A DNA stretch of 41,847 nt, from positions 1 to 41,847 of IMG/VR virus record IMGVR_UViG_3300035670_000489; one strand, written 5' to 3'. Below the pieces are notes generated by a model that saw only the letters and a list, made by a program, of their open reading frames with translations, ran no database searches and was not told where the DNA came from. The translations under genes and the position numbers were made by a program. The DNA comes from a virus. This document shows positions 1 to 41,847 of the stretch, one piece after another. Numbering within the stretch: the stretch's first letter is position 1; each line of letters opens with the position of its first letter.

Positions 1-127
1 CAATATTATGAAGTTTAAAATGACACTTCATACACAACGGGACAAGGTTTTTTTCTGAATATCTTAAATAATTAGATTGACTTTTGAAAATTACATGGTG
101 CATGTTTGAAGTCGGTGATCCGCATAT
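1..127. repeat. Terminal direct repeat, left copy (assembly overlap)
   Basis: The first 127 bases are identical to the last 127 bases (41721-41847). A 127-bp exact overlap is what a de Bruijn assembler run with k=127 leaves on a circular path. It therefore most likely marks a circular or circularly permuted molecule of 41,720 bp rather than a biological terminal repeat. The reading frame of an HNH gene continues smoothly across the junction, which supports closure. Confidence 0.93.
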
Positions 128-220
128 TAAGCAATAAGGATTTTTTTCTTTATATTTTACTTGGACCAGAGCGTCTGCCTTCAATTCTAGCTTTCTTAAT
201 GCCGTTCGTTCTTTTTTCAT
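1..220 (-). CDS. HNH endonuclease, N-terminal part (gene spans the contig ends)
   Basis: Reading the minus strand from an ATG at 218-220, the frame stays open through position 1 and continues at 41720 down to a TAG stop at 41572-41574, giving about 121 residues. The part here is a basic N-terminus with many Lys and Arg residues (about residues 1-25), then a first zinc knuckle CLICG and the start of the catalytic HH (NMHHVIF). The rest (NLVPLC, CMKCH, KLH) lies at the other end. The fold is a small zinc-stabilised HNH nuclease of the kind found in phage NinG/Rap-like and homing enzymes. An AAGAGG lies about 13 bases before the start. It is last in the leftward gene group. Joining the ends is inference, but the motif order is complete only when they are joined. 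Confidence 0.85.
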   Translation of the reverse strand, partial: MKKERTALRKLELKADALVQVKYKEKNPYCLICGSPTSNMHHVIFKSQSNYLRYSEKNLVPLCMKCHFKLHNI

Positions 221-299
221 TCATCTTATTATACCTCTTAATATCGCTTTTATTTATCCACTCTTCTTTAAAAGGACTCTTTTCTTCAATTAACTTCAT
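150..299 (-). CDS. Possible 49-residue basic protein overlapping the HNH start
   Basis: An ATG at 297-299 lies inside the end of the 286-624 gene (a 14-base overlap) and opens a 49-codon frame ending at TAA 150-152. It overlaps the first 71 bases of the HNH gene in another frame. The product is Lys/Arg-rich and has no recognised domain. In its favour, it fills the 65-base gap between its neighbours and is positioned for translational coupling, as elsewhere in this genome. Against it, there is no ribosome-binding site and a long overlap with a gene that is clearly real. It may be spurious. Confidence 0.3.
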   Translation of the reverse strand: MKLIEEKSPFKEEWINKSDIKRYNKMNEKRTNGIKKARIEGRRSGPSKI

Positions 300-624
300 A
301 GGTTTGAGTTGTTGGATTAAATGAATATTTTGGTCTTGTTTCTATATTATCACGATAAATGAATGTTCCTTTCTGTTCTTGTCTCTTTCGTCTTAAATTT
401 TTAATTGTTTCTGTTGGTCCAAGTTCTGGAAAAAGTTCTTGTATTTTTTGTCGGGTTCTTCTTAATGTTTCTGGATTACTGGCATTCTTAAAATCAGAAT
501 AATACATGCAATCATTTTTCACACTTCCCTCTATCTCCCACACTTTCCACTGGAGAAGTTTGTCGTCATTTCTTAATTCTGGATTCTCTTGTAATAGTTT
601 TTTAATTAAATTGTAGGATCTCAT
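286..624 (-). CDS. Hypothetical phage protein with an 'ETLRRTRQKIQE' motif
   Basis: This encodes about 112 residues when started at the ATG at 622-624. That ATG overlaps the TGA of the upstream membrane-protein gene (ATGA), so I prefer it to the longer start at 642. The sequence NPELRNDDKLLQWKVWE near the N-terminus, followed by NPETLRRTRQKIQE, resembles a small protein seen in many phage and uncultured bacterial genomes. The Arg-rich helix could bind nucleic acid. No enzymatic motif or membrane segment is visible, and I know of no assigned function. It belongs to the leftward operon. Confidence 0.75.
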   Translation of the reverse strand: MRSYNLIKKLLQENPELRNDDKLLQWKVWEIEGSVKNDCMYYSDFKNASNPETLRRTRQKIQELFPELGPTETIKNLRRKRQEQKGTFIYRDNIETRPKYSFNPTTQTYEVN

Positions 625-890
625 CTTATAAAGATATAACAATAAGTATTTATTAAAATCGCTAATAAACTAATAGATGAGATACTTCCATAAATTATAG
701 TCTTATACTTTGGTAAATATTCAGCAATTAAGATAATAATTCCGACAGCAAATAATTGAGCCGGTATAAATAAACCTTTTTCCATGGCTGATCTTATTAA
801 TGGATTACCTTCAACATCTATTCCCCATTTATTAATATTTAGATAAGTAGTAAAAATATCTAAAATTCTTGTAATTATTAAAATAATCAT
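621..890 (-). CDS. Small membrane protein, three TM segments (DUF5658-like)
   Basis: The 89-residue product is almost entirely hydrophobic, with segments at about residues 1-18, 40-58 and 63-87. The ordering RILDIFTTYLN, then EGNPLIR, then hydrophobic helices resembles small bacterial membrane proteins of the DUF5658 type. The start at 888-890 is preceded by GGAG only one base away, which is unusually close for a Shine-Dalgarno site. Its stop overlaps the next start by ATGA. Because it lies downstream of a cell-wall-hydrolase-like gene, a role in lysis or membrane modification is possible, but no feature proves it. Confidence 0.75.
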   Translation of the reverse strand: MIILIITRILDIFTTYLNINKWGIDVEGNPLIRSAMEKGLFIPAQLFAVGIIILIAEYLPKYKTIIYGSISSISLLAILINTYCYIFIR

Positions 891-929
891 ACTCCAGCCA
901 TTAGTGCCAACTCTAATAGCTGAATAAAA

Positions 930-1079
930 TTATTTTTTCAATAATCCGTAAGAAGCAAGACCTAATGTGAGCATATTAAGCCCAGAATAAAAATCAAAGC
1001 TTCCTTCATTTAATAACATTAAACAACCAACAAAGGTAATGATGGTTATCGTTAAAACGAAATATTTGATAAATTTCAT
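930..1079 (-). CDS. 49-residue two-helix membrane protein
   Basis: ATG at 1077-1079, TAA at 930-932. The product starts MKFIKYFVLT, has one hydrophobic helix at residues 4-24 and a weaker one at 30-46, and ends in two lysines. Its short length, two membrane segments and position behind a transglycosylase-like gene and a small coiled protein are compatible with a holin-like role, but there is no family signature. No Shine-Dalgarno site is visible; the upstream bases are A/T only. Confidence 0.6.
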   Translation of the reverse strand: MKFIKYFVLTITIITFVGCLMLLNEGSFDFYSGLNMLTLGLASYGLLKK

Positions 1080-1086
1080 TTTTATT

Positions 1087-1239
1087 TTAATTATTAACTT
1101 TTTCTAACTCTTTATTTAATTTCATTTCTAAATCTTGTAGGGTTTCCATATAACCAACTGGTGTTCTTCTATCAATTCTTTCCATTTCATTAAGAATAAT
1201 CTGATATAAAGTACAAAGTTGTTTTTTAGTTAGTTTCAT
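1087..1239 (-). CDS. 50-residue charged helical protein
   Basis: ATG at 1237-1239 follows the stop of the transglycosylase-like gene by two bases, and TAA is at 1087-1089. The product (MKLTKKQLCT...) is mostly charged and predicted helical, with a tail rich in Glu and Lys (NKELEKVNN). It has no membrane segment or known domain. The close spacing implies translation coupled to the upstream gene. Function unknown. Confidence 0.6.
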   Translation of the reverse strand: MKLTKKQLCTLYQIILNEMERIDRRTPVGYMETLQDLEMKLNKELEKVNN

Positions 1240-1241
1240 AA

Positions 1242-1850
1242 TTACCAGCATTTAGCTGAACCATTAATACAAACTTCCCAAGCTGTTAAACCTTGTCCGT
1301 CTAAAATCTTATAAGCACAAATAATATTATCTTTATAATTATATTTATCACCTACACAATCATTTGAATACCAAGTACCGGCAACGATTTGAAAAAGACC
1401 ACGAGCTGAACTTTTTGGATTTTTAGCATAAGGATCAACCCCAAGTCCTTCAACTCCATTATTAGGAACACAAGTTTTAGCATTTTTCCATTTTGTATTA
1501 CACATAGCTTCTTTACTAGCAATTCTAATCATAGTGGTAATTTGTTTATCACTACGACCTTGTTCTTCACCAATATCTCTAATACAAGAAATAGGATCTT
1601 TACAGAATGGTTTTGGTGTAGGGGTAACTTCTACCGCTTTTACTTCAATCTTCGTTTCTAGGGCCTTTGGTGAAGTGATTTGAGGTCTTTTAAAGAAAGA
1701 ACTGATAAAGATAGCGAGAAAAAATCCTAAGATAGCAGCAGCTAATAAACTGTTGCGTCTATAAGTCTTTTCATTTCTCATTTTTTCTTCCATATTGAGA
1801 CGGTATAATCTTGATCGTCTCATATATTGTCCGTTTTGTGTATTTCTCAT
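1242..1850 (-). CDS. Membrane-anchored lytic transglycosylase-like (SLT/lysozyme fold) protein
   Basis: From the ATG at 1848-1850 the product is about 202 residues: a basic cytoplasmic N-terminus, one hydrophobic anchor (SLLAAAILGFFLAIFISSFF), a Pro/Thr linker (VTPTPKP), then a Cys-containing domain with SSARGLFQIVAGTW. The GLFQI segment is the hallmark of SLT-type transglycosylases and related lysozymes, and the Glu in IASKEAM is the likely catalytic acid. It would cut peptidoglycan outside the membrane. Paired cysteines (CKDPISC, CNTKWKNAKTC) suggest disulphides, so an extracytoplasmic site. Starts at 1793, and at 1781 (preceded by GGAAG), are also possible. The promoter lies about 190 bases upstream, behind a structured leader. 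It could be a second lysis enzyme or a DNA-entry hydrolase. Confidence 0.8.
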   Translation of the reverse strand: MRNTQNGQYMRRSRLYRLNMEEKMRNEKTYRRNSLLAAAILGFFLAIFISSFFKRPQITSPKALETKIEVKAVEVTPTPKPFCKDPISCIRDIGEEQGRSDKQITTMIRIASKEAMCNTKWKNAKTCVPNNGVEGLGVDPYAKNPKSSARGLFQIVAGTWYSNDCVGDKYNYKDNIICAYKILDGQGLTAWEVCINGSAKCW

Positions 1851-1871
1851 AATTATTAATAAATTATTAAT

Positions 1872-1945
1872 CTCTAGGAAGCAGCGAGAATGTCCAGCTT
1901 TGATCGTTATCAATCTGACCGGGCAGACTGTACTACCTCCTAGAG
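1872..1945 (-). ncRNA. Structured RNA leader of the transglycosylase-like gene
   Basis: Arms at 1945-1932 and 1885-1872 pair as a 14-bp stem (3 G-U pairs) in the leftward transcript. The enclosed 46 bases hold two further small hairpins (TCTG/CAGA and TTGAT/ATCAA), giving a three-way-junction-like fold. It sits between the promoter at 2044-2072 and the start at 1850 and is not followed by a U-run, so it is not a plain terminator. A second dyad, CTAGC/GCTAG, lies further upstream. The bases are less AT-biased than the surroundings. It matches no RNA family I recognise; it could be a riboregulator or a stability element. Confidence 0.5.
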
Positions 1946-2043
1946 TTAATGTGCTTGTTCCACCTGCTATTTTTTTCTAGCCTACTGCTATAAGCTAGGG
2001 TTCTACTGTTGTTTAAAGTTGTTATGTAGTCTCAACTGTAATC

Positions 2044-2072
2044 AGTATAATACTTGTCATGTTGTATGTCAA
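2044..2072 (-). promoter_or_regulatory. Consensus sigma70 promoter, leftward
   Basis: On the minus strand, TTGACA (2072-2067), a 17-base spacer and TATACT (2049-2044) form a near-perfect sigma70-type promoter. Transcription would start near 2037 and give a leader of about 190 bases before the transglycosylase-like gene. It thus separates the cell-wall/membrane genes from the replication genes upstream. Confidence 0.85.
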
Positions 2073-2081
2073 GTGGGATGT

Positions 2082-2297
2082 TTATTTAAATATATTTTCA
2101 ATCTGATCTTGGTTTAAATCCGATACTGTAATTTCTTGTCCGGCGTCAATTTTTTTAAGTTGTGTCTTTATTTGTTCAGCTAATAGTTTATCTGTATTAA
2201 ATCTCCACCAACGTCTATCTAAATAATTTTTAGGATAATCACCTTTCCATTTATTACGTAGATCATTAAGTTGTTGCTCTAATTCTTGTTTAGTCAT
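2082..2297 (-). CDS. Hypothetical 71-residue protein downstream of the O-like initiator
   Basis: The start at 2295-2297 overlaps the TGA of the replication initiator gene (ATGA), so the two are translated together. The product is a charged, helical protein starting with a Gln/Glu/Leu-rich helix (ELEQQLNDLRNKW). By position it matches lambda P, the helicase loader, but it is far shorter and has no ATPase motif, so that role should not be assumed. It could be a small partner of the initiator. It ends before the promoter of the next leftward unit. Confidence 0.7.
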   Translation of the reverse strand: MTKQELEQQLNDLRNKWKGDYPKNYLDRRWWRFNTDKLLAEQIKTQLKKIDAGQEITVSDLNQDQIENIFK

Positions 2298-2725
2298 TCT
2301 TCTACCATTGTATTACCTATTAATTTAAAATTTGAAAAATCTATTTTGTTAGTTTCTTTTGTATTGTATATTGTAGGTGCATTAGACTGCACTAGTTTTT
2401 TACATCCTAATGCACTAGTTGGTACATCTGATTGCACTAGTAGTAGTGCATTAGACTGCACTAGTCTATAAGTATTAGTTTTTCCGGAATCTTTTTCTCT
2501 TACTAGTGCATTATATGATACTAGTTTTTTTATTGAATTTATAATTGATCTACGGCAAGCACCGGTTCCTTCCATAAATTGGGAAATAGATATTTTATCT
2601 GACTCTTTATTCCAACCTATTGTTTTTCTGAATACAAATAAAAGTATTCTAAAATCAACTCCATCAAAGTTTTGGTTTGATAACCATTCTAAATAATTAT
2701 TGGGTATTTTGGTGTATGAGTTCAT
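2294..2725 (-). CDS. Lambda O-like replication initiator (Phage_rep_O domain)
   Basis: Starting at the ATG at 2723-2725 (MNSYTKIPNNYLEWL), the product is 143 residues. Residues 1-75 carry the winged-helix DNA-binding domain of the Phage_rep_O family, with the typical FRKTIGWNKESDKIS segment and the second helix CRRSIINSIKKL. The C-terminal third is low complexity with a repeated LVQSN motif, and the DNA encoding it is an iteron array (see repeat at 2388-2510). In lambda O the N-terminal domain binds iterons inside its own gene and the C-terminus recruits helicase machinery. Here the C-terminal domain is short. The gene overlaps the zinc-finger gene upstream by 29 bases. The phage encodes no helicase or polymerase, so host replication proteins must be recruited. 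Confidence 0.85.
   Translation of the reverse strand: MNSYTKIPNNYLEWLSNQNFDGVDFRILLFVFRKTIGWNKESDKISISQFMEGTGACRRSIINSIKKLVSYNALVREKDSGKTNTYRLVQSNALLLVQSDVPTSALGCKKLVQSNAPTIYNTKETNKIDFSNFKLIGNTMVEE
2388..2510 (+). repeat. Iteron cluster, probable replication origin
   Basis: The 9-mer TGCACTAGT occurs at 2388-2396, 2411-2419, 2433-2441 and 2457-2465 in the same orientation, with centres 22-24 bases apart (about two helical turns), plus one inverted copy at 2502-2510. A partial copy, ACTAGT, follows at 2519-2524. The core ACTAGT is palindromic, and copy 4 forms a 7-bp inverted repeat with 2444-2450. All lie inside the initiator gene. A very AT-rich stretch (about 2300-2375) lies just beyond, like the unwinding element next to lambda iterons. 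Confidence 0.8.
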
Positions 2726-2903
2726 AATTTTTATTATCATCATTTTTCACGAACTTACCTGTTTCTTGGTCAATTACCACAATTCCAGTACCGATACATA
2801 CCGGACAAATATGTCGGTCTATTTTACCAACCTCACCATATCCGTTACAATTTGGACACTTAAAAGGTAAAAATCGTACTTTATTATCATTATCAATTAT
2901 CAT
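2697..2903 (-). CDS. Small DnaJ-type zinc-finger protein
   Basis: The 68-residue product has two zinc knuckles, CPNCNGYGEVG and CPVCIGTGIV. This is the CxxCxGxG pattern of the DnaJ cysteine-rich region, forming a single zinc site. Such minimal CxxCxGxG proteins are common next to phage replication or regulatory genes, where they may act as adaptors or chaperone-like factors. It is the first gene of the leftward replication operon. TAGTAT lies six bases before its ATG, suggesting a leaderless mRNA. Function beyond zinc binding is unknown. Confidence 0.75.
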   Translation of the reverse strand: MIIDNDNKVRFLPFKCPNCNGYGEVGKIDRHICPVCIGTGIVVIDQETGKFVKNDDNKNYELIHQNTQ

Positions 2904-2909
2904 AAATTA

Positions 2910-2937
2910 ATACTACTCTTGATTTGTAAACATTCAA
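2910..2937 (-). promoter_or_regulatory. Leftward promoter, leaderless type, with a second upstream -35
   Basis: On the minus strand, TTGAAT (2937-2932), 16 bases, and TAGTAT (2915-2910) end six bases before the ATG at 2903. A consensus TTGACA (2966-2961) lies further upstream, with TATATT about 19 bases on. Together with the rightward promoter at 2991 this makes a divergent control region for replication versus early genes. Confidence 0.5.
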
Positions 2938-2990
2938 TATATGTCTTTTATAACAAACTATGTCAAGTTGAAATCGCTTTTACTAAGTAG

Positions 2991-3019
2991 TTGACATATT
3001 CAACGACAAGAGTTATACT
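2991..3019 (+). promoter_or_regulatory. Consensus sigma70 promoter of the early operon
   Basis: TTGACA (2991-2996), a 17-base spacer and TATACT (3014-3019). The start would be near 3026, about 22 bases before the first ATG at 3048. It is the strongest rightward promoter match in this part of the window and heads the run of overlapping early genes. Confidence 0.85.
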
Positions 3020-3047
3020 CACTTATCATTAAAAATTAAATAAACTT

Positions 3048-3197
3048 ATGTACGATAAAACTGATTTTATAAATGACTACGAGGCTGAATTACAAGCCGA
3101 ATTAGATGCGGAAGCCAAATGGGAAACAGAACAAGACCATGGTTTTGATAGACCAAACATTATAAATAATGAAGAAAATAAACCGGAGGATAAATAA
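3048..3197 (+). CDS. 49-residue acidic protein, first early gene
   Basis: ATG at 3048, TAA at 3195-3197. The product is strongly acidic (for example YEAELQAELDAEAKWETEQD) and has no known domain. As the first gene after the strongest early promoter, it would be expressed immediately after entry, which fits a small host-takeover or anti-host protein; that is inference from position and charge only. The Shine-Dalgarno site of the next gene (GGAGGA) is embedded in its last codons. Confidence 0.65.
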   Translation: MYDKTDFINDYEAELQAELDAEAKWETEQDHGFDRPNIINNEENKPEDK

Positions 3198-3198
3198 G

Positions 3199-3423
3199 AT
3201 GATGAATGAACAAGAATATCAACAATGGCAAAAAGACATAAAAACTCTTTATGCTAAATTGTATGGATTTGGATTAAATACTGAACAAGTAAGAAACAAA
3301 CTAGATAAATTATCTATGTTCTTTGGAAATGTCGGTGGAGTAAGCAATATTGTTAAAAGGGAAGAAATAATTGCTATTGGAGACTTTTTAGATACGCTTA
3401 AAAATTTAAACTATAAATTCTAA
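3199..3423 (+). CDS. Hypothetical early protein
   Basis: I start this at the ATG at 3199 because GGAGGA (3185-3190) sits eight bases upstream; the frame is open further upstream to 3169 but lacks such support. The product, about 74 residues, begins MMNEQEYQQWQKD and is mostly helical, with no cysteines and no membrane segment. It may be a small binding protein. Its stop overlaps the ATG of the next gene (TAATG). Confidence 0.7.
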   Translation: MMNEQEYQQWQKDIKTLYAKLYGFGLNTEQVRNKLDKLSMFFGNVGGVSNIVKREEIIAIGDFLDTLKNLNYKF

Positions 3424-3587
3424 TGAAAAAAATAACCTTAAAAGAAACAATCTATAAAACACTTGAATTAGCTTATGGTAAAGATACTTCGTCTAAGATA
3501 GTTCAATTGAATCAAATAATCAAAGTTTGTAGAGAACTTAAAAAAATGTATGAATCAGAATTAGAAGTTTTTGGAGAAATAAAATGA
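3423..3587 (+). CDS. Hypothetical 54-residue early protein
   Basis: The ATG at 3423 overlaps the previous stop, and the TGA at 3585-3587 overlaps the next ATG, so this short gene is locked into the operon by coupling on both sides. The product is basic and helical (MKKITLKETIYKTLELAYGK). No family recognised. Confidence 0.7.
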   Translation: MKKITLKETIYKTLELAYGKDTSSKIVQLNQIIKVCRELKKMYESELEVFGEIK

Positions 3588-4135
3588 CAGACAAACAACT
3601 AAAAGACAAAGCCATAGATATTAAAGGCAAACAATATGTATTAGTATCCGACAGGATTAATTATTTTAACGATAATTATCCAAATGGATCAATTACTACT
3701 AATTTAATTTCTGATACTAATAGCACTTATGTAATGAAAGCAATCGTTATCCCAGATGTTGAAAAATCACTTAGACACTTTACCGGTTATTCTCAAGCTA
3801 AAATAGGTCAAGGAATGGTAAACACTACCGCAGCACTTGAAAATTGTGAAACTTCCGCAGTTGGCCGGGCTTTAGCAATGATGGGAATTGGTGTTATTGA
3901 TAGTGTAGCAAGTGTAGATGAGATTAAAAAAGCAGACTTTTCAATGGCAAAATCACCAGATCACCAAGACAATGAATTTAAAGACTCAAAATGTCAAAAA
4001 TGTGGTGGAAGAATAGCAATCAGCCAAGGTGGTAAACCATATTGTATAAATAGATGCTGGTTGCCGGAAAATAAACATTTTCAAGATGAGTTTAATAAAA
4101 CAGTAAAAGAAGGACTTACTTATGTCAAAGAATGA
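3584..4135 (+). CDS. Probable ssDNA-annealing/recombination protein with C-terminal zinc ribbon
   Basis: The 183-residue product holds the segment ENCETSAVGRALAMMGIG (about residues 86-103), flanked by FTGYSQAKIGQGMVNTT and by an ID..ASVDEI tail. This pattern is conserved in a widespread phage protein usually placed with the Rad52-like/Sak3-type single-strand annealing proteins. A C-terminal zinc ribbon follows (CQKCGG...YCINRC). Annealing ssDNA would suit replication or recombination in a phage without its own polymerase. GGAG precedes the start. The functional assignment is from motif resemblance, not from catalytic residues. Confidence 0.6.
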   Translation: MTDKQLKDKAIDIKGKQYVLVSDRINYFNDNYPNGSITTNLISDTNSTYVMKAIVIPDVEKSLRHFTGYSQAKIGQGMVNTTAALENCETSAVGRALAMMGIGVIDSVASVDEIKKADFSMAKSPDHQDNEFKDSKCQKCGGRIAISQGGKPYCINRCWLPENKHFQDEFNKTVKEGLTYVKE

Positions 4136-4295
4136 TAAATCACCATCTCAAAGATTAAGAAATACATTGTTTATTTGGCACGAACAAATGATATTTAATG
4201 GTAAAAAATTACCACCATTTGAAGAATGGTATCCAATAGTAATGGAAAAGATTATCAATCAAGTTAAAAACAAATTAGAAAAAAACGATTATTAA
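4122..4295 (+). CDS. Small conserved phage protein next to the annealing protein
   Basis: ATG at 4122 inside the end of the annealing-protein gene, TAA at 4293-4295, 57 residues. The pattern SPSQRLRNTLFIWHEQ... FEEWYPIVMEKIINQVKNKL resembles a short helical protein found beside phage recombination genes ('rLRnvLy.we' then 'FE.yY...me..i...K.kL'). It is likely a partner of that pathway, but no activity is known. Confidence 0.6.
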   Translation: MSKNDKSPSQRLRNTLFIWHEQMIFNGKKLPPFEEWYPIVMEKIINQVKNKLEKNDY

Positions 4296-4299
4296 ATAT

Positions 4300-4500
4300 A
4301 TGAAAATTAAAACCTTAGTAAGTAAACTAAACGACCAAGCACTCACTATTCAAGAAGTAGCAGATAAGACCGGTTACTCTTATAGAAACGTCCAAAGATG
4401 GTTAAGTGATGGAAAACTACCCTATGAAGTAGTAAAGGGTAATATTCTAATTGATCCAATGGATATTCCCACATTTATTCGTTTAAAACAAAAATGTTGA
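4300..4500 (+). CDS. Excisionase/MerR-like helix-turn-helix protein
   Basis: The 66-residue product carries the pattern LTIQEVADKTGYSYRNVQRW, a winged HTH of the excisionase (HTH_17) type: the recognition helix is YSYRNVQRWLSDG, followed by a wing (PYEVVKGNILID). Such proteins bind DNA as excisionases or as small regulators. No integrase is present in the window, so a regulatory or DNA-architecture role is more likely than excision. Its last codons overlap the next gene. Confidence 0.75.
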   Translation: MKIKTLVSKLNDQALTIQEVADKTGYSYRNVQRWLSDGKLPYEVVKGNILIDPMDIPTFIRLKQKC

Positions 4501-4892
4501 GTAGTAAGAAATGTTTAAAGTGTAAAAAAACAAAAGATTTAAGTCAATTTTATTGGCACAGTTATTGGAATAAATATGTTGAACAATGTAAAGAGTGTTT
4601 AAGAAAAAAATATCTTAACGAATGGAATAAAAGATATTCTGATGAAGATAAAAAAGAAATATGGCGTAATGCTTCAAAAAACTCTAGGATCAATCATCCA
4701 GAAAAGTGGTTAGCAAGGAGAGAATTAAACAAAGCAATTAAAACTGGTCTTATTATAAAAGGAATATGTGAAGTTTGTGGAGAGACAAAGGTTAACGGGC
4801 ATCATACTGATTATTCTAAACCTTTGGTTGTTAGGTGGTTATGCAGTAAATGTCATAGAAAGTTACATATTAAATTAAAAAATGAAAAATAA
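4494..4892 (+). CDS. HNH endonuclease with N-terminal zinc knuckles
   Basis: This 132-residue protein starts with two CxxC pairs (CLKCKK and CKEC) and a basic helical linker. It ends with a compact HNH nuclease: CEVCGE, GHHTDYSKPL, LCSKCHRKLH. The HH and terminal H are the catalytic His residues, and the four Cys bind structural zinc. The layout matches phage-borne free-standing HNH homing nucleases. It overlaps both neighbours (the ATG lies inside the previous stop region), which is unusual for a mobile gene and suggests it is settled in the operon. Confidence 0.85.
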   Translation: MLSSKKCLKCKKTKDLSQFYWHSYWNKYVEQCKECLRKKYLNEWNKRYSDEDKKEIWRNASKNSRINHPEKWLARRELNKAIKTGLIIKGICEVCGETKVNGHHTDYSKPLVVRWLCSKCHRKLHIKLKNEK

Positions 4893-5403
4893 GACTTGGA
4901 AATATACAAGAAAAGAAATAGCTGATAGTTTAATTAATTACAAGGCTGGTATTGGTACTATGTCAGTAAATATTATTTTTGAATTATTAGTAAAAGACCT
5001 ATTAGCCAAACAAGATAAACCAGTAGAGTATAAATGTGCTTTTTGTAAATTTAAAACTAAAGATTATGATGAGTTTTCAATCCATAATTGTATTGAACAT
5101 GAACCACCAGAACCTACCCAAACCACTAAACACCTAGATAACGGTTGTATTATTTGTGGTGATGGTAGTGATGGAACTATGTGTTTTAAATGTAGAACTA
5201 ACATAATGGAATATATTGGAAAATTTAAACCCAAATCCAAACACCTAGATAAATTAGTAGTGCCAGAGAAGATAGAAATACCAATAAATGGTGTAATTGA
5301 ATATCCTATGACTGCCTTAGAAATTGCTACTAGATTTTTTAGAAATGATAATAAAATAAACGAAATCATTGATTACCTTATTAGTTTAAAGGAGAGGAGA
5401 TGA
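4882..5403 (+). CDS. Zinc-finger protein of unknown function
   Basis: The product is 173 residues. Residues about 50-75 form a C2H2-like finger (CAFCKFKTKDYDEFSIHNC...H), followed by a second cysteine cluster (CIICGDGSDGTMCFKC). The ends are helical, and the C-terminus (MTALEIATRFF) looks like a small helical domain. Multiple fingers suggest nucleic-acid binding. The stop TGA overlaps the next start. Confidence 0.7.
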   Translation: MKNKTWKYTRKEIADSLINYKAGIGTMSVNIIFELLVKDLLAKQDKPVEYKCAFCKFKTKDYDEFSIHNCIEHEPPEPTQTTKHLDNGCIICGDGSDGTMCFKCRTNIMEYIGKFKPKSKHLDKLVVPEKIEIPINGVIEYPMTALEIATRFFRNDNKINEIIDYLISLKERR

Positions 5404-5597
5404 CTAAAACAGAAGCAATAGAATTTATCCATCAATCGGCTGCTAATTATGGGTTAAATCTTGAAGACTTTGAAAAATGTATGCTTTCAATACCAAACGA
5501 TTTGTTTGATAAATTTATTTATACTCTTTATCGTATTGCTGAAAAGTCTGGTAGCGATGGATTTGATGTTGTTATTAGTTTACAAAAGGAAAAGTAA
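5400..5597 (+). CDS. Hypothetical 65-residue early protein
   Basis: The ATG at 5400 overlaps the preceding TGA and is preceded by GGAGAGGAG. The product is helical and acidic/neutral (MTKTEAIEFIHQSAANYGLN...), without cysteine clusters or membrane segments. The Shine-Dalgarno site of the following methyltransferase lies in its final codons. No family recognised. Confidence 0.65.
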   Translation: MTKTEAIEFIHQSAANYGLNLEDFEKCMLSIPNDLFDKFIYTLYRIAEKSGSDGFDVVISLQKEK

Positions 5598-5598
5598 G

Positions 5599-6276
5599 AT
5601 GAAAAAGATAATACTTGATTTATGTGGTGGAACTGGTGCTTGGAGTAAACCATATCAAGATAATCCTGAATATAAAGTTTTTGTCTTAACACTACCAGAA
5701 TATGATGTAACTAAACCTCAACAATTTCCAAGTGAAGTTTTACAAGCTATAAATGATGGTGAAGTATATGGAATACTAGCAGCACCACCTTGCACAATGT
5801 TTTCTGATGCCCGGACTAATGCTAAAACACCAAGAGATTTGAAGGGCGGTATGGAAATTGTATTGGCTTGTCTTAAAATAATTTATGAGTGTCAATATAA
5901 AACAAAATCAGACCAACAAAAGTATTCACCATTGAAGTTTTGGGCATTAGAAAATCCTTGGTATGGTAGATTGAAGTGGTTTCTAGGTAATCCAACATTT
6001 ACTTTTTCACCTTGGGAATTTGGTGATGCTTATAAAAAGAAAACTGCTATTTGGGGATATTTTAATCAACCTGTTAAAACTCATACTTCTGAAAATGAAG
6101 TCTTAACTAAAGAACAGATTGAAAAACATAAAACTAATAGTCAACAGTTACCAAAGTTTGATTATATGGCAAGTAAAGATATTCACCCAGAAATGTTTGG
6201 AAAACTTACAAGACAAGCAAGAAGAAGTATCACCCCACAAGGTTTTGCTAACGCTTTTTATAAGGAGAATAAATAA
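5599..6276 (+). CDS. DNA cytosine-methyltransferase-like protein
   Basis: The start at 5599 is supported by AAAGGA nine bases upstream; the longer open frame from 5461 overlaps the previous gene. The 225 residues carry a SAM-binding motif I (DLCGGTGAW, residues 7-15), a PPC motif (63-65) with the Cys that would attack cytosine C6, and an ENP motif in place of the usual ENV. FGD...KKTAIWG follows, as in a family of short phage C5-methyltransferase-like proteins. It could protect phage DNA from restriction. The protein lacks a full target-recognition domain, so altered specificity or a modified activity is possible. Confidence 0.75.
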   Translation: MKKIILDLCGGTGAWSKPYQDNPEYKVFVLTLPEYDVTKPQQFPSEVLQAINDGEVYGILAAPPCTMFSDARTNAKTPRDLKGGMEIVLACLKIIYECQYKTKSDQQKYSPLKFWALENPWYGRLKWFLGNPTFTFSPWEFGDAYKKKTAIWGYFNQPVKTHTSENEVLTKEQIEKHKTNSQQLPKFDYMASKDIHPEMFGKLTRQARRSITPQGFANAFYKENK

Positions 6277-6281
6277 CTAAT

Positions 6282-6572
6282 ATGCCAAAAACCATTAAAC
6301 CAACTATGAAACAACAATATGTTTTAATCCATTGGAGAGATGCTACTATGAACGACCATAATCAATGTAGTCGTAGAGAAGCAGAAAATGAGTATAGTTT
6401 GATTGATGGATTAGTGGCTGGATTTTTGGTTAAAGAGGATAAAGAAAAAGTTATTGTTGCTCTTGATTGGTTTCCAAAAGATGACCAATTTAGGCAGATA
6501 GCCGTCTATCCAAAATCAGGAATTACTAGCATTGAAAAATTTACACTAAAGGAAACCAACTATGAAAACTAA
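6282..6572 (+). CDS. Small phage beta-barrel-like protein
   Basis: The 96 residues follow the pattern VLIHWRDA..., then GLVAGFLVKEDKEKVIVALDWF, then IAVYPKSGITSIEKF. This is the layout of a short beta-rich protein seen in many phage early regions (W.DA, vGwlv..d...i.la, iP...I..I). Function unknown. It is a distant-pattern match only. It overlaps the next gene by 11 bases. Confidence 0.6.
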   Translation: MPKTIKPTMKQQYVLIHWRDATMNDHNQCSRREAENEYSLIDGLVAGFLVKEDKEKVIVALDWFPKDDQFRQIAVYPKSGITSIEKFTLKETNYEN

Positions 6573-6903
6573 ATCACTAGAAGAAAGATTAAAAGAATTT
6601 GCTGGATACTGTTTCAAATTAAGTATGCAGTTAAAATTATACAATCCTGATGGAAGTGATACTTGTAATATATGTGGAACTAGTCCTAATAAATTATTTA
6701 AAGAAGTAGAAAAACTCATCAAATCAGAACTAGATAACAGAGATAAAGAGTGGATAGAGGCGGTAGGGGAAGAAAGTTATTGTATTTCTTGTGAAATTCT
6801 TGGTGAAGAAAATTTTAATGGCTGGTGTAGTGAGTGTAAGCAAATCAAATTGAGAAACCAACTAAGATTAGAAATTAAAAATAAAATGGAGATACAAAAA
6901 TGA
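6562..6903 (+). CDS. Cysteine-rich protein with two zinc-knuckle pairs
   Basis: The product is 113 residues. CNICGTSPNKL at about 35-45 is followed by a helical stretch, then CISCEILGEENFNGWCSEC at about 74-92, which looks like a paired zinc ribbon. Charged helical ends. The ATG is preceded by AAGGA eight bases away. Probably a DNA-binding or adaptor protein of the early operon; no family assigned. Confidence 0.65.
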   Translation: MKTKSLEERLKEFAGYCFKLSMQLKLYNPDGSDTCNICGTSPNKLFKEVEKLIKSELDNRDKEWIEAVGEESYCISCEILGEENFNGWCSECKQIKLRNQLRLEIKNKMEIQK

Positions 6904-7163
6904 CAATAACATTAGATAAAGCATTTGAAAAATTTGATAATGTAATTTTAAGTGCGATTAAAAGCGGAATTGAATTAAAAGCTAAAGATATATTTGAGGA
7001 AAAGAAACAAGAAATGATTAAAGAACTTGATGAACAAAAAGATGAAATTGTAGCAGGTATATCTTTGAAACTAATGAAGTATATGAGAATTGACACTCTT
7101 GGTAATAATATTAGAATAGAAGTCTTAACAGACACCATTAAAAATAAGGTAGGTATAAAATGA
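6900..7163 (+). CDS. Helical protein of unknown function
   Basis: The 87-residue product is rich in Lys/Glu and predicted to form a long helix (about residues 26-52). Starts with GGAG upstream and overlaps the previous TGA; its own TGA overlaps the next ATG. No domain recognised. It could be a coiled-coil partner of a neighbouring small protein. Confidence 0.6.
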   Translation: MTITLDKAFEKFDNVILSAIKSGIELKAKDIFEEKKQEMIKELDEQKDEIVAGISLKLMKYMRIDTLGNNIRIEVLTDTIKNKVGIK

Positions 7164-7252
7164 ATAACATTAATAAAATTTTACACATCTTAGGTATGGT
7201 TGCTCTTGGTTTTTTAATTAGTATGATTATCCAAGGAAAATTAAAAATTTAA
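7160..7252 (+). CDS. 30-residue single-pass membrane peptide
   Basis: ATG at 7160 (overlapping the previous stop), TAA at 7250-7252. The peptide has one hydrophobic helix (ILHILGMVALGFLISMIIQG) and a basic end (KLKI). It is linked by overlap to the early operon, so it is likely expressed. Candidate superinfection-exclusion or membrane-effector peptide by size and topology only. Confidence 0.5.
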   Translation: MNNINKILHILGMVALGFLISMIIQGKLKI

Positions 7253-7265
7253 TGGGAGTTAAATA

Positions 7266-7352
7266 ATGAAACTAGAAAATCTTAAAAATAGAATAGTAGG
7301 CTTTTTATTATTTTTACCAGTCTTTATCTGGATGATAGGAGTACATAATTAA
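7266..7352 (+). CDS. 28-residue single-pass membrane peptide
   Basis: ATG at 7266 with GGGAG about eight bases upstream, TAA at 7350-7352. One hydrophobic helix (VGFLLFLPVFIWMIGV) follows a short basic N-terminus. Together with the preceding 30-residue peptide it forms a pair of tiny membrane proteins at the end of the early operon. The clear ribosome-binding site favours a real gene. Confidence 0.5.
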   Translation: MKLENLKNRIVGFLLFLPVFIWMIGVHN

Positions 7353-7422
7353 TGATATTAAGGTTTGTATCTCTTGACAAAGCACTTGAGGTATAAGCCT
7401 TTATGTTATTAATTTTAAAACT

Positions 7423-7617
7423 ATGAGTGGTAAAAAACAAAAACTATTAAGAAAGTATTTAAAGAAAAGAAATGCTGAAAAGAAGATCTATTTAATTAAG
7501 TCTGGTGATAAGATTAATAGACATTCTATATCAAAAGAAATCAGACTAGCATATACTACTGCTAACAGTCTTGATAAACGAGTGCTAACCAAATTCTTCC
7601 AAGAAGTGATAGGGTGA
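7423..7617 (+). CDS. Basic hypothetical protein
   Basis: The 64 residues are strongly basic, especially the first 30 (KKQKLLRKYLKKRNAEKK). Such small basic proteins before terminase genes may bind DNA. TTGAGG (7386-7391), 18 bases and TAATTT (7410-7415) end seven bases before the ATG, so it may begin a new leaderless unit after the early operon. No family recognised. Confidence 0.6.
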   Translation: MSGKKQKLLRKYLKKRNAEKKIYLIKSGDKINRHSISKEIRLAYTTANSLDKRVLTKFFQEVIG

Positions 7618-7619
7618 GG

Positions 7620-7628
7620 TGATATAAT
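7620..7628 (+). promoter_or_regulatory. Extended -10 promoter, leaderless
   Basis: TGA-TATAAT: an extended -10 element with a perfect -10 hexamer (7623-7628) and no good -35. The expected start (about 7635) coincides with the GTG start codon at 7636, so the mRNA would be leaderless. The same GTGATATAATAT string appears before the gene at 13212. Confidence 0.7.
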
Positions 7629-7635
7629 ATAAGGC

Positions 7636-7884
7636 GTGGAAGATAATCTTAGCAACATCCAACGCCAAGTGCTAATAATAGTTGATAAATGGGTGCGTTC
7701 TAAGAAAACTCCTGTCCCACGAAATCATATAATAGATGAAATGACTAAGAATGGTGTTGAAAGCTATACCACCATCTTTAGTTTAAACTCTGTAATGAGT
7801 AAAGGGTATATAAGAAGAGCAATTACCCAGTGTGAGAGAAACAAAACATTATATGTTCAATTAAGAACTATACATTATGACTGA
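7636..7884 (+). CDS. Winged-helix-like small protein preceding the terminase
   Basis: The 82-residue product starts with GTG. The N-terminal half (LSNIQRQVLIIVDKWVRSKKTPVPRNHII) and the SYTTIFSLNSVMSKGYIRRA segment read like a winged-helix DNA-binding domain: helix, helix, recognition helix, strand pair. It is driven by its own leaderless promoter and overlaps TerS by eight bases. It may regulate late genes or assist packaging; neither is shown. Confidence 0.55.
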   Translation: MEDNLSNIQRQVLIIVDKWVRSKKTPVPRNHIIDEMTKNGVESYTTIFSLNSVMSKGYIRRAITQCERNKTLYVQLRTIHYD

Positions 7885-8332
7885 CAAACATCCAGGTGGT
7901 AGACCATTGATATTTAAAACAGTAGAAGAGATTGAAGAAAAGATAAACGAATATTTTGATTATTGTGATAACAGATTAGTACAAGGATATGATAATAAGA
8001 ATAATGAGCAATTTGCCTATATTTCCCCTGAACCTTATACGATGAGTGGACTGGCTTATTATTTAGGAATTGACAGAAGAACATTACTTAATTATTCCGA
8101 CAAAGAAGAGTTTTTTCCCACTATTAAAAAAGCAAGAGATAGAGTTGAAATGGATATTGAAAGAAGAATGAATGATAAGAACACTTTTACCCCTGGACTT
8201 ATATTCAATGCTAAGAATAACTTTGATTGGAAAGATAAATCTGAAATTGACCAAAATATTAGAATGCCCAAACCAATATTAGACAATGTATGTAATAACG
8301 ACAGCAACGAAGAAGCTGATAAAGCTGAATAA
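7877..8332 (+). CDS. terS: Terminase small subunit
   Basis: The 151-residue protein begins with a HPGGRPLIFKT segment and an N-terminal helical DNA-binding domain (YTMSGLAYYLGIDRRTLLNYS is a helix-turn-helix). KKARDRVEMDIERRM follows, a helix for oligomerisation, then an acidic tail. This arrangement is typical of phage DNA-packaging small subunits that recognise the packaging site and hand DNA to TerL. The large subunit begins inside its 3' end, with 47 bases shared. Confidence 0.85.
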   Translation: MTDKHPGGRPLIFKTVEEIEEKINEYFDYCDNRLVQGYDNKNNEQFAYISPEPYTMSGLAYYLGIDRRTLLNYSDKEEFFPTIKKARDRVEMDIERRMNDKNTFTPGLIFNAKNNFDWKDKSEIDQNIRMPKPILDNVCNNDSNEEADKAE

Positions 8333-9473
8333 AAGAATAAAAGGAATTGCCGGTGGTACATCTGCTGGTAAGACTATTTCTATTATTCAGATCTTGATTG
8401 ATAAAGCTCAAAGAGATAAAACTCCAACCTTAACTTCTATTACATCAGAATCAATGCCTCATTTGAAGAGAGGTTGTATTAGGGACTTCCTTAATATAAT
8501 GGAAGAGCATAACTACTTTAATCCTGATAGGTGGAATAAAACTGATTATACTTATACATTTGAAACTGGAAGTAAAATAGAGTTTTTCTCACTTGATATG
8601 CCTCATAAGGTTCGTGGTCCAAGGCGAGAAAGATTATTTATAAACGAGGCAAATAATATTCCCTTAGAAACATTTGATCAATTAGAAGTTCGTACTAATG
8701 ATGAGATATGGCTTGACTGGAATCCGACGAATGAGTTTTGGTGGTACACAGATGTTTGTAAGCGAGAAGATGCTGATTTTACTATTCTAACGTATAAAGA
8801 TAATGAAGGATTATCAGATAACATAGTGGCTTCTATTGAACAAAGAAGAGGTAACGCCCAGTGGTGGAGAGTTTATGGTGAAGGATTATTGGGTGAAGTG
8901 GAAGGAAAGATATATACAGGATGGCAAGAGATTGATGAAATACCTCACGAAGCTAGACTCTGGCGTTATGGAATAGATTTTGGTTTTACTAACGATCCAA
9001 CAGTAATAGAAGCTATTTATGAATACAATGGTGGTTATATTATTGATGAAATTGCTTACCAAAGAGGAATGAATAATGATGTTATAGCGGGTACACTAAA
9101 CAACTTACAAAAGGCTTTAACCATAGCTGATGGTGCAGAACCTAAAAGTATTGATGAGATAAGAAAATATGGAATTAATATAATTTCAGCTACTAAAGGA
9201 CCAGGAAGTGTAATGCAAGGGATAGATTTTGTCCAACAAAAACAAATATCTATTACTAAACGAAGTATAGATACTATCAAGGCTTATAGAAACTATATGT
9301 TTACTAAGGACAAGAATACAGGTAAATTTATAAACGAGCCAGATGATTCAATTCATGAATGGTCTAATGCTATGGATGCAATTCGTTATGGGTTTAATGG
9401 TGTAGCTACTAGAAGATGGCAACCAAATGATCCAGGTGGTGTTAAGCCATTATTAAACGGATTACTAGCATAG
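8286..9473 (+). CDS. terL: Terminase large subunit (ATPase/nuclease)
   Basis: The 395 residues contain a Walker A motif (GGTSAGKT, 23-30), a Walker B (LFINEANN, 116-123; Glu120 catalytic) and a coupling motif (LDWNPTNEF, 142-150). The C-terminal nuclease domain has the acidic cluster YGIDFGFTNDP (Asp230), ADGAEPKSI (Asp281) and HEWSNAMDAIRYG (Asp363). It translocates DNA into the procapsid and cuts it. All key residues are present. Length is on the short side for TerL, as in terminases of the PBSX/Terminase_6 type. Translation is coupled to terS. Confidence 0.95.
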   Translation: MYVITTATKKLIKLNKRIKGIAGGTSAGKTISIIQILIDKAQRDKTPTLTSITSESMPHLKRGCIRDFLNIMEEHNYFNPDRWNKTDYTYTFETGSKIEFFSLDMPHKVRGPRRERLFINEANNIPLETFDQLEVRTNDEIWLDWNPTNEFWWYTDVCKREDADFTILTYKDNEGLSDNIVASIEQRRGNAQWWRVYGEGLLGEVEGKIYTGWQEIDEIPHEARLWRYGIDFGFTNDPTVIEAIYEYNGGYIIDEIAYQRGMNNDVIAGTLNNLQKALTIADGAEPKSIDEIRKYGINIISATKGPGSVMQGIDFVQQKQISITKRSIDTIKAYRNYMFTKDKNTGKFINEPDDSIHEWSNAMDAIRYGFNGVATRRWQPNDPGGVKPLLNGLLA

Positions 9474-9476
9474 AGT

Positions 9477-9505
9477 TGAAATAAAATAGTTTTATTTATT
9501 ATTCT
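9477..9505 (+). promoter_or_regulatory. Leaderless-type promoter of the portal gene
   Basis: TTGAAT (9477-9482), 17 bases and TATTCT (9500-9505), ending seven bases before the portal ATG at 9513. The AAAATAG in the spacer recurs in the promoters at 14371 and 36063. Confidence 0.6.
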
Positions 9506-9512
9506 TTAGTAT

Positions 9513-11312
9513 ATGGAAGAACTAAATCAATTTAATCCAGAGTTATCTCAACTCTTGAACAATAAAGAAGATGGTTATAATTACCGAGAACGTAGACAAG
9601 AGGATTGGGAAGAAAACTATACTCTTTATCGTGATAGGGTAATAATCAATCGTTTAACCCAAAGACAATCAGTAAACTTGCCTTTGATGAAACAAACAGT
9701 CCGAACTCTTTTAAAAGATGTTGATGATATGCCAGTTCTTTATTTTGAGAACTTAGATAATGATAAAGAGAAAGAAGTCTTTTTAAACGAATATTGGAAA
9801 TGGACAGCAGAACAGAACTGTATGGAGATAGCTGATATTGTAGATAAAAAACAAGTATTCTTATTTGGTCGTTCCTTTGATCAATGGCAGATAGTAGATG
9901 GTAAAGTCAAAATGACTATTACTGATCCACAAGATATATTGGTATCTCGCTATTGTGATCCTGTTAATGTAAATACTTCATCTTTCCTTATTCATACTCA
10001 TATATTTAAACGATTGACTGACTTAGAAGAAGACGAAAGTTATGATAAAGAGGCTATTGCTAGACTTAAAAAGTTCTATGCTAGTGAAGATGGTTTAATT
10101 AAAGTAGCTTCTAACCAGAAAATGATGGTTGAGAAGAATAAGAAGATGTCGGATATGGGATTAGACGATGTTGAAAGCCCTGTACTTGGAGAAACTTGGG
10201 TGGAACTTACTCAACACTTCTTCTATCCAACTGGTTCACAAGAATTATGGTTATATACCGAAGTAGACGATCAAGAAATAATCTTTAAGAAACCACTAGA
10301 AGAATTGATGGGAGTAACTAAAGACCATTATTGGAAAACTCATTACCCTTATAATTCATGGGCTGATGATTTAGAAAGACAAGACTTCTGGTCTGATGGT
10401 ATTGCTGACATAGTTCGTACTCCAAACAAAGTTCTTAACTCATGGATTAGTCAATTAGTGGAGAATAGAACATTGAGAAACTTTGGGATGCATTACTACG
10501 ATTCAACAGTTGAAGGATTTAATCCATCTACATTCCAGCCTATTCCTTGGGGATGGTATGGTATGCCAGGAAAACCATCTGACATGATTCAAAAGGTAGA
10601 TATTCCTGATTTAAGTGAGTCTCTTGATGAGATGACCTTTATGATTGGAATGATTGAAAAGGCTACTGGTGCAACTGCTACTCAACAAGGTGTCCAAACT
10701 GAAAGACAAGTAACCTTAGGTGAAGTTCAATTAGCTCTTGGTGAAGCCAAAGAAAGAGTTAAAGGTATGTCTAAGTTCTATACTCCTGCTTGGAAGAGAC
10801 GTGGAGAAATATTTTTAAAACTTATTGAAGGTAGTGCTGATAAGTTAGATGCAGTCAAAGTCTATAAGAAAGGTAGAAATACTGATGATGTATATGAAAG
10901 AGAGATTAGTCCTCAAGATTGGATGAGTAAATCTGGATATCAGAGTAAAGTCTGGAGTCAAGATGAGAAAGAAACTAATGATACTAAAAACATTGAAAGA
11001 ATTAATGCTGTTAGAGTAAACATTCCAGGCAATCAAAAACTAGAAGAGATATACAAAAGAAAACTATTAGAGTTTGGTGGATTTAAACCAGATGAGATCA
11101 ATGAGATTATGGCTCTTGAACAACAGAAACTAGACCAAATGCAATTACAATCTGGATTAATGGGTGGTATGCCTATGGGTGGACAAGTTGGACAACCAGC
11201 TATGCAACCACAAGTCTCTCAAGTTCCACCAACTCCAACTAAGCCAGTTAAAAAGAAAGCTAATACTAAGAAAGTAACCAATAAATTAGAAAACATTAAA
11301 GCTCAATTGTAA
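9513..11312 (+). CDS. Portal protein
   Basis: The 599-residue product occupies the slot after TerL and has the features of a podovirus portal: an alpha/beta N-terminal half with FLFGRSFDQWQIVDGKV, a central part with WSDGIADIVRTPNKVLNSW, then a long helical crown segment with ATGATATQQGVQTERQVTLG. It ends in a Gly/Met/Gln-rich and Pro/Lys-rich tail. The portal forms the dodecameric ring through which DNA enters and leaves. The ATATQQG region is conserved in P22/phi29-like and T7-like portals. Its stop overlaps the next ATG (TAATG). There is no Shine-Dalgarno site; a -10 element lies directly upstream. Confidence 0.9.
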   Translation: MEELNQFNPELSQLLNNKEDGYNYRERRQEDWEENYTLYRDRVIINRLTQRQSVNLPLMKQTVRTLLKDVDDMPVLYFENLDNDKEKEVFLNEYWKWTAEQNCMEIADIVDKKQVFLFGRSFDQWQIVDGKVKMTITDPQDILVSRYCDPVNVNTSSFLIHTHIFKRLTDLEEDESYDKEAIARLKKFYASEDGLIKVASNQKMMVEKNKKMSDMGLDDVESPVLGETWVELTQHFFYPTGSQELWLYTEVDDQEIIFKKPLEELMGVTKDHYWKTHYPYNSWADDLERQDFWSDGIADIVRTPNKVLNSWISQLVENRTLRNFGMHYYDSTVEGFNPSTFQPIPWGWYGMPGKPSDMIQKVDIPDLSESLDEMTFMIGMIEKATGATATQQGVQTERQVTLGEVQLALGEAKERVKGMSKFYTPAWKRRGEIFLKLIEGSADKLDAVKVYKKGRNTDDVYEREISPQDWMSKSGYQSKVWSQDEKETNDTKNIERINAVRVNIPGNQKLEEIYKRKLLEFGGFKPDEINEIMALEQQKLDQMQLQSGLMGGMPMGGQVGQPAMQPQVSQVPPTPTKPVKKKANTKKVTNKLENIKAQL

Positions 11313-13096
11313 TGACTTTAAGTAAAGACTTAGATAAAATAATTAATCAAGTCAAAGAGGGTAAGGTTAGTCTTAGTAATAAAGACCTTAAACTCATTAA
11401 TGAGATTGGAAGTAAGATTAAGAAAGCTAAGCAAGAAGAGTCTAACCGCCAAGAACTGTTAAAGAAGTTTGATGATGTTATTGAGTCTAATAAAGAATTA
11501 GTAGAAAACATCAAGAATATTAAGATTGATGTTGCTTCTGCTAAAGTTGATCCGATTGAAGTCAAGATACCAGAGATAAAGATACCGGACATTAAATTAC
11601 CTACAATTAATGTACCTAAAGTTGAGATACCAGAGATTATAATTCCTACTCCATTACCACCGATAGTAAATATCAATACTGATTTATTGATTGAGAACTT
11701 AGGTCTTATTAGAGAAGCGGTTGGAATGATTAATCTATCTCTTCCAACTACTGCTAAAAATCCTATTAGTGTGAGATTAAGTGATGGTGAGAAGTTTTAT
11801 AAAGCAGTTGGTTCATTAGTTTCGGCTGTATCAAACAATCTCATATTTAAAGACTCAACTAATATGGCTAAGGCTGCTTTAGTTGATGGTGATGGTCATC
11901 AGCAAGTAGATGTTTTATCTTTGCCTGATGTTAAAGTTAGCGAAATTCCTTTAGCCAATGGTGCAGCTACCGAAGACAAACAAGATGATTTAATTACTTT
12001 AAATACAAACCACATCTGTACCGATAACACTACTGACACTCCACTTGGTTCTGGTGAAACATTTACAGGAGTATGGCAAGATTGTCTTAATTATCAGGAA
12101 GTAAATATTTCAGTTGATGCAGATAAAAATAGTGCTACTAATGGATTGGTAATTCAATGGAGTGCTGATGGAACAAACATAGCCGATACTGATGTATTTA
12201 GTGTTTATGCTAATGCTGGTACTAACTATACTCCTAACCCTGCTTTTAGATATGTAAGAGTTGTTTATACAAATGGTTCTCAAGCTCAAACCAGATTTAG
12301 TTTAATGACAATACTCCGCAGAAGTGTAACTGGTGGTTCATTTCACCGAATAGACTCAACTTTAAAAGATGACTCTGACGCCAGATTAAACATTACAGTT
12401 CCCAAATTAAAGACTGCTGCTAATACTTATGTTTCCCAAACTGCTACTACGGCTGGTAATGCCAAGATGTCACTAGAAGAATTAGAGAGTGGTATTAGTG
12501 ATAATAGTAAATCTCAACTAAAAACTAGTTCTTATATGAAGACTGGTGATACGACTTTTCAAGTTCCAAGACTTGATATAGCAACTCACTCAATTCAAAC
12601 AATAGAATACGAACATCACGAAATCCATAGTGGTAGTCATTACTTTGTAGAGTCAAGTGTAGATTTACCCATAAATAATGTCTTTGATATGCAATTCACA
12701 ACTCCGAATACTGCCTCTTGGACTCATTTTACTTTTGATTTGGCTTGTGAGAGTGAAACAAATTGGTATATTTATGAGGGTGCTACTATAAACACCGCTG
12801 GAACTACAATAACGCCAGTAAATAATGATAGAAATTCAATTAAAACTTCTGGTAATACTGTGGCAGGAATTACTAATGGAAGTGTGGTTGATGCTAATGC
12901 TGATACTGCTACCGCTGGTGCTACCTTAATTGCTTCTGGAATTATTGGTGCTGGTAGGACAGGTGGTAATACTGAAAGAAACAGAGAGATAATTTTCAAA
13001 CAAAATACCATTTATTGTTTGAGAGCAGTTGCAGTTGCAGCTGGTTATATATCTTTTAATGCTCAATGGTATGAGCATACGAATAAAACTGCCTAA
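11312..13096 (+). CDS. Virion structural protein with Ile-Pro repeats and jelly-roll-like C-terminus
   Basis: The 594 residues show three regions. Residues 1-75 form a coiled coil (QELLKKFDDVIESNKELVENI). Residues 80-115 are an extended repeat of the type IPEIKIPDIKLPTINVPKVE. The rest is beta-rich. The middle (WSADGTN...RYVRVVY) and the far C-terminus (TASWTHFTFDLACESE..., ending NAQWYEHTNK) resemble widespread marine and groundwater phage virion proteins of unknown role. The protein may be a head decoration or head fibre. It is fused end-to-end with the portal gene by TAATG. Confidence 0.75.
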   Translation: MTLSKDLDKIINQVKEGKVSLSNKDLKLINEIGSKIKKAKQEESNRQELLKKFDDVIESNKELVENIKNIKIDVASAKVDPIEVKIPEIKIPDIKLPTINVPKVEIPEIIIPTPLPPIVNINTDLLIENLGLIREAVGMINLSLPTTAKNPISVRLSDGEKFYKAVGSLVSAVSNNLIFKDSTNMAKAALVDGDGHQQVDVLSLPDVKVSEIPLANGAATEDKQDDLITLNTNHICTDNTTDTPLGSGETFTGVWQDCLNYQEVNISVDADKNSATNGLVIQWSADGTNIADTDVFSVYANAGTNYTPNPAFRYVRVVYTNGSQAQTRFSLMTILRRSVTGGSFHRIDSTLKDDSDARLNITVPKLKTAANTYVSQTATTAGNAKMSLEELESGISDNSKSQLKTSSYMKTGDTTFQVPRLDIATHSIQTIEYEHHEIHSGSHYFVESSVDLPINNVFDMQFTTPNTASWTHFTFDLACESETNWYIYEGATINTAGTTITPVNNDRNSIKTSGNTVAGITNGSVVDANADTATAGATLIASGIIGAGRTGGNTERNREIIFKQNTIYCLRAVAVAAGYISFNAQWYEHTNKTA

Positions 13097-13098
13097 CT

Positions 13099-13200
13099 AT
13101 GCCATTTAAATCTGTAAAACAGAAAAAATATCTAGCCATTAATAAACCAAAAATTTATAAACGCTGGAAGAAAAAATACGGTAAGAAAATTAAGAAGTGA
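13099..13200 (+). CDS. 33-residue basic phage protein (MPFKS type)
   Basis: ATG at 13099, TGA at 13198-13200. The peptide has the pattern MPFKSVKQKKYLAINKP..YKRWKKKYG, which recurs in many phages as a small basic protein beginning MPFKS and ending in RW...YG. It lies among head genes and may bind DNA or RNA or be a virion component. Its TGA stop forms part of the extended -10 of the next gene. Confidence 0.7.
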   Translation: MPFKSVKQKKYLAINKPKIYKRWKKKYGKKIKK

Positions 13201-13206
13201 TATAAT
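13198..13206 (+). promoter_or_regulatory. Extended -10 promoter built on a stop codon, leaderless
   Basis: TGA-TATAAT. The TGA stop of the previous gene supplies the TG of the extended -10, and the hexamer (13201-13206) ends five bases before the ATG at 13212. No -35 is visible. Same element as at 7620. Confidence 0.7.
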
Positions 13207-13211
13207 ATCTT

Positions 13212-13532
13212 ATGAAAATAAATGATATTCTTGAAAGAGTAGGTTTAAAATATGAAGATCTAAACTTTGACGAGAAAGAAACCTTAAATGGCTGGATGAA
13301 ACAACTTCAAGGCAATAAATTGACTCTTGAAGATGTAAGAAAGAATATAGTCTCAATGAAAGAAAGTGTTGAAAGAGAAATAACAGTTGTTGGGCTTAAT
13401 ACTAAACAAGATACTCTATTAAAAGCTAGACTCCGAAACTATATGTTATTGGAAGCATTTATGACTTCACCAGAGAAAGCAGAACAGGCTTTAGAAAGAC
13501 AAATGGCAGGTTTAATCTCTAAGAAATCTTGA
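13212..13532 (+). CDS. Hypothetical helical protein between virion and scaffold genes
   Basis: The 106 residues begin MKINDILERVGLKYEDLNFDEKETLNGW and are predicted all-helical, with a coiled-coil-like C-terminal part (MLLEAFMTSPEKAEQALERQM). It could be a head-completion or scaffold-associated factor, from gene order alone. It starts immediately after a -10 element; its TGA stop lies inside the -35 of the next promoter. Confidence 0.65.
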   Translation: MKINDILERVGLKYEDLNFDEKETLNGWMKQLQGNKLTLEDVRKNIVSMKESVEREITVVGLNTKQDTLLKARLRNYMLLEAFMTSPEKAEQALERQMAGLISKKS

Positions 13533-13558
13533 CTATAACCAGTATTTTTGCATATCAT
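13529..13558 (+). promoter_or_regulatory. Promoter of the scaffold gene
   Basis: TTGACT (13529-13534), 18 bases and TATCAT (13553-13558). The start near 13565 leaves a leader of about 35 bases with a CCC-TTATA-GGG dyad before the ATG. Confidence 0.6.
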
Positions 13559-13599
13559 TCAATTAATTATTAATTACTAACCCCTTATAGGGACTGTAT

Positions 13600-14379
13600 A
13601 TGAAACACGTCAAACCAACGCAAGAAGAATTGGATGCTGGAATCCAAAAATCATTAGAAGAAGCTGAAGCATTAAAAAATCAGCCTAAAGAAGTTAAAGA
13701 AGAAAAACCAATAGAGAAAGAGCCAGTACAAGAAGAGAAAGAAGAATTTGAAGTCGGCGAAAAGGAAGAAACCCAAGAAGAAATAGATTATAAGAAAAAG
13801 TTTATTGAATCTACCAAAGAAAGCCAAGTATTAAATGCTAGAAACAAAAAAGTATTTGAAACACTTGATAAGATTGAGGAAGTTCCAGAACCAACAGAGG
13901 ATGAATTGAGAAAAGAATTTCCTGATTGGGATGTAATGACTGACTTTGAAAAGAGAATTGCTAAAAATGATGTAGTCAATGGTCGTAAATTTCAAGAATT
14001 AGGTAAAATGCGTAAAGAGTTTAAAGACTTAGAAGAATGGCAAGGTAAAGTAGACACCTTTATTCAAGATCCAAACACTTTCATTAATTTTCCTCAATTA
14101 GAAGGTAAGACTGATGAGTTTAAATTATTCGCTAGTAAGCCAAGTCGTAGAGGAGTAGATTTTGAAGACCTTATCCGGGCTTTCTTATTTAATGAATCAT
14201 CTCTAAAGAAATCTAATAAAGGTAAAATGTTTGAAACTGGTAATGGTGGACCAAAAGAAACACCAAAGCCAAAGTCTGACAAAATCTCTATTGAAGAAGC
14301 TAGAACTCTTAGAAAAACAGATTATGGTAAATATACTGAATATTTAAGAGCTGGTAAAATAGAAAATGATTTGACATAA
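13600..14379 (+). CDS. Capsid scaffolding protein (probable)
   Basis: The 259 residues are highly charged and Glu-rich in the first 70 (EEKPIEKEPVQEEKEEFEVGE). Helical segments follow, then a Lys-rich region and a C-terminal helix (IEEARTLRKTDYGKYTEYLRAGKI). Position immediately before the major capsid gene, acidic N-terminus, helical core and basic C-terminal end are the usual traits of scaffolding proteins, which bind coat subunits through a basic C-terminus and leave after assembly. The identification is by composition and order, as scaffolds share little sequence. Confidence 0.75.
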   Translation: MKHVKPTQEELDAGIQKSLEEAEALKNQPKEVKEEKPIEKEPVQEEKEEFEVGEKEETQEEIDYKKKFIESTKESQVLNARNKKVFETLDKIEEVPEPTEDELRKEFPDWDVMTDFEKRIAKNDVVNGRKFQELGKMRKEFKDLEEWQGKVDTFIQDPNTFINFPQLEGKTDEFKLFASKPSRRGVDFEDLIRAFLFNESSLKKSNKGKMFETGNGGPKETPKPKSDKISIEEARTLRKTDYGKYTEYLRAGKIENDLT

Positions 14380-14400
14380 AATAGTCTTTTTCTACATAAT
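14371..14400 (+). promoter_or_regulatory. Promoter of the major capsid gene
   Basis: TTGACA (14371-14376), 18 bases and CATAAT (14395-14400). The spacer holds TAAAATAGTCTTTTT, nearly repeated at 36069. The start near 14407 gives a leader of about 64 bases with an AAGGAG site before the capsid ATG: unlike many neighbours, this gene has a strong ribosome-binding site. Confidence 0.75.
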
Positions 14401-14470
14401 ATATCTATAAATCCTAACCCTTGTAATAAGGACTGGTTAAAAAATAGTTATTATTATAAGGAGTTAGTAT

Positions 14471-15583
14471 ATGTCAAGTGCATACGCTACAAAAATAGCC
14501 GAAGGGTTTTCACAAAAACTCATGAAAGAGTTTTATGATAGAAACCTTGTTGACGCTATCGTGAACCGAGATTATGAAGGAGAAATCAATCAAATCGGTT
14601 CTAAATTAAATATTTTAAATTTCTCCAGAATTTCTGAACAGATATACACCAAGGGTGGTCTTTCTGCTGATGATTTATATGAGAATAATTCTCAATTGAT
14701 CATTGATCAATATAAATCTTTCTACTGGAAAGAATACACCATTGATAAATGGTTATCCTATATCAAAAATCCTCATTCTACTATCGTAGCTCAAAAAGCT
14801 GATGAAAGATCAAAGAATGTTGATACTTTTGTGTTAGGTCTCTATGGTGATGTTGGTGCAGGTAATAGAGTTGGTACTGATTACACAACTGGTACGGTAA
14901 CCATCGCTGCTACTACTGGTGCAGTTACTGGTGATGGTACTACTTTTACCGCTGCTATGGTCGGCAAGCCTTTTAAGGCTCTCGGTCATTCAGTTTGGTA
15001 CAGAGTTAAATCCTATGCTTCAGCTACTTCTATCGTAATTGAAGATGATTTAGATGATACTACTAGTGCTTATACTGGTGGTGCTATCAATTCTGGTGCT
15101 ACCTACACTGTTCAAGCTGCTACTGCTGTTCAAATCACAACTTCCAATCTTTTAGATAAAGTTGCTGATCTTAAATTAGCTTTAGATAAAGCTGAATCTT
15201 ATGGGTACAATGCTGTTCCAGATTCTGATAGAGTATTAATTGTTCCACCTGAATTTGAGACTGTCTTAGTTAGGGCCTCTGGTATTGCTTTGCATGTTCC
15301 AGAAGTTTATAACGACCTAGTCCAAAAAGGTATGATTACCATGCTACAAGGATTTAAAGTTTTCAAATCCAATAGACTTACCGGTAATAATACCGATGGT
15401 TATCACTGCTTAGCTCTCCACCCAAATTGGTGTACATTTGCTGAAAAGCTCTTGGAAGCTGATATTGAAGAAGATTTAACTGGTGATTTCGGTTCTGCCT
15501 ACAAAGATTTATTCGTGTACGGTGCTAAAATCACTGATGCCCGAAGACACTTTGCTGCCGAAGGATTCTTCACTTTTGCTTAA
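14471..15583 (+). CDS. Major capsid protein (HK97 fold, P22-coat type) with inserted beta domain
   Basis: The 370-residue protein begins with the N-terminal helical arm and the E-loop-like part (DRDYEGEINQIGSKLNILNF...). It ends with a P-domain/A-domain portion (YGYNAVPDSDRVLIVPPEFETVLVRASG, ALHPNWCTFAEKLLEADIEED), typical of P22-like coat proteins. Residues about 130-215 form an inserted Gly/Thr/Ser-rich beta domain (TVTIAATTGAVTGDGTTFTA...WYRVKSYASATSIVIEDDL) of the kind also found in tail proteins; it probably sits on the capsid surface. It has the best Shine-Dalgarno site in the head region (AAGGAG), consistent with high expression. Confidence 0.9.
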   Translation: MSSAYATKIAEGFSQKLMKEFYDRNLVDAIVNRDYEGEINQIGSKLNILNFSRISEQIYTKGGLSADDLYENNSQLIIDQYKSFYWKEYTIDKWLSYIKNPHSTIVAQKADERSKNVDTFVLGLYGDVGAGNRVGTDYTTGTVTIAATTGAVTGDGTTFTAAMVGKPFKALGHSVWYRVKSYASATSIVIEDDLDDTTSAYTGGAINSGATYTVQAATAVQITTSNLLDKVADLKLALDKAESYGYNAVPDSDRVLIVPPEFETVLVRASGIALHVPEVYNDLVQKGMITMLQGFKVFKSNRLTGNNTDGYHCLALHPNWCTFAEKLLEADIEEDLTGDFGSAYKDLFVYGAKITDARRHFAAEGFFTFA

Positions 15584-15597
15584 TAAGTGATTTATAC

Positions 15598-15621
15598 AGG
15601 GGATTAGCAATAGTCCCCTGC
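15598..15621 (+). other. Hairpin after the major capsid gene
   Basis: CAGGGGA (15598-15604) pairs with TCCCCTG (15615-15621) around a 10-base loop, 15 bases after the capsid stop. There is no U-run behind it, so it is more likely a partial terminator, an mRNA 3'-end protector or a processing site that raises capsid mRNA over downstream genes. Confidence 0.55.
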
Positions 15622-15649
15622 AATAAGTTAATTATTACAAACTTATAAA

Positions 15650-16633
15650 ATGGCAACTTTTGAATTAAAACAAAATCTACCAACATCTACTCAAAACGAG
15701 ATAGATAGAATTGAAGCAATCGCTGAAGCCAATAGAACGGCCCAAGAAGTTGCTTTTTTATCAGCTAGAACTCCATATAGAACAAATAGAGTTCTTCGTT
15801 ACAATAATTCCCTAACTTCTACTCCAGCAAGTTCAAGTGATACTATCCTTGAAGCTGAAGGTAATACATTACCAACTGGATATAGTGGTTTTAAAGTCGG
15901 TGCAATCTTTAGAGATTTAGATAAAACAGGTATGGTTATGTATGTAAATACAGGAACTACTACCAGTGCTGTTTGGACTCAAATAAATGGAAATATATTA
16001 GTATCTTCTTCCGCATCTCTTAGCCCATCTGCTAGTGCTTCACCAAGTGCTTCTACTTCTCCATCTAGTTCAGCTTCACTATCTCCAAGTGCTTCTGCTA
16101 GTCCATCTAGTTCGGTTAGCCCAAGTCCTAGTGCATCTGAATCAAGAAGTCCGTCTGTTTCTGAATCCAGATCTCCATCTGTCTCTGCTTCCAGCTCTGA
16201 ATCAAGAAGTCCTAGTGCCTCTGAATCTCCAAGCTCTAGTGTTTCACTGTCTCCAAGTGTTAGCCCATCTGCTAGTGTTTCCCTTAGTCCAAGTGCTTCG
16301 GCTTCACCAAGTTCTAGTGAATCTGTTTCACCTTCTGCAAGTGCTTCACCAAGCTCTAGTGTTAGTTTGTCTCCATCTAGCTCGGCTTCTGCTTCACCAT
16401 CTACTACACCAAGTGCTTCTGAAAGCTGGTCTCCTAGCTCATCTGCTTCGGCTAGTTACTCACCATCTGGTTCAGTTAGTGCTTCTGTTAGTCTTAGCCC
16501 ATCCGTTTCTGAATCTAGATCTCCATCTTCTAGTTCTAGTCCATCGGCTTCTACAAGTCCTTCTAGTTCTACAAGCCCATCTAGTTCGGCTAGTTCGTCT
16601 AACAGCCCATCACCTAGCTTCCCAGATCTATAA
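15650..16633 (+). CDS. Virion-associated protein with a long Ser-Pro-Ser (mucin-like) tail
   Basis: The 327 residues divide into an N-terminal folded part (about 1-118, ending [23 protein letters not shown]...VWTQI) and a C-terminal low-complexity tract of about 200 residues made of Ser, Pro, Ala, Val, Glu, Thr ([13 protein letters not shown] style). All six Ser codons are used in mixture, so the repeat is kept at protein rather than DNA level. The N-terminus likely attaches to the capsid or tail and the tail extends outward. Serine-rich tracts of this type are O-glycosylation substrates in other systems. A glycosyltransferase gene follows directly. Confidence 0.8.
16004..16618 (+). repeat. 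Ser-Pro-Ser coding low-complexity tract 1
   Basis: Imperfect 6-base units encoding Ser/Pro/Ala tracts. Long open frames in the other phases here (for example a Leu/His/Val-rich one) are by-products of the repeat. Confidence 0.9.
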
Positions 16634-16638
16634 GTATA

Positions 16639-16668
16639 TTGACTGTATAGAGTTTCGGTGGATATCAT
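16639..16668 (+). promoter_or_regulatory. Leaderless-type promoter of the glycosyltransferase cassette
   Basis: TTGACT (16639-16644), 18 bases, TATCAT (16663-16668), then six bases to the ATG at 16675. Transcription would start at or next to the A of ATG. Confidence 0.65.
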
Positions 16669-16674
16669 ACTGTT

Positions 16675-17487
16675 ATGAAAGTAACAGTCATAATACCTGC
16701 TAGAAATGAACCATATTTAGGGAAAACAGTCCAAGACATTTTAAACAACGCCACCTCTGAAATAGAGGTGGTTTGCGTTTTAGACGGATATTGGCCTGAT
16801 GTTAAAGATATTAGTACCGATAATCGGGTTCGTTATTTACACTATCCAGAATCTAAGGGAATGAGAAATGGAATTAATGTAGCTGCTTCATTGGCTAAAG
16901 GTGAATACATAATGAAATGCGATGCTCACTGTATGTTCGCTAAAGGATTTGATGAAGAACTTATAAAGAGTTGTAAAGATAATTGGGTTGTAGTTCCAAG
17001 ACGTTATCCACTAGATGTGGAAAAGTGGAAAATAGAAGAAAGAACTGATAATAAATATCCGATTGATTATGAAGCTATTGATCCAGATGATTTACACGGT
17101 GTTGAATGGCGTTCCAGAAGAGATGAGAGAAAAGATATCATGATTGATGAAACCATGACTGCTCAAGGTAGTTGTTGGTTTATGAAGAAATCTCATTTTG
17201 AATTTATAGAAGGATTAGATGAAGCAAGTTATGGTTCATTCTTTTTAGAGTTCCAAGAGATATCTTTTAAAACTTGGTTATCCGGTGGAAAAGTAATGGT
17301 AAATAAGAATACTTGGTACGCCCATTATCATAAAGTAAAAGGTAGAGGATATTCATTAAGACCAGGTGAAAGAGATGCGTCAGTAGCCTTTATTAAGAAT
17401 TGGAAAGAGAACAAGGCTTGGCACAAACAAACAATCCCATTTGAAGATATGATTAATCGTTTTAAACCAATACCAGGATGGAAATAA
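16675..17487 (+). CDS. GT-A fold glycosyltransferase (GT2/GT27-like)
   Basis: The 270-residue protein has the nucleotide-sugar binding start VTVIIPARNEPYLGKTV, a DG dyad (CVLDGYWPDV) and a metal-binding DAH motif (CDAHC, 83-85). The acceptor-side part is QGSCWFMKKSHFEFI and YGSFFLEFQEISFKTWLSGG, ending in an HYHK segment. DXH rather than DXD is the metal motif of polypeptide GalNAc-transferases (GT27), which add the first sugar to Ser/Thr in mucin-like tracts. The neighbouring substrate-like repeat protein makes this role attractive, but donor and acceptor cannot be read from sequence. No membrane anchor, so it acts in the cytoplasm. It overlaps the next gene by ten bases. Confidence 0.85.
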   Translation: MKVTVIIPARNEPYLGKTVQDILNNATSEIEVVCVLDGYWPDVKDISTDNRVRYLHYPESKGMRNGINVAASLAKGEYIMKCDAHCMFAKGFDEELIKSCKDNWVVVPRRYPLDVEKWKIEERTDNKYPIDYEAIDPDDLHGVEWRSRRDERKDIMIDETMTAQGSCWFMKKSHFEFIEGLDEASYGSFFLEFQEISFKTWLSGGKVMVNKNTWYAHYHKVKGRGYSLRPGERDASVAFIKNWKENKAWHKQTIPFEDMINRFKPIPGWK

Positions 17488-18257
17488 CTAAAAATGACTT
17501 ATCTGTTGTGTATTACACCTGTAATCACTTAGAAAGAACTAACCCTTACTTTGTAACCAATACAAAGAAACAATTATTAAAAGCTATTGACGACTTGCCA
17601 TTGATAATCGTCTCCCATTTTCCAATGGAGAAAGATGATATTTTAATGCAAAGAGAAAATACAACTAATATTGTAGTTGGTGATTTAGGAAGACATCATC
17701 TAAATATATATAAACAGATACTTATTGGCTCAAAGGCTGCTAAAACCAAATGGGTGGCTATGGCTGAAGACGATATATTCTATTCCTACGAGCATTTTCA
17801 CACTTATTTACCACCTCACAATAAATTTGCCTACGATATGATGAAAGTATCCTTATTTACATGGACGAGACCTCCAGTCTATTCCTTCAGAACCAAAAGA
17901 AGAGTGGTCAATCATTTAATTGCCAAAAGAGACATGTTAGTTAGTGCTATGGAAGAGAGATTTAGGCGTGTTGACGAATTAAAGGCACAAGGAGTGCCAG
18001 AGGAACAGATATTATCAAAATTCGGTGATCCTGGCCGATACGAGGAACTCTTAGGTGTAACCAAAAGAGAGTCTGAAGAATTTTACACGACCTGCCCCGG
18101 TATTGTTTTAACACACCCCGATGCCTATGGGTATCTAAATCATGGGAAAAAGAAAAGACTAGGCGATCTTCGCATAGTTGAATTACAATACTGGGGTAAG
18201 GCCGAAGATATGTTAAAACTTTGGAATAAAGATTGGGAAAATTATGTCCACAACTGA
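17478..18257 (+). CDS. Second glycosyltransferase-like protein (EDD motif)
   Basis: The 259 residues start LSVVYYTCNHLERTNP and contain MAEDDIFYSYEHF (EDD at 97-99, a DXD-like metal site). The region around NIVVGDLGRHHLNIYKQILIG aligns by eye with the C-terminal half of the 21193-22869 protein. It lacks the N-terminal GT2 domain, which is supplied by the gene just upstream, so the two genes look like the split version of the fused enzyme further on. The acceptor and sugar are unknown. Cytoplasmic. Translation is coupled at both ends (ten- and 14-base overlaps). Confidence 0.75.
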   Translation: MEITKNDLSVVYYTCNHLERTNPYFVTNTKKQLLKAIDDLPLIIVSHFPMEKDDILMQRENTTNIVVGDLGRHHLNIYKQILIGSKAAKTKWVAMAEDDIFYSYEHFHTYLPPHNKFAYDMMKVSLFTWTRPPVYSFRTKRRVVNHLIAKRDMLVSAMEERFRRVDELKAQGVPEEQILSKFGDPGRYEELLGVTKRESEEFYTTCPGIVLTHPDAYGYLNHGKKKRLGDLRIVELQYWGKAEDMLKLWNKDWENYVHN

Positions 18258-18747
18258 TGTATTAAGTGGTTCTCATTTGCCTCTATTAATTAAACTTGTT
18301 AATTCAACTCCCGGACCAATACTTGAAATGGGAATGGGTTTAAATAGTACCCCGGTTTTACATTGGTTGTGTACCCATCAAAAGAGACAATTATTATCTC
18401 TTGAAAATGACGAGAAGTGGTTTGATTATGACAAGTATTACGAAAATGAATATCATCACATAGAATTGGTGAAAGATTGGGACAAAGTGGATATTTTTAG
18501 CAGATATTGGTCAATAGTGCTAATAGACCACAGACCAGCCTTGAGAAGAAGAATTGACGCTGTTAGATTAAAAGATCAAGCTGATTATATCCTTCTCCAC
18601 GATGCAGAACCGGAAATAAAAAGATTTTACGGATATCAGAGGATATTAAAGCATTTTTCTTATAACTATTTGTTTAAAGATTTAAAACCTAACACTTTGG
18701 TTTTAAGTAATACTAGGAGTTTAAAACACCTATTGACTTCAATATAA
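18244..18747 (+). CDS. Class I methyltransferase-like protein
   Basis: The 167 residues contain ILEMGMGLNSTPVLHW (a motif-I-like Gly-rich loop), LLSLENDEKWFDY (acidic residue after strand 2, binding the SAM ribose) and a late strand (YILLHDAEPEIKRFYG). This fits a small Rossmann methyltransferase, though the GxGxG loop is imperfect. In a glycan cassette it could cap sugars by O-methylation. Alternatively it may be a nucleotide-binding protein of another type. Confidence 0.6.
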   Translation: MSTTDVLSGSHLPLLIKLVNSTPGPILEMGMGLNSTPVLHWLCTHQKRQLLSLENDEKWFDYDKYYENEYHHIELVKDWDKVDIFSRYWSIVLIDHRPALRRRIDAVRLKDQADYILLHDAEPEIKRFYGYQRILKHFSYNYLFKDLKPNTLVLSNTRSLKHLLTSI

Positions 18748-18763
18748 AGTTGGTATGTATAAT
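18733..18763 (+). promoter_or_regulatory. Promoter of the RHH/Tad2-like pair
   Basis: TTGACT (18733-18738), a 19-base spacer and perfect TATAAT (18758-18763). The ATG at 18772 is eight bases on, so the mRNA has almost no leader. It sits at the very end of the preceding gene, making the next genes a separate unit. Confidence 0.7.
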
Positions 18764-18771
18764 GTACTTAT

Positions 18772-18942
18772 ATGGATAGAATAAACTTTTATATAACATC
18801 TGAACACCTTAGGTATTTAAAGCAATTAAATGATGGTTCTGTATCAGAACATATCAGAAAAGCTATATCAGAATATATTGAAAGAAAAGAAAAATTAAAA
18901 GTTACAAGTTCACCATCTAAATATGCCAAGTCCGGTTATTAA
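18772..18942 (+). CDS. Ribbon-helix-helix (Arc/CopG-like) DNA-binding protein
   Basis: ATG at 18772, TAA at 18940-18942, 56 residues. A short strand (INFYITS) is followed by two helices (EHLRYLKQL and SVSEHIRKAISEYIERKEKLK): the compact RHH fold, which binds operators as dimers through the strand pair. The C-terminus is a short basic tail. Its own promoter and the 20-base overlap with the next gene suggest it autoregulates the pair, as Aca-type regulators do in anti-defence operons; that analogy is inference. Confidence 0.7.
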   Translation: MDRINFYITSEHLRYLKQLNDGSVSEHIRKAISEYIERKEKLKVTSSPSKYAKSGY

Positions 18943-19153
18943 ACCAGAAAAAGTTACTATATCCTTTGGAGAAGCTCTTATAAAAGCTACCGAAGGAGAA
19001 AAATTTACTAAAATTGAATGGGAAGATACCAATATCTACGGATTTATCCGAGACGGTATTCTACATCTCCATAAAGAAGACGGAGACCATAAGTGGATTA
19101 TCAATGACGGAGATATTTTAGGCAACGATTATATATTAATTGAATCAAACTAA
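18923..19153 (+). CDS. Tad2/DUF2829-like small protein (possible anti-defence)
   Basis: The 76-residue product reads: SFGEALIKATEGEKFTKIEW at residues 14-33, a tight turn with IYGFIRDGILHLHKEDG, then W..NDGDILGNDYILIE. That order (FGEAL, a basic residue, W, a two-stranded hairpin, a W, then DIL..DW/Y..I) is the signature of the DUF2829 fold, whose best-known member, Tad2, sequesters the signalling nucleotide of Thoeris defence. The final W is replaced by Y here. Other DUF2829 proteins may bind other ligands, so anti-Thoeris activity is only a proposal. It is co-expressed with an RHH regulator. Confidence 0.6.
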   Translation: MPSPVIKPEKVTISFGEALIKATEGEKFTKIEWEDTNIYGFIRDGILHLHKEDGDHKWIINDGDILGNDYILIESN

Positions 19154-19154
19154 A

Positions 19155-20075
19155 ATGAAAACATTAGGAAAACCAGAATCAAATAGTGATGTTTTAAATA
19201 AACATCCAACAACTTTATTAATTGGTATCGGATGGGTAGGTCAATTTATTGGCAAATACTTTACTGAAGCCCATTATGTTACCGAAAGTGGTATTTTTAG
19301 AAAAGTATCTGATAATGAAGAAGTAGAACCATTGGAAAATTACACACTTGCTTTTATTAATGTTCCTACACCTATGTTACCTAGCGGACAATGTGATACG
19401 TCAATTGTAGAGGGTGTGGTGAAGCAATACGCACCAATTGTAGAGCATTTTTGTTGCAAATCTACTATTGAAATTGGTACTTGCGATAAGTTGTATTTAA
19501 GAGACGGAATTAGTATTTGTATGAGTCCAGAATATGTTGGCGAAACTTTAGGACACCCACTATTAGAACCATCAAGAGAAACTTTTGTAATATTAGGTGG
19601 ACCAAAGAAAACAACCAGAGTCTTTGCTGAAGCGTGGACCTTAGTAACTAATGCTAGAACAAAGATATATCAAACTAATGCTCGTACAGCCGAACTCTGT
19701 AAACTAATGGAAAATTCATTTATTGCTACTAAAGTAATGTTTTGTAATGAGTTCTTTGATTTAGCAGAACAGATTGGTGCTGATTATAATGAGTTAAGAG
19801 AATTATTTTTAGCTGATCCAAGAATGAGCCGAGATTTTACTTATGTGTATCGTAATAATAGAGGTTTTTCAGGTAAGTGTCTTCCAAAAGACTTAAATAA
19901 TTTAACTTACTTCTATCGCCATTTGCAAGGTCAAAACGCACCTTTAATTGAGTTTTTGCTCAAAAGAAATGCAGAATTAAGGAAAGATTATAAAAATTCA
20001 GTACCATTATTAGGAGACGAACTAAATGAAAGACCAAAAAAAACTGTGGGAAAAACTAGCAAAAGAAAATCCTAA
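19155..20075 (+). CDS. UDP-glucose/GDP-mannose 6-dehydrogenase family protein
   Basis: I start it at the ATG at 19155, directly after the previous stop; TTG at 19140 would overlap. The 306 residues hold the NAD Rossmann motif (GIGWVGQFIG), an NVPTP segment, STIEIGT, SPEYVGE, the helix NSFIATKVMFCNEF and the active-site loop GFSGKCLPKDLNNL, with the catalytic Cys in place. It would oxidise a nucleotide sugar to a uronic acid (for example UDP-glucuronate). It is shorter than the usual 390-440 residues, with the C-terminal UDP-binding domain truncated. It probably makes a sugar donor for the neighbouring transferases. The 3' end overlaps the next gene by 50 bases. Confidence 0.85.
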   Translation: MKTLGKPESNSDVLNKHPTTLLIGIGWVGQFIGKYFTEAHYVTESGIFRKVSDNEEVEPLENYTLAFINVPTPMLPSGQCDTSIVEGVVKQYAPIVEHFCCKSTIEIGTCDKLYLRDGISICMSPEYVGETLGHPLLEPSRETFVILGGPKKTTRVFAEAWTLVTNARTKIYQTNARTAELCKLMENSFIATKVMFCNEFFDLAEQIGADYNELRELFLADPRMSRDFTYVYRNNRGFSGKCLPKDLNNLTYFYRHLQGQNAPLIEFLLKRNAELRKDYKNSVPLLGDELNERPKKTVGKTSKRKS

Positions 20076-20634
20076 GTATTATATCTTTACAGACAAGGGA
20101 AAGAATATAAGCGAAAAAGACTTTATTGAGAGTGGGAAGAGAGATTATAAAAGGCTTATTAAAGACGATAAATTAGTTGATAAGAAAGGTATTGCTTTAG
20201 AGATTGGTTGTGGAATAGGTAGAATACTCCCATTTATGGCTAATGACTTTGATTGTGCCTTTGGAGTGGATATATCAAAGGAAATGATTGAACAAGCTAT
20301 TAAAAGAATAGGCCATATTAAAAATATTGGATTGATTGAAACTAATGGAACTTCAATCCCTTTAGTAGATGAGTCGGTAGATTTTATATTCTCTTATCTA
20401 GTATTCCAACACTTTAAAACTATTGAAATGGTTAGAAAGAATTTTAATGAGTCTTATCGTATATTAAAGAAAGGTGGATTGATGAAAGTTTTAGTAAGAA
20501 CAGATAAAGTAAGTCTTGATTCTTGGTGGGGTGGGGTGAAATGTGATGAAAAGATAGCTGAAGAATTTAAGTTTAAGGTAATCAAAAAACAAAAAGTTAA
20601 AAATTATGGTTTATGGCTATGGCTTACAAAATAA
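20026..20634 (+). CDS. SAM-dependent methyltransferase (Methyltransf_11 type)
   Basis: The 202 residues have motif I (ALEIGCGIGRI), the ribose-binding acidic residue (FGVDISKEMIEQA), motif IV (DESVDFIFSYLVFQHF) and motif VI (LKKGGLMKV). It is a complete class I enzyme. Position after a sugar dehydrogenase and near glycosyltransferases suggests small-molecule or sugar O-methylation. The substrate cannot be told. It ends just before an oppositely oriented HNH gene. Confidence 0.85.
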   Translation: MKDQKKLWEKLAKENPKYYIFTDKGKNISEKDFIESGKRDYKRLIKDDKLVDKKGIALEIGCGIGRILPFMANDFDCAFGVDISKEMIEQAIKRIGHIKNIGLIETNGTSIPLVDESVDFIFSYLVFQHFKTIEMVRKNFNESYRILKKGGLMKVLVRTDKVSLDSWWGGVKCDEKIAEEFKFKVIKKQKVKNYGLWLWLTK

Positions 20635-20671
20635 GTATATTAATTCCAAGTAGAAAATTACTTATGTTTTT
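20631..20671. terminator. Possible bidirectional terminator between convergent genes
   Basis: ATAAGTA (20631-20637) and TACTTAT (20659-20665) pair around a 21-base loop. A GTTTTT follows on the plus strand; on the minus strand the hairpin is followed by TTTG. It lies between the ends of the methyltransferase and the opposing HNH gene. The stem is AT-rich and weak. Confidence 0.4.
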
Positions 20672-21158
20672 CATAATATCTTTTTGTAGCTTCATTAGCT
20701 TTTTTAAGCCAATATTCTCTTTTAGGTCCTTCCATTCTTTTTTTATGTCTAATAGAATCACAAATTTTACAAAATTTTCTAGGTTTATTAATATCGTAAG
20801 GTGGAAGTTTATGTCCATTTTTACAATGAGTTTTGCGAGAGTTTTGAGCCGAAGGTCCATCTCCTCTAATAACATTTACTTTTTGAATAACAAGCTCAAT
20901 ATGATCAGGATTACAACACGCTTTGTTTCTACACAAATGGTCAAGTTGAAAAATCTTTCCCCTAGGTATTGGTCCTTTAATATAAGCATAGACAATGCGA
21001 TGGGTTCGTTCTCTTCTGTGATTATAATATCCTTGAGCATACCCTTGATAGTCTTTACCACCGATCCAATTCCAACAACCAGTTTTTTTATCAATCTTAA
21101 TTTTTTTAAAAATCCTTTTTCTTTCTTTTGGAGAAAGATTAACAATAAGATATTCCAT
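20658..21158 (-). CDS. Homing-type HNH endonuclease, inserted on the opposite strand
   Basis: From ATG 21156-21158 the product is about 166 residues: CWNWIGGKDYQGYAQG at about 27-42, THRIVYAYIKGPIPRG, then the HNH core LDHLCRNKACCNPDHIELV (catalytic His and zinc Cys), the conserved N..RG after it, and a second zinc knuckle CKNGH...CKIC. This is the pattern of phage-borne homing HNH nucleases (HNH_3 with a C-terminal DNA-binding part). It lies backwards between two plus-strand glycan genes with its own extended -10 promoter, the mark of a selfish insertion. The 21200 start is less likely. Confidence 0.9.
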   Translation of the reverse strand: MEYLIVNLSPKERKRIFKKIKIDKKTGCWNWIGGKDYQGYAQGYYNHRRERTHRIVYAYIKGPIPRGKIFQLDHLCRNKACCNPDHIELVIQKVNVIRGDGPSAQNSRKTHCKNGHKLPPYDINKPRKFCKICDSIRHKKRMEGPKREYWLKKANEATKRYYEKHK

Positions 21159-21164
21159 AAAATT

Positions 21165-21173
21165 ATTATACCA
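21165..21173 (-). promoter_or_regulatory. Extended -10 promoter of the HNH gene, leaderless
   Basis: TGG-TATAAT on the minus strand; the hexamer (21170-21165) ends six bases before the ATG at 21158. No -35. The transferred gene uses the same start geometry as resident genes. Confidence 0.7.
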
Positions 21174-21192
21174 CAATATGAGGAATTTAAAT

Positions 21193-22869
21193 ATGAACAA
21201 GTATAGTTTATCTATTCTAGTGCCTTCAAGAAACGAGGAATTTTTATCTCAAACAGTAAATAATATTCTTGAAAATATTGAGAGTGATACTGAAATAATT
21301 GTAGGATTAGATGGAAAATGGTCTGATCCACCAGTTATAGACGATCCAAGAGTAACTATTCTATATTATGGTGAGTCTGTGGGTCAGCGTGGGATGACAA
21401 ACCAATTATGTAAACTATCAAAAGCTAAATATGTAATGAAAGTTGATGCTCATTGTGCTTTTGATAAAGGATTTGATAGAAAAATGTTGGAAGCATTTGA
21501 AAAGACCGGTGATAATGTAACAATGTGTCCTCTAATGAGAAATTTACATGCTTTTGATTGGGTATGTAAGAAATGTGGAGAAAAACGATATCAAGGTAGA
21601 AGTGGGGTATGTGAAAAGTGTGGTGGAGAAACTTTTAAAGATATTAAGTGGATTGGTAAAGAAAGTCCTCAAAGCACTTCATATAGATTTGATACTACTT
21701 TACATTTTCAATACTTTAATGAATTTAAAAAACGACCAGAAGGGAAATTGGATTTAAGTGAGTCTTTTAGTCTTCAAGGAAGTTGTTTTATGCTTACCAG
21801 AGAAAAATACTGGGAGTTAGACATATCAGAAGAAACATTTGGTAGCTGGGGACAGCAAGGAACGGAAGTAGCATGTAAAACATGGTTAAGTGGCGGGAGA
21901 GTCATTATTAATCAAACTACTTGGTATGCACACATGTTTAGAACCCAGGGTGGCGATTTTGGTTTTCCATATCCTTTAAGCGGTAAACAAGTAGATGAAG
22001 CAAGAAAATATAGTCGGGCTTTATTTATGGAAAATACTTGGCCAAAACAAATTCATCCGTTAAGTTGGTTAATAGATAAATTTAAACCTATACCAGAATG
22101 GCACGATGAAAAAGGAAAAGAGGTTTTAGACTATGTAAATAATCGTGGTAGGGAATGGTATGATAAAAAAGGTATCAAAATACTATCAAAAGGTATCATT
22201 TATTATACTGATAATCAATTAAAGGTAAAGATTGCTAAGAATGTCCAAAGACAATTATTAAAATCTGGATTACCAATAGTGAGTTCTAGTTTAAAACCTA
22301 TGGATTTTGGTAAAAATATATGGATGAAAGGCTTTCAAAGAGGGTATTTAACGATGTTTAAACAGATTTTAATTGCACTAGAACATCTTAAAACAGACAT
22401 CGTATATTTTTGCGAACATGATGTTTTATATCCAAAATCTCATTTTGATTTTACTCCTACGAATAAAGATACTTGGTATTACAATAAAAATGTTTGGAAG
22501 GTGAATTATGAGACCGGTCATGCAATAAAAGTTGATGATTGTCGTCAAACAAGTGGTATTTGTGTTTATAGAGATACTGCCCTGAAACATTATAGAAAAC
22601 GAATTGAATTATTAAAACAATATAAAGGTGATGATTTTAATGCTTATGTTAGAGCTATGGGTTTTGAACCAGGTACTCATAATAGAAAAGAAAGAGTAGA
22701 TGATGCTAAAAGTGAACCATGGGAAAGTAGTGAACCTCTAGTAGATATTAGACATGATAATAATTTAACTTCTACTCGCTGGAAACCAGAACAGTTTAGG
22801 AATAAAAAATTTACAGAAGGTTGGGTTGAAACGGACAATATTCCACATTGGAATAGAATAAAATTCTAA
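21193..22869 (+). CDS. Bifunctional glycosyltransferase: GT2/GT27-like plus second GT-like domain
   Basis: The start at 21193 is supported by GAGGA eight bases upstream; 21178 is possible. The 558-residue product has an N-terminal GT-A domain (LSILVPSRNEEFLSQTV, DAHC at 85-88, QGSCFMLTREKYWEL, CKTWLSGGRV) closely like the 16675 protein. Inside it is a zinc-ribbon insert (Cys 125, 128, 140, 143). The C-terminal half (IIYYTDNQLK..., FKQILIALEHL, YFCEHDVLYPKSHF) matches the 17478 protein. The fused pair could add two sugars in sequence. The zinc ribbon has no counterpart in the split version and may position the acceptor. A repeat-protein gene follows. Confidence 0.85.
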   Translation: MNKYSLSILVPSRNEEFLSQTVNNILENIESDTEIIVGLDGKWSDPPVIDDPRVTILYYGESVGQRGMTNQLCKLSKAKYVMKVDAHCAFDKGFDRKMLEAFEKTGDNVTMCPLMRNLHAFDWVCKKCGEKRYQGRSGVCEKCGGETFKDIKWIGKESPQSTSYRFDTTLHFQYFNEFKKRPEGKLDLSESFSLQGSCFMLTREKYWELDISEETFGSWGQQGTEVACKTWLSGGRVIINQTTWYAHMFRTQGGDFGFPYPLSGKQVDEARKYSRALFMENTWPKQIHPLSWLIDKFKPIPEWHDEKGKEVLDYVNNRGREWYDKKGIKILSKGIIYYTDNQLKVKIAKNVQRQLLKSGLPIVSSSLKPMDFGKNIWMKGFQRGYLTMFKQILIALEHLKTDIVYFCEHDVLYPKSHFDFTPTNKDTWYYNKNVWKVNYETGHAIKVDDCRQTSGICVYRDTALKHYRKRIELLKQYKGDDFNAYVRAMGFEPGTHNRKERVDDAKSEPWESSEPLVDIRHDNNLTSTRWKPEQFRNKKFTEGWVETDNIPHWNRIKF

Positions 22870-22877
22870 AGATTTTA

Positions 22878-22907
22878 TTGAGATAAGCTAGTTTCATTCG
22901 GTATAGT
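22878..22907 (+). promoter_or_regulatory. Leaderless-type promoter of the large repeat protein
   Basis: TTGAGA (22878-22883), 18 bases, TATAGT (22902-22907), six bases, then ATG at 22914. Exact leaderless geometry. Confidence 0.75.
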
Positions 22908-22913
22908 TTGAGT

Positions 22914-25778
22914 ATGGCTAGTTATCTCAAACTTGATGGTTCAACTTATATATATATTCTTCAGGAAAACGGGGATAAAATTTTACTGGAAGAGGTCTCA
23001 TCAGAATCGCTATCAATTTCTTTAAGTCCTTCGGCTTCTCAAAGTCCGAGTAGTTCAATATCATTGTCTCCGTCTCTCTCTCCAAGTGTCAGTGAGTCAG
23101 TCAGTGAGTCCGCTAGTATTTCATTATCACCTTCTGCAAGTATTAGTTTAAGTCCAAGTGCATCAGAATCTCTATCAGAATCAGTATCAGAGAGCGCATC
23201 GGAGAGTGTTTCGGAATCATTGTCGGAGTCTTCAAGCCAATCACCTTCCAGTTCCGAATCAATTAGTGAATCAGCCTCTATAAGCTTATCCCCATCGGCA
23301 AGTGAAAGTTTGTCTATTTCGCTATCTCCTTCTGTTAGTGTATCTGCTTCGGAATCACCCTCATCATCTACTTCATTTTCACCATCCGCAAGTGAGTCAT
23401 TATCCGAATCCGTTTCTGAATCATTATCACCTTCCTTGAGTGAAAGTCTTTCTCCTAGTGCATCTCAAAGCCCAAGTTCTTCGGAATCTGTTAGTGAAAG
23501 TGCTAGCGAGTCTTTAAGTGAATCCGTGTCAGAATCCTTATCTCCATCTTTAAGTCTTTCTTTAAGTCCATCTGCAAGTCAAAGTCCTTCTAGTTCTGAA
23601 AGTGTTTCAGAATCTGCTTCAATTTCTCTTTCTCCTTCGGTAAGCGAATCTTTATCTATATCACTAAGTCCATCTGTTAGTGAGAGTGCGAGTGAAAGTC
23701 CAAGTAGTTCAATTTCACTTTCTCCAAGTCTTTCACCTTCCGTATCAGAATCAGTTTCTGAATCTTTGAGTGAATCTGTATCAGAATCGTTATCTCCATC
23801 TGCATCGCAATCTCCAAGTAGTTCGGAAAGCTTATCAATTAGTTTGTCTCCTAGTTTATCCATTAGTTTAAGCCCTTCAGTATCAGTTTCGGCTTCCGAA
23901 TCACCTTCCTCTTCAGAAAGTTTGAGTCCTAGCTTATCAGAGTCTTTATCAGAAAGTGTTTCCGAATCGGCATCAATTTCATTATCGCCATCTTCTAGTA
24001 TATCCGCTTCGGAATCTCCATCTAGTTCTATCTCGTTAAGTCCATCTCTAAGCGAATCGGTTAGTGAAAGTTTAAGTGAATCTGTTTCAGTTTCAGCATC
24101 AGAGAGCCCGTCTAGTTCTGAATCTTTATCTCCAAGCGTATCAGAAAGTGTCAGCGAATCTTTGAGTATTAGTTTAAGTCCATCTGTATCTGAATCCGCT
24201 TCTATTTCTCTTTCTCCTAGCTCATCTCCCAGTCCAAGTGTTGGATCAGAATCCGCTAGTATTTCATTATCCGAATCCCTTTCTCCTAGTGTTAGTGAAA
24301 GTGCATCTCCATCGGCAAGTGAATCTCCTAGTTCAAGTGAGAGTTTGAGTCCGTCAGTATCTGAATCAGTATCAGAAAGTTTATCTCCCTCTTTAAGTCC
24401 TTCGGCCTCAATCTCTTTATCAGAATCTATTTCCGAATCTGTTAGTGAATCAGTTAGTGAATCCTTGTCTCCAAGTGTATCTGAATCGGTTTCGGAATCA
24501 TTATCCGAGTCTTTATCTCCTAGTTTATCTGAATCACTATCATTAAGTTTAAGTCCTAGTCTATCTGAATCATTATCAGAGTCTTTAAGCGAATCAATAT
24601 CAGAAAGTGCTTCTGTAAGTCCTAGTAGTTCTATTTCTGCTAGTCAATCTCCAAGTGCTAGTGAATCCGTGTCAGAAAGTTTATCTATTTCTCTAAGTCC
24701 TTCGGCCTCAATCTCTTTATCACCAAGTGTTAGCGAATCTCTATCAGAATCCGTTAGTATTAGTGCTTCAGTTAGCCCAAGTTCTTCAATAAGTGCCTCT
24801 ATTAGTCCGTCTCAAGCTGCTGGATCAGGATTATTCTCAAAAGAAGTTACTTTATATCTGCCGAACAATAACAATAATTTAGCCATTCTTTATGGTGAAG
24901 ATGATGAAATAGCCGTTAGCGAAGATGATGGTATAAGAGTTGGATTGATATATACTGATACATACAGTTCTAGTCCTAGTATTTCAGTATCCTCGTCTCC
25001 GTCTTTATCTGTCAGTCCTTCTTTATCAGAATCTGTCTCTCCTTCTAGTTCAGCATCTCCTAGTATAGAAGTAGGTAATTGTTTGCTTCAAGAAAACGGA
25101 GATGAATTACTACAAGAGATAGGTGATTGTATTTTATTAGAATCAGGGTGGGTGGAAAGTGCTTCTCCGTCTTTGTCTCCGTCATCTTCTCCAAGTCTTT
25201 CACAAAGTCCATCATCTAGTATTTCATTATCTCCTAGCCCTTCTAATGGATATGAGTACAATTTAGTCCATCAATATAGAGTAGAAAATAATACTGACAA
25301 AGATTCAATTAAATTACTTGTCAATTTACAATCTTCTCTTACAACATCAAGCTCTCCTGTCTGTTTGCAAATTTGGAATAATACTATCGGAACTTGGGAA
25401 ACTTTAGATACTGAAAGTTCTGCCCTTGCCGATACTGATTTTAATTTAACTGGCGAGATAACTTCTAATGTAACTAATTACTACGATAATAATGAGATAG
25501 CATTTAGGGTTTATCAGGGTGCTATGGTTGATGGTCAATCTTTATCCGTTGATTGGGTTAGAACTTGCTTCATCATAGTTTATGAGGATAAATACGCTAG
25601 TAAAACTACAACTTATGGAAATAAATACAGTGATTTGACAACCAGTTATTCTAGTAAGTACAAATCCAAGACTACTACTTATGGTGATAAATTTGCTGAT
25701 AAAACTACTAATTATTCAGATAAATTCTCTGATAAAACTACTACTTATGAAGATAAGTATAGAAAAAAACATTGTTAA
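22914..25778 (+). CDS. Giant Ser-Pro-Ser repeat (mucin-like) protein, 954 residues
   Basis: I start at the ATG at 22914 (TTG at 22908 would overlap the promoter spacing). A 28-residue head (YIYILQENGDKILLEE) is followed by about 600 residues of Ser/Pro/Glu/Val/Leu/Ile repeat (SESLSISLSPSASQSPSSS). A short folded module follows (GLFSKEVTLYLPNNNNNLAI), more SPS, a second LLQENGDELLQEIGD motif like the head, another SPS run, then a beta-rich domain (YNLVHQYRVENNTDKDSIKLLV). The C-terminus carries 11-residue YxxKxxxKTTT repeats. It looks like a long flexible virion fibre. Tract 2 has far more Glu than tract 1. Candidate substrate of the flanking glycosyltransferases. Confidence 0.8.
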   Translation: MASYLKLDGSTYIYILQENGDKILLEEVSSESLSISLSPSASQSPSSSISLSPSLSPSVSESVSESASISLSPSASISLSPSASESLSESVSESASESVSESLSESSSQSPSSSESISESASISLSPSASESLSISLSPSVSVSASESPSSSTSFSPSASESLSESVSESLSPSLSESLSPSASQSPSSSESVSESASESLSESVSESLSPSLSLSLSPSASQSPSSSESVSESASISLSPSVSESLSISLSPSVSESASESPSSSISLSPSLSPSVSESVSESLSESVSESLSPSASQSPSSSESLSISLSPSLSISLSPSVSVSASESPSSSESLSPSLSESLSESVSESASISLSPSSSISASESPSSSISLSPSLSESVSESLSESVSVSASESPSSSESLSPSVSESVSESLSISLSPSVSESASISLSPSSSPSPSVGSESASISLSESLSPSVSESASPSASESPSSSESLSPSVSESVSESLSPSLSPSASISLSESISESVSESVSESLSPSVSESVSESLSESLSPSLSESLSLSLSPSLSESLSESLSESISESASVSPSSSISASQSPSASESVSESLSISLSPSASISLSPSVSESLSESVSISASVSPSSSISASISPSQAAGSGLFSKEVTLYLPNNNNNLAILYGEDDEIAVSEDDGIRVGLIYTDTYSSSPSISVSSSPSLSVSPSLSESVSPSSSASPSIEVGNCLLQENGDELLQEIGDCILLESGWVESASPSLSPSSSPSLSQSPSSSISLSPSPSNGYEYNLVHQYRVENNTDKDSIKLLVNLQSSLTTSSSPVCLQIWNNTIGTWETLDTESSALADTDFNLTGEITSNVTNYYDNNEIAFRVYQGAMVDGQSLSVDWVRTCFIIVYEDKYASKTTTYGNKYSDLTTSYSSKYKSKTTTYGDKFADKTTNYSDKFSDKTTTYEDKYRKKHC
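22998..24812 (+). repeat. Ser-Pro-Ser/Glu coding low-complexity tract 2
   Basis: About 1.8 kb of imperfect 6-base units encoding (S-x)n with SPS, SES, SAS, SLS and SIS steps. Ser codons TCN and AGY alternate freely, so exact DNA repeats are short. Copy number is likely to differ between related phages. Confidence 0.9.
25587..25770 (+). repeat. 11-residue tandem repeats at the C-terminus
   Basis: About six units of the form K-Y/F-x-x-K-T-T-T-Y-x-D (for example KYASKTTTYGN, KFADKTTNYSD). Regular Tyr/Phe and Thr positions suggest a beta-solenoid or fibrous stack rather than a coil. The unit identity is visible at both protein and DNA level. Confidence 0.8.
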
Positions 25779-25801
25779 TAAATAGTTTAATAATTTAAAA
25801 T
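25772..25801 (+). promoter_or_regulatory. Leaderless-type promoter
   Basis: TTGTTA (25772-25777), 18 bases, TAAAAT (25796-25801), six bases, ATG at 25808. The spacer starts ATAAATAG, as in the promoter at 29531. Confidence 0.55.
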
Positions 25802-25807
25802 AAAGCT

Positions 25808-27424
25808 ATGAGTGGAATACATGTTATAGATAGTTTTCGTGGCGGTATCAGTGATTTTTCCGATAAGGGGATAGCTGGTTCATTTAAGCATGGTGCAAAT
25901 TTGGATATAAGAAAACAGGTTGATAGTTTAACGTGTGGTCAAGCTTTAATAGACGAGGGATTATTTGGTTCTCGTTCTCCAAGTGCTTCTGAAAGCCCAT
26001 CATCTTCGGTTTCTTATTCTCCATCAGCTAGTTTAAGCCCTTCTGTATCAGTGTCGGCTTCACCAAGTCCAACTCCTTCTTATTCTTTTTCTTCATCTCC
26101 ATCAAGATCAGTTAGTGCTTCTCCAAGTCCAACTGGTAGTTATTCTCCAAGTCCTTCTCCTTCTCCTAGTGGTAGTCAAACAAGTGTATTTAAAGATTTA
26201 ATTCGTTTCTTTGTTAAAGCTAGTGATGGTTATACTTATGGATTTGGAAATACTGGTTATATATATCGTAGAGATTTAGATGGTTTTTGGATGCAAGTTT
26301 ATAAGGATTCTAATGGTCAAATTAAAGGTGCTTGTGAAAAACCATCATCAGGCGGTCTTACTTATATTTATTGGGCTACTGATAAGGTATTAAAAAGAAA
26401 ACTAATACCAGGTAGAAATGATTGGAACGATCCGACCGTTGTTGCTTCTAATTTAAACTCTTGTGATTATCATACTATGGTTCAAGTTGGTGGTGCTTTA
26501 TATATTGCTAATAAATCGTGGTTAGCTTTAGTTGGATATGATGATTCTTATACTAATGAAGCTCTTGATTTAGTACCAGGAAATGAAGCCAAAACCCTAG
26601 TAGAAAGAGATGGAAATGTAATTATTGGAACTTTTAGAACTTCTGATCCAGACAGGGGTGTAAACGGTGCAGTTGATACTGAAGTACCATTATCTCTAGT
26701 TGGAGACGGTGAAATATTTTATGCCGACATGGCTAGTAAAACACCTATTAAAGTTCTCCCTGGTGGTGGTAAGTGTAATCCTGGTGGAGTATGTAATGAA
26801 ATTGAACAGGTTAATTTTTTCCAATGGGAACAAAATTCTCTATCTTGGGATGATAAGCAATCAGTAGGTAATATGGCTTTGTTTGCTATTTATAATGCTG
26901 ATGTTGGTTATGGTGGTATTTATTCTTATGGTAGAAAAAATAAGAACCATTCCTTTGTGCTTAATTTAGACCAGCAATTTGATGCTGATGAATTAGGTGC
27001 TATTGCTAATGTAAATGGAACGACTATTGTAAGTTATAGAGATGGAACTGATTTTGGCGTTAAAGCTGTTGACCCAGATAATAAAGCAACTGGTACTTAT
27101 ATTGGACTTGATTTTAAATCTCCAGTTAAATCAGATAAAGGTCTTAGGCAACCAATGGACATTACTAACTGGAAATATGTTGAAATTTACTGTTCTCCAT
27201 TACCTACTGGAACATCTATTGAGTTCTGGTACAAAACAGATAAAACAGGATCATTTGTACAAGCCTATTTAGAAGATGGTACTACTTCTTTTGATAATAC
27301 AGGCGAAAAAAAGTGTACTTTCTTAATCGGTGCTGATGCCCAGATATTTGAACCAAAAATAGTTCTAAATCCAAATGCTAATGTTTCACCAGAAATATAT
27401 AGAATTAGAACTTATTTTGATTAA
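25808..27424 (+). CDS. Tail-associated protein with an internal Ser-Pro-Ser tract
   Basis: The 538 residues start MSGIHVIDSFRGGISDFSDKG, a start typical of phage tail proteins. An SPS tract occupies about residues 55-122 and a large beta-rich region follows (YTYGFGNTGYIYRRD, TYIYWATDKVLKRK, ALYIANKSWLALVGYD), which reads like propeller blades of a tail-tip or stabilising protein. The SPS tract interrupts two folded parts, so it was probably inserted as a surface linker. A C-terminal beta sandwich is likely (IEFWYKTDKTGSF...EIYRIRTYF). Confidence 0.75.
   Translation: MSGIHVIDSFRGGISDFSDKGIAGSFKHGANLDIRKQVDSLTCGQALIDEGLFGSRSPSASESPSSSVSYSPSASLSPSVSVSASPSPTPSYSFSSSPSRSVSASPSPTGSYSPSPSPSPSGSQTSVFKDLIRFFVKASDGYTYGFGNTGYIYRRDLDGFWMQVYKDSNGQIKGACEKPSSGGLTYIYWATDKVLKRKLIPGRNDWNDPTVVASNLNSCDYHTMVQVGGALYIANKSWLALVGYDDSYTNEALDLVPGNEAKTLVERDGNVIIGTFRTSDPDRGVNGAVDTEVPLSLVGDGEIFYADMASKTPIKVLPGGGKCNPGGVCNEIEQVNFFQWEQNSLSWDDKQSVGNMALFAIYNADVGYGGIYSYGRKNKNHSFVLNLDQQFDADELGAIANVNGTTIVSYRDGTDFGVKAVDPDNKATGTYIGLDFKSPVKSDKGLRQPMDITNWKYVEIYCSPLPTGTSIEFWYKTDKTGSFVQAYLEDGTTSFDNTGEKKCTFLIGADAQIFEPKIVLNPNANVSPEIYRIRTYFD
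25969..26178 (+). repeat. Ser-Pro-Ser coding low-complexity tract 3
   Basis: About 210 bases of the same repeat style ([23 protein letters not shown]), here with added Tyr/Thr/Phe/Gly. Third independent occurrence in the genome. Confidence 0.9.
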
Positions 27425-27425
27425 T

Positions 27426-27932
27426 ATGGCAGATACAATTTATTATAATGAAACAATTGATGACCAGCCAATTACTTCTGAAAATGTACCCATCTCGGAA
27501 GTAACATCTGAATCAAACACTTCTACTACTCCAAGTAGTAATACAACTATTAGTGATGCTTCAAATCCTACTAAAAGAATAGCTTTTGAAGTTATTAGTA
27601 CTGCTTTAAATACTAAATCAAAAAAGATTTTACAGGCATTTGAATTTACTCAAAGCGGTGCTTTGCAAATTGGATTATATGAACCAGGTGTTAGGGGTGA
27701 TATAAAAATTAGTCCAACTGGCATAGTTGCTAGAGATTCAGCAGGTTTAACAACATTTGCTTTAGACGGTGAAAATGGAGATGCAACTTTTAGTGGTACT
27801 ATCCAATCGGGAACTTTAATTACTGGTGATGTAGTAGTTGGAGATAATAATGTCAGAATTGATGGAGAAAATAGAAGAATAATAGTTTATGATGAGGCCG
27901 GAGATGCAAGAGTTCTCATTGGACAATTTTAA
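27426..27932 (+). CDS. Tail-tip/central fibre-like protein
   Basis: Start at the ATG at 27426 (the frame is open to 27375). The 168 residues have a Ser/Thr-rich N-terminal linker and a C-terminal region (GLYEPGVRGDIKISPTGIV, LDGENGDATFSGTIQSG, GDVVVGDNNVRIDGENRRII). It is a repetitive beta-helix-like motif found at the ends of phage tail-tip (J-like) and fibre proteins, and likely forms a trimeric beta-helix. Its stop overlaps the next ATG (TAATGA). Confidence 0.7.
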   Translation: MADTIYYNETIDDQPITSENVPISEVTSESNTSTTPSSNTTISDASNPTKRIAFEVISTALNTKSKKILQAFEFTQSGALQIGLYEPGVRGDIKISPTGIVARDSAGLTTFALDGENGDATFSGTIQSGTLITGDVVVGDNNVRIDGENRRIIVYDEAGDARVLIGQF

Positions 27933-28267
27933 TGACATACGGAATAAAAGTAAGTAAACCCAGTTTTGATGTCAGAACTTGTGATGATAAAGATTTAGTA
28001 ATGAGTAGTGAGATAAATACTTTGAAAACATTTGGAAGTCAATTATTAGAACCTAATGATGATCCCTATACTCACAATATTGGATATGTGCCAATTCATT
28101 TATATGCTGGTTATCTATCTGCTAAACCATTAGTGATTGGATTAGTGGGACAAAATACAGATGATAATTTAACCAATGTTGTTGCTTCATCAACAACCAT
28201 TACTAATGATAATAATTCAGAATGGGCTGCTAATGCTTTAGTTTATGTATTTTATGATGAATTATGA
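27932..28267 (+). CDS. YGIKVSK tail paralogue 1
   Basis: The 111 residues open with MTYGIKVSKPSFDVRTCDDKDLVMSSEINTLK. This N-terminal box recurs in the next two genes. The box is common in small phage tail proteins; the C-terminal part is beta-rich (GYVPIHLYAGYLS...). Likely a tail-tip or receptor-contact subunit. This copy is the shortest. Confidence 0.7.
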   Translation: MTYGIKVSKPSFDVRTCDDKDLVMSSEINTLKTFGSQLLEPNDDPYTHNIGYVPIHLYAGYLSAKPLVIGLVGQNTDDNLTNVVASSTTITNDNNSEWAANALVYVFYDEL

Positions 28268-28662
28268 GTGATTATGGAATAAAGGTATCAAAATCTGGAA
28301 AAGAAGTTTGGTCTAATACACCAACTGACTTCATAATGAATTCTAATTGGGCTACGATAAAAATTTTAAAAGAGGGAAGTGGGAGTCAAGCTGTGAATGC
28401 TTCTTCAAATGCCACAGTAACAATTACTCATGATTCTGGTTTCTATCCTATTTGTTTAGTATATGCTGAATTAACACCGGATTCTGGTAGGTGGTATGCG
28501 AAACCATTTAATTTAATTGCCACAGAAAATACATATATTTCTGGAAACTTAGACGATACTTATGCAAATACATCATCAATGGTTTTTAAAATAATAAATA
28601 CTACTGGAAGTTCAAAAACTGTAAGTTATTATTACTATGTGATAGGAGAAACCGGAAAATGA
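28264..28662 (+). CDS. YGIKVSK tail paralogue 2
   Basis: The 132 residues share the MSDYGIKVSKSGKEVWSN..DFIMNS box with both neighbours. Then comes ATVTITHDSGFYPICLVYAEL, the H-D-x-G-x-x-P hallmark of a small beta-sandwich repeated in many fibre heads. Overlaps each neighbour by four bases (ATGA). Confidence 0.7.
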   Translation: MSDYGIKVSKSGKEVWSNTPTDFIMNSNWATIKILKEGSGSQAVNASSNATVTITHDSGFYPICLVYAELTPDSGRWYAKPFNLIATENTYISGNLDDTYANTSSMVFKIINTTGSSKTVSYYYYVIGETGK

Positions 28663-29528
28663 CATTAGATAAAAGTAAATACGGAATGAAAGTTAGTAAA
28701 GTAGCCAAAGAGATTACTTCTACTGATATCCGAGATTTTATTCTACATACTGATTATCCAATGTTTAAACTACATGAAACAAAAACTGGATCAATTACAA
28801 TAAATGCTGGTGGAACTACTGGAACGTTTACAGTAACTCATGATTTAGGGTATGTTCCTTCTTTTCTTGTCTATGAAAACAATAGTTTGTTTCCAAGTGA
28901 CGTGAACTGTTATGCTACATCAACAGGCATAACTGTAACTAAAGTTTTATCATCTCCGTATAATCAAACTATTACAGAATATACTGGAAAACAGGCAGTA
29001 TTTGAAGATTCTTTACCAAGTTATTATATTATTGCCGGACAAAAACTTACTTCCGGAACTGGTTCGGCTATCAGGTTTGAAGATATTGCAATTGCACAAG
29101 GACAAACTGTAACAGATGCAGAATTTGAATGGAAAAATGTTGAAACAAATGCCGGTGCAGATATAAAATTTAAAATTTGGGGAATAGATCAAGACAATTG
29201 CACAAGTTTTTCCGATTATGGAGACGCTAATGGAAGGTCAAAAACAGATGTTGTAAATACAAAAACACAGTCTCCAATTACATCAAAATTCAATTTTGGA
29301 GATAATTGGACAAATCTCTGTCAGGAAATAGTTAATAGGGCGGGATGGTCTAGTGGAAATGATATGGGTTTTGTTTTTAATGATAATGATACAACAGATG
29401 GACATGTTTTGGTTTATGACACATCTGGTTCTGGACTTAGCGATATTATTTTAACAATAACCCTGACCGGAACTGGATCAATCACTTACAATTATAAGGT
29501 TATTATCTTTAAAGACAAAATTGCATGA
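28659..29528 (+). CDS. YGIKVSK tail paralogue 3 with inserted jelly-roll domain
   Basis: The 289 residues share the KYGMKVSKVAKEI...DFILH box and the GTFTVTHDLGYVPSFLVYE segment, then carry an extra domain of about 150 residues (IIAGQKLTSGTGSAIRFEDI...NRAGWSSGNDMGFVF) absent from the other two. The insert resembles a carbohydrate-binding-like sandwich. This longest copy may be the receptor-binding member of the array. Confidence 0.7.
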   Translation: MTLDKSKYGMKVSKVAKEITSTDIRDFILHTDYPMFKLHETKTGSITINAGGTTGTFTVTHDLGYVPSFLVYENNSLFPSDVNCYATSTGITVTKVLSSPYNQTITEYTGKQAVFEDSLPSYYIIAGQKLTSGTGSAIRFEDIAIAQGQTVTDAEFEWKNVETNAGADIKFKIWGIDQDNCTSFSDYGDANGRSKTDVVNTKTQSPITSKFNFGDNWTNLCQEIVNRAGWSSGNDMGFVFNDNDTTDGHVLVYDTSGSGLSDIILTITLTGTGSITYNYKVIIFKDKIA

Positions 29529-29530
29529 TG

Positions 29531-29560
29531 TTGCAAATAAATAGAAATGTTTGTCAAAAT
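29531..29560 (+). promoter_or_regulatory. Possible leaderless-type promoter
   Basis: TTGCAA (29531-29536), 18 bases and CAAAAT (29555-29560), five bases before the ATG at 29566. Weaker hexamers, but the same layout and an ATAAATAG spacer start as at 25778. Confidence 0.45.
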
Positions 29561-29565
29561 AAACT

Positions 29566-30276
29566 ATGGACTTACTAAGTGATTTAATATCAGATGTACA
29601 ATCAGACCTAAACGTATCAACAAATAGTGCCTTATTTCCTGAAGCAACTATTAAAAAGGCAATAAATAGGGCTTACTTTAAAACCTGTGCTTTATTTAAT
29701 TGGCCTTCACTTCAAGACGCACAAACTACAAGTACAGTTTCTGGACAAGAATATTATGAAGCACCTTCAATTTGGAGACCAAATTCAATTTATCGTTTAG
29801 AAGTTGATAGTTTACTTTATGGAGAAGATCCAGATGGTAATCCATTAGACTTTAATGATTATTTAACTTGGAAATTAGATAATCCTACCAGTACGTCAAA
29901 AAAATGGGCTGTACAGTGGCTAAGGTACTTCATTTGGCCTGTTCCAACTACTAACGGTGCAAACAATATAACTATTTATGGTTATAAAAATGCGACTGAA
30001 TTAGTAAATGCCAATGATACTACTATTTTTAGTTATAATATGCCTGATTGTAATGATGCTTTGGTAATGGAAGCATCTGCAATTCTTAAAAAGAAAGGTG
30101 AAAATGAAAAGAGTTCTCAATTTGTTAGTGCTGAAGCTAAAATAGTTTTAACTCTAGCATATAACAGAATTAAAAAAGACTCTGCTAGAATTGAAAAAAA
30201 CCAACCGTTATTTTATGTACCAGATTTTTTTGGGAAAGGTGGTCAAGGTTGGGACTACGACCAAAATGATTTCTAA
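29566..30276 (+). CDS. Head-tail adaptor (P22 gp4-like)
   Basis: The 236 residues have the pattern LLSDLISDVQSDLNVSTNSALFPEATIKKAINRAYFKTC..FNWPSLQ, followed by a beta part (GQEYYEAPSIWRPNSIYRLEVD) and a helical C-terminus with many basic residues. This is the layout of phage adaptor/connector proteins that sit below the portal (gp4 of P22, gp11 of T7). It is consistent with a short-tailed virion and the absence of tail-tube genes. Confidence 0.75.
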   Translation: MDLLSDLISDVQSDLNVSTNSALFPEATIKKAINRAYFKTCALFNWPSLQDAQTTSTVSGQEYYEAPSIWRPNSIYRLEVDSLLYGEDPDGNPLDFNDYLTWKLDNPTSTSKKWAVQWLRYFIWPVPTTNGANNITIYGYKNATELVNANDTTIFSYNMPDCNDALVMEASAILKKKGENEKSSQFVSAEAKIVLTLAYNRIKKDSARIEKNQPLFYVPDFFGKGGQGWDYDQNDF

Positions 30277-30278
30277 TT

Positions 30279-31523
30279 ATGGCATCAAACTTATACGAAT
30301 ACTATCAATCAATAGGACAAAACTTACCCTCTATACAAGAGAGAGCTAAAATATTTGAAACAAGCGGATTAGGTTCTGCAACTGGTTATATGGGTACTGC
30401 TTCTCAAAATGCTGCATTATTGGCTAAATTAGCCAGTGGTGGTTCAGTAATGCCTCAAGCAACTCCACAAACAGTTGCTCAAACTACTCCGCAAACTACT
30501 CAACAGGTTACAACTCAACCAACGGCACAAACTGGTGGATATGACATAAATGCAATTGTAAATGCTATGCTACAAAAAGGTTATAACAATAGAGCTGAAG
30601 CAGAAGCAGTAGCAAAGGGTGATCCAGAAAGATTTGCTAGAGAATATCTTGGTGTTGGTGGTACAACTGGTGCAACTGGTGCAACTATTACACAACAACC
30701 TACAATAGATTTAACCAGTATTTATGATAATTTAACTAATAAAGCTGGTATAAATGATTTACAAAATCAATTAGTTCAAAGAGAACAGGCTTATAATCTC
30801 GCTGTTAGTAAAATTAACGACAATCCTTATTTATCTGAAGCTACTAGAGTTGGTCGTATTCAAAAACTAACTACTGATTATCAAAACTCTGTTAAACCAC
30901 TTCAAGCTCAAATAGAAATGGCTACAAGTGATGTTAAAAATAGACTTGGAATGGCTACTCAACAATACGAGTATGGTGTTCAAGCTAGAGAAACTGCATT
31001 AAATCAATTTAATTCATTATTAAGTTCTGGTGCTTTGGTAGGTGCTGATGCTTCTACAATAGCACAACTCGCTGCTAGTACAGGTATAAGTTCTAGTATT
31101 ATTCAAAGTGCTATTACTGCTTCTGGTAAAAAAGATGTAAATATTCAAGTTATAAAATCTGAAGATGATAATGGAAATGTGGTGGTATCTGTTATAAATA
31201 CTGATACTGGTGATGTTATTAAACAAACAAGTTTAGGCCAAGTTGGTACTAAAACAAAAGTTCCTAGTGGTGGTGGAGTAACGCCAACAAAGGTATCAGA
31301 ACAACAATTTTTAGAAGAAGCTAAAACTGTTACAGGCCAACAAACAGATACTGGTTGGGTAGGACAATTCCCATTACTGGTTGCTAAATATGCACCATAC
31401 TTTACCTTATCAAAAATATATCAACTTTATTCACAGAGTGAATTAGGTCAAAAATATGGAAATCCGACGGAAGATGCAACAGAAATAAAAGAATTATATA
31501 ATTATTATCGTGGTAATGAATAA
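30279..31523 (+). CDS. Internal virion/ejection-type protein 1
   Basis: The 414 residues hold a Gln/Thr/Ala-rich linker (about 60-90), a helical part with RAEAEAVAKGDPERFAREYLG and a long helical coiled section (KINDNPYLSEATRVGRIQKLTTDYQ), and a beta C-terminus. This is the profile of ejection proteins in podoviruses that leave the capsid with the genome. It is the first of three in tandem. No enzyme motif. Stop overlaps next ATG (TAATG). Confidence 0.65.
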   Translation: MASNLYEYYQSIGQNLPSIQERAKIFETSGLGSATGYMGTASQNAALLAKLASGGSVMPQATPQTVAQTTPQTTQQVTTQPTAQTGGYDINAIVNAMLQKGYNNRAEAEAVAKGDPERFAREYLGVGGTTGATGATITQQPTIDLTSIYDNLTNKAGINDLQNQLVQREQAYNLAVSKINDNPYLSEATRVGRIQKLTTDYQNSVKPLQAQIEMATSDVKNRLGMATQQYEYGVQARETALNQFNSLLSSGALVGADASTIAQLAASTGISSSIIQSAITASGKKDVNIQVIKSEDDNGNVVVSVINTDTGDVIKQTSLGQVGTKTKVPSGGGVTPTKVSEQQFLEEAKTVTGQQTDTGWVGQFPLLVAKYAPYFTLSKIYQLYSQSELGQKYGNPTEDATEIKELYNYYRGNE

Positions 31524-33811
31524 TGTCTCTTTTAGAATCAGTACAATCAATAAAAGGGACTACTCAAGGAAGTAGTCAAATAAATACGCAACCAAGCGGT
31601 TCACTACTTCAAAATGTTAAAATTGCTAGAAAAGAAGTAACTCCAACCCCTATTCCTGTTAAGCCAATAGAACAACCAAAACTAACATTTACCCAAAAAG
31701 CCGGAGATTTTGTTAAAAACTTTTTAACAGATTTAAAAGCTGCGAAACAATATTCTAAAAATGTTGAGGGTTTGACTAAAACATTTATAAAAGAAAAAGC
31801 AGTTAAACCAATAGTTGAAACAGTTAAAAAAGACATATCTACAACCAAAGAGGCTTTAGGTAAGCAAACTTACAATACTGGTTTAAAAGGAACTCTTTTA
31901 AAATTAAGTGAAGTTTCAACAATACCAACACTTGAAAGAGCTAAGCAAAATGTTGAGCTTAAAAAAGAACAGGGTATTTATATTAGTCCAAGAGAAGAAC
32001 AACAATACCAACAAGTTTTAGAGTTTTTAAAATTAAGCCCAGAACAAAGAGCTTTAGAAAGAGATAAGGTTACGAAGCTAACCCAGTCTATCAAAACAGA
32101 AAGATTGGCCAAGAGTGCTTATGTTGGCGTTGTCTCTACAACAAAAGGGGTTCTTAATGCTTATGAATGGATTAGTGGAAAAGATACCGAAGCTAGTAAA
32201 AATTTAGATCAATGGATTAAAAGGTTAAATGTAGAAAATCCCACATTAGTCAATCAAATTCAATCTGGTGCTGGTTCAACAATTCCCTTTTATGCCTTTG
32301 GAGGCATATTTGGTTTAGGTGCTAAGACGTTAGCTAAAGTATCTCCTAAAATTGCTACATTATTTGCTTCTGGTGCTTCTGGTGCTTTAGAAGCTATGAC
32401 CGAAGCAGGTAATGTTTATGACGATAATTTAAAACAAGGAAAGACTAAGGCAGAAGCTGGAAAAGCAGCCGATAAAACATTTGGTGCTAATTTAATTTTA
32501 AACATTCTTACTAATAAACTTGGTGTGTTTGGTGATAAAGAAGGTCTAAATAAATTAATTATGTCGGTGTCTGGCGAAGGAATACAAGAAGCGGTCCAAC
32601 AAATTATCTCCAATAGTCAAACTGGCAGAGACTTATTTGATGGTGTAGCAGAAAGTGGTTTAATTGGTGCAATAATTGGTAGTGCCGGTTCTTTTATCTC
32701 TTTAGGAGAGGGGAATATAGTCAATAAACTATCTGATAAGGCTAGTAATTCATATCAGGCTGAAGATAAAGAATTAAGTAAAGAAGATGTTAAAGAAATT
32801 ACTGATTATGTGAAAAAGAATGGAGAACTTGAAACAGTAAAAGTAAGTAAAAACGAAGATGGTACATATAAAATCCTTGATGGTGTAAAAACACTTGAGT
32901 TTGCTAGACAAAATAACTTAGATATACAGGTTGAAGAAGTTACAGAACCGCAAAAAGAAGAATTAGTAACTGTTTATAGAACTGCCAAAAAATTAGAAGA
33001 AGGCAATCAAGTTTCTACTGATAAAGAAGTGGCTCAAAGATTTGCTACTGAAAATGAACCAGTAATTGAGTTTAAAATACCAAAATCACAATTAGAAGAA
33101 AGTCCAATACAAGTTAAAAAAGAAGCTGGAATAATGACTTATATTGGAAAAGAAGTCAAAGAACCAACTCCAAAAGGTATAGAAGAAAAAGTAAAAGAAC
33201 CAAAAGCAGTTATATCCCCCTCTATACCAGAAGTAAAACCAAAAGTTAAAGAAAAAGAAGTTAGTGTGCCAAGAGAACAAATACCAGTCGGAGAAGGTAA
33301 GACTAAAGTAAGTAAATTAGAAGCTAGGGTAACTGACCAACTTAAAAAAATTAGTCAAGAAAGTATAGATAAACTTGGATTAGCCACTTATAACGAACTT
33401 AACAAAAAAGAGAATATTAAATTGGCTTCAGAATATGTATTACAAAATCCAGATGAAGCTATTAAAGTTTTGACTGGAGAAATAGAAGCACCAAAAGGAA
33501 TACTCCGAAATGCTATTTATGTAGCTATGGAGAATATGGCTAAAGGTGATGTAGAACTGGCTAGACGACTTGCTTCAATTACTTCTACGAGACTTGGACA
33601 GGAATTAAGCATTTTAACTGAAATAGACCAAGATTCACCGGTTAAAGCGATGAGAGATATTATCCAAATTAAAGAAGAAACATTTAAAAGACGATATAAA
33701 AACAAAAAAGTTGGCGAGGTAAAAAAGAAACTCGCTGACGATATTAAAAAAGATGTTAAAAAGGTTAATAATTCAGACTGGAGTTCATTTATTGACTCTA
33801 TAAAATGCTAA
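31523..33811 (+). CDS. Polyvalent ejection protein 2 with ParB-like and ART-like segments
   Basis: The 762 residues combine several parts. There is a disordered N-terminus, then a hydrophobic helical stretch (about 255-310, FYAFGGIFGLGAKTL, ANLILNILTNKLG). Next comes a ParB-nuclease-like segment (about 435-475: VKVSKNEDGTYKILDGVKTLEFA), then a segment like ADP-ribosyltransferase-type domains (VYRTAKKLEEGNQVSTD...AQRFATEN). Last are a Lys/Glu/Pro linker and a helical domain. Polyvalent proteins of this sort are injected with DNA and act against host defences or on the host envelope. The domain calls are from pattern only; catalytic residues are not all certain. Confidence 0.7.
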   Translation: MSLLESVQSIKGTTQGSSQINTQPSGSLLQNVKIARKEVTPTPIPVKPIEQPKLTFTQKAGDFVKNFLTDLKAAKQYSKNVEGLTKTFIKEKAVKPIVETVKKDISTTKEALGKQTYNTGLKGTLLKLSEVSTIPTLERAKQNVELKKEQGIYISPREEQQYQQVLEFLKLSPEQRALERDKVTKLTQSIKTERLAKSAYVGVVSTTKGVLNAYEWISGKDTEASKNLDQWIKRLNVENPTLVNQIQSGAGSTIPFYAFGGIFGLGAKTLAKVSPKIATLFASGASGALEAMTEAGNVYDDNLKQGKTKAEAGKAADKTFGANLILNILTNKLGVFGDKEGLNKLIMSVSGEGIQEAVQQIISNSQTGRDLFDGVAESGLIGAIIGSAGSFISLGEGNIVNKLSDKASNSYQAEDKELSKEDVKEITDYVKKNGELETVKVSKNEDGTYKILDGVKTLEFARQNNLDIQVEEVTEPQKEELVTVYRTAKKLEEGNQVSTDKEVAQRFATENEPVIEFKIPKSQLEESPIQVKKEAGIMTYIGKEVKEPTPKGIEEKVKEPKAVISPSIPEVKPKVKEKEVSVPREQIPVGEGKTKVSKLEARVTDQLKKISQESIDKLGLATYNELNKKENIKLASEYVLQNPDEAIKVLTGEIEAPKGILRNAIYVAMENMAKGDVELARRLASITSTRLGQELSILTEIDQDSPVKAMRDIIQIKEETFKRRYKNKKVGEVKKKLADDIKKDVKKVNNSDWSSFIDSIKC

Positions 33812-33812
33812 T

Positions 33813-36059
33813 ATGGCTAGTAAATGGTGCTTATTACAAAAGTATGTAGATGAATTTAAGCGAGGGTTAAAATCTGGTGAAATTAAACCAGAAGAACTCT
33901 CTAAAATGTCTAGTGCCGAAAGAAGGTCATTTTTTGCTAAATATGTGGGAGAAACAAATGCTGAAAATGTTAATGCCTTATTTGAAAGTAAATTGCTATT
34001 AAAGAACCAAAAAGCTGGTTATATTTCATGGGCAAAAAAAGTAGCTGGTATTAGTAAGCAAACTCGTCAAGATATATTAAGTAAAATTGAAAGATTGGAT
34101 ACAGTTTTGAGTCCAAAAGCTGAACAACAATTCCTAGAGGATTTGGTAGCCACTAAATTAAACATAAATGTAACTGAAGCAGAAGCAAAAAATATCTTTG
34201 AGTTGTCAAAAAGAAATCAAGAATTATCAACCAAATGGAAAGAAGAATTAGACCAACATCCTGCTTGGTCAGAAAATCCGTTAGCTACCCAAAAAGAATG
34301 GATGACAAACGAAACTAGATTAAATAGTGGCTATGCCAAAGTGCAATTAGAAAATTATATAAATGAATTAAAACTAAATTCCAGAAAGATTTATTTTAAA
34401 GAAGAACCGTTTAAAAAAATAGCTGAAATGGTTGGCAATATTCCTGGTACGTTAAAATCTAGCGTTGCTTCATTTGATAACTCATTATGGGGAAGGCAGG
34501 GAATAAAAACTTTACTAGATGTTAGAACTTCTAATATATGGTTTAAAAACTTTTTAAAATCTTGGAAAGATATTGGACAACAATTAATTTCAAAGGGTGG
34601 AATATTAAAATCTGGTGATGACAGAGTAATGGATATGATTAAAGCTGATATATATTCCAGACCGAATGCTATGAATGGTAAATATAATGCTGGTGATTAT
34701 AGACTTAGTGTTTTAAATGAAGAGGCTTTTCCATCTTCAATACCAGAAAAAATACCATTATTTGGTCGTCTATTTAAAGCATCTGAAGTTGCCTATAATG
34801 GCGGTGCATTAAGATTAAGGGCAGATTTAGCCGACAGGTTTATTTCTAAAGCTGAAAAGGCAGGTGTAAATACCCTAGGAGAAGAAGCAAAGGCAATAGG
34901 ACATTTGGTTGGTTCTATGACAGGTCGTGGTAGTTGGGGAAAGGCAGATGTGTTAGGTAAAGAAGCTAATGTTTTGTTTTTCTCGGTTAAGTTTTTAAAA
35001 TCTAATATTGATACTTTAACTGCTGGTTTGACTGATAAAAAGATTAGACAAAGTCCATTTGCCAGAAAACAAGCCGCTACCAATTTGTTAAATATAATAG
35101 GAACTCTTACTTTTATTTATACGCTTAACAACTTATTTAGACCAGATGATGAAGTAGAAAAAGATCCACGAAGTTCTAAGTTTGGGAAGATTAAAATCTT
35201 TAACAGGTTAGTTGATTTAAGTGGTGGTATGGCTTCAATCGTTACTCTGGCTTCAAGACTATTGCCAACTGTACATAATGGTAAATTGAGTTTTTGGAAA
35301 ATAGATACAAATGGAGAATATGTTGATTTAGTTGAGGGTGGGTATGGAAAACAAAATGCTATGGATGTTTTTGATAGCTTTTTTCAAGGTAAATTTTCTC
35401 CAATAGCTGGAATAGTTAGAGATATGTGGAAAGGTACTACTTATACTGGTGAACCAATTAGTGTAAAAACAGTTGCTAAAGGACAATTACCAATCTCAAT
35501 TCAAAATGCTTTATTTGATTCTTATAAACTAGGAAATTTAATACTAGACGGTCTTGGCTTTTCTGTGAGTAGTTTTATTGAGCCAAATAAGGACAGTAAT
35601 ATAATTCCTGAAGATAAAAAGATTGATAATCAAACATTTATAAAAACCGTTTTATTGTATGCTAATGCTTTTGGAACTGATCCAGAAACAGCTTTTAATC
35701 GTATCTTTACCGGTCAAAAGATTAGAAAGATTAGTGGAGATGCAATTATAGTGGAAAGATTGCCAGTAAGCGAATCACAAGCTATTAAAAGTAAATACGG
35801 TGCTAAAAATCCAGAAATGAAGTTAGACCATACTATACCTTTAATCTTGGGTGGTAGTAATACAGAAGATAATTTAAAAATAGTTACCACTTCTGAATGG
35901 TCTAGTTATACAAAAGTAGAAACTGCCCTTGGTAAAGCATTAAAAGAAAAGAAAATTACTAAAAAAGAAGCCCAAGAAGAAATAGTTAAATTTAAGGCTA
36001 TTAAAGACACTTCCAAGCGAAAGGCTTATGGTGAAGAATTAATCGCCAAATACAAATAA
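33813..36059 (+). CDS. Large virion protein 3 with a C-terminal HNH-type motif
   Basis: The 748 residues begin MASKWCLLQKYVDEFKRG, with a helical domain (ELSKMSSAERRSFFAKYVGE) that in related phages continues directly from the preceding protein. The long middle is mostly helical, with a hydrophobic segment (NLLNIIGTLTFIYTLNNLF). Near residues 670-700 lies LDHTIPLILGGSNTEDNLK, a DH...P...GG...NL signature of an HNH nuclease core, without zinc cysteines. An ejected protein carrying a nuclease could cut host or competitor DNA, or assist entry. The gene starts one base after the previous stop, in another frame. Confidence 0.75.
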   Translation: MASKWCLLQKYVDEFKRGLKSGEIKPEELSKMSSAERRSFFAKYVGETNAENVNALFESKLLLKNQKAGYISWAKKVAGISKQTRQDILSKIERLDTVLSPKAEQQFLEDLVATKLNINVTEAEAKNIFELSKRNQELSTKWKEELDQHPAWSENPLATQKEWMTNETRLNSGYAKVQLENYINELKLNSRKIYFKEEPFKKIAEMVGNIPGTLKSSVASFDNSLWGRQGIKTLLDVRTSNIWFKNFLKSWKDIGQQLISKGGILKSGDDRVMDMIKADIYSRPNAMNGKYNAGDYRLSVLNEEAFPSSIPEKIPLFGRLFKASEVAYNGGALRLRADLADRFISKAEKAGVNTLGEEAKAIGHLVGSMTGRGSWGKADVLGKEANVLFFSVKFLKSNIDTLTAGLTDKKIRQSPFARKQAATNLLNIIGTLTFIYTLNNLFRPDDEVEKDPRSSKFGKIKIFNRLVDLSGGMASIVTLASRLLPTVHNGKLSFWKIDTNGEYVDLVEGGYGKQNAMDVFDSFFQGKFSPIAGIVRDMWKGTTYTGEPISVKTVAKGQLPISIQNALFDSYKLGNLILDGLGFSVSSFIEPNKDSNIIPEDKKIDNQTFIKTVLLYANAFGTDPETAFNRIFTGQKIRKISGDAIIVERLPVSESQAIKSKYGAKNPEMKLDHTIPLILGGSNTEDNLKIVTTSEWSSYTKVETALGKALKEKKITKKEAQEEIVKFKAIKDTSKRKAYGEELIAKYK

Positions 36060-36062
36060 TAC

Positions 36063-36092
36063 TTTACATAAAATAGTATTTTTGTCTAAACT
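36063..36092 (+). promoter_or_regulatory. Promoter of the tail fibre/lysis operon
   Basis: TTTACA (36063-36068), 18 bases, TAAACT (36087-36092). The spacer TAAAATAGTATTTTT differs by one base from that of the capsid promoter at 14371, suggesting a co-regulated late class. Leader about 20 bases. Confidence 0.65.
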
Positions 36093-36118
36093 AAATATAT
36101 AAAAATTAAATAAAAACT

Positions 36119-37306
36119 ATGGCTGACGCAAAGATTACAGAATTGACCGAACTTACAGCAGTAGATCCAAGTGATTTACTTGCTATTGTAGATGATCCTT
36201 CGGGAACACCAGTTACTAAAAAAGCTACTGTTAATAATATTGCCGATTCTATTGCTGCGGATTCTAATACTCCAGTAATGAACTCCTCTATGGCTCGTCA
36301 AGCAATAATAAATGGAAACTTTGATGTATGGCAGAGAGGAACTACATCAACCAATCCAGTAACAGCTACATTTTTAGCAGATAGATGGAATGTTTCTTTT
36401 AATGCAGATAGTGGAACGCCACCAACTAACATTGTTCATACTAGACAAGCTCTTACAGCGGGTGATATTGCTAATGCTTTTTATCATTACAGAATAGCCC
36501 CAGATGGTGCTGGTTCAAGTTATGGTGCTAATTCACACTACACACTAAGACAAAAAATAGAGTTTGGTACAAGGTTTTTGTGTGGACTTAATAAAACAGT
36601 TACGGTGTCATTTTATGCTAGATCATCTATTACAAATAAAAAACTTGGAATACTAGCAATACAGCACTATGGAACTGGAGGTAGCCCTTCAACACTTGAG
36701 TATATCAATGGTGAAAATTGGACACTTACCTCTAGCTGGACAAAGTATACTCACACTTTTACCACCAATACACTAGCTAGCAAGACATTTGGAACAGCCA
36801 ATGACGACTCTCTGTATATTGATTTTGCAGTACAGTGGGGATCAACAAGAGATGCCTATTATGGTGCTGATGGTGCAGAAGATTTTGTGGGTTCAGGAAC
36901 AATAGACATAGCTCAAGTCCAACTCTGTGCTGGTGATGTAGCTCTACCTTTTATGCCTAAGAGTTATGAAGAAGAATTAAGAGCTTGTCAGAGGTATTAT
37001 CAAAAATCATATTTATATGAAACAGCTGTTGGAACTAATACACAAGTTGGAGCATTTCATCAATATATTGGAGATGCTACGACTGCAACATTAGCAACAA
37101 CTGTATATTATCCAGTTGAAATAAGAACTGCATCTACCCCAGTAATTTATGATTTTGCTGGTACTTCTGGTAAGGTTTATAAAGGTGCAGCTGGTAAAAC
37201 TGGAACAGTTACAAACTTAACTACTAAAACTTTTTATTGTTACACAACGGATTCTACTTCTGCAGTTGAATGGGGATTTCATTGGGTAGTTGATTCTGAA
37301 CTATAA
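36119..37306 (+). CDS. Tail fibre/spike with carbohydrate-binding-like domain
   Basis: The 395 residues start ADAKITELTELTAVDPSDLLAIVDDPSGTP, an N-terminal module shared by many phage fibres that attach to the tail. The middle (NGNFDVWQRG, DRWNVSF...) is a beta-sandwich of the type common in fibres that bind carbohydrate. It ends with FMPKSYEEELRACQRYYQKS and a C-terminal beta cap. Probable receptor-binding protein. It starts the operon that ends with lysis genes. Confidence 0.85.
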   Translation: MADAKITELTELTAVDPSDLLAIVDDPSGTPVTKKATVNNIADSIAADSNTPVMNSSMARQAIINGNFDVWQRGTTSTNPVTATFLADRWNVSFNADSGTPPTNIVHTRQALTAGDIANAFYHYRIAPDGAGSSYGANSHYTLRQKIEFGTRFLCGLNKTVTVSFYARSSITNKKLGILAIQHYGTGGSPSTLEYINGENWTLTSSWTKYTHTFTTNTLASKTFGTANDDSLYIDFAVQWGSTRDAYYGADGAEDFVGSGTIDIAQVQLCAGDVALPFMPKSYEEELRACQRYYQKSYLYETAVGTNTQVGAFHQYIGDATTATLATTVYYPVEIRTASTPVIYDFAGTSGKVYKGAAGKTGTVTNLTTKTFYCYTTDSTSAVEWGFHWVVDSEL

Positions 37307-37311
37307 AACCT

Positions 37312-37344
37312 ATGAATAAAAAATGTGGTGGTAAAAAGAAATAA
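37312..37344 (+). CDS. Ten-residue basic Cys peptide (possible)
   Basis: ATG at 37312, TAA at 37342-37344, peptide MNKKCGGKKK. It fits exactly between the fibre and XhlA-like genes. Tiny Cys/Gly/Lys peptides at this position recur in some phages, but chance is a fair alternative. Confidence 0.3.
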   Translation: MNKKCGGKKK

Positions 37345-37346
37345 TT

Positions 37347-37598
37347 ATGAAGCAAGAAACAACAATAGAACTACTTAAAAAAGATGTTAAAGAAATTAAG
37401 AGTGATATTGCTGATTTAAAGGCTTCCTTTAACAGGTCTTTTGACGACTTAAAAAAAAACATAGACGAATTAAAGACCTGCTTTGTCAGAAACGAGAGAT
37501 TTCTTCCCATAGAAAAGGGGTTCTACGCTATGATTGGTACGATTGCTTTGACCGTATTAGGTGCTTTATTAACCGTTGTTGTGAGGGCAAAACAATGA
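37347..37598 (+). CDS. XhlA-like lysis-associated membrane protein
   Basis: The 83 residues have an N-terminal coiled coil (about 1-45, KKDVKEIKSDIADLKASFNRS), a loop, and one C-terminal membrane helix (FYAMIGTIALTVLGALLTVVV). This is the topology of XhlA/hemolysin-type lysis accessory proteins, which work with a holin and endolysin. It is followed by another membrane protein, an endolysin and a holin. Start is two bases after the preceding short frame. Confidence 0.8.
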   Translation: MKQETTIELLKKDVKEIKSDIADLKASFNRSFDDLKKNIDELKTCFVRNERFLPIEKGFYAMIGTIALTVLGALLTVVVRAKQ

Positions 37599-37723
37599 CA
37601 ACTTTTCACCACAGAATAATGTGGAGTATTATAGCTTTAACTTTTATAATGTGTTGTCTTTTAGTTTATTTATTATTGACTGGTAATTATACTAGTCCTC
37701 TTTGTTTAGAAAAATGTTTATAA
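37595..37723 (+). CDS. 42-residue membrane protein in the lysis cassette
   Basis: ATG at 37595 overlaps the TGA of the XhlA-like gene. One hydrophobic helix (WSIIALTFIMCCLLVYLLLTG), then a short tail with two cysteines (CLEKC). It is coupled to both neighbours, and its end overlaps the endolysin start by ten bases. A spanin- or antiholin-like role is possible but unproved. Confidence 0.6.
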   Translation: MTTFHHRIMWSIIALTFIMCCLLVYLLLTGNYTSPLCLEKCL

Positions 37724-38556
37724 CTTATAAAGAGTTTTTAGATAAATATTTAGGACAATCAAAAGGTTATCCAGATGGTAGTTATATTGGTGAGTGTTTA
37801 TCAATAGTTAAACTTTATATTAAAGAGTGTTTTGGAATAAACCCGCCACCAAGTGGTAGTGGTAGTGCTTATGGCTATTGGTCTAATTTCCCTAGTCCTT
37901 TAGGCAATGTATTTGAAAAGGTTGAAAATACCGACACTTTAATACCCGAAAAAGGTTGGATTGCTGTTTGGGAACCTTGGTCTGCTAATCAATATGGACA
38001 TATTGCTATTGTGGCTGACGGTTGCACCACCTCAACTCTTAAAAACTATGCCCAAAACTGGACTTCTAAAACCTTTCAATTAGAGAGTAATAGATATACC
38101 AATGTTATTGGATTTTTAAAACCAAAAATTACCAATTCAGAAACTATTATGACAGAAGAACAAAAAAGAATATTAGATTTTTTAGCAGGTAAAACAGAGG
38201 GAGATGTTAGAGAAGCCTTTGGAGCATTAAATGATTCTCCAGAGAAAGACAAACAGATACAAACATTACAAGAAAAGGTTTTGAGTTTGGACAACTTTGT
38301 TAAGACCTTAGAAGATAGGATAGTTGCTTTAGAGAGTGATTTACAAGCCAATTTAGCTTTAGTAGAAGATTGGCAGAAGAAATATGAGAGTGCTAACAAA
38401 CTATTAAAAACTAAACAAGAAGAATTAGACGCTATGACTGCTTCTAAAAATCAGTATAAAGGCTGGTACGAAACTGCACTTACTAAGACTATTGATAAAT
38501 TTTCAGCTTGGGAATTAATTAATATGGGAATTAAAAAATTAATAGTTAAAAAATAA
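37714..38556 (+). CDS. CHAP/NlpC-type endolysin with coiled-coil C-terminus
   Basis: The start at ATG 37714 (MFITYKEFLDKYLG) is preferred over TTG 37702. The 280 residues have the CHAP-type order GECLSIVKLY (catalytic Cys28), QYGHIAIVAD (His96) and a late polar residue in NYAQNW. A hydrolysed bond in peptidoglycan (amidase or peptidase) is expected. Residues about 150-245 form a long charged coiled coil (DKQIQTLQEKVLSLDNF...DWQKKYESANKLL), unusual for endolysins, possibly for oligomerising. The C-terminus is basic. No signal peptide, so it needs the holin. Confidence 0.85.
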   Translation: MFITYKEFLDKYLGQSKGYPDGSYIGECLSIVKLYIKECFGINPPPSGSGSAYGYWSNFPSPLGNVFEKVENTDTLIPEKGWIAVWEPWSANQYGHIAIVADGCTTSTLKNYAQNWTSKTFQLESNRYTNVIGFLKPKITNSETIMTEEQKRILDFLAGKTEGDVREAFGALNDSPEKDKQIQTLQEKVLSLDNFVKTLEDRIVALESDLQANLALVEDWQKKYESANKLLKTKQEELDAMTASKNQYKGWYETALTKTIDKFSAWELINMGIKKLIVKK

Positions 38557-38557
38557 T

Positions 38558-38761
38558 ATGGTTTCAAAAAGATTCACATTAAACAAAGAAGAGCTTTTAA
38601 AAGTTGGGAAGAATGCTTTGATATTTTTAGCTCCAGCTTTAATAATTTTTCTTACTGCTATCCAAAGCGGAGTTTCTTTAAACGACTCTTTGTATGCTGT
38701 TTATCTGTGGGGATTAAATACTGCCATTGATTTGCTTCGTAAATTTAGCGAAGGCAAATAA
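38558..38761 (+). CDS. Holin (probable)
   Basis: The 67 residues have a basic N-terminus, one clear membrane helix (NALIFLAPALIIFLTAIQSG), a short turn and a second amphipathic or weak membrane segment (LYAVYLWGLNTAIDLL), then a basic end (RKFSEGK). The position after the endolysin and the two-helix topology fit a class II-type holin. It starts one base after the endolysin stop. Confidence 0.75.
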   Translation: MVSKRFTLNKEELLKVGKNALIFLAPALIIFLTAIQSGVSLNDSLYAVYLWGLNTAIDLLRKFSEGK

Positions 38762-38819
38762 AAAGACTGCTAATTGATTTATCGTTTCGTGGATAGATGT
38801 TAGCAGTCAGACTTAGTCT
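38757..38819 (-). ncRNA. Self-contained minus-strand small RNA with intrinsic terminator
   Basis: A consensus promoter (38826-38855) would start a transcript at about 38819. About 11 bases later comes a long hairpin: GACTGCTAA (38808-38800) pairs perfectly with TTAGCAGTC (38773-38765). Inside it is a second stem (ATCTATC/GATAAAT, one mismatch) and a CACGAAAC loop. A TTTTTATTT tract (38764-38756) follows directly. The RNA would be about 60 bases, contains no open frame, and no minus-strand gene lies downstream, so the RNA itself seems to be the product. The TTAGCAGTC arm is followed by an A/T-only stretch in the other direction, so it does not terminate plus-strand transcripts. Confidence 0.65.
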
Positions 38820-38825
38820 ATGCTA

Positions 38826-38855
38826 ATTATAGCTTAAACTATATCAAACTGTCAA
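38826..38855 (-). promoter_or_regulatory. Consensus sigma70 promoter of the small RNA
   Basis: On the minus strand, TTGACA (38855-38850), 18 bases, TATAAT (38831-38826): both hexamers perfect. The only transcribed feature before the terminator is the small RNA at 38757-38819. Confidence 0.8.
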
Positions 38856-38860
38856 GTATT

Positions 38861-38896
38861 TATAATATGGGGCAACAATAAGGACACCATATTATA
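38861..38896. repeat. 10-bp perfect inverted repeat (possible operator)
   Basis: TATAATATGG (38861-38870) and CCATATTATA (38887-38896), separated by 16 bases, just upstream of the small-RNA promoter. The right arm also forms TGG-TATAAT on the minus strand. The size and spacing suit a dimeric regulator; no binding protein can be named. Confidence 0.55.
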
Positions 38897-38909
38897 CCAC
38901 CAAAAGACA

Positions 38910-38938
38910 TTACTTTAATAAATTATTAGTTAAAGTAA
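38910..38938. repeat. 9-bp perfect inverted repeat
   Basis: TTACTTTAA (38910-38918) and TTAAAGTAA (38930-38938), loop 11 bases. Second dyad of the same intergenic region. Confidence 0.55.
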
Positions 38939-38949
38939 AATAAAACAAA

Positions 38950-38997
38950 ATGAGTTATATCAACTCTGAATTAATAATTAAAATATTGACCACCTAG
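38950..38997 (+). CDS. Possible 15-residue leader peptide ending in the terminator stem
   Basis: ATG at 38950, TAG at 38995-38997, peptide MSYINSELIIKILTT. Its last Thr-Thr codons form the 5' arm of the terminator hairpin at 38988-39015, so a ribosome at the stop would prevent the hairpin from folding. This geometry is that of a transcription attenuator. No ribosome-binding site is clear. Confidence 0.35.
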   Translation: MSYINSELIIKILTT

Positions 38998-39015
38998 ATT
39001 GGTGGTCTTTTTTTT
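38988..39015 (+). terminator. Rho-independent terminator before the right-hand operon
   Basis: GACCACC (38988-38994), loop TAGATT, GGTGGTC (39001-39007), then eight T (39008-39015). It ends the late transcript. The next gene's ATG follows the last T directly, with no promoter between, so the downstream genes depend on readthrough. Confidence 0.85.
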
Positions 39016-39987
39016 ATGAAAGAAAACAGCCCAGGTTTATATCTACCAGATGGTTCTTTCATATCAAAAGAGGAAATTCAAAGGAAACATCTCATGGAAG
39101 GCAAAGCCCAACTATTAACGGATATGCCCCTTGTCCGAGATTTTAAATATTGGGGTGAAAGATTTGAGCAAAGACAGGCTCAATATAAAGAAACCGAAAG
39201 TCGTTCTAACAAGATAGAAATATCTTTTGACCAAGAGCCTATTATTAATTTTATCGGCGACCTCCATGTTGGCTCTCCTGATGTTGACTATAAAAGAATA
39301 AATAATGAAATTGAGATAATTAGTCAAACTCCAAACTCTTATTTAATGGTTATGGGTGATACTGTTGACGGGTTTTTCTTTAATCCAGCCCAGTTTGAAC
39401 AGATAGAACAAGCACCAGAACAGTTTAGATATATTAATTCTATTTTTGAAAAAATGAGCAAAGAAGGAAAGCTATTAGTTGCTTGGGGTGGAGACCATTG
39501 TGGTTGGGCTAAAAAATCAGGAATTGACCCCTATGAAGAATTTAGTCAAAGGTTTAATGCTTATTACATGCAAGGAGTTGGGTATGTAAAATTAAAAGTT
39601 GGTGAAACTGATTACAACTTAATTGCGGCTCACAGATTACCTGGGTTTTCTATGTACAATAATGCTCATGCTGAAATGAGGCTTGGAAGAGAAGTACAAG
39701 GTGGGGATATTTATTTAGCTGCTCATAGCCACGCTAAAGGTTTTGTCCAACAAGAAGTACAGCAGTTTGGTGGGGAAAGTAAATTGGTTAGCTATATTAG
39801 TCTTGGTCCTTATAAAAGCCAAGATGATTATTCCAGAAAAAGAGGATTTGCACCAAAGACCGAAAAGGGAATGTATGGCAGTTGTATTAAACTTTATAAA
39901 GACCATAGACAAATTAAATATTACGATTCTATTTTGGAAGGGAATGGAAAGAGATTAACCAGAATAGAGAAAGGCTGGATATTATGA
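39016..39987 (+). CDS. Calcineurin-like metallophosphoesterase
   Basis: The 323 residues carry the five metal-binding blocks: IGDLHVGSP (Asp82, His84), MGDTVDGFF (Asp115), WGGDHCGW (Asp160-His161, where the usual N-H is D-H), AAHRLPG and AAHSHAKGF. This is the phage branch of the MPP superfamily, near the DNA-repair exonuclease group. It could cleave nucleotides or DNA. The N-terminus (MKENSPGLYLPDGSFISKEE) is typical for this phage family, supporting the ATG at 39016 although it abuts a terminator. It is the first of an overlapping run. Confidence 0.85.
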   Translation: MKENSPGLYLPDGSFISKEEIQRKHLMEGKAQLLTDMPLVRDFKYWGERFEQRQAQYKETESRSNKIEISFDQEPIINFIGDLHVGSPDVDYKRINNEIEIISQTPNSYLMVMGDTVDGFFFNPAQFEQIEQAPEQFRYINSIFEKMSKEGKLLVAWGGDHCGWAKKSGIDPYEEFSQRFNAYYMQGVGYVKLKVGETDYNLIAAHRLPGFSMYNNAHAEMRLGREVQGGDIYLAAHSHAKGFVQQEVQQFGGESKLVSYISLGPYKSQDDYSRKRGFAPKTEKGMYGSCIKLYKDHRQIKYYDSILEGNGKRLTRIEKGWIL

Positions 39988-40322
39988 AAGTCCTAGCTAT
40001 TGATATAGACAACACTTTAACTCTTGATACTGCTTGGACTCCCAAGGATTGTTTAAAGGCCAAACCAAACCAAGAAGTAATTGATGTGGTCAACAGGCTC
40101 TATAAAACCAACTGCATTATCATTTATACCGCCAGAGGGGAGGAAATGAGAAACGCTACCGAATATTGGTTAAAGAAACATAAGGTCCGATACCACGCAA
40201 TAAGAATGGACAAAATGCCCTGCGACTTACTTTTAGACGACAAAGGAGTTAATAATATCTATGAATTTACTCATTTACTTGCCATAAAAGAAACTAAGGA
40301 AAAAGGAGGATTAAATGAATAA
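39984..40322 (+). CDS. HAD-like phosphatase, small
   Basis: The 112 residues have HAD motif I (IDIDNTLT, Asp7/Asp9), motif II (IIYTARGEE) and a late acidic motif (CDLLLDDKGV). Caps are missing, so it resembles small HAD proteins like the phosphatase half of polynucleotide kinase or sugar-phosphate phosphatases. It may act on nucleotides or nucleic-acid ends, with the metallophosphoesterase upstream. It overlaps that gene by four bases. Confidence 0.8.
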   Translation: MKVLAIDIDNTLTLDTAWTPKDCLKAKPNQEVIDVVNRLYKTNCIIIYTARGEEMRNATEYWLKKHKVRYHAIRMDKMPCDLLLDDKGVNNIYEFTHLLAIKETKEKGGLNE

Positions 40323-40626
40323 AGAACAATTTATAGCCCACGCTAAACAAACCAGCGAAAGGTGTTTAAATCTCTTAATTAAAAAGAATAGTGATTATGG
40401 TGCTGAAGCTGACCCTTTTAAAAACTTTAGAGGTTCTACTCTAGTTGGAGTTGACCCTAAGAGGGCAATTCTAGTTCGTATGACTGACAAAATGGCTAGA
40501 GTCTCTAACTTGCTAGACAAACCACCAGAAGTTGTAAATGAGAGCATTACCGACACCTTAGATGATTTGATTAATTATTCTATTATTCTCCAGGCTTTAA
40601 TAGCCAACGACAATGAAACTCTATGA
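40315..40626 (+). CDS. MazG-like (DUF1599-type) nucleotide-associated protein
   Basis: The 103 residues contain KKNSDYGAEADPFKNFRG, ILVRMTDKMARVSNLL and ESITDTLDDLINYSIIL. The all-helical pattern with acidic D/E-x-x-D residues fits MazG-like NTP pyrophosphatases (DUF1599 branch). Phage members hydrolyse or bind modified or signalling nucleotides. AAGGAGG lies five bases before the ATG. Confidence 0.8.
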   Translation: MNKEQFIAHAKQTSERCLNLLIKKNSDYGAEADPFKNFRGSTLVGVDPKRAILVRMTDKMARVSNLLDKPPEVVNESITDTLDDLINYSIILQALIANDNETL

Positions 40627-40780
40627 CAATCCCTATCAAAGTGAAAAATGGAAAGAAGAAAATTGTTATGAAAGGACTCAAAGAGAAAGAGACGAGCTTG
40701 ATGATGCTATTCAAGGTTGGTTTATTGGTGTTCTTATATTTTATTTTTTTGTTGGAATTATTTATTTATTACTAAAATGA
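40613..40780 (+). CDS. 55-residue tail-anchored membrane protein
   Basis: ATG at 40613 inside the previous gene, TGA at 40778-40780. A charged N-terminus (EKWKEENCYERTQRERDELDD) is followed by one membrane helix at the C-terminus (WFIGVLIFYFFVGIIYLLL) with no tail: a C-terminal anchor. Function unknown. The stop overlaps the next ATG (ATGA). Confidence 0.65.
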   Translation: MKLYDNPYQSEKWKEENCYERTQRERDELDDAIQGWFIGVLIFYFFVGIIYLLLK

Positions 40781-40998
40781 GAGAAATACAAAGATGTCAT
40801 ATTTGCGAACCTAGCTACCACTGTGTCGGAAGTGGTGAAAAAAGACGTTATTACTTCCCGATGATTAAGGACTATGTTGACGCTCCAGAGTCTATCGTTG
40901 ACTGTCCTACTTTTAGGAAAAATATTGTTTTAGTTCCAGAAGAAGAAAAACCAAAACTTACTAATTGGAAAACAGGAGAAACCTATGACAAACTCTGA
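40777..40998 (+). CDS. Cysteine-knuckle protein
   Basis: Start at 40777 (ATGA with the previous stop), 73 residues. CHICEPSYHC near the N-terminus with another Cys later (DCPTF) could bind zinc or a metal. Longer frame from 40717 would overlap the membrane protein and is unlikely. No family recognised. Confidence 0.6.
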   Translation: MREIQRCHICEPSYHCVGSGEKRRYYFPMIKDYVDAPESIVDCPTFRKNIVLVPEEEKPKLTNWKTGETYDKL

Positions 40999-41179
40999 AA
41001 AACTACCAAAACCAAACATGGACATCTTTGAAGTAGATTCCACCATGAAATTTATAGCTGAGTGTAAAAAAGAGGGTGTTGATTGCCATGAACTGGAGGA
41101 ATATATTCAGCCACTTATTAATTCTAAAAGAGTAAATCTAGGCCATGGAGAAATCACCGAAAGTAGAGATAATCACTGA
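40985..41179 (+). CDS. Hypothetical 64-residue protein
   Basis: Starts at an ATG with GGAG upstream, inside the previous gene's end. Acidic, helical (MTNSEKLPKPNMDIFEVDSTMKF), with one or two Cys. The next gene begins within its last 35 bases. No domain recognised. Confidence 0.55.
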   Translation: MTNSEKLPKPNMDIFEVDSTMKFIAECKKEGVDCHELEEYIQPLINSKRVNLGHGEITESRDNH

Positions 41180-41360
41180 AACTACTATCATCAGCACCTC
41201 TACAACTGATTTAGATGGTAATTGTGATAAAGAGGTAACTAAGACGGTTTCTAATAGAGTAAATCTTGAAGGATTAAGTGAGGATTTTTTAAGAGATTAT
41301 TTTGGGTTAAAAGTTACTATTGATTGGGATGGCACAGGAAAAGGAGTATCTGATAAATAG
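41145..41360 (+). CDS. Hypothetical 71-residue protein
   Basis: Begins in the previous gene and ends past the next start (32-base overlap). The product is Thr/Ser-rich in the first half (VEIITETTIISTSTTD) and acidic in the second. No motif recognised. Long overlaps on both sides make it less certain than its neighbours. Confidence 0.5.
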   Translation: MEKSPKVEIITETTIISTSTTDLDGNCDKEVTKTVSNRVNLEGLSEDFLRDYFGLKVTIDWDGTGKGVSDK

Positions 41361-41595
41361 GGAAAGAGTTTTTGAGATATATGGTATTCCTAAAAAAGAA
41401 AGGGGTACTAGATATACTATGCACCATATAGTTTATCGTTCAGACGTGGGTAAATTAGTTCCATCAACTTTTAGAGTAAATGAATTGTCAAACCTTTATC
41501 CTTTAGAAAGACAAGTTCACGAAGAATTACACAGGAGGGTTGATTTGCCTGGAGATAAGAAGTGTCCTGATCTAAAAAGGCGTAGGCGTAGATAG
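41329..41595 (+). CDS. HNH-like protein lacking zinc cysteines
   Basis: Start at ATG 41329 (a TTG at 41320 is also in frame). The 88 residues hold TMHHIVYRSDVGK, NLYPLERQVHEELHRRV: the HH...N...H order of an HNH catalytic core without the CxxC knuckles. The end is very basic (KKCPDLKRRRRR). It may be a metal-dependent nuclease of reduced form. Its end overlaps the opposing HNH gene by 24 bases. Confidence 0.65.
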   Translation: MAQEKEYLINRERVFEIYGIPKKERGTRYTMHHIVYRSDVGKLVPSTFRVNELSNLYPLERQVHEELHRRVDLPGDKKCPDLKRRRRR

Positions 41596-41847
41596 ACTTT
41601 CAATAACACCCTCTAAATATTCTTTACTCATTTTTTGAATTATATGTCTTTCTTGTTGTAGATTGTCAAACCATTTCATACCTTTCTTTTTAATTATAGT
41701 TCCAAGTATTTCACTATCACCAATATTATGAAGTTTAAAATGACACTTCATACACAACGGGACAAGGTTTTTTTCTGAATATCTTAAATAATTAGATTGA
41801 CTTTTGAAAATTACATGGTGCATGTTTGAAGTCGGTGATCCGCATAT
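41572..41847 (-). CDS. HNH endonuclease, C-terminal part (continues at 1-220)
   Basis: This is the second half of the gene cut by the contig ends. Its frame runs from the N-terminal part at 1-220 through 41720 to TAG 41572-41574. This part carries NMHHVIFKSQ, NLVPLCMKCHFKLH and a charged helical C-terminus. Bases 41721-41847 are the right copy of the assembly overlap. Its 3' end overlaps the convergent 41329-41595 gene. Confidence 0.85.
   Translation of the reverse strand: MCGSPTSNMHHVIFKSQSNYLRYSEKNLVPLCMKCHFKLHNIGDSEILGTIIKKKGMKWFDNLQQERHIIQKMSKEYLEGVIESLSTPTPF
41721..41847. repeat. Terminal direct repeat, right copy
   Basis: Exact copy of 1-127; see the left copy. Confidence 0.93.

Follow-up and report, generated by a model that had tools for sequence, protein, structure and literature searches.

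Organisation of the region downstream of the capsid gene

The window analysed here is an IMG/VR phage record of 41.8 kb, taken at its full length. Its late genes run from the terminase via the capsid gene into a region of serine-rich tracts and sugar enzymes, with the following features:

8286, terminase (PF04466)
14471..15583, + strand, major capsid protein, the anchor for comparisons (phrog_267 major head protein, 8.6e-23; 163 relatives in IMG/VR)
15650..16633, + strand, SPS1, the capsid-adjacent protein by its position after the capsid gene: an N-terminal domain of about 118 aa and a C-terminal mucin-like tract
16004..16621, + strand, (S-x)n tract of SPS1
16675..17487, + strand, GTa, stand-alone GT27-like glycosyltransferase with D83-x-H85 and H217 (PF00535, 5e-19; DAH motif)
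17478..18257, + strand, GTb, putative second transferase family, by homology to the C-terminal half of GTab
18244..18747, + strand, conserved cassette protein, in 24/32 tract-bearing (SPS+) phages and 0 tract-free (SPS-) phages
18923-19153, small protein of 76 aa, in 24/32 tract phages and in 0 tract-free relatives
19155..20075, + strand, nucleotide-sugar (UDP-glucose type) dehydrogenase, short form (PF00984, 2.9e-19; TIGR03026, 3.6e-33)
20026..20634, + strand, SAM-dependent methyltransferase (PF08241, 7.2e-19)
20658-21200, - strand, HNH endonuclease gene between the methyltransferase and GTab (PF13392)
21193..22869, + strand, GTab, a GT27-like domain, with D85-x-H87, H247, and an insert resembling a zinc ribbon, in fusion with a GTb-like one
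22908..25778, + strand, SPS2, protein of virion type; long tracts plus a C-terminal domain that SPS- phages also have
23001..24815, + strand, main (S-x)n tract of SPS2, with a single break at 24243-24245
24966-25067 and 25158-25247, + strand, two short extra tracts of SPS2
25808..27424, + strand, conserved late protein, probably of the tail, one loop of which carries an inserted tract
25970..26179, + strand, (S-x)n loop insertion in the 25808 protein, with two small breaks

The SPS1 gene starts 67 bases 3′ of the capsid gene, and SPS2 lies after the last glycosyltransferase (GT). Between the two are found GTa, GTb, the 18244 protein, the dehydrogenase, the methyltransferase, the HNH gene on the opposite strand, and GTab. 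A + strand ORF at 20613-21206, which overlaps the HNH gene, is probably spurious.

The initial annotation had described three proteins with (S-x)n tracts, and these were confirmed as three late proteins with strictly alternating serines. The tracts are rich in Pro, Ala, Leu, and Val at the x positions, are far beyond chance, and are kept in relatives, in which their length varies widely. Every second residue of the SPS1 tract is Ser in 99% of cases, with all six Ser codons in use. The same annotation took the mixed Ser codons as a sign that selection acts on the protein, a view that is borne out and can now be quantified. Across five pairs of SPS1 homologues, the tract Ser codons differ by 193 synonymous versus 7 non-synonymous changes, and the x-position codons of the same tracts by 133 versus 83, where a neutral model expects a non-synonymous share of about 69% for Ser and 67% for x. 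The synonymous excess could be inflated by the way the repeats are aligned; two gap-free pairs nevertheless agree, with 34 versus 2 at Ser and 25 versus 12 at x. The tract serines are under strong purifying selection.

An SPS1-type protein, which combines the N-terminal domain of SPS1 with a tract, lies directly 3′ of the capsid gene in nearly all tract-bearing relatives. The N-terminal domain is modelled by AF2 with a pLDDT of 92.6, and a search of PDB and BFVD found no match to its fold. In four loci (L136, L140, L142, and L144), this domain carries other, fibre-like extensions in place of the tract. One relative (L134) is without SPS1; it has a tract in another protein and has kept the GTs. 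The other two scaffolds have tract-free homologues in the relative L045: one of 282 residues for the C-terminal part of SPS2 (L045:12457-13305) and one of 470 residues for the 25808 protein. Homologues of the latter protein were found via its L045 homologue, and those of SPS- phages have 0–8 residues at the site of tract insertion; the window reads QALIDEG-[tract]-VFKDLIRFFVKASDG at this site and L045 reads QALKEEGSG-VFTDLIRWFVKCSDG. Tract-bearing and tract-free phages have late proteins in common, among them the portal-like, capsid, and 25808-type ones. Tracts are added to three proteins: the capsid-adjacent one, a late protein of several domains, and a conserved protein of tail type, which has its tract in a loop. 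The position of their genes and their homology lead us to infer that these proteins are located in the virion.

Some further features of these proteins deserve mention. The C-terminal 80 or so codons of SPS2 consist of short K-x-T-T-Y-x-D-K-Y/F-like repeats, and tract-free L045 has them too. In L045, the capsid gene is followed by a gene (11211-12284) for a fibre-like protein, which matches 36119-37306 of the window at its N-terminus and is similar to an S74-type chaperone at its C-terminus; it seems that this position can be taken by either SPS1 or a fibre. The capsid protein has an inserted domain at residues ~136-232 that also matches the tail/tail-fibre families phrog_24607 and phrog_2712, and this domain is the sole matching piece in one of the loci (G067/L240).

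The transferases and the accompanying enzymes

The PF00535 match of GTa confirms its initial assignment as a GT-A enzyme with a DAH metal motif. A likeness to GT27, at first only hinted at by the DXH motif, turned out to be much stronger, since the sequence profile and the predicted fold both rank GalNAc-transferases (GalNAc-Ts) first in PDB. When a profile of 27 GTab sequences was compared with all PDB sequences, the 14 best matches were polypeptide GalNAc-transferases, led by GalNAc-T1 at 9.5e-13, and the matches extend over the two halves of the catalytic domain, the one with DxH and the C-terminal one. GTa alone also finds GalNAc-transferases first. The structure prediction proposed as a check was run for GTab: the AF2 model has a pLDDT of 90.4, and its 48 best Foldseek matches in PDB are GalNAc-Ts (5e-15). 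As controls, two GT2 enzymes of the ordinary kind were taken from Patescibacteria genomes; for these, dolichol-phosphate mannose synthase comes first.

The metal site is conserved in the same sense. The metal ligands of GALNT1 are Asp209, His211, and His344 (PMC4202792), with which D85, H87, and H247 of GTab align. These three residues are invariant in the 27 fused enzymes, and the metal-ligand residues are 98–100% conserved in 109 stand-alone ones. The WGGEN sugar-contact motif is not matched; it aligns as WGxxG, with E225 retained two residues on, and two sugar-contact positions differ. No Pfam lectin match, such as a ricin-type domain would give, is found in GTab, whose C-terminal half is the GTb domain. 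Because the WGGEN motif and the lectin domain are not conserved, we name the enzymes GT27-like. Since PDB contains few bacterial relatives, an unsolved bacterial family could lie between the GT27-like enzymes and the GalNAc-Ts. Neither GTa nor GTab has a sequence match in 50,697 phage records.

The catalytic domain of GTab carries, at residues ~122-144, a zinc-ribbon-like insert (CKKCG...CEKCGG) that is present in most homologues and, to our knowledge, absent from GalNAc-Ts. In one record (G068, L246), GTab is interrupted by several stop codons, suggesting that this cassette is decaying or poorly assembled.

GTab had been read as a fused two-domain version of its neighbours, and it is a true fusion of 16675-like and 17478-like domains. 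As for GTb itself, its description as GT-like holds to the extent that it is homologous to the C-terminal half of GTab, which AF2 folds confidently; it has no family match of its own in Pfam, NCBIfam, or PDB. The dehydrogenase, taken at the outset for a UDP-sugar enzyme, is indeed a nucleotide-sugar dehydrogenase by PF00984 and TIGR03026. It is only 306 aa long and shows no match to the C-terminal UDP-binding domain. Its GFSGKCLPKD motif, which includes the usual catalytic Cys, is present. An acidic sugar in the glycan is plausible given a dehydrogenase in 25/32 tract phages, albeit one without a recognisable C-terminal domain. The cassette had also been credited with two methyltransferases. 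The one at 20026 stands; the 18244 protein has no Pfam or PDB family match, even as a 25-member alignment.

Joint distribution of tracts and enzymes

Relatives were collected by their capsid protein in two IMG/VR scans, which gave about 145 loci. Loci whose sequence continues for 2.5 kb or more past the capsid gene were dereplicated at 97% capsid identity. Of the resulting 70, 55 carry both tracts and GTs, 15 carry neither, and 0 carry only one. Relatives with tracts and no GT, which would have spoken against the link, are thus absent from this set. A PF00535 search of whole records found no match in the 17 tract-free ones, several of which are 35–37 kb long. Five apparent exceptions were rejected. 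Three records with a tract and no GT (G035, G066, and G070) are contigs of 10–19 kb, one of which (G035) stops about 150 bases past the tract; two with GTs and no tract (G023 and G028) end inside the GT cluster, before the expected second tract gene.

For 32 tract phages the sequence extends 6 kb or more downstream. GTa is present in 31 of them, the dehydrogenase in 25, a member of the 18244 family in 24, GTab as a fusion in at least 18, and the methyltransferase in 5. None of the cassette enzymes, including the dehydrogenase, was found in tract-free phages. On the capsid tree, tracts and GTs each need three changes, on the same branches, and at least two of these joint changes are forced by well-supported branches; as only 2–3 of them are independent, they are too few for a sign test. 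L045/L159 and L054 are nested in the tract-bearing clade and lost, or never had, both tracts and GTs. In these genome sequences the tracts occur only together with the enzyme cassette, which establishes a genetic co-dependence of the two.

A sample free of capsid and GT bias was obtained by searching IMG/VR for the DNA pattern of S-P-S-x-S-P-S-x-S-P-S. It yielded eight records with real long tracts, six of which have a GT above the Pfam cut-off; the two without are fragments of 10–13 kb. Control records with chance matches to the pattern have a GT in 0/24 cases (Fisher p = 3e-5). Of 19 tract/GT records, the GTab profile matches 17, and it matches none of 30 others; 11 of the 19 came via GTa, so that the independent sample is the eight found by pattern. 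The capsid family is absent from the searched pattern/GT records except G022, G053, and G057, with G067 matching in the inserted domain only. These other lineages have 2–7 cassette genes in common with the window group and, in most pairs, 0–3 other genes. The window and L045 show the reverse, with nine non-cassette genes in common and zero cassette genes. Tract and cassette therefore act as one transferable module.

At close range, 84,980 prokaryote species genomes contain a single relative, which has tract and GTs and lies in a MAG of Ca. Woesebacteria. When 380 Patescibacteria genomes were searched more widely, this brought up a tract-free relative (L304-L306; contig C1 of G467, about 31–53 kb) integrated in a 149-kb contig, with an integrase at one edge and cellular genes on both sides; it has neither tracts nor cassette. 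GTab homologues occur in six of these genomes. Of the five that are new, three have tracts beside the GTs, and the other two hits are on contigs of 8–16 kb. The phages, a large uncultured group, likely infect the tiny Patescibacteria, an assignment to be read with the possibility of binning errors and from the only phylum sampled in this way.

A putative mucin-type coat and its known parallels

We consider it probable, judging from sequence, that the region is a phage-encoded protein O-glycosylation module making mucin-like virion glycoproteins. That the phage's own transferases would glycosylate the Ser-rich virion tracts, as the initial annotation proposed, is supported by the agreement of tracts and GTs in 70/70 relatives and by the likeness to GalNAc-Ts. 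In the infected cell, the soluble GT27-like enzymes (GTa and the N-terminal half of GTab) would bind UDP-sugar and metal via the D-x-H...H triad and place the first sugar on tract serines in the cytosol. GTb-type domains and other GTs would then lengthen the glycan, whose later sugars may be supplied or modified by the nucleotide-sugar dehydrogenase and methyltransferases. Glycosylation would take place before or during particle assembly, so that the particle would bear extended, sugar-coated bristles on head and tail, through which it would adhere to the host or to the matrix around it, or which would shield it.

The tracts might instead be unmodified flexible spacers or adhesive bristles, with a GT cassette that remodels host surface polysaccharide in the style of serotype conversion, the two travelling jointly since both serve host interaction. 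Phage GTs that alter host surfaces are known (PMC12619734), and the integrated SPS- relative adjoins genes of cell-surface type in its bacterial contig. Yet this relative has neither tracts nor cassette, the cassette of the tract phages sits among late virion genes, the GTs are lost exactly with the tracts and shared exactly with them, and the enzymes are most like protein O-GalNAc-transferases. We regard this alternative as unlikely. That the GTs glycosylate phage DNA bases (hypermodification), the tracts being unrelated, can draw on virus-encoded DNA-modifying GTs (Pyle 2024, as cited in PMC12619734). We rejected it as highly improbable, for a thymidylate-synthase-type hydroxymethylase is found in 0/32 records and the GTs are linked to the tracts and not to replication genes.

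The wide variation of tract length between relatives would fit selfish or neutral repeat expansions that lack a function and hitchhike near GTs. Strong purifying selection on the every-second-residue Ser, with mixed Ser codons, speaks against this, as does the recurrence of tracts on three different scaffolds and in unrelated phages; the codon data led us to reject pure hitchhiking, which we likewise hold to be highly improbable. A glycosylated virion protein module remains the best explanation. A bolder formulation is that Patescibacteria phages have true mucin-type O-glycosylation, with GT27-like polypeptide transferases outside eukaryotes, purpose-built virion Ser-Pro tracts that are densely glycosylated, and a tract-plus-enzyme module that moves between unrelated phage lineages; on this we find the chances evenly balanced.

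Self-made mucin-like particle coats would change the view of adsorption and shielding for bacteria that are among the most abundant and the hardest to access. From phages, one would obtain soluble polypeptide O-glycosyltransferases for Ser-Pro tracts, of use for mucins made in bacteria, and these enzymes would bear on the question of whether eukaryotes invented mucin-type glycosylation. By the tract-plus-enzyme rule, uncharacterised GTs of viral metagenomes can also be assigned to virion proteins. We found no report in the open literature of serine-proline tracts in Patescibacteria phages or of GT27 enzymes in phages.

Polypeptide GalNAc-transferases initiate mucin O-glycosylation on Ser/Thr. 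With these enzymes (CAZy GT27; mucin-type O-glycosylation in animals and Toxoplasma), the phage enzymes have in common the GT-A fold and D-x-H metal motif, the third metal ligand His in an H-x-F-R motif, and a W-G...E...W..GG segment, and the acceptors of GT27, Ser/Thr in Pro-rich tracts, are similar to the predicted acceptors here. They differ from GT27 in that the GalNAc-contacting E and N of WGGEN are replaced, in that GTab contains a zinc-ribbon-like insert, is fused to a GTb domain, and is without a ricin-type lectin domain, and in being phage-encoded.

The serine-rich repeat (SRR) adhesins with GtfA/GtfB are a known parallel (PMC6973325). The SRR glycoproteins of Gram-positives (GspB, Fap1, PsrP, and SRRP) also have (Ser-x)n repeats and dedicated linked transferases, which are cytosolic and accompanied by variable extra GTs, as in the phage cassette. 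The phage substrates, in contrast, would be particle proteins. SPS1 ends in SPSFPDL, without an LPXTG anchor. No cassette protein has a Pfam or NCBIfam match to GtfA/GtfB-type enzymes.

Phage virion glycosylation is itself already known, having been described in mycobacteriophages Che8, Corndog, and Myrna (Freeman 2023, as cited in PMC12363180 and PMC12619734). As these citing papers present it, phage-encoded GTs act on virion proteins, and the same is proposed here, where phage-encoded GTs are likewise genetically tied to virion proteins. Neither the mycobacteriophage nor the SRR systems are homologous to the phage cassette as far as tested. In the mycobacteriophages, by the same accounts, the glycans are on capsid and tail-tube subunits, whereas the present phages have long dedicated mucin tracts, known from their sequence. 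What is new here is that the GT-A enzymes are GT27-like, by sequence profile and predicted fold, and it is in its mucin tracts with such enzymes that this system differs from the virion glycosylation already known.

Follow-up and report, generated by a model that had tools for sequence, protein, structure and literature searches.

A conserved antisense small RNA, predicted behind the lysis genes of a probable Patescibacteria phage, with a CIRCE-type operator over its promoter

The 41,847-nt virus record IMGVR_UViG_3300035670_000489 (positions 1 to 41,847, the whole stretch of DNA that was analysed, hereafter the window) carries behind its putative lysis genes a predicted minus-strand small RNA, whose hairpin is conserved in structure in related phages and whose promoter is overlapped by an operator of the CIRCE type, the recognition site of the heat-shock repressor HrcA. 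We propose that the small RNA acts as a cis-antisense RNA, is repressed by the host HrcA through this operator, and lowers or times the expression of the lysis genes of a tailed phage that probably infects Patescibacteria; taken as a whole, we consider this proposal evenly balanced between right and wrong. The small RNA itself had been put forward in the original prediction. The CIRCE/HrcA-type operator and the phage-wide set to which it belongs had been missed there, and are the more informative part of the present analysis.

Predicted small RNA gene and its surroundings

The region displays the following features:
37702 to 38556, plus strand: endolysin (amidase-type PHROGs)
38558 to 38761, plus strand: 67-aa putative holin with one strongly hydrophobic segment, behind the endolysin
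38826 to 38855, minus strand: sigma-70 promoter TTGACA-18-TATAAT (12 of 12 consensus matches)
38800 to 38826: CIRCE-like operator TTAGCA-N15-TGCTAA, an exact 27-bp inverted repeat overlapping the -10 box, the start site and the 5' stem arm
38757 to 38819, minus strand: predicted small RNA of about 63 nt (sequence and fold)
38809 to 38819, minus strand: 4-bp 5' mini-hairpin AGAC-UAA-GUCU (sequence)
38765 to 38808, minus strand: 9-bp hairpin with an inner stem, then TTTTTATTT; intrinsic terminator and main RNA structure
38988 to 39014, plus strand: intrinsic terminator, separate from the small-RNA hairpin

The promoter is exceptional for the window, in which an exact TTGACA-N16-18-TATAAT is found a single time, versus 0.05 occurrences in shuffled sequences. 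The start of the RNA (about 38819) was placed from the promoter spacing, approximately 7 nt downstream, and its end (about 38757) from the T-run. The stem is comprised of the arms GACTGCTAA (38808-38800) and TTAGCAGTC (38773-38765), followed by the minus-strand T-run TTTTTATTT and the predicted end of the transcript. Both the whole small RNA (-15.1 kcal/mol, z -4.1) and the hairpin alone (-13.6 kcal/mol, z -6.4) fold better than shuffled sequences. An autonomous gene having its own promoter and terminator, and presumably transcribed from them, is well supported by these sequence features, and agrees with what had been predicted.

No coding sequence was found on the RNA; short plus-strand ORFs in the loop region (AGATG) were rejected as unrelated and unsuitably spaced. 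No Rfam family matched at its gathering score, a lax search returning chance matches only, which leaves the suggested mimicry of a host RNA unsupported, and nothing was found in favour of the suggested decoy for an RNA-guided defence. The exact small-RNA sequence had no match in viral contigs, and when the region was compared with phage records by blastn, nothing beyond short matches at chance level, in Enterococcus phages, was returned.

The holin is named by its position behind the endolysin and by its hydrophobic segment, because the 67-aa protein matches no Pfam or PHROG family. Its stop codon is overlapped by the small RNA. The small-RNA hairpin is followed by no plus-strand T-run, and the terminator at 38988-39014, judged by its position, is probably where the late/lysis transcript ends. 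This transcript would therefore span the small-RNA locus completely, and the small RNA would over its full length be antisense to the 3' flank of the transcript. The T-run of this plus-strand terminator (39007-39018) leads directly into the ATG of a metallophosphatase ORF, and L034, one of the related phages described below, is arranged similarly, which makes another true start of this ORF, or an attenuation, conceivable. Elsewhere, the window encodes long Ser-Pro-rich repeat proteins (SASPSSS...; 15650-16633 and 22908-25778), and related contigs, G147 C15 among them, encode such proteins too.

Conservation of the hairpin in related phages

Conservation was scrutinized in five phages: the window, three relatives found by a search with the putative holin (L033, L034 and L035), and one TerL relative found by a profile (L019). 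In all five, the stop codon of the putative holin is immediately followed by an antisense terminator hairpin, which has a T-run on the minus strand only. Among the 256 gene ends of these genomes, such a terminator is thus present at 5 of 5 holin ends versus 3 of 251 other ORF ends (p ~6e-9). The stem sequence differs from phage to phage, 93% of the cells are paired, and seven of the nine pairs are changed on both sides. The covariation score of the five stems, which were set in register by hand according to their position beside the T-run since the loops do not align, was reached by none of 500 shuffles. Lack of structural conservation of the hairpin among relatives had been named beforehand as one result that would refute the original prediction; the prediction passed this test, as structure is kept and sequence is not. 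In all four relatives the predicted RNA is more stable than its shuffled versions (z -2.7 to -4.4); short 5' palindromes resembling AGAC-UAA-GUCU were seen by eye in L033, L034 and L035, and are absent from their minimum-energy folds. Judged by this comparison of sequences, the predicted small RNA is a conserved gene and not a chance terminator, a case far stronger than the one made by single-sequence statistics.

Three further contigs (L036, L037 and L043) encode distant holin-like proteins, but displayed no comparable element by eye, while L044, L045 and one G147 contig stop inside the holin gene. A search for relatives with the metallophosphatase downstream in the window returned none, the metallophosphatase of L033/L034 as query retrieved only these two and a truncated copy, and a holin profile search of genome contigs found nothing. 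In L034, a tRNA-like sequence was noticed by eye just past the small-RNA promoter (about 6315-6390, plus strand).

The original prediction had left open whether the RNA regulates in antisense or in trans. C-rich loops are a common device for pairing with targets, and such loops are present in the window (CAUCUAUCCAC), L033 (CAUCUACCAC) and L035 (CAUCUCCCC), which have the loop piece CAUCU...CC in common. The small RNA could therefore be real and HrcA-controlled, yet act in trans on host or phage mRNAs, its loop pairing with ribosome-binding sites. This we consider unlikely: the loop piece of these three phages is not kept in L034 and L019, and the complementarity search against the phages, as originally proposed, gave pairings with start regions that fell on different genes in each phage and, in all but one of the five, did not exceed those of shuffled controls. 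One strong pairing was returned by this duplex-energy search, in G031 alone. With no consistent target in trans, cis-antisense action is the best of the roles originally suggested.

A phage-wide set of CIRCE-like operators

Besides the operator at the small-RNA promoter, the window contains:
7649 to 7675: second exact CIRCE-like site; an extended -10 promoter (TGATATAAT) lies about 20 bp upstream of it
18497 to 18523: third exact CIRCE-like site, inside an ORF
38370 to 38396: CIRCE-like site with one mismatch, close to where the endolysin gene ends and upstream of the putative holin

The extended -10 promoter precedes the terminase small subunit gene (7877), and the site at 7649-7675 lies within an unverified 82-aa ORF. 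The three exact copies of TTAGCA-N15-TGCTAA in the window compare with none in 100 shuffles; the exact core is also present at G031 3615-3641 and G032 31453-31479. When exact half-sites were counted in the window and three relatives, the N15 spacing occurred seven times (first-order null mean 0.023), N14 twice, and all other spacings from 0 to 60 together twice. With one mismatch allowed, N15 rose to 12 and N14 to six, each other spacing between 5 and 25 having zero to three.

Several sites are located on promoters. Three of the five phages (window, L033 and L034) have the operator over the antisense promoter, each at a different register. In L033 and L034 a CIRCE-like site covers the -35 region of a holin promoter with TATAAT, in L035 one lies immediately before the holin start, in G031 one covers an extended -10 ahead of the presumed terminase small subunit gene, and in G032 an N14 site covers an extended -10 ahead of a sugar-epimerase gene. 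A phage-wide set of CIRCE-like operators is, as a sequence pattern, well supported. HrcA control of the small RNA would not be universal, because the small-RNA promoters of L035 and L019, both weak, have no CIRCE over them. The promoter region of L035 (about 6278-6300, minus strand) contains another inverted repeat, ACCGCA-N6-TGCGGT, a possible repressor swap; none is obvious in L019.

The CIRCE-overlapped promoter of L033 and L034 precedes a longer start of the putative holin (L033 5941-6201, L034 5941-6198), whose in-frame N-terminal extension (MRRIKLNCLTDKTSYLLKIKI and MGKIKLYNLTNQTAYKLEIKT, respectively) is alike in both phages; this is possibly a dual-start holin.

Operator identity and probable host

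The CIRCE consensus, the binding site of HrcA, is TTAGCACTC-N9-GAGTGCTAA (PMC7464140). The phage pattern TTAGCA-N15-TGCTAA has its core and its spacing, and at several promoters it covers, as CIRCE does, the -35 box, the -10 box or the start of transcription. In their outer triplets the phage half-sites depart from CTC / GAG: TTAGCACTC was found once only, as one half in L033, the others being TTAGCAGTC, TTAGCAGTT and TTAGCATAG. Relaxed half-sites (TTAGCAGTC, TTAGCAGTT and TTAGCAGAT) also precede hrcA, dnaK or groES in several Patescibacteria genomes. The pattern is rare in bacterial genomes and marks heat-shock genes. It was found in 91 of 145 Patescibacteria genomes, in few copies per genome and, where checked, mostly before hrcA-grpE-dnaK or groESL (the former in a Woesebacteria MAG and one further MAG), including phage-like half-sites of the TTAGCAGT type. 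No hrcA was found in the phages, whereas it is present in seven of the seven Patescibacteria genomes tested. Based on its sequence, the operator looks like a site of the host HrcA, which would bind it.

The operator type, the TerL relatives and a related phage contig found in a Patescibacteria MAG together indicate that Patescibacteria are probably the host phylum. The TerL relatives occur in Woesebacteria and Saccharibacteria bins, among others, and because these bins are of mixed phyla, we can only infer this host.

The variation of the outer triplets would also fit an operator for a different repressor, encoded by the phage or by the host, that shares the 27-bp spacing; the phages do encode small helix-turn-helix proteins. 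The RNA would then be an ordinary phage-regulated antisense RNA. We consider this quite improbable, as the core and spacing are those of CIRCE, similarly relaxed variants precede the Patescibacteria heat-shock genes mentioned above, and no regulator common to the phages was identified.

Because five of the 12 operator-like sites fall within genes, a titration role is conceivable: the CIRCE-like copies on replicated phage DNA could draw off HrcA and so switch on the host chaperones for virion assembly, with the RNA as a by-product or of secondary importance. Exact in-gene copies that have no obvious promoter (at 18497, and at G032 7271) would fit. The other seven sites, however, lie outside ORFs, where only 14% of the positions are (p 4e-4), several of them overlap promoters, and the conserved stem of the RNA would be left unexplained, all of which makes a role limited to titration very unlikely.

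Perfect CIRCE sequences (TTAGCACTC-N9-GAGTGCTAA) were observed in 104 viral-contig stretches (L145-L224), a fair number of them just before groES or Hsp20-like genes (the latter recognized by eye), and HrcA-type control of phage chaperone genes may be widespread. Few candidates for a similar short RNA beside such a site were found (L153 and L194), and these were not convincing.

Proposed mechanism

In the titration model of HrcA control, GroE stimulates HrcA binding, which is lost once GroE is occupied (PMC8533110). An operator of the CIRCE class is derepressed by heat or when the chaperonin is overloaded. Applied to the phage, we infer transcription of the small RNA, its repression by HrcA, antisense cleavage and an effect on lysis in the following order. 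Early in infection the chaperonin would be free, HrcA active and the small RNA off. Once stress, or the late flood of phage structural proteins, has saturated the chaperonin, HrcA would become inactive and the small RNA would be made. Its pairing with the late/lysis mRNA would take place in the 3' flank of the latter, immediately past the putative holin stop codon, and would trigger cleavage of the mRNA, so that expression of the lysis genes is lowered or timed. Pairing would be slowed by the stable hairpins into which the small RNA and the late mRNA each fold. That the hairpin and T-run stand at the operon end, oriented against antisense transcription, could mean that the terminator merely shields the late operon and that the promoter arose by chance, which is very unlikely given that a perfect promoter only 17 bp upstream of the stem would itself create a transcript, and that the operator overlaps this promoter in three phages.

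Beyond HrcA-controlled antisense action of the small RNA, the operators on the putative holin and terminase promoters of relatives let the late genes as a whole appear tied to the folding state of the host. We tentatively extend the proposal, with more doubt than confidence, to a family of Patescibacteria phages in which packaging, lysis and an antisense RNA are wired into the HrcA circuit, and in which saturation of the chaperonin by virion proteins serves as the clock for late genes and lysis.

Comparison with known systems

The closest functional counterpart is the OOP RNA of phage lambda, an antisense RNA to the 3' side of cII whose promoter contains a LexA site and whose cleavage site is located beyond the coding sequence (PMC5869508). 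Similar to OOP, the predicted small RNA is a short promoter-to-terminator phage antisense RNA: by sequence it has its own promoter and terminator, measures less than 100 nt, and is complementary to the 3' side of the phage gene that it would regulate. Both promoters display a site for a host stress repressor, LexA for OOP and, as predicted here, HrcA. In OOP-type regulation the decay of the target mRNA depends on RNase III, which may hold for the late/lysis mRNA as well. In contrast, the two RNAs have no sequence relation, the target would be the late/lysis mRNA instead of cII, and the mechanism is proposed by likeness; the resemblance to OOP is one of functional analogy, not of descent. A functional likeness also exists to the short antisense RNAs of the sar type of phage P22.

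As in the regulons of CIRCE and HrcA (hrcA-grpE-dnaK and groESL), the core TTAGCA-N15-TGCTAA lies over promoter and start site. The known regulons consist of chaperones and a few other genes, whereas the phage sites are located on an RNA and on probable lysis and packaging genes, and have relaxed outer half-site triplets. A literature search for a phage RNA or late promoters tied to the protein-folding repressor found no report among the papers searched. The operator pattern can be tested in other viral genomes, and the circuit, if true, would offer a first look at how genes are controlled in phages whose host phylum has few cultured representatives. Phages tie decisions to the DNA-damage response of their host through LexA. 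The arrangement kept in the related phages suggests that a phage can read protein-folding stress of the host to tune its late genes, in which case phages would have, in the protein-folding repressor of the host, a second input for stress besides LexA, acting on a phage RNA and on late promoters.
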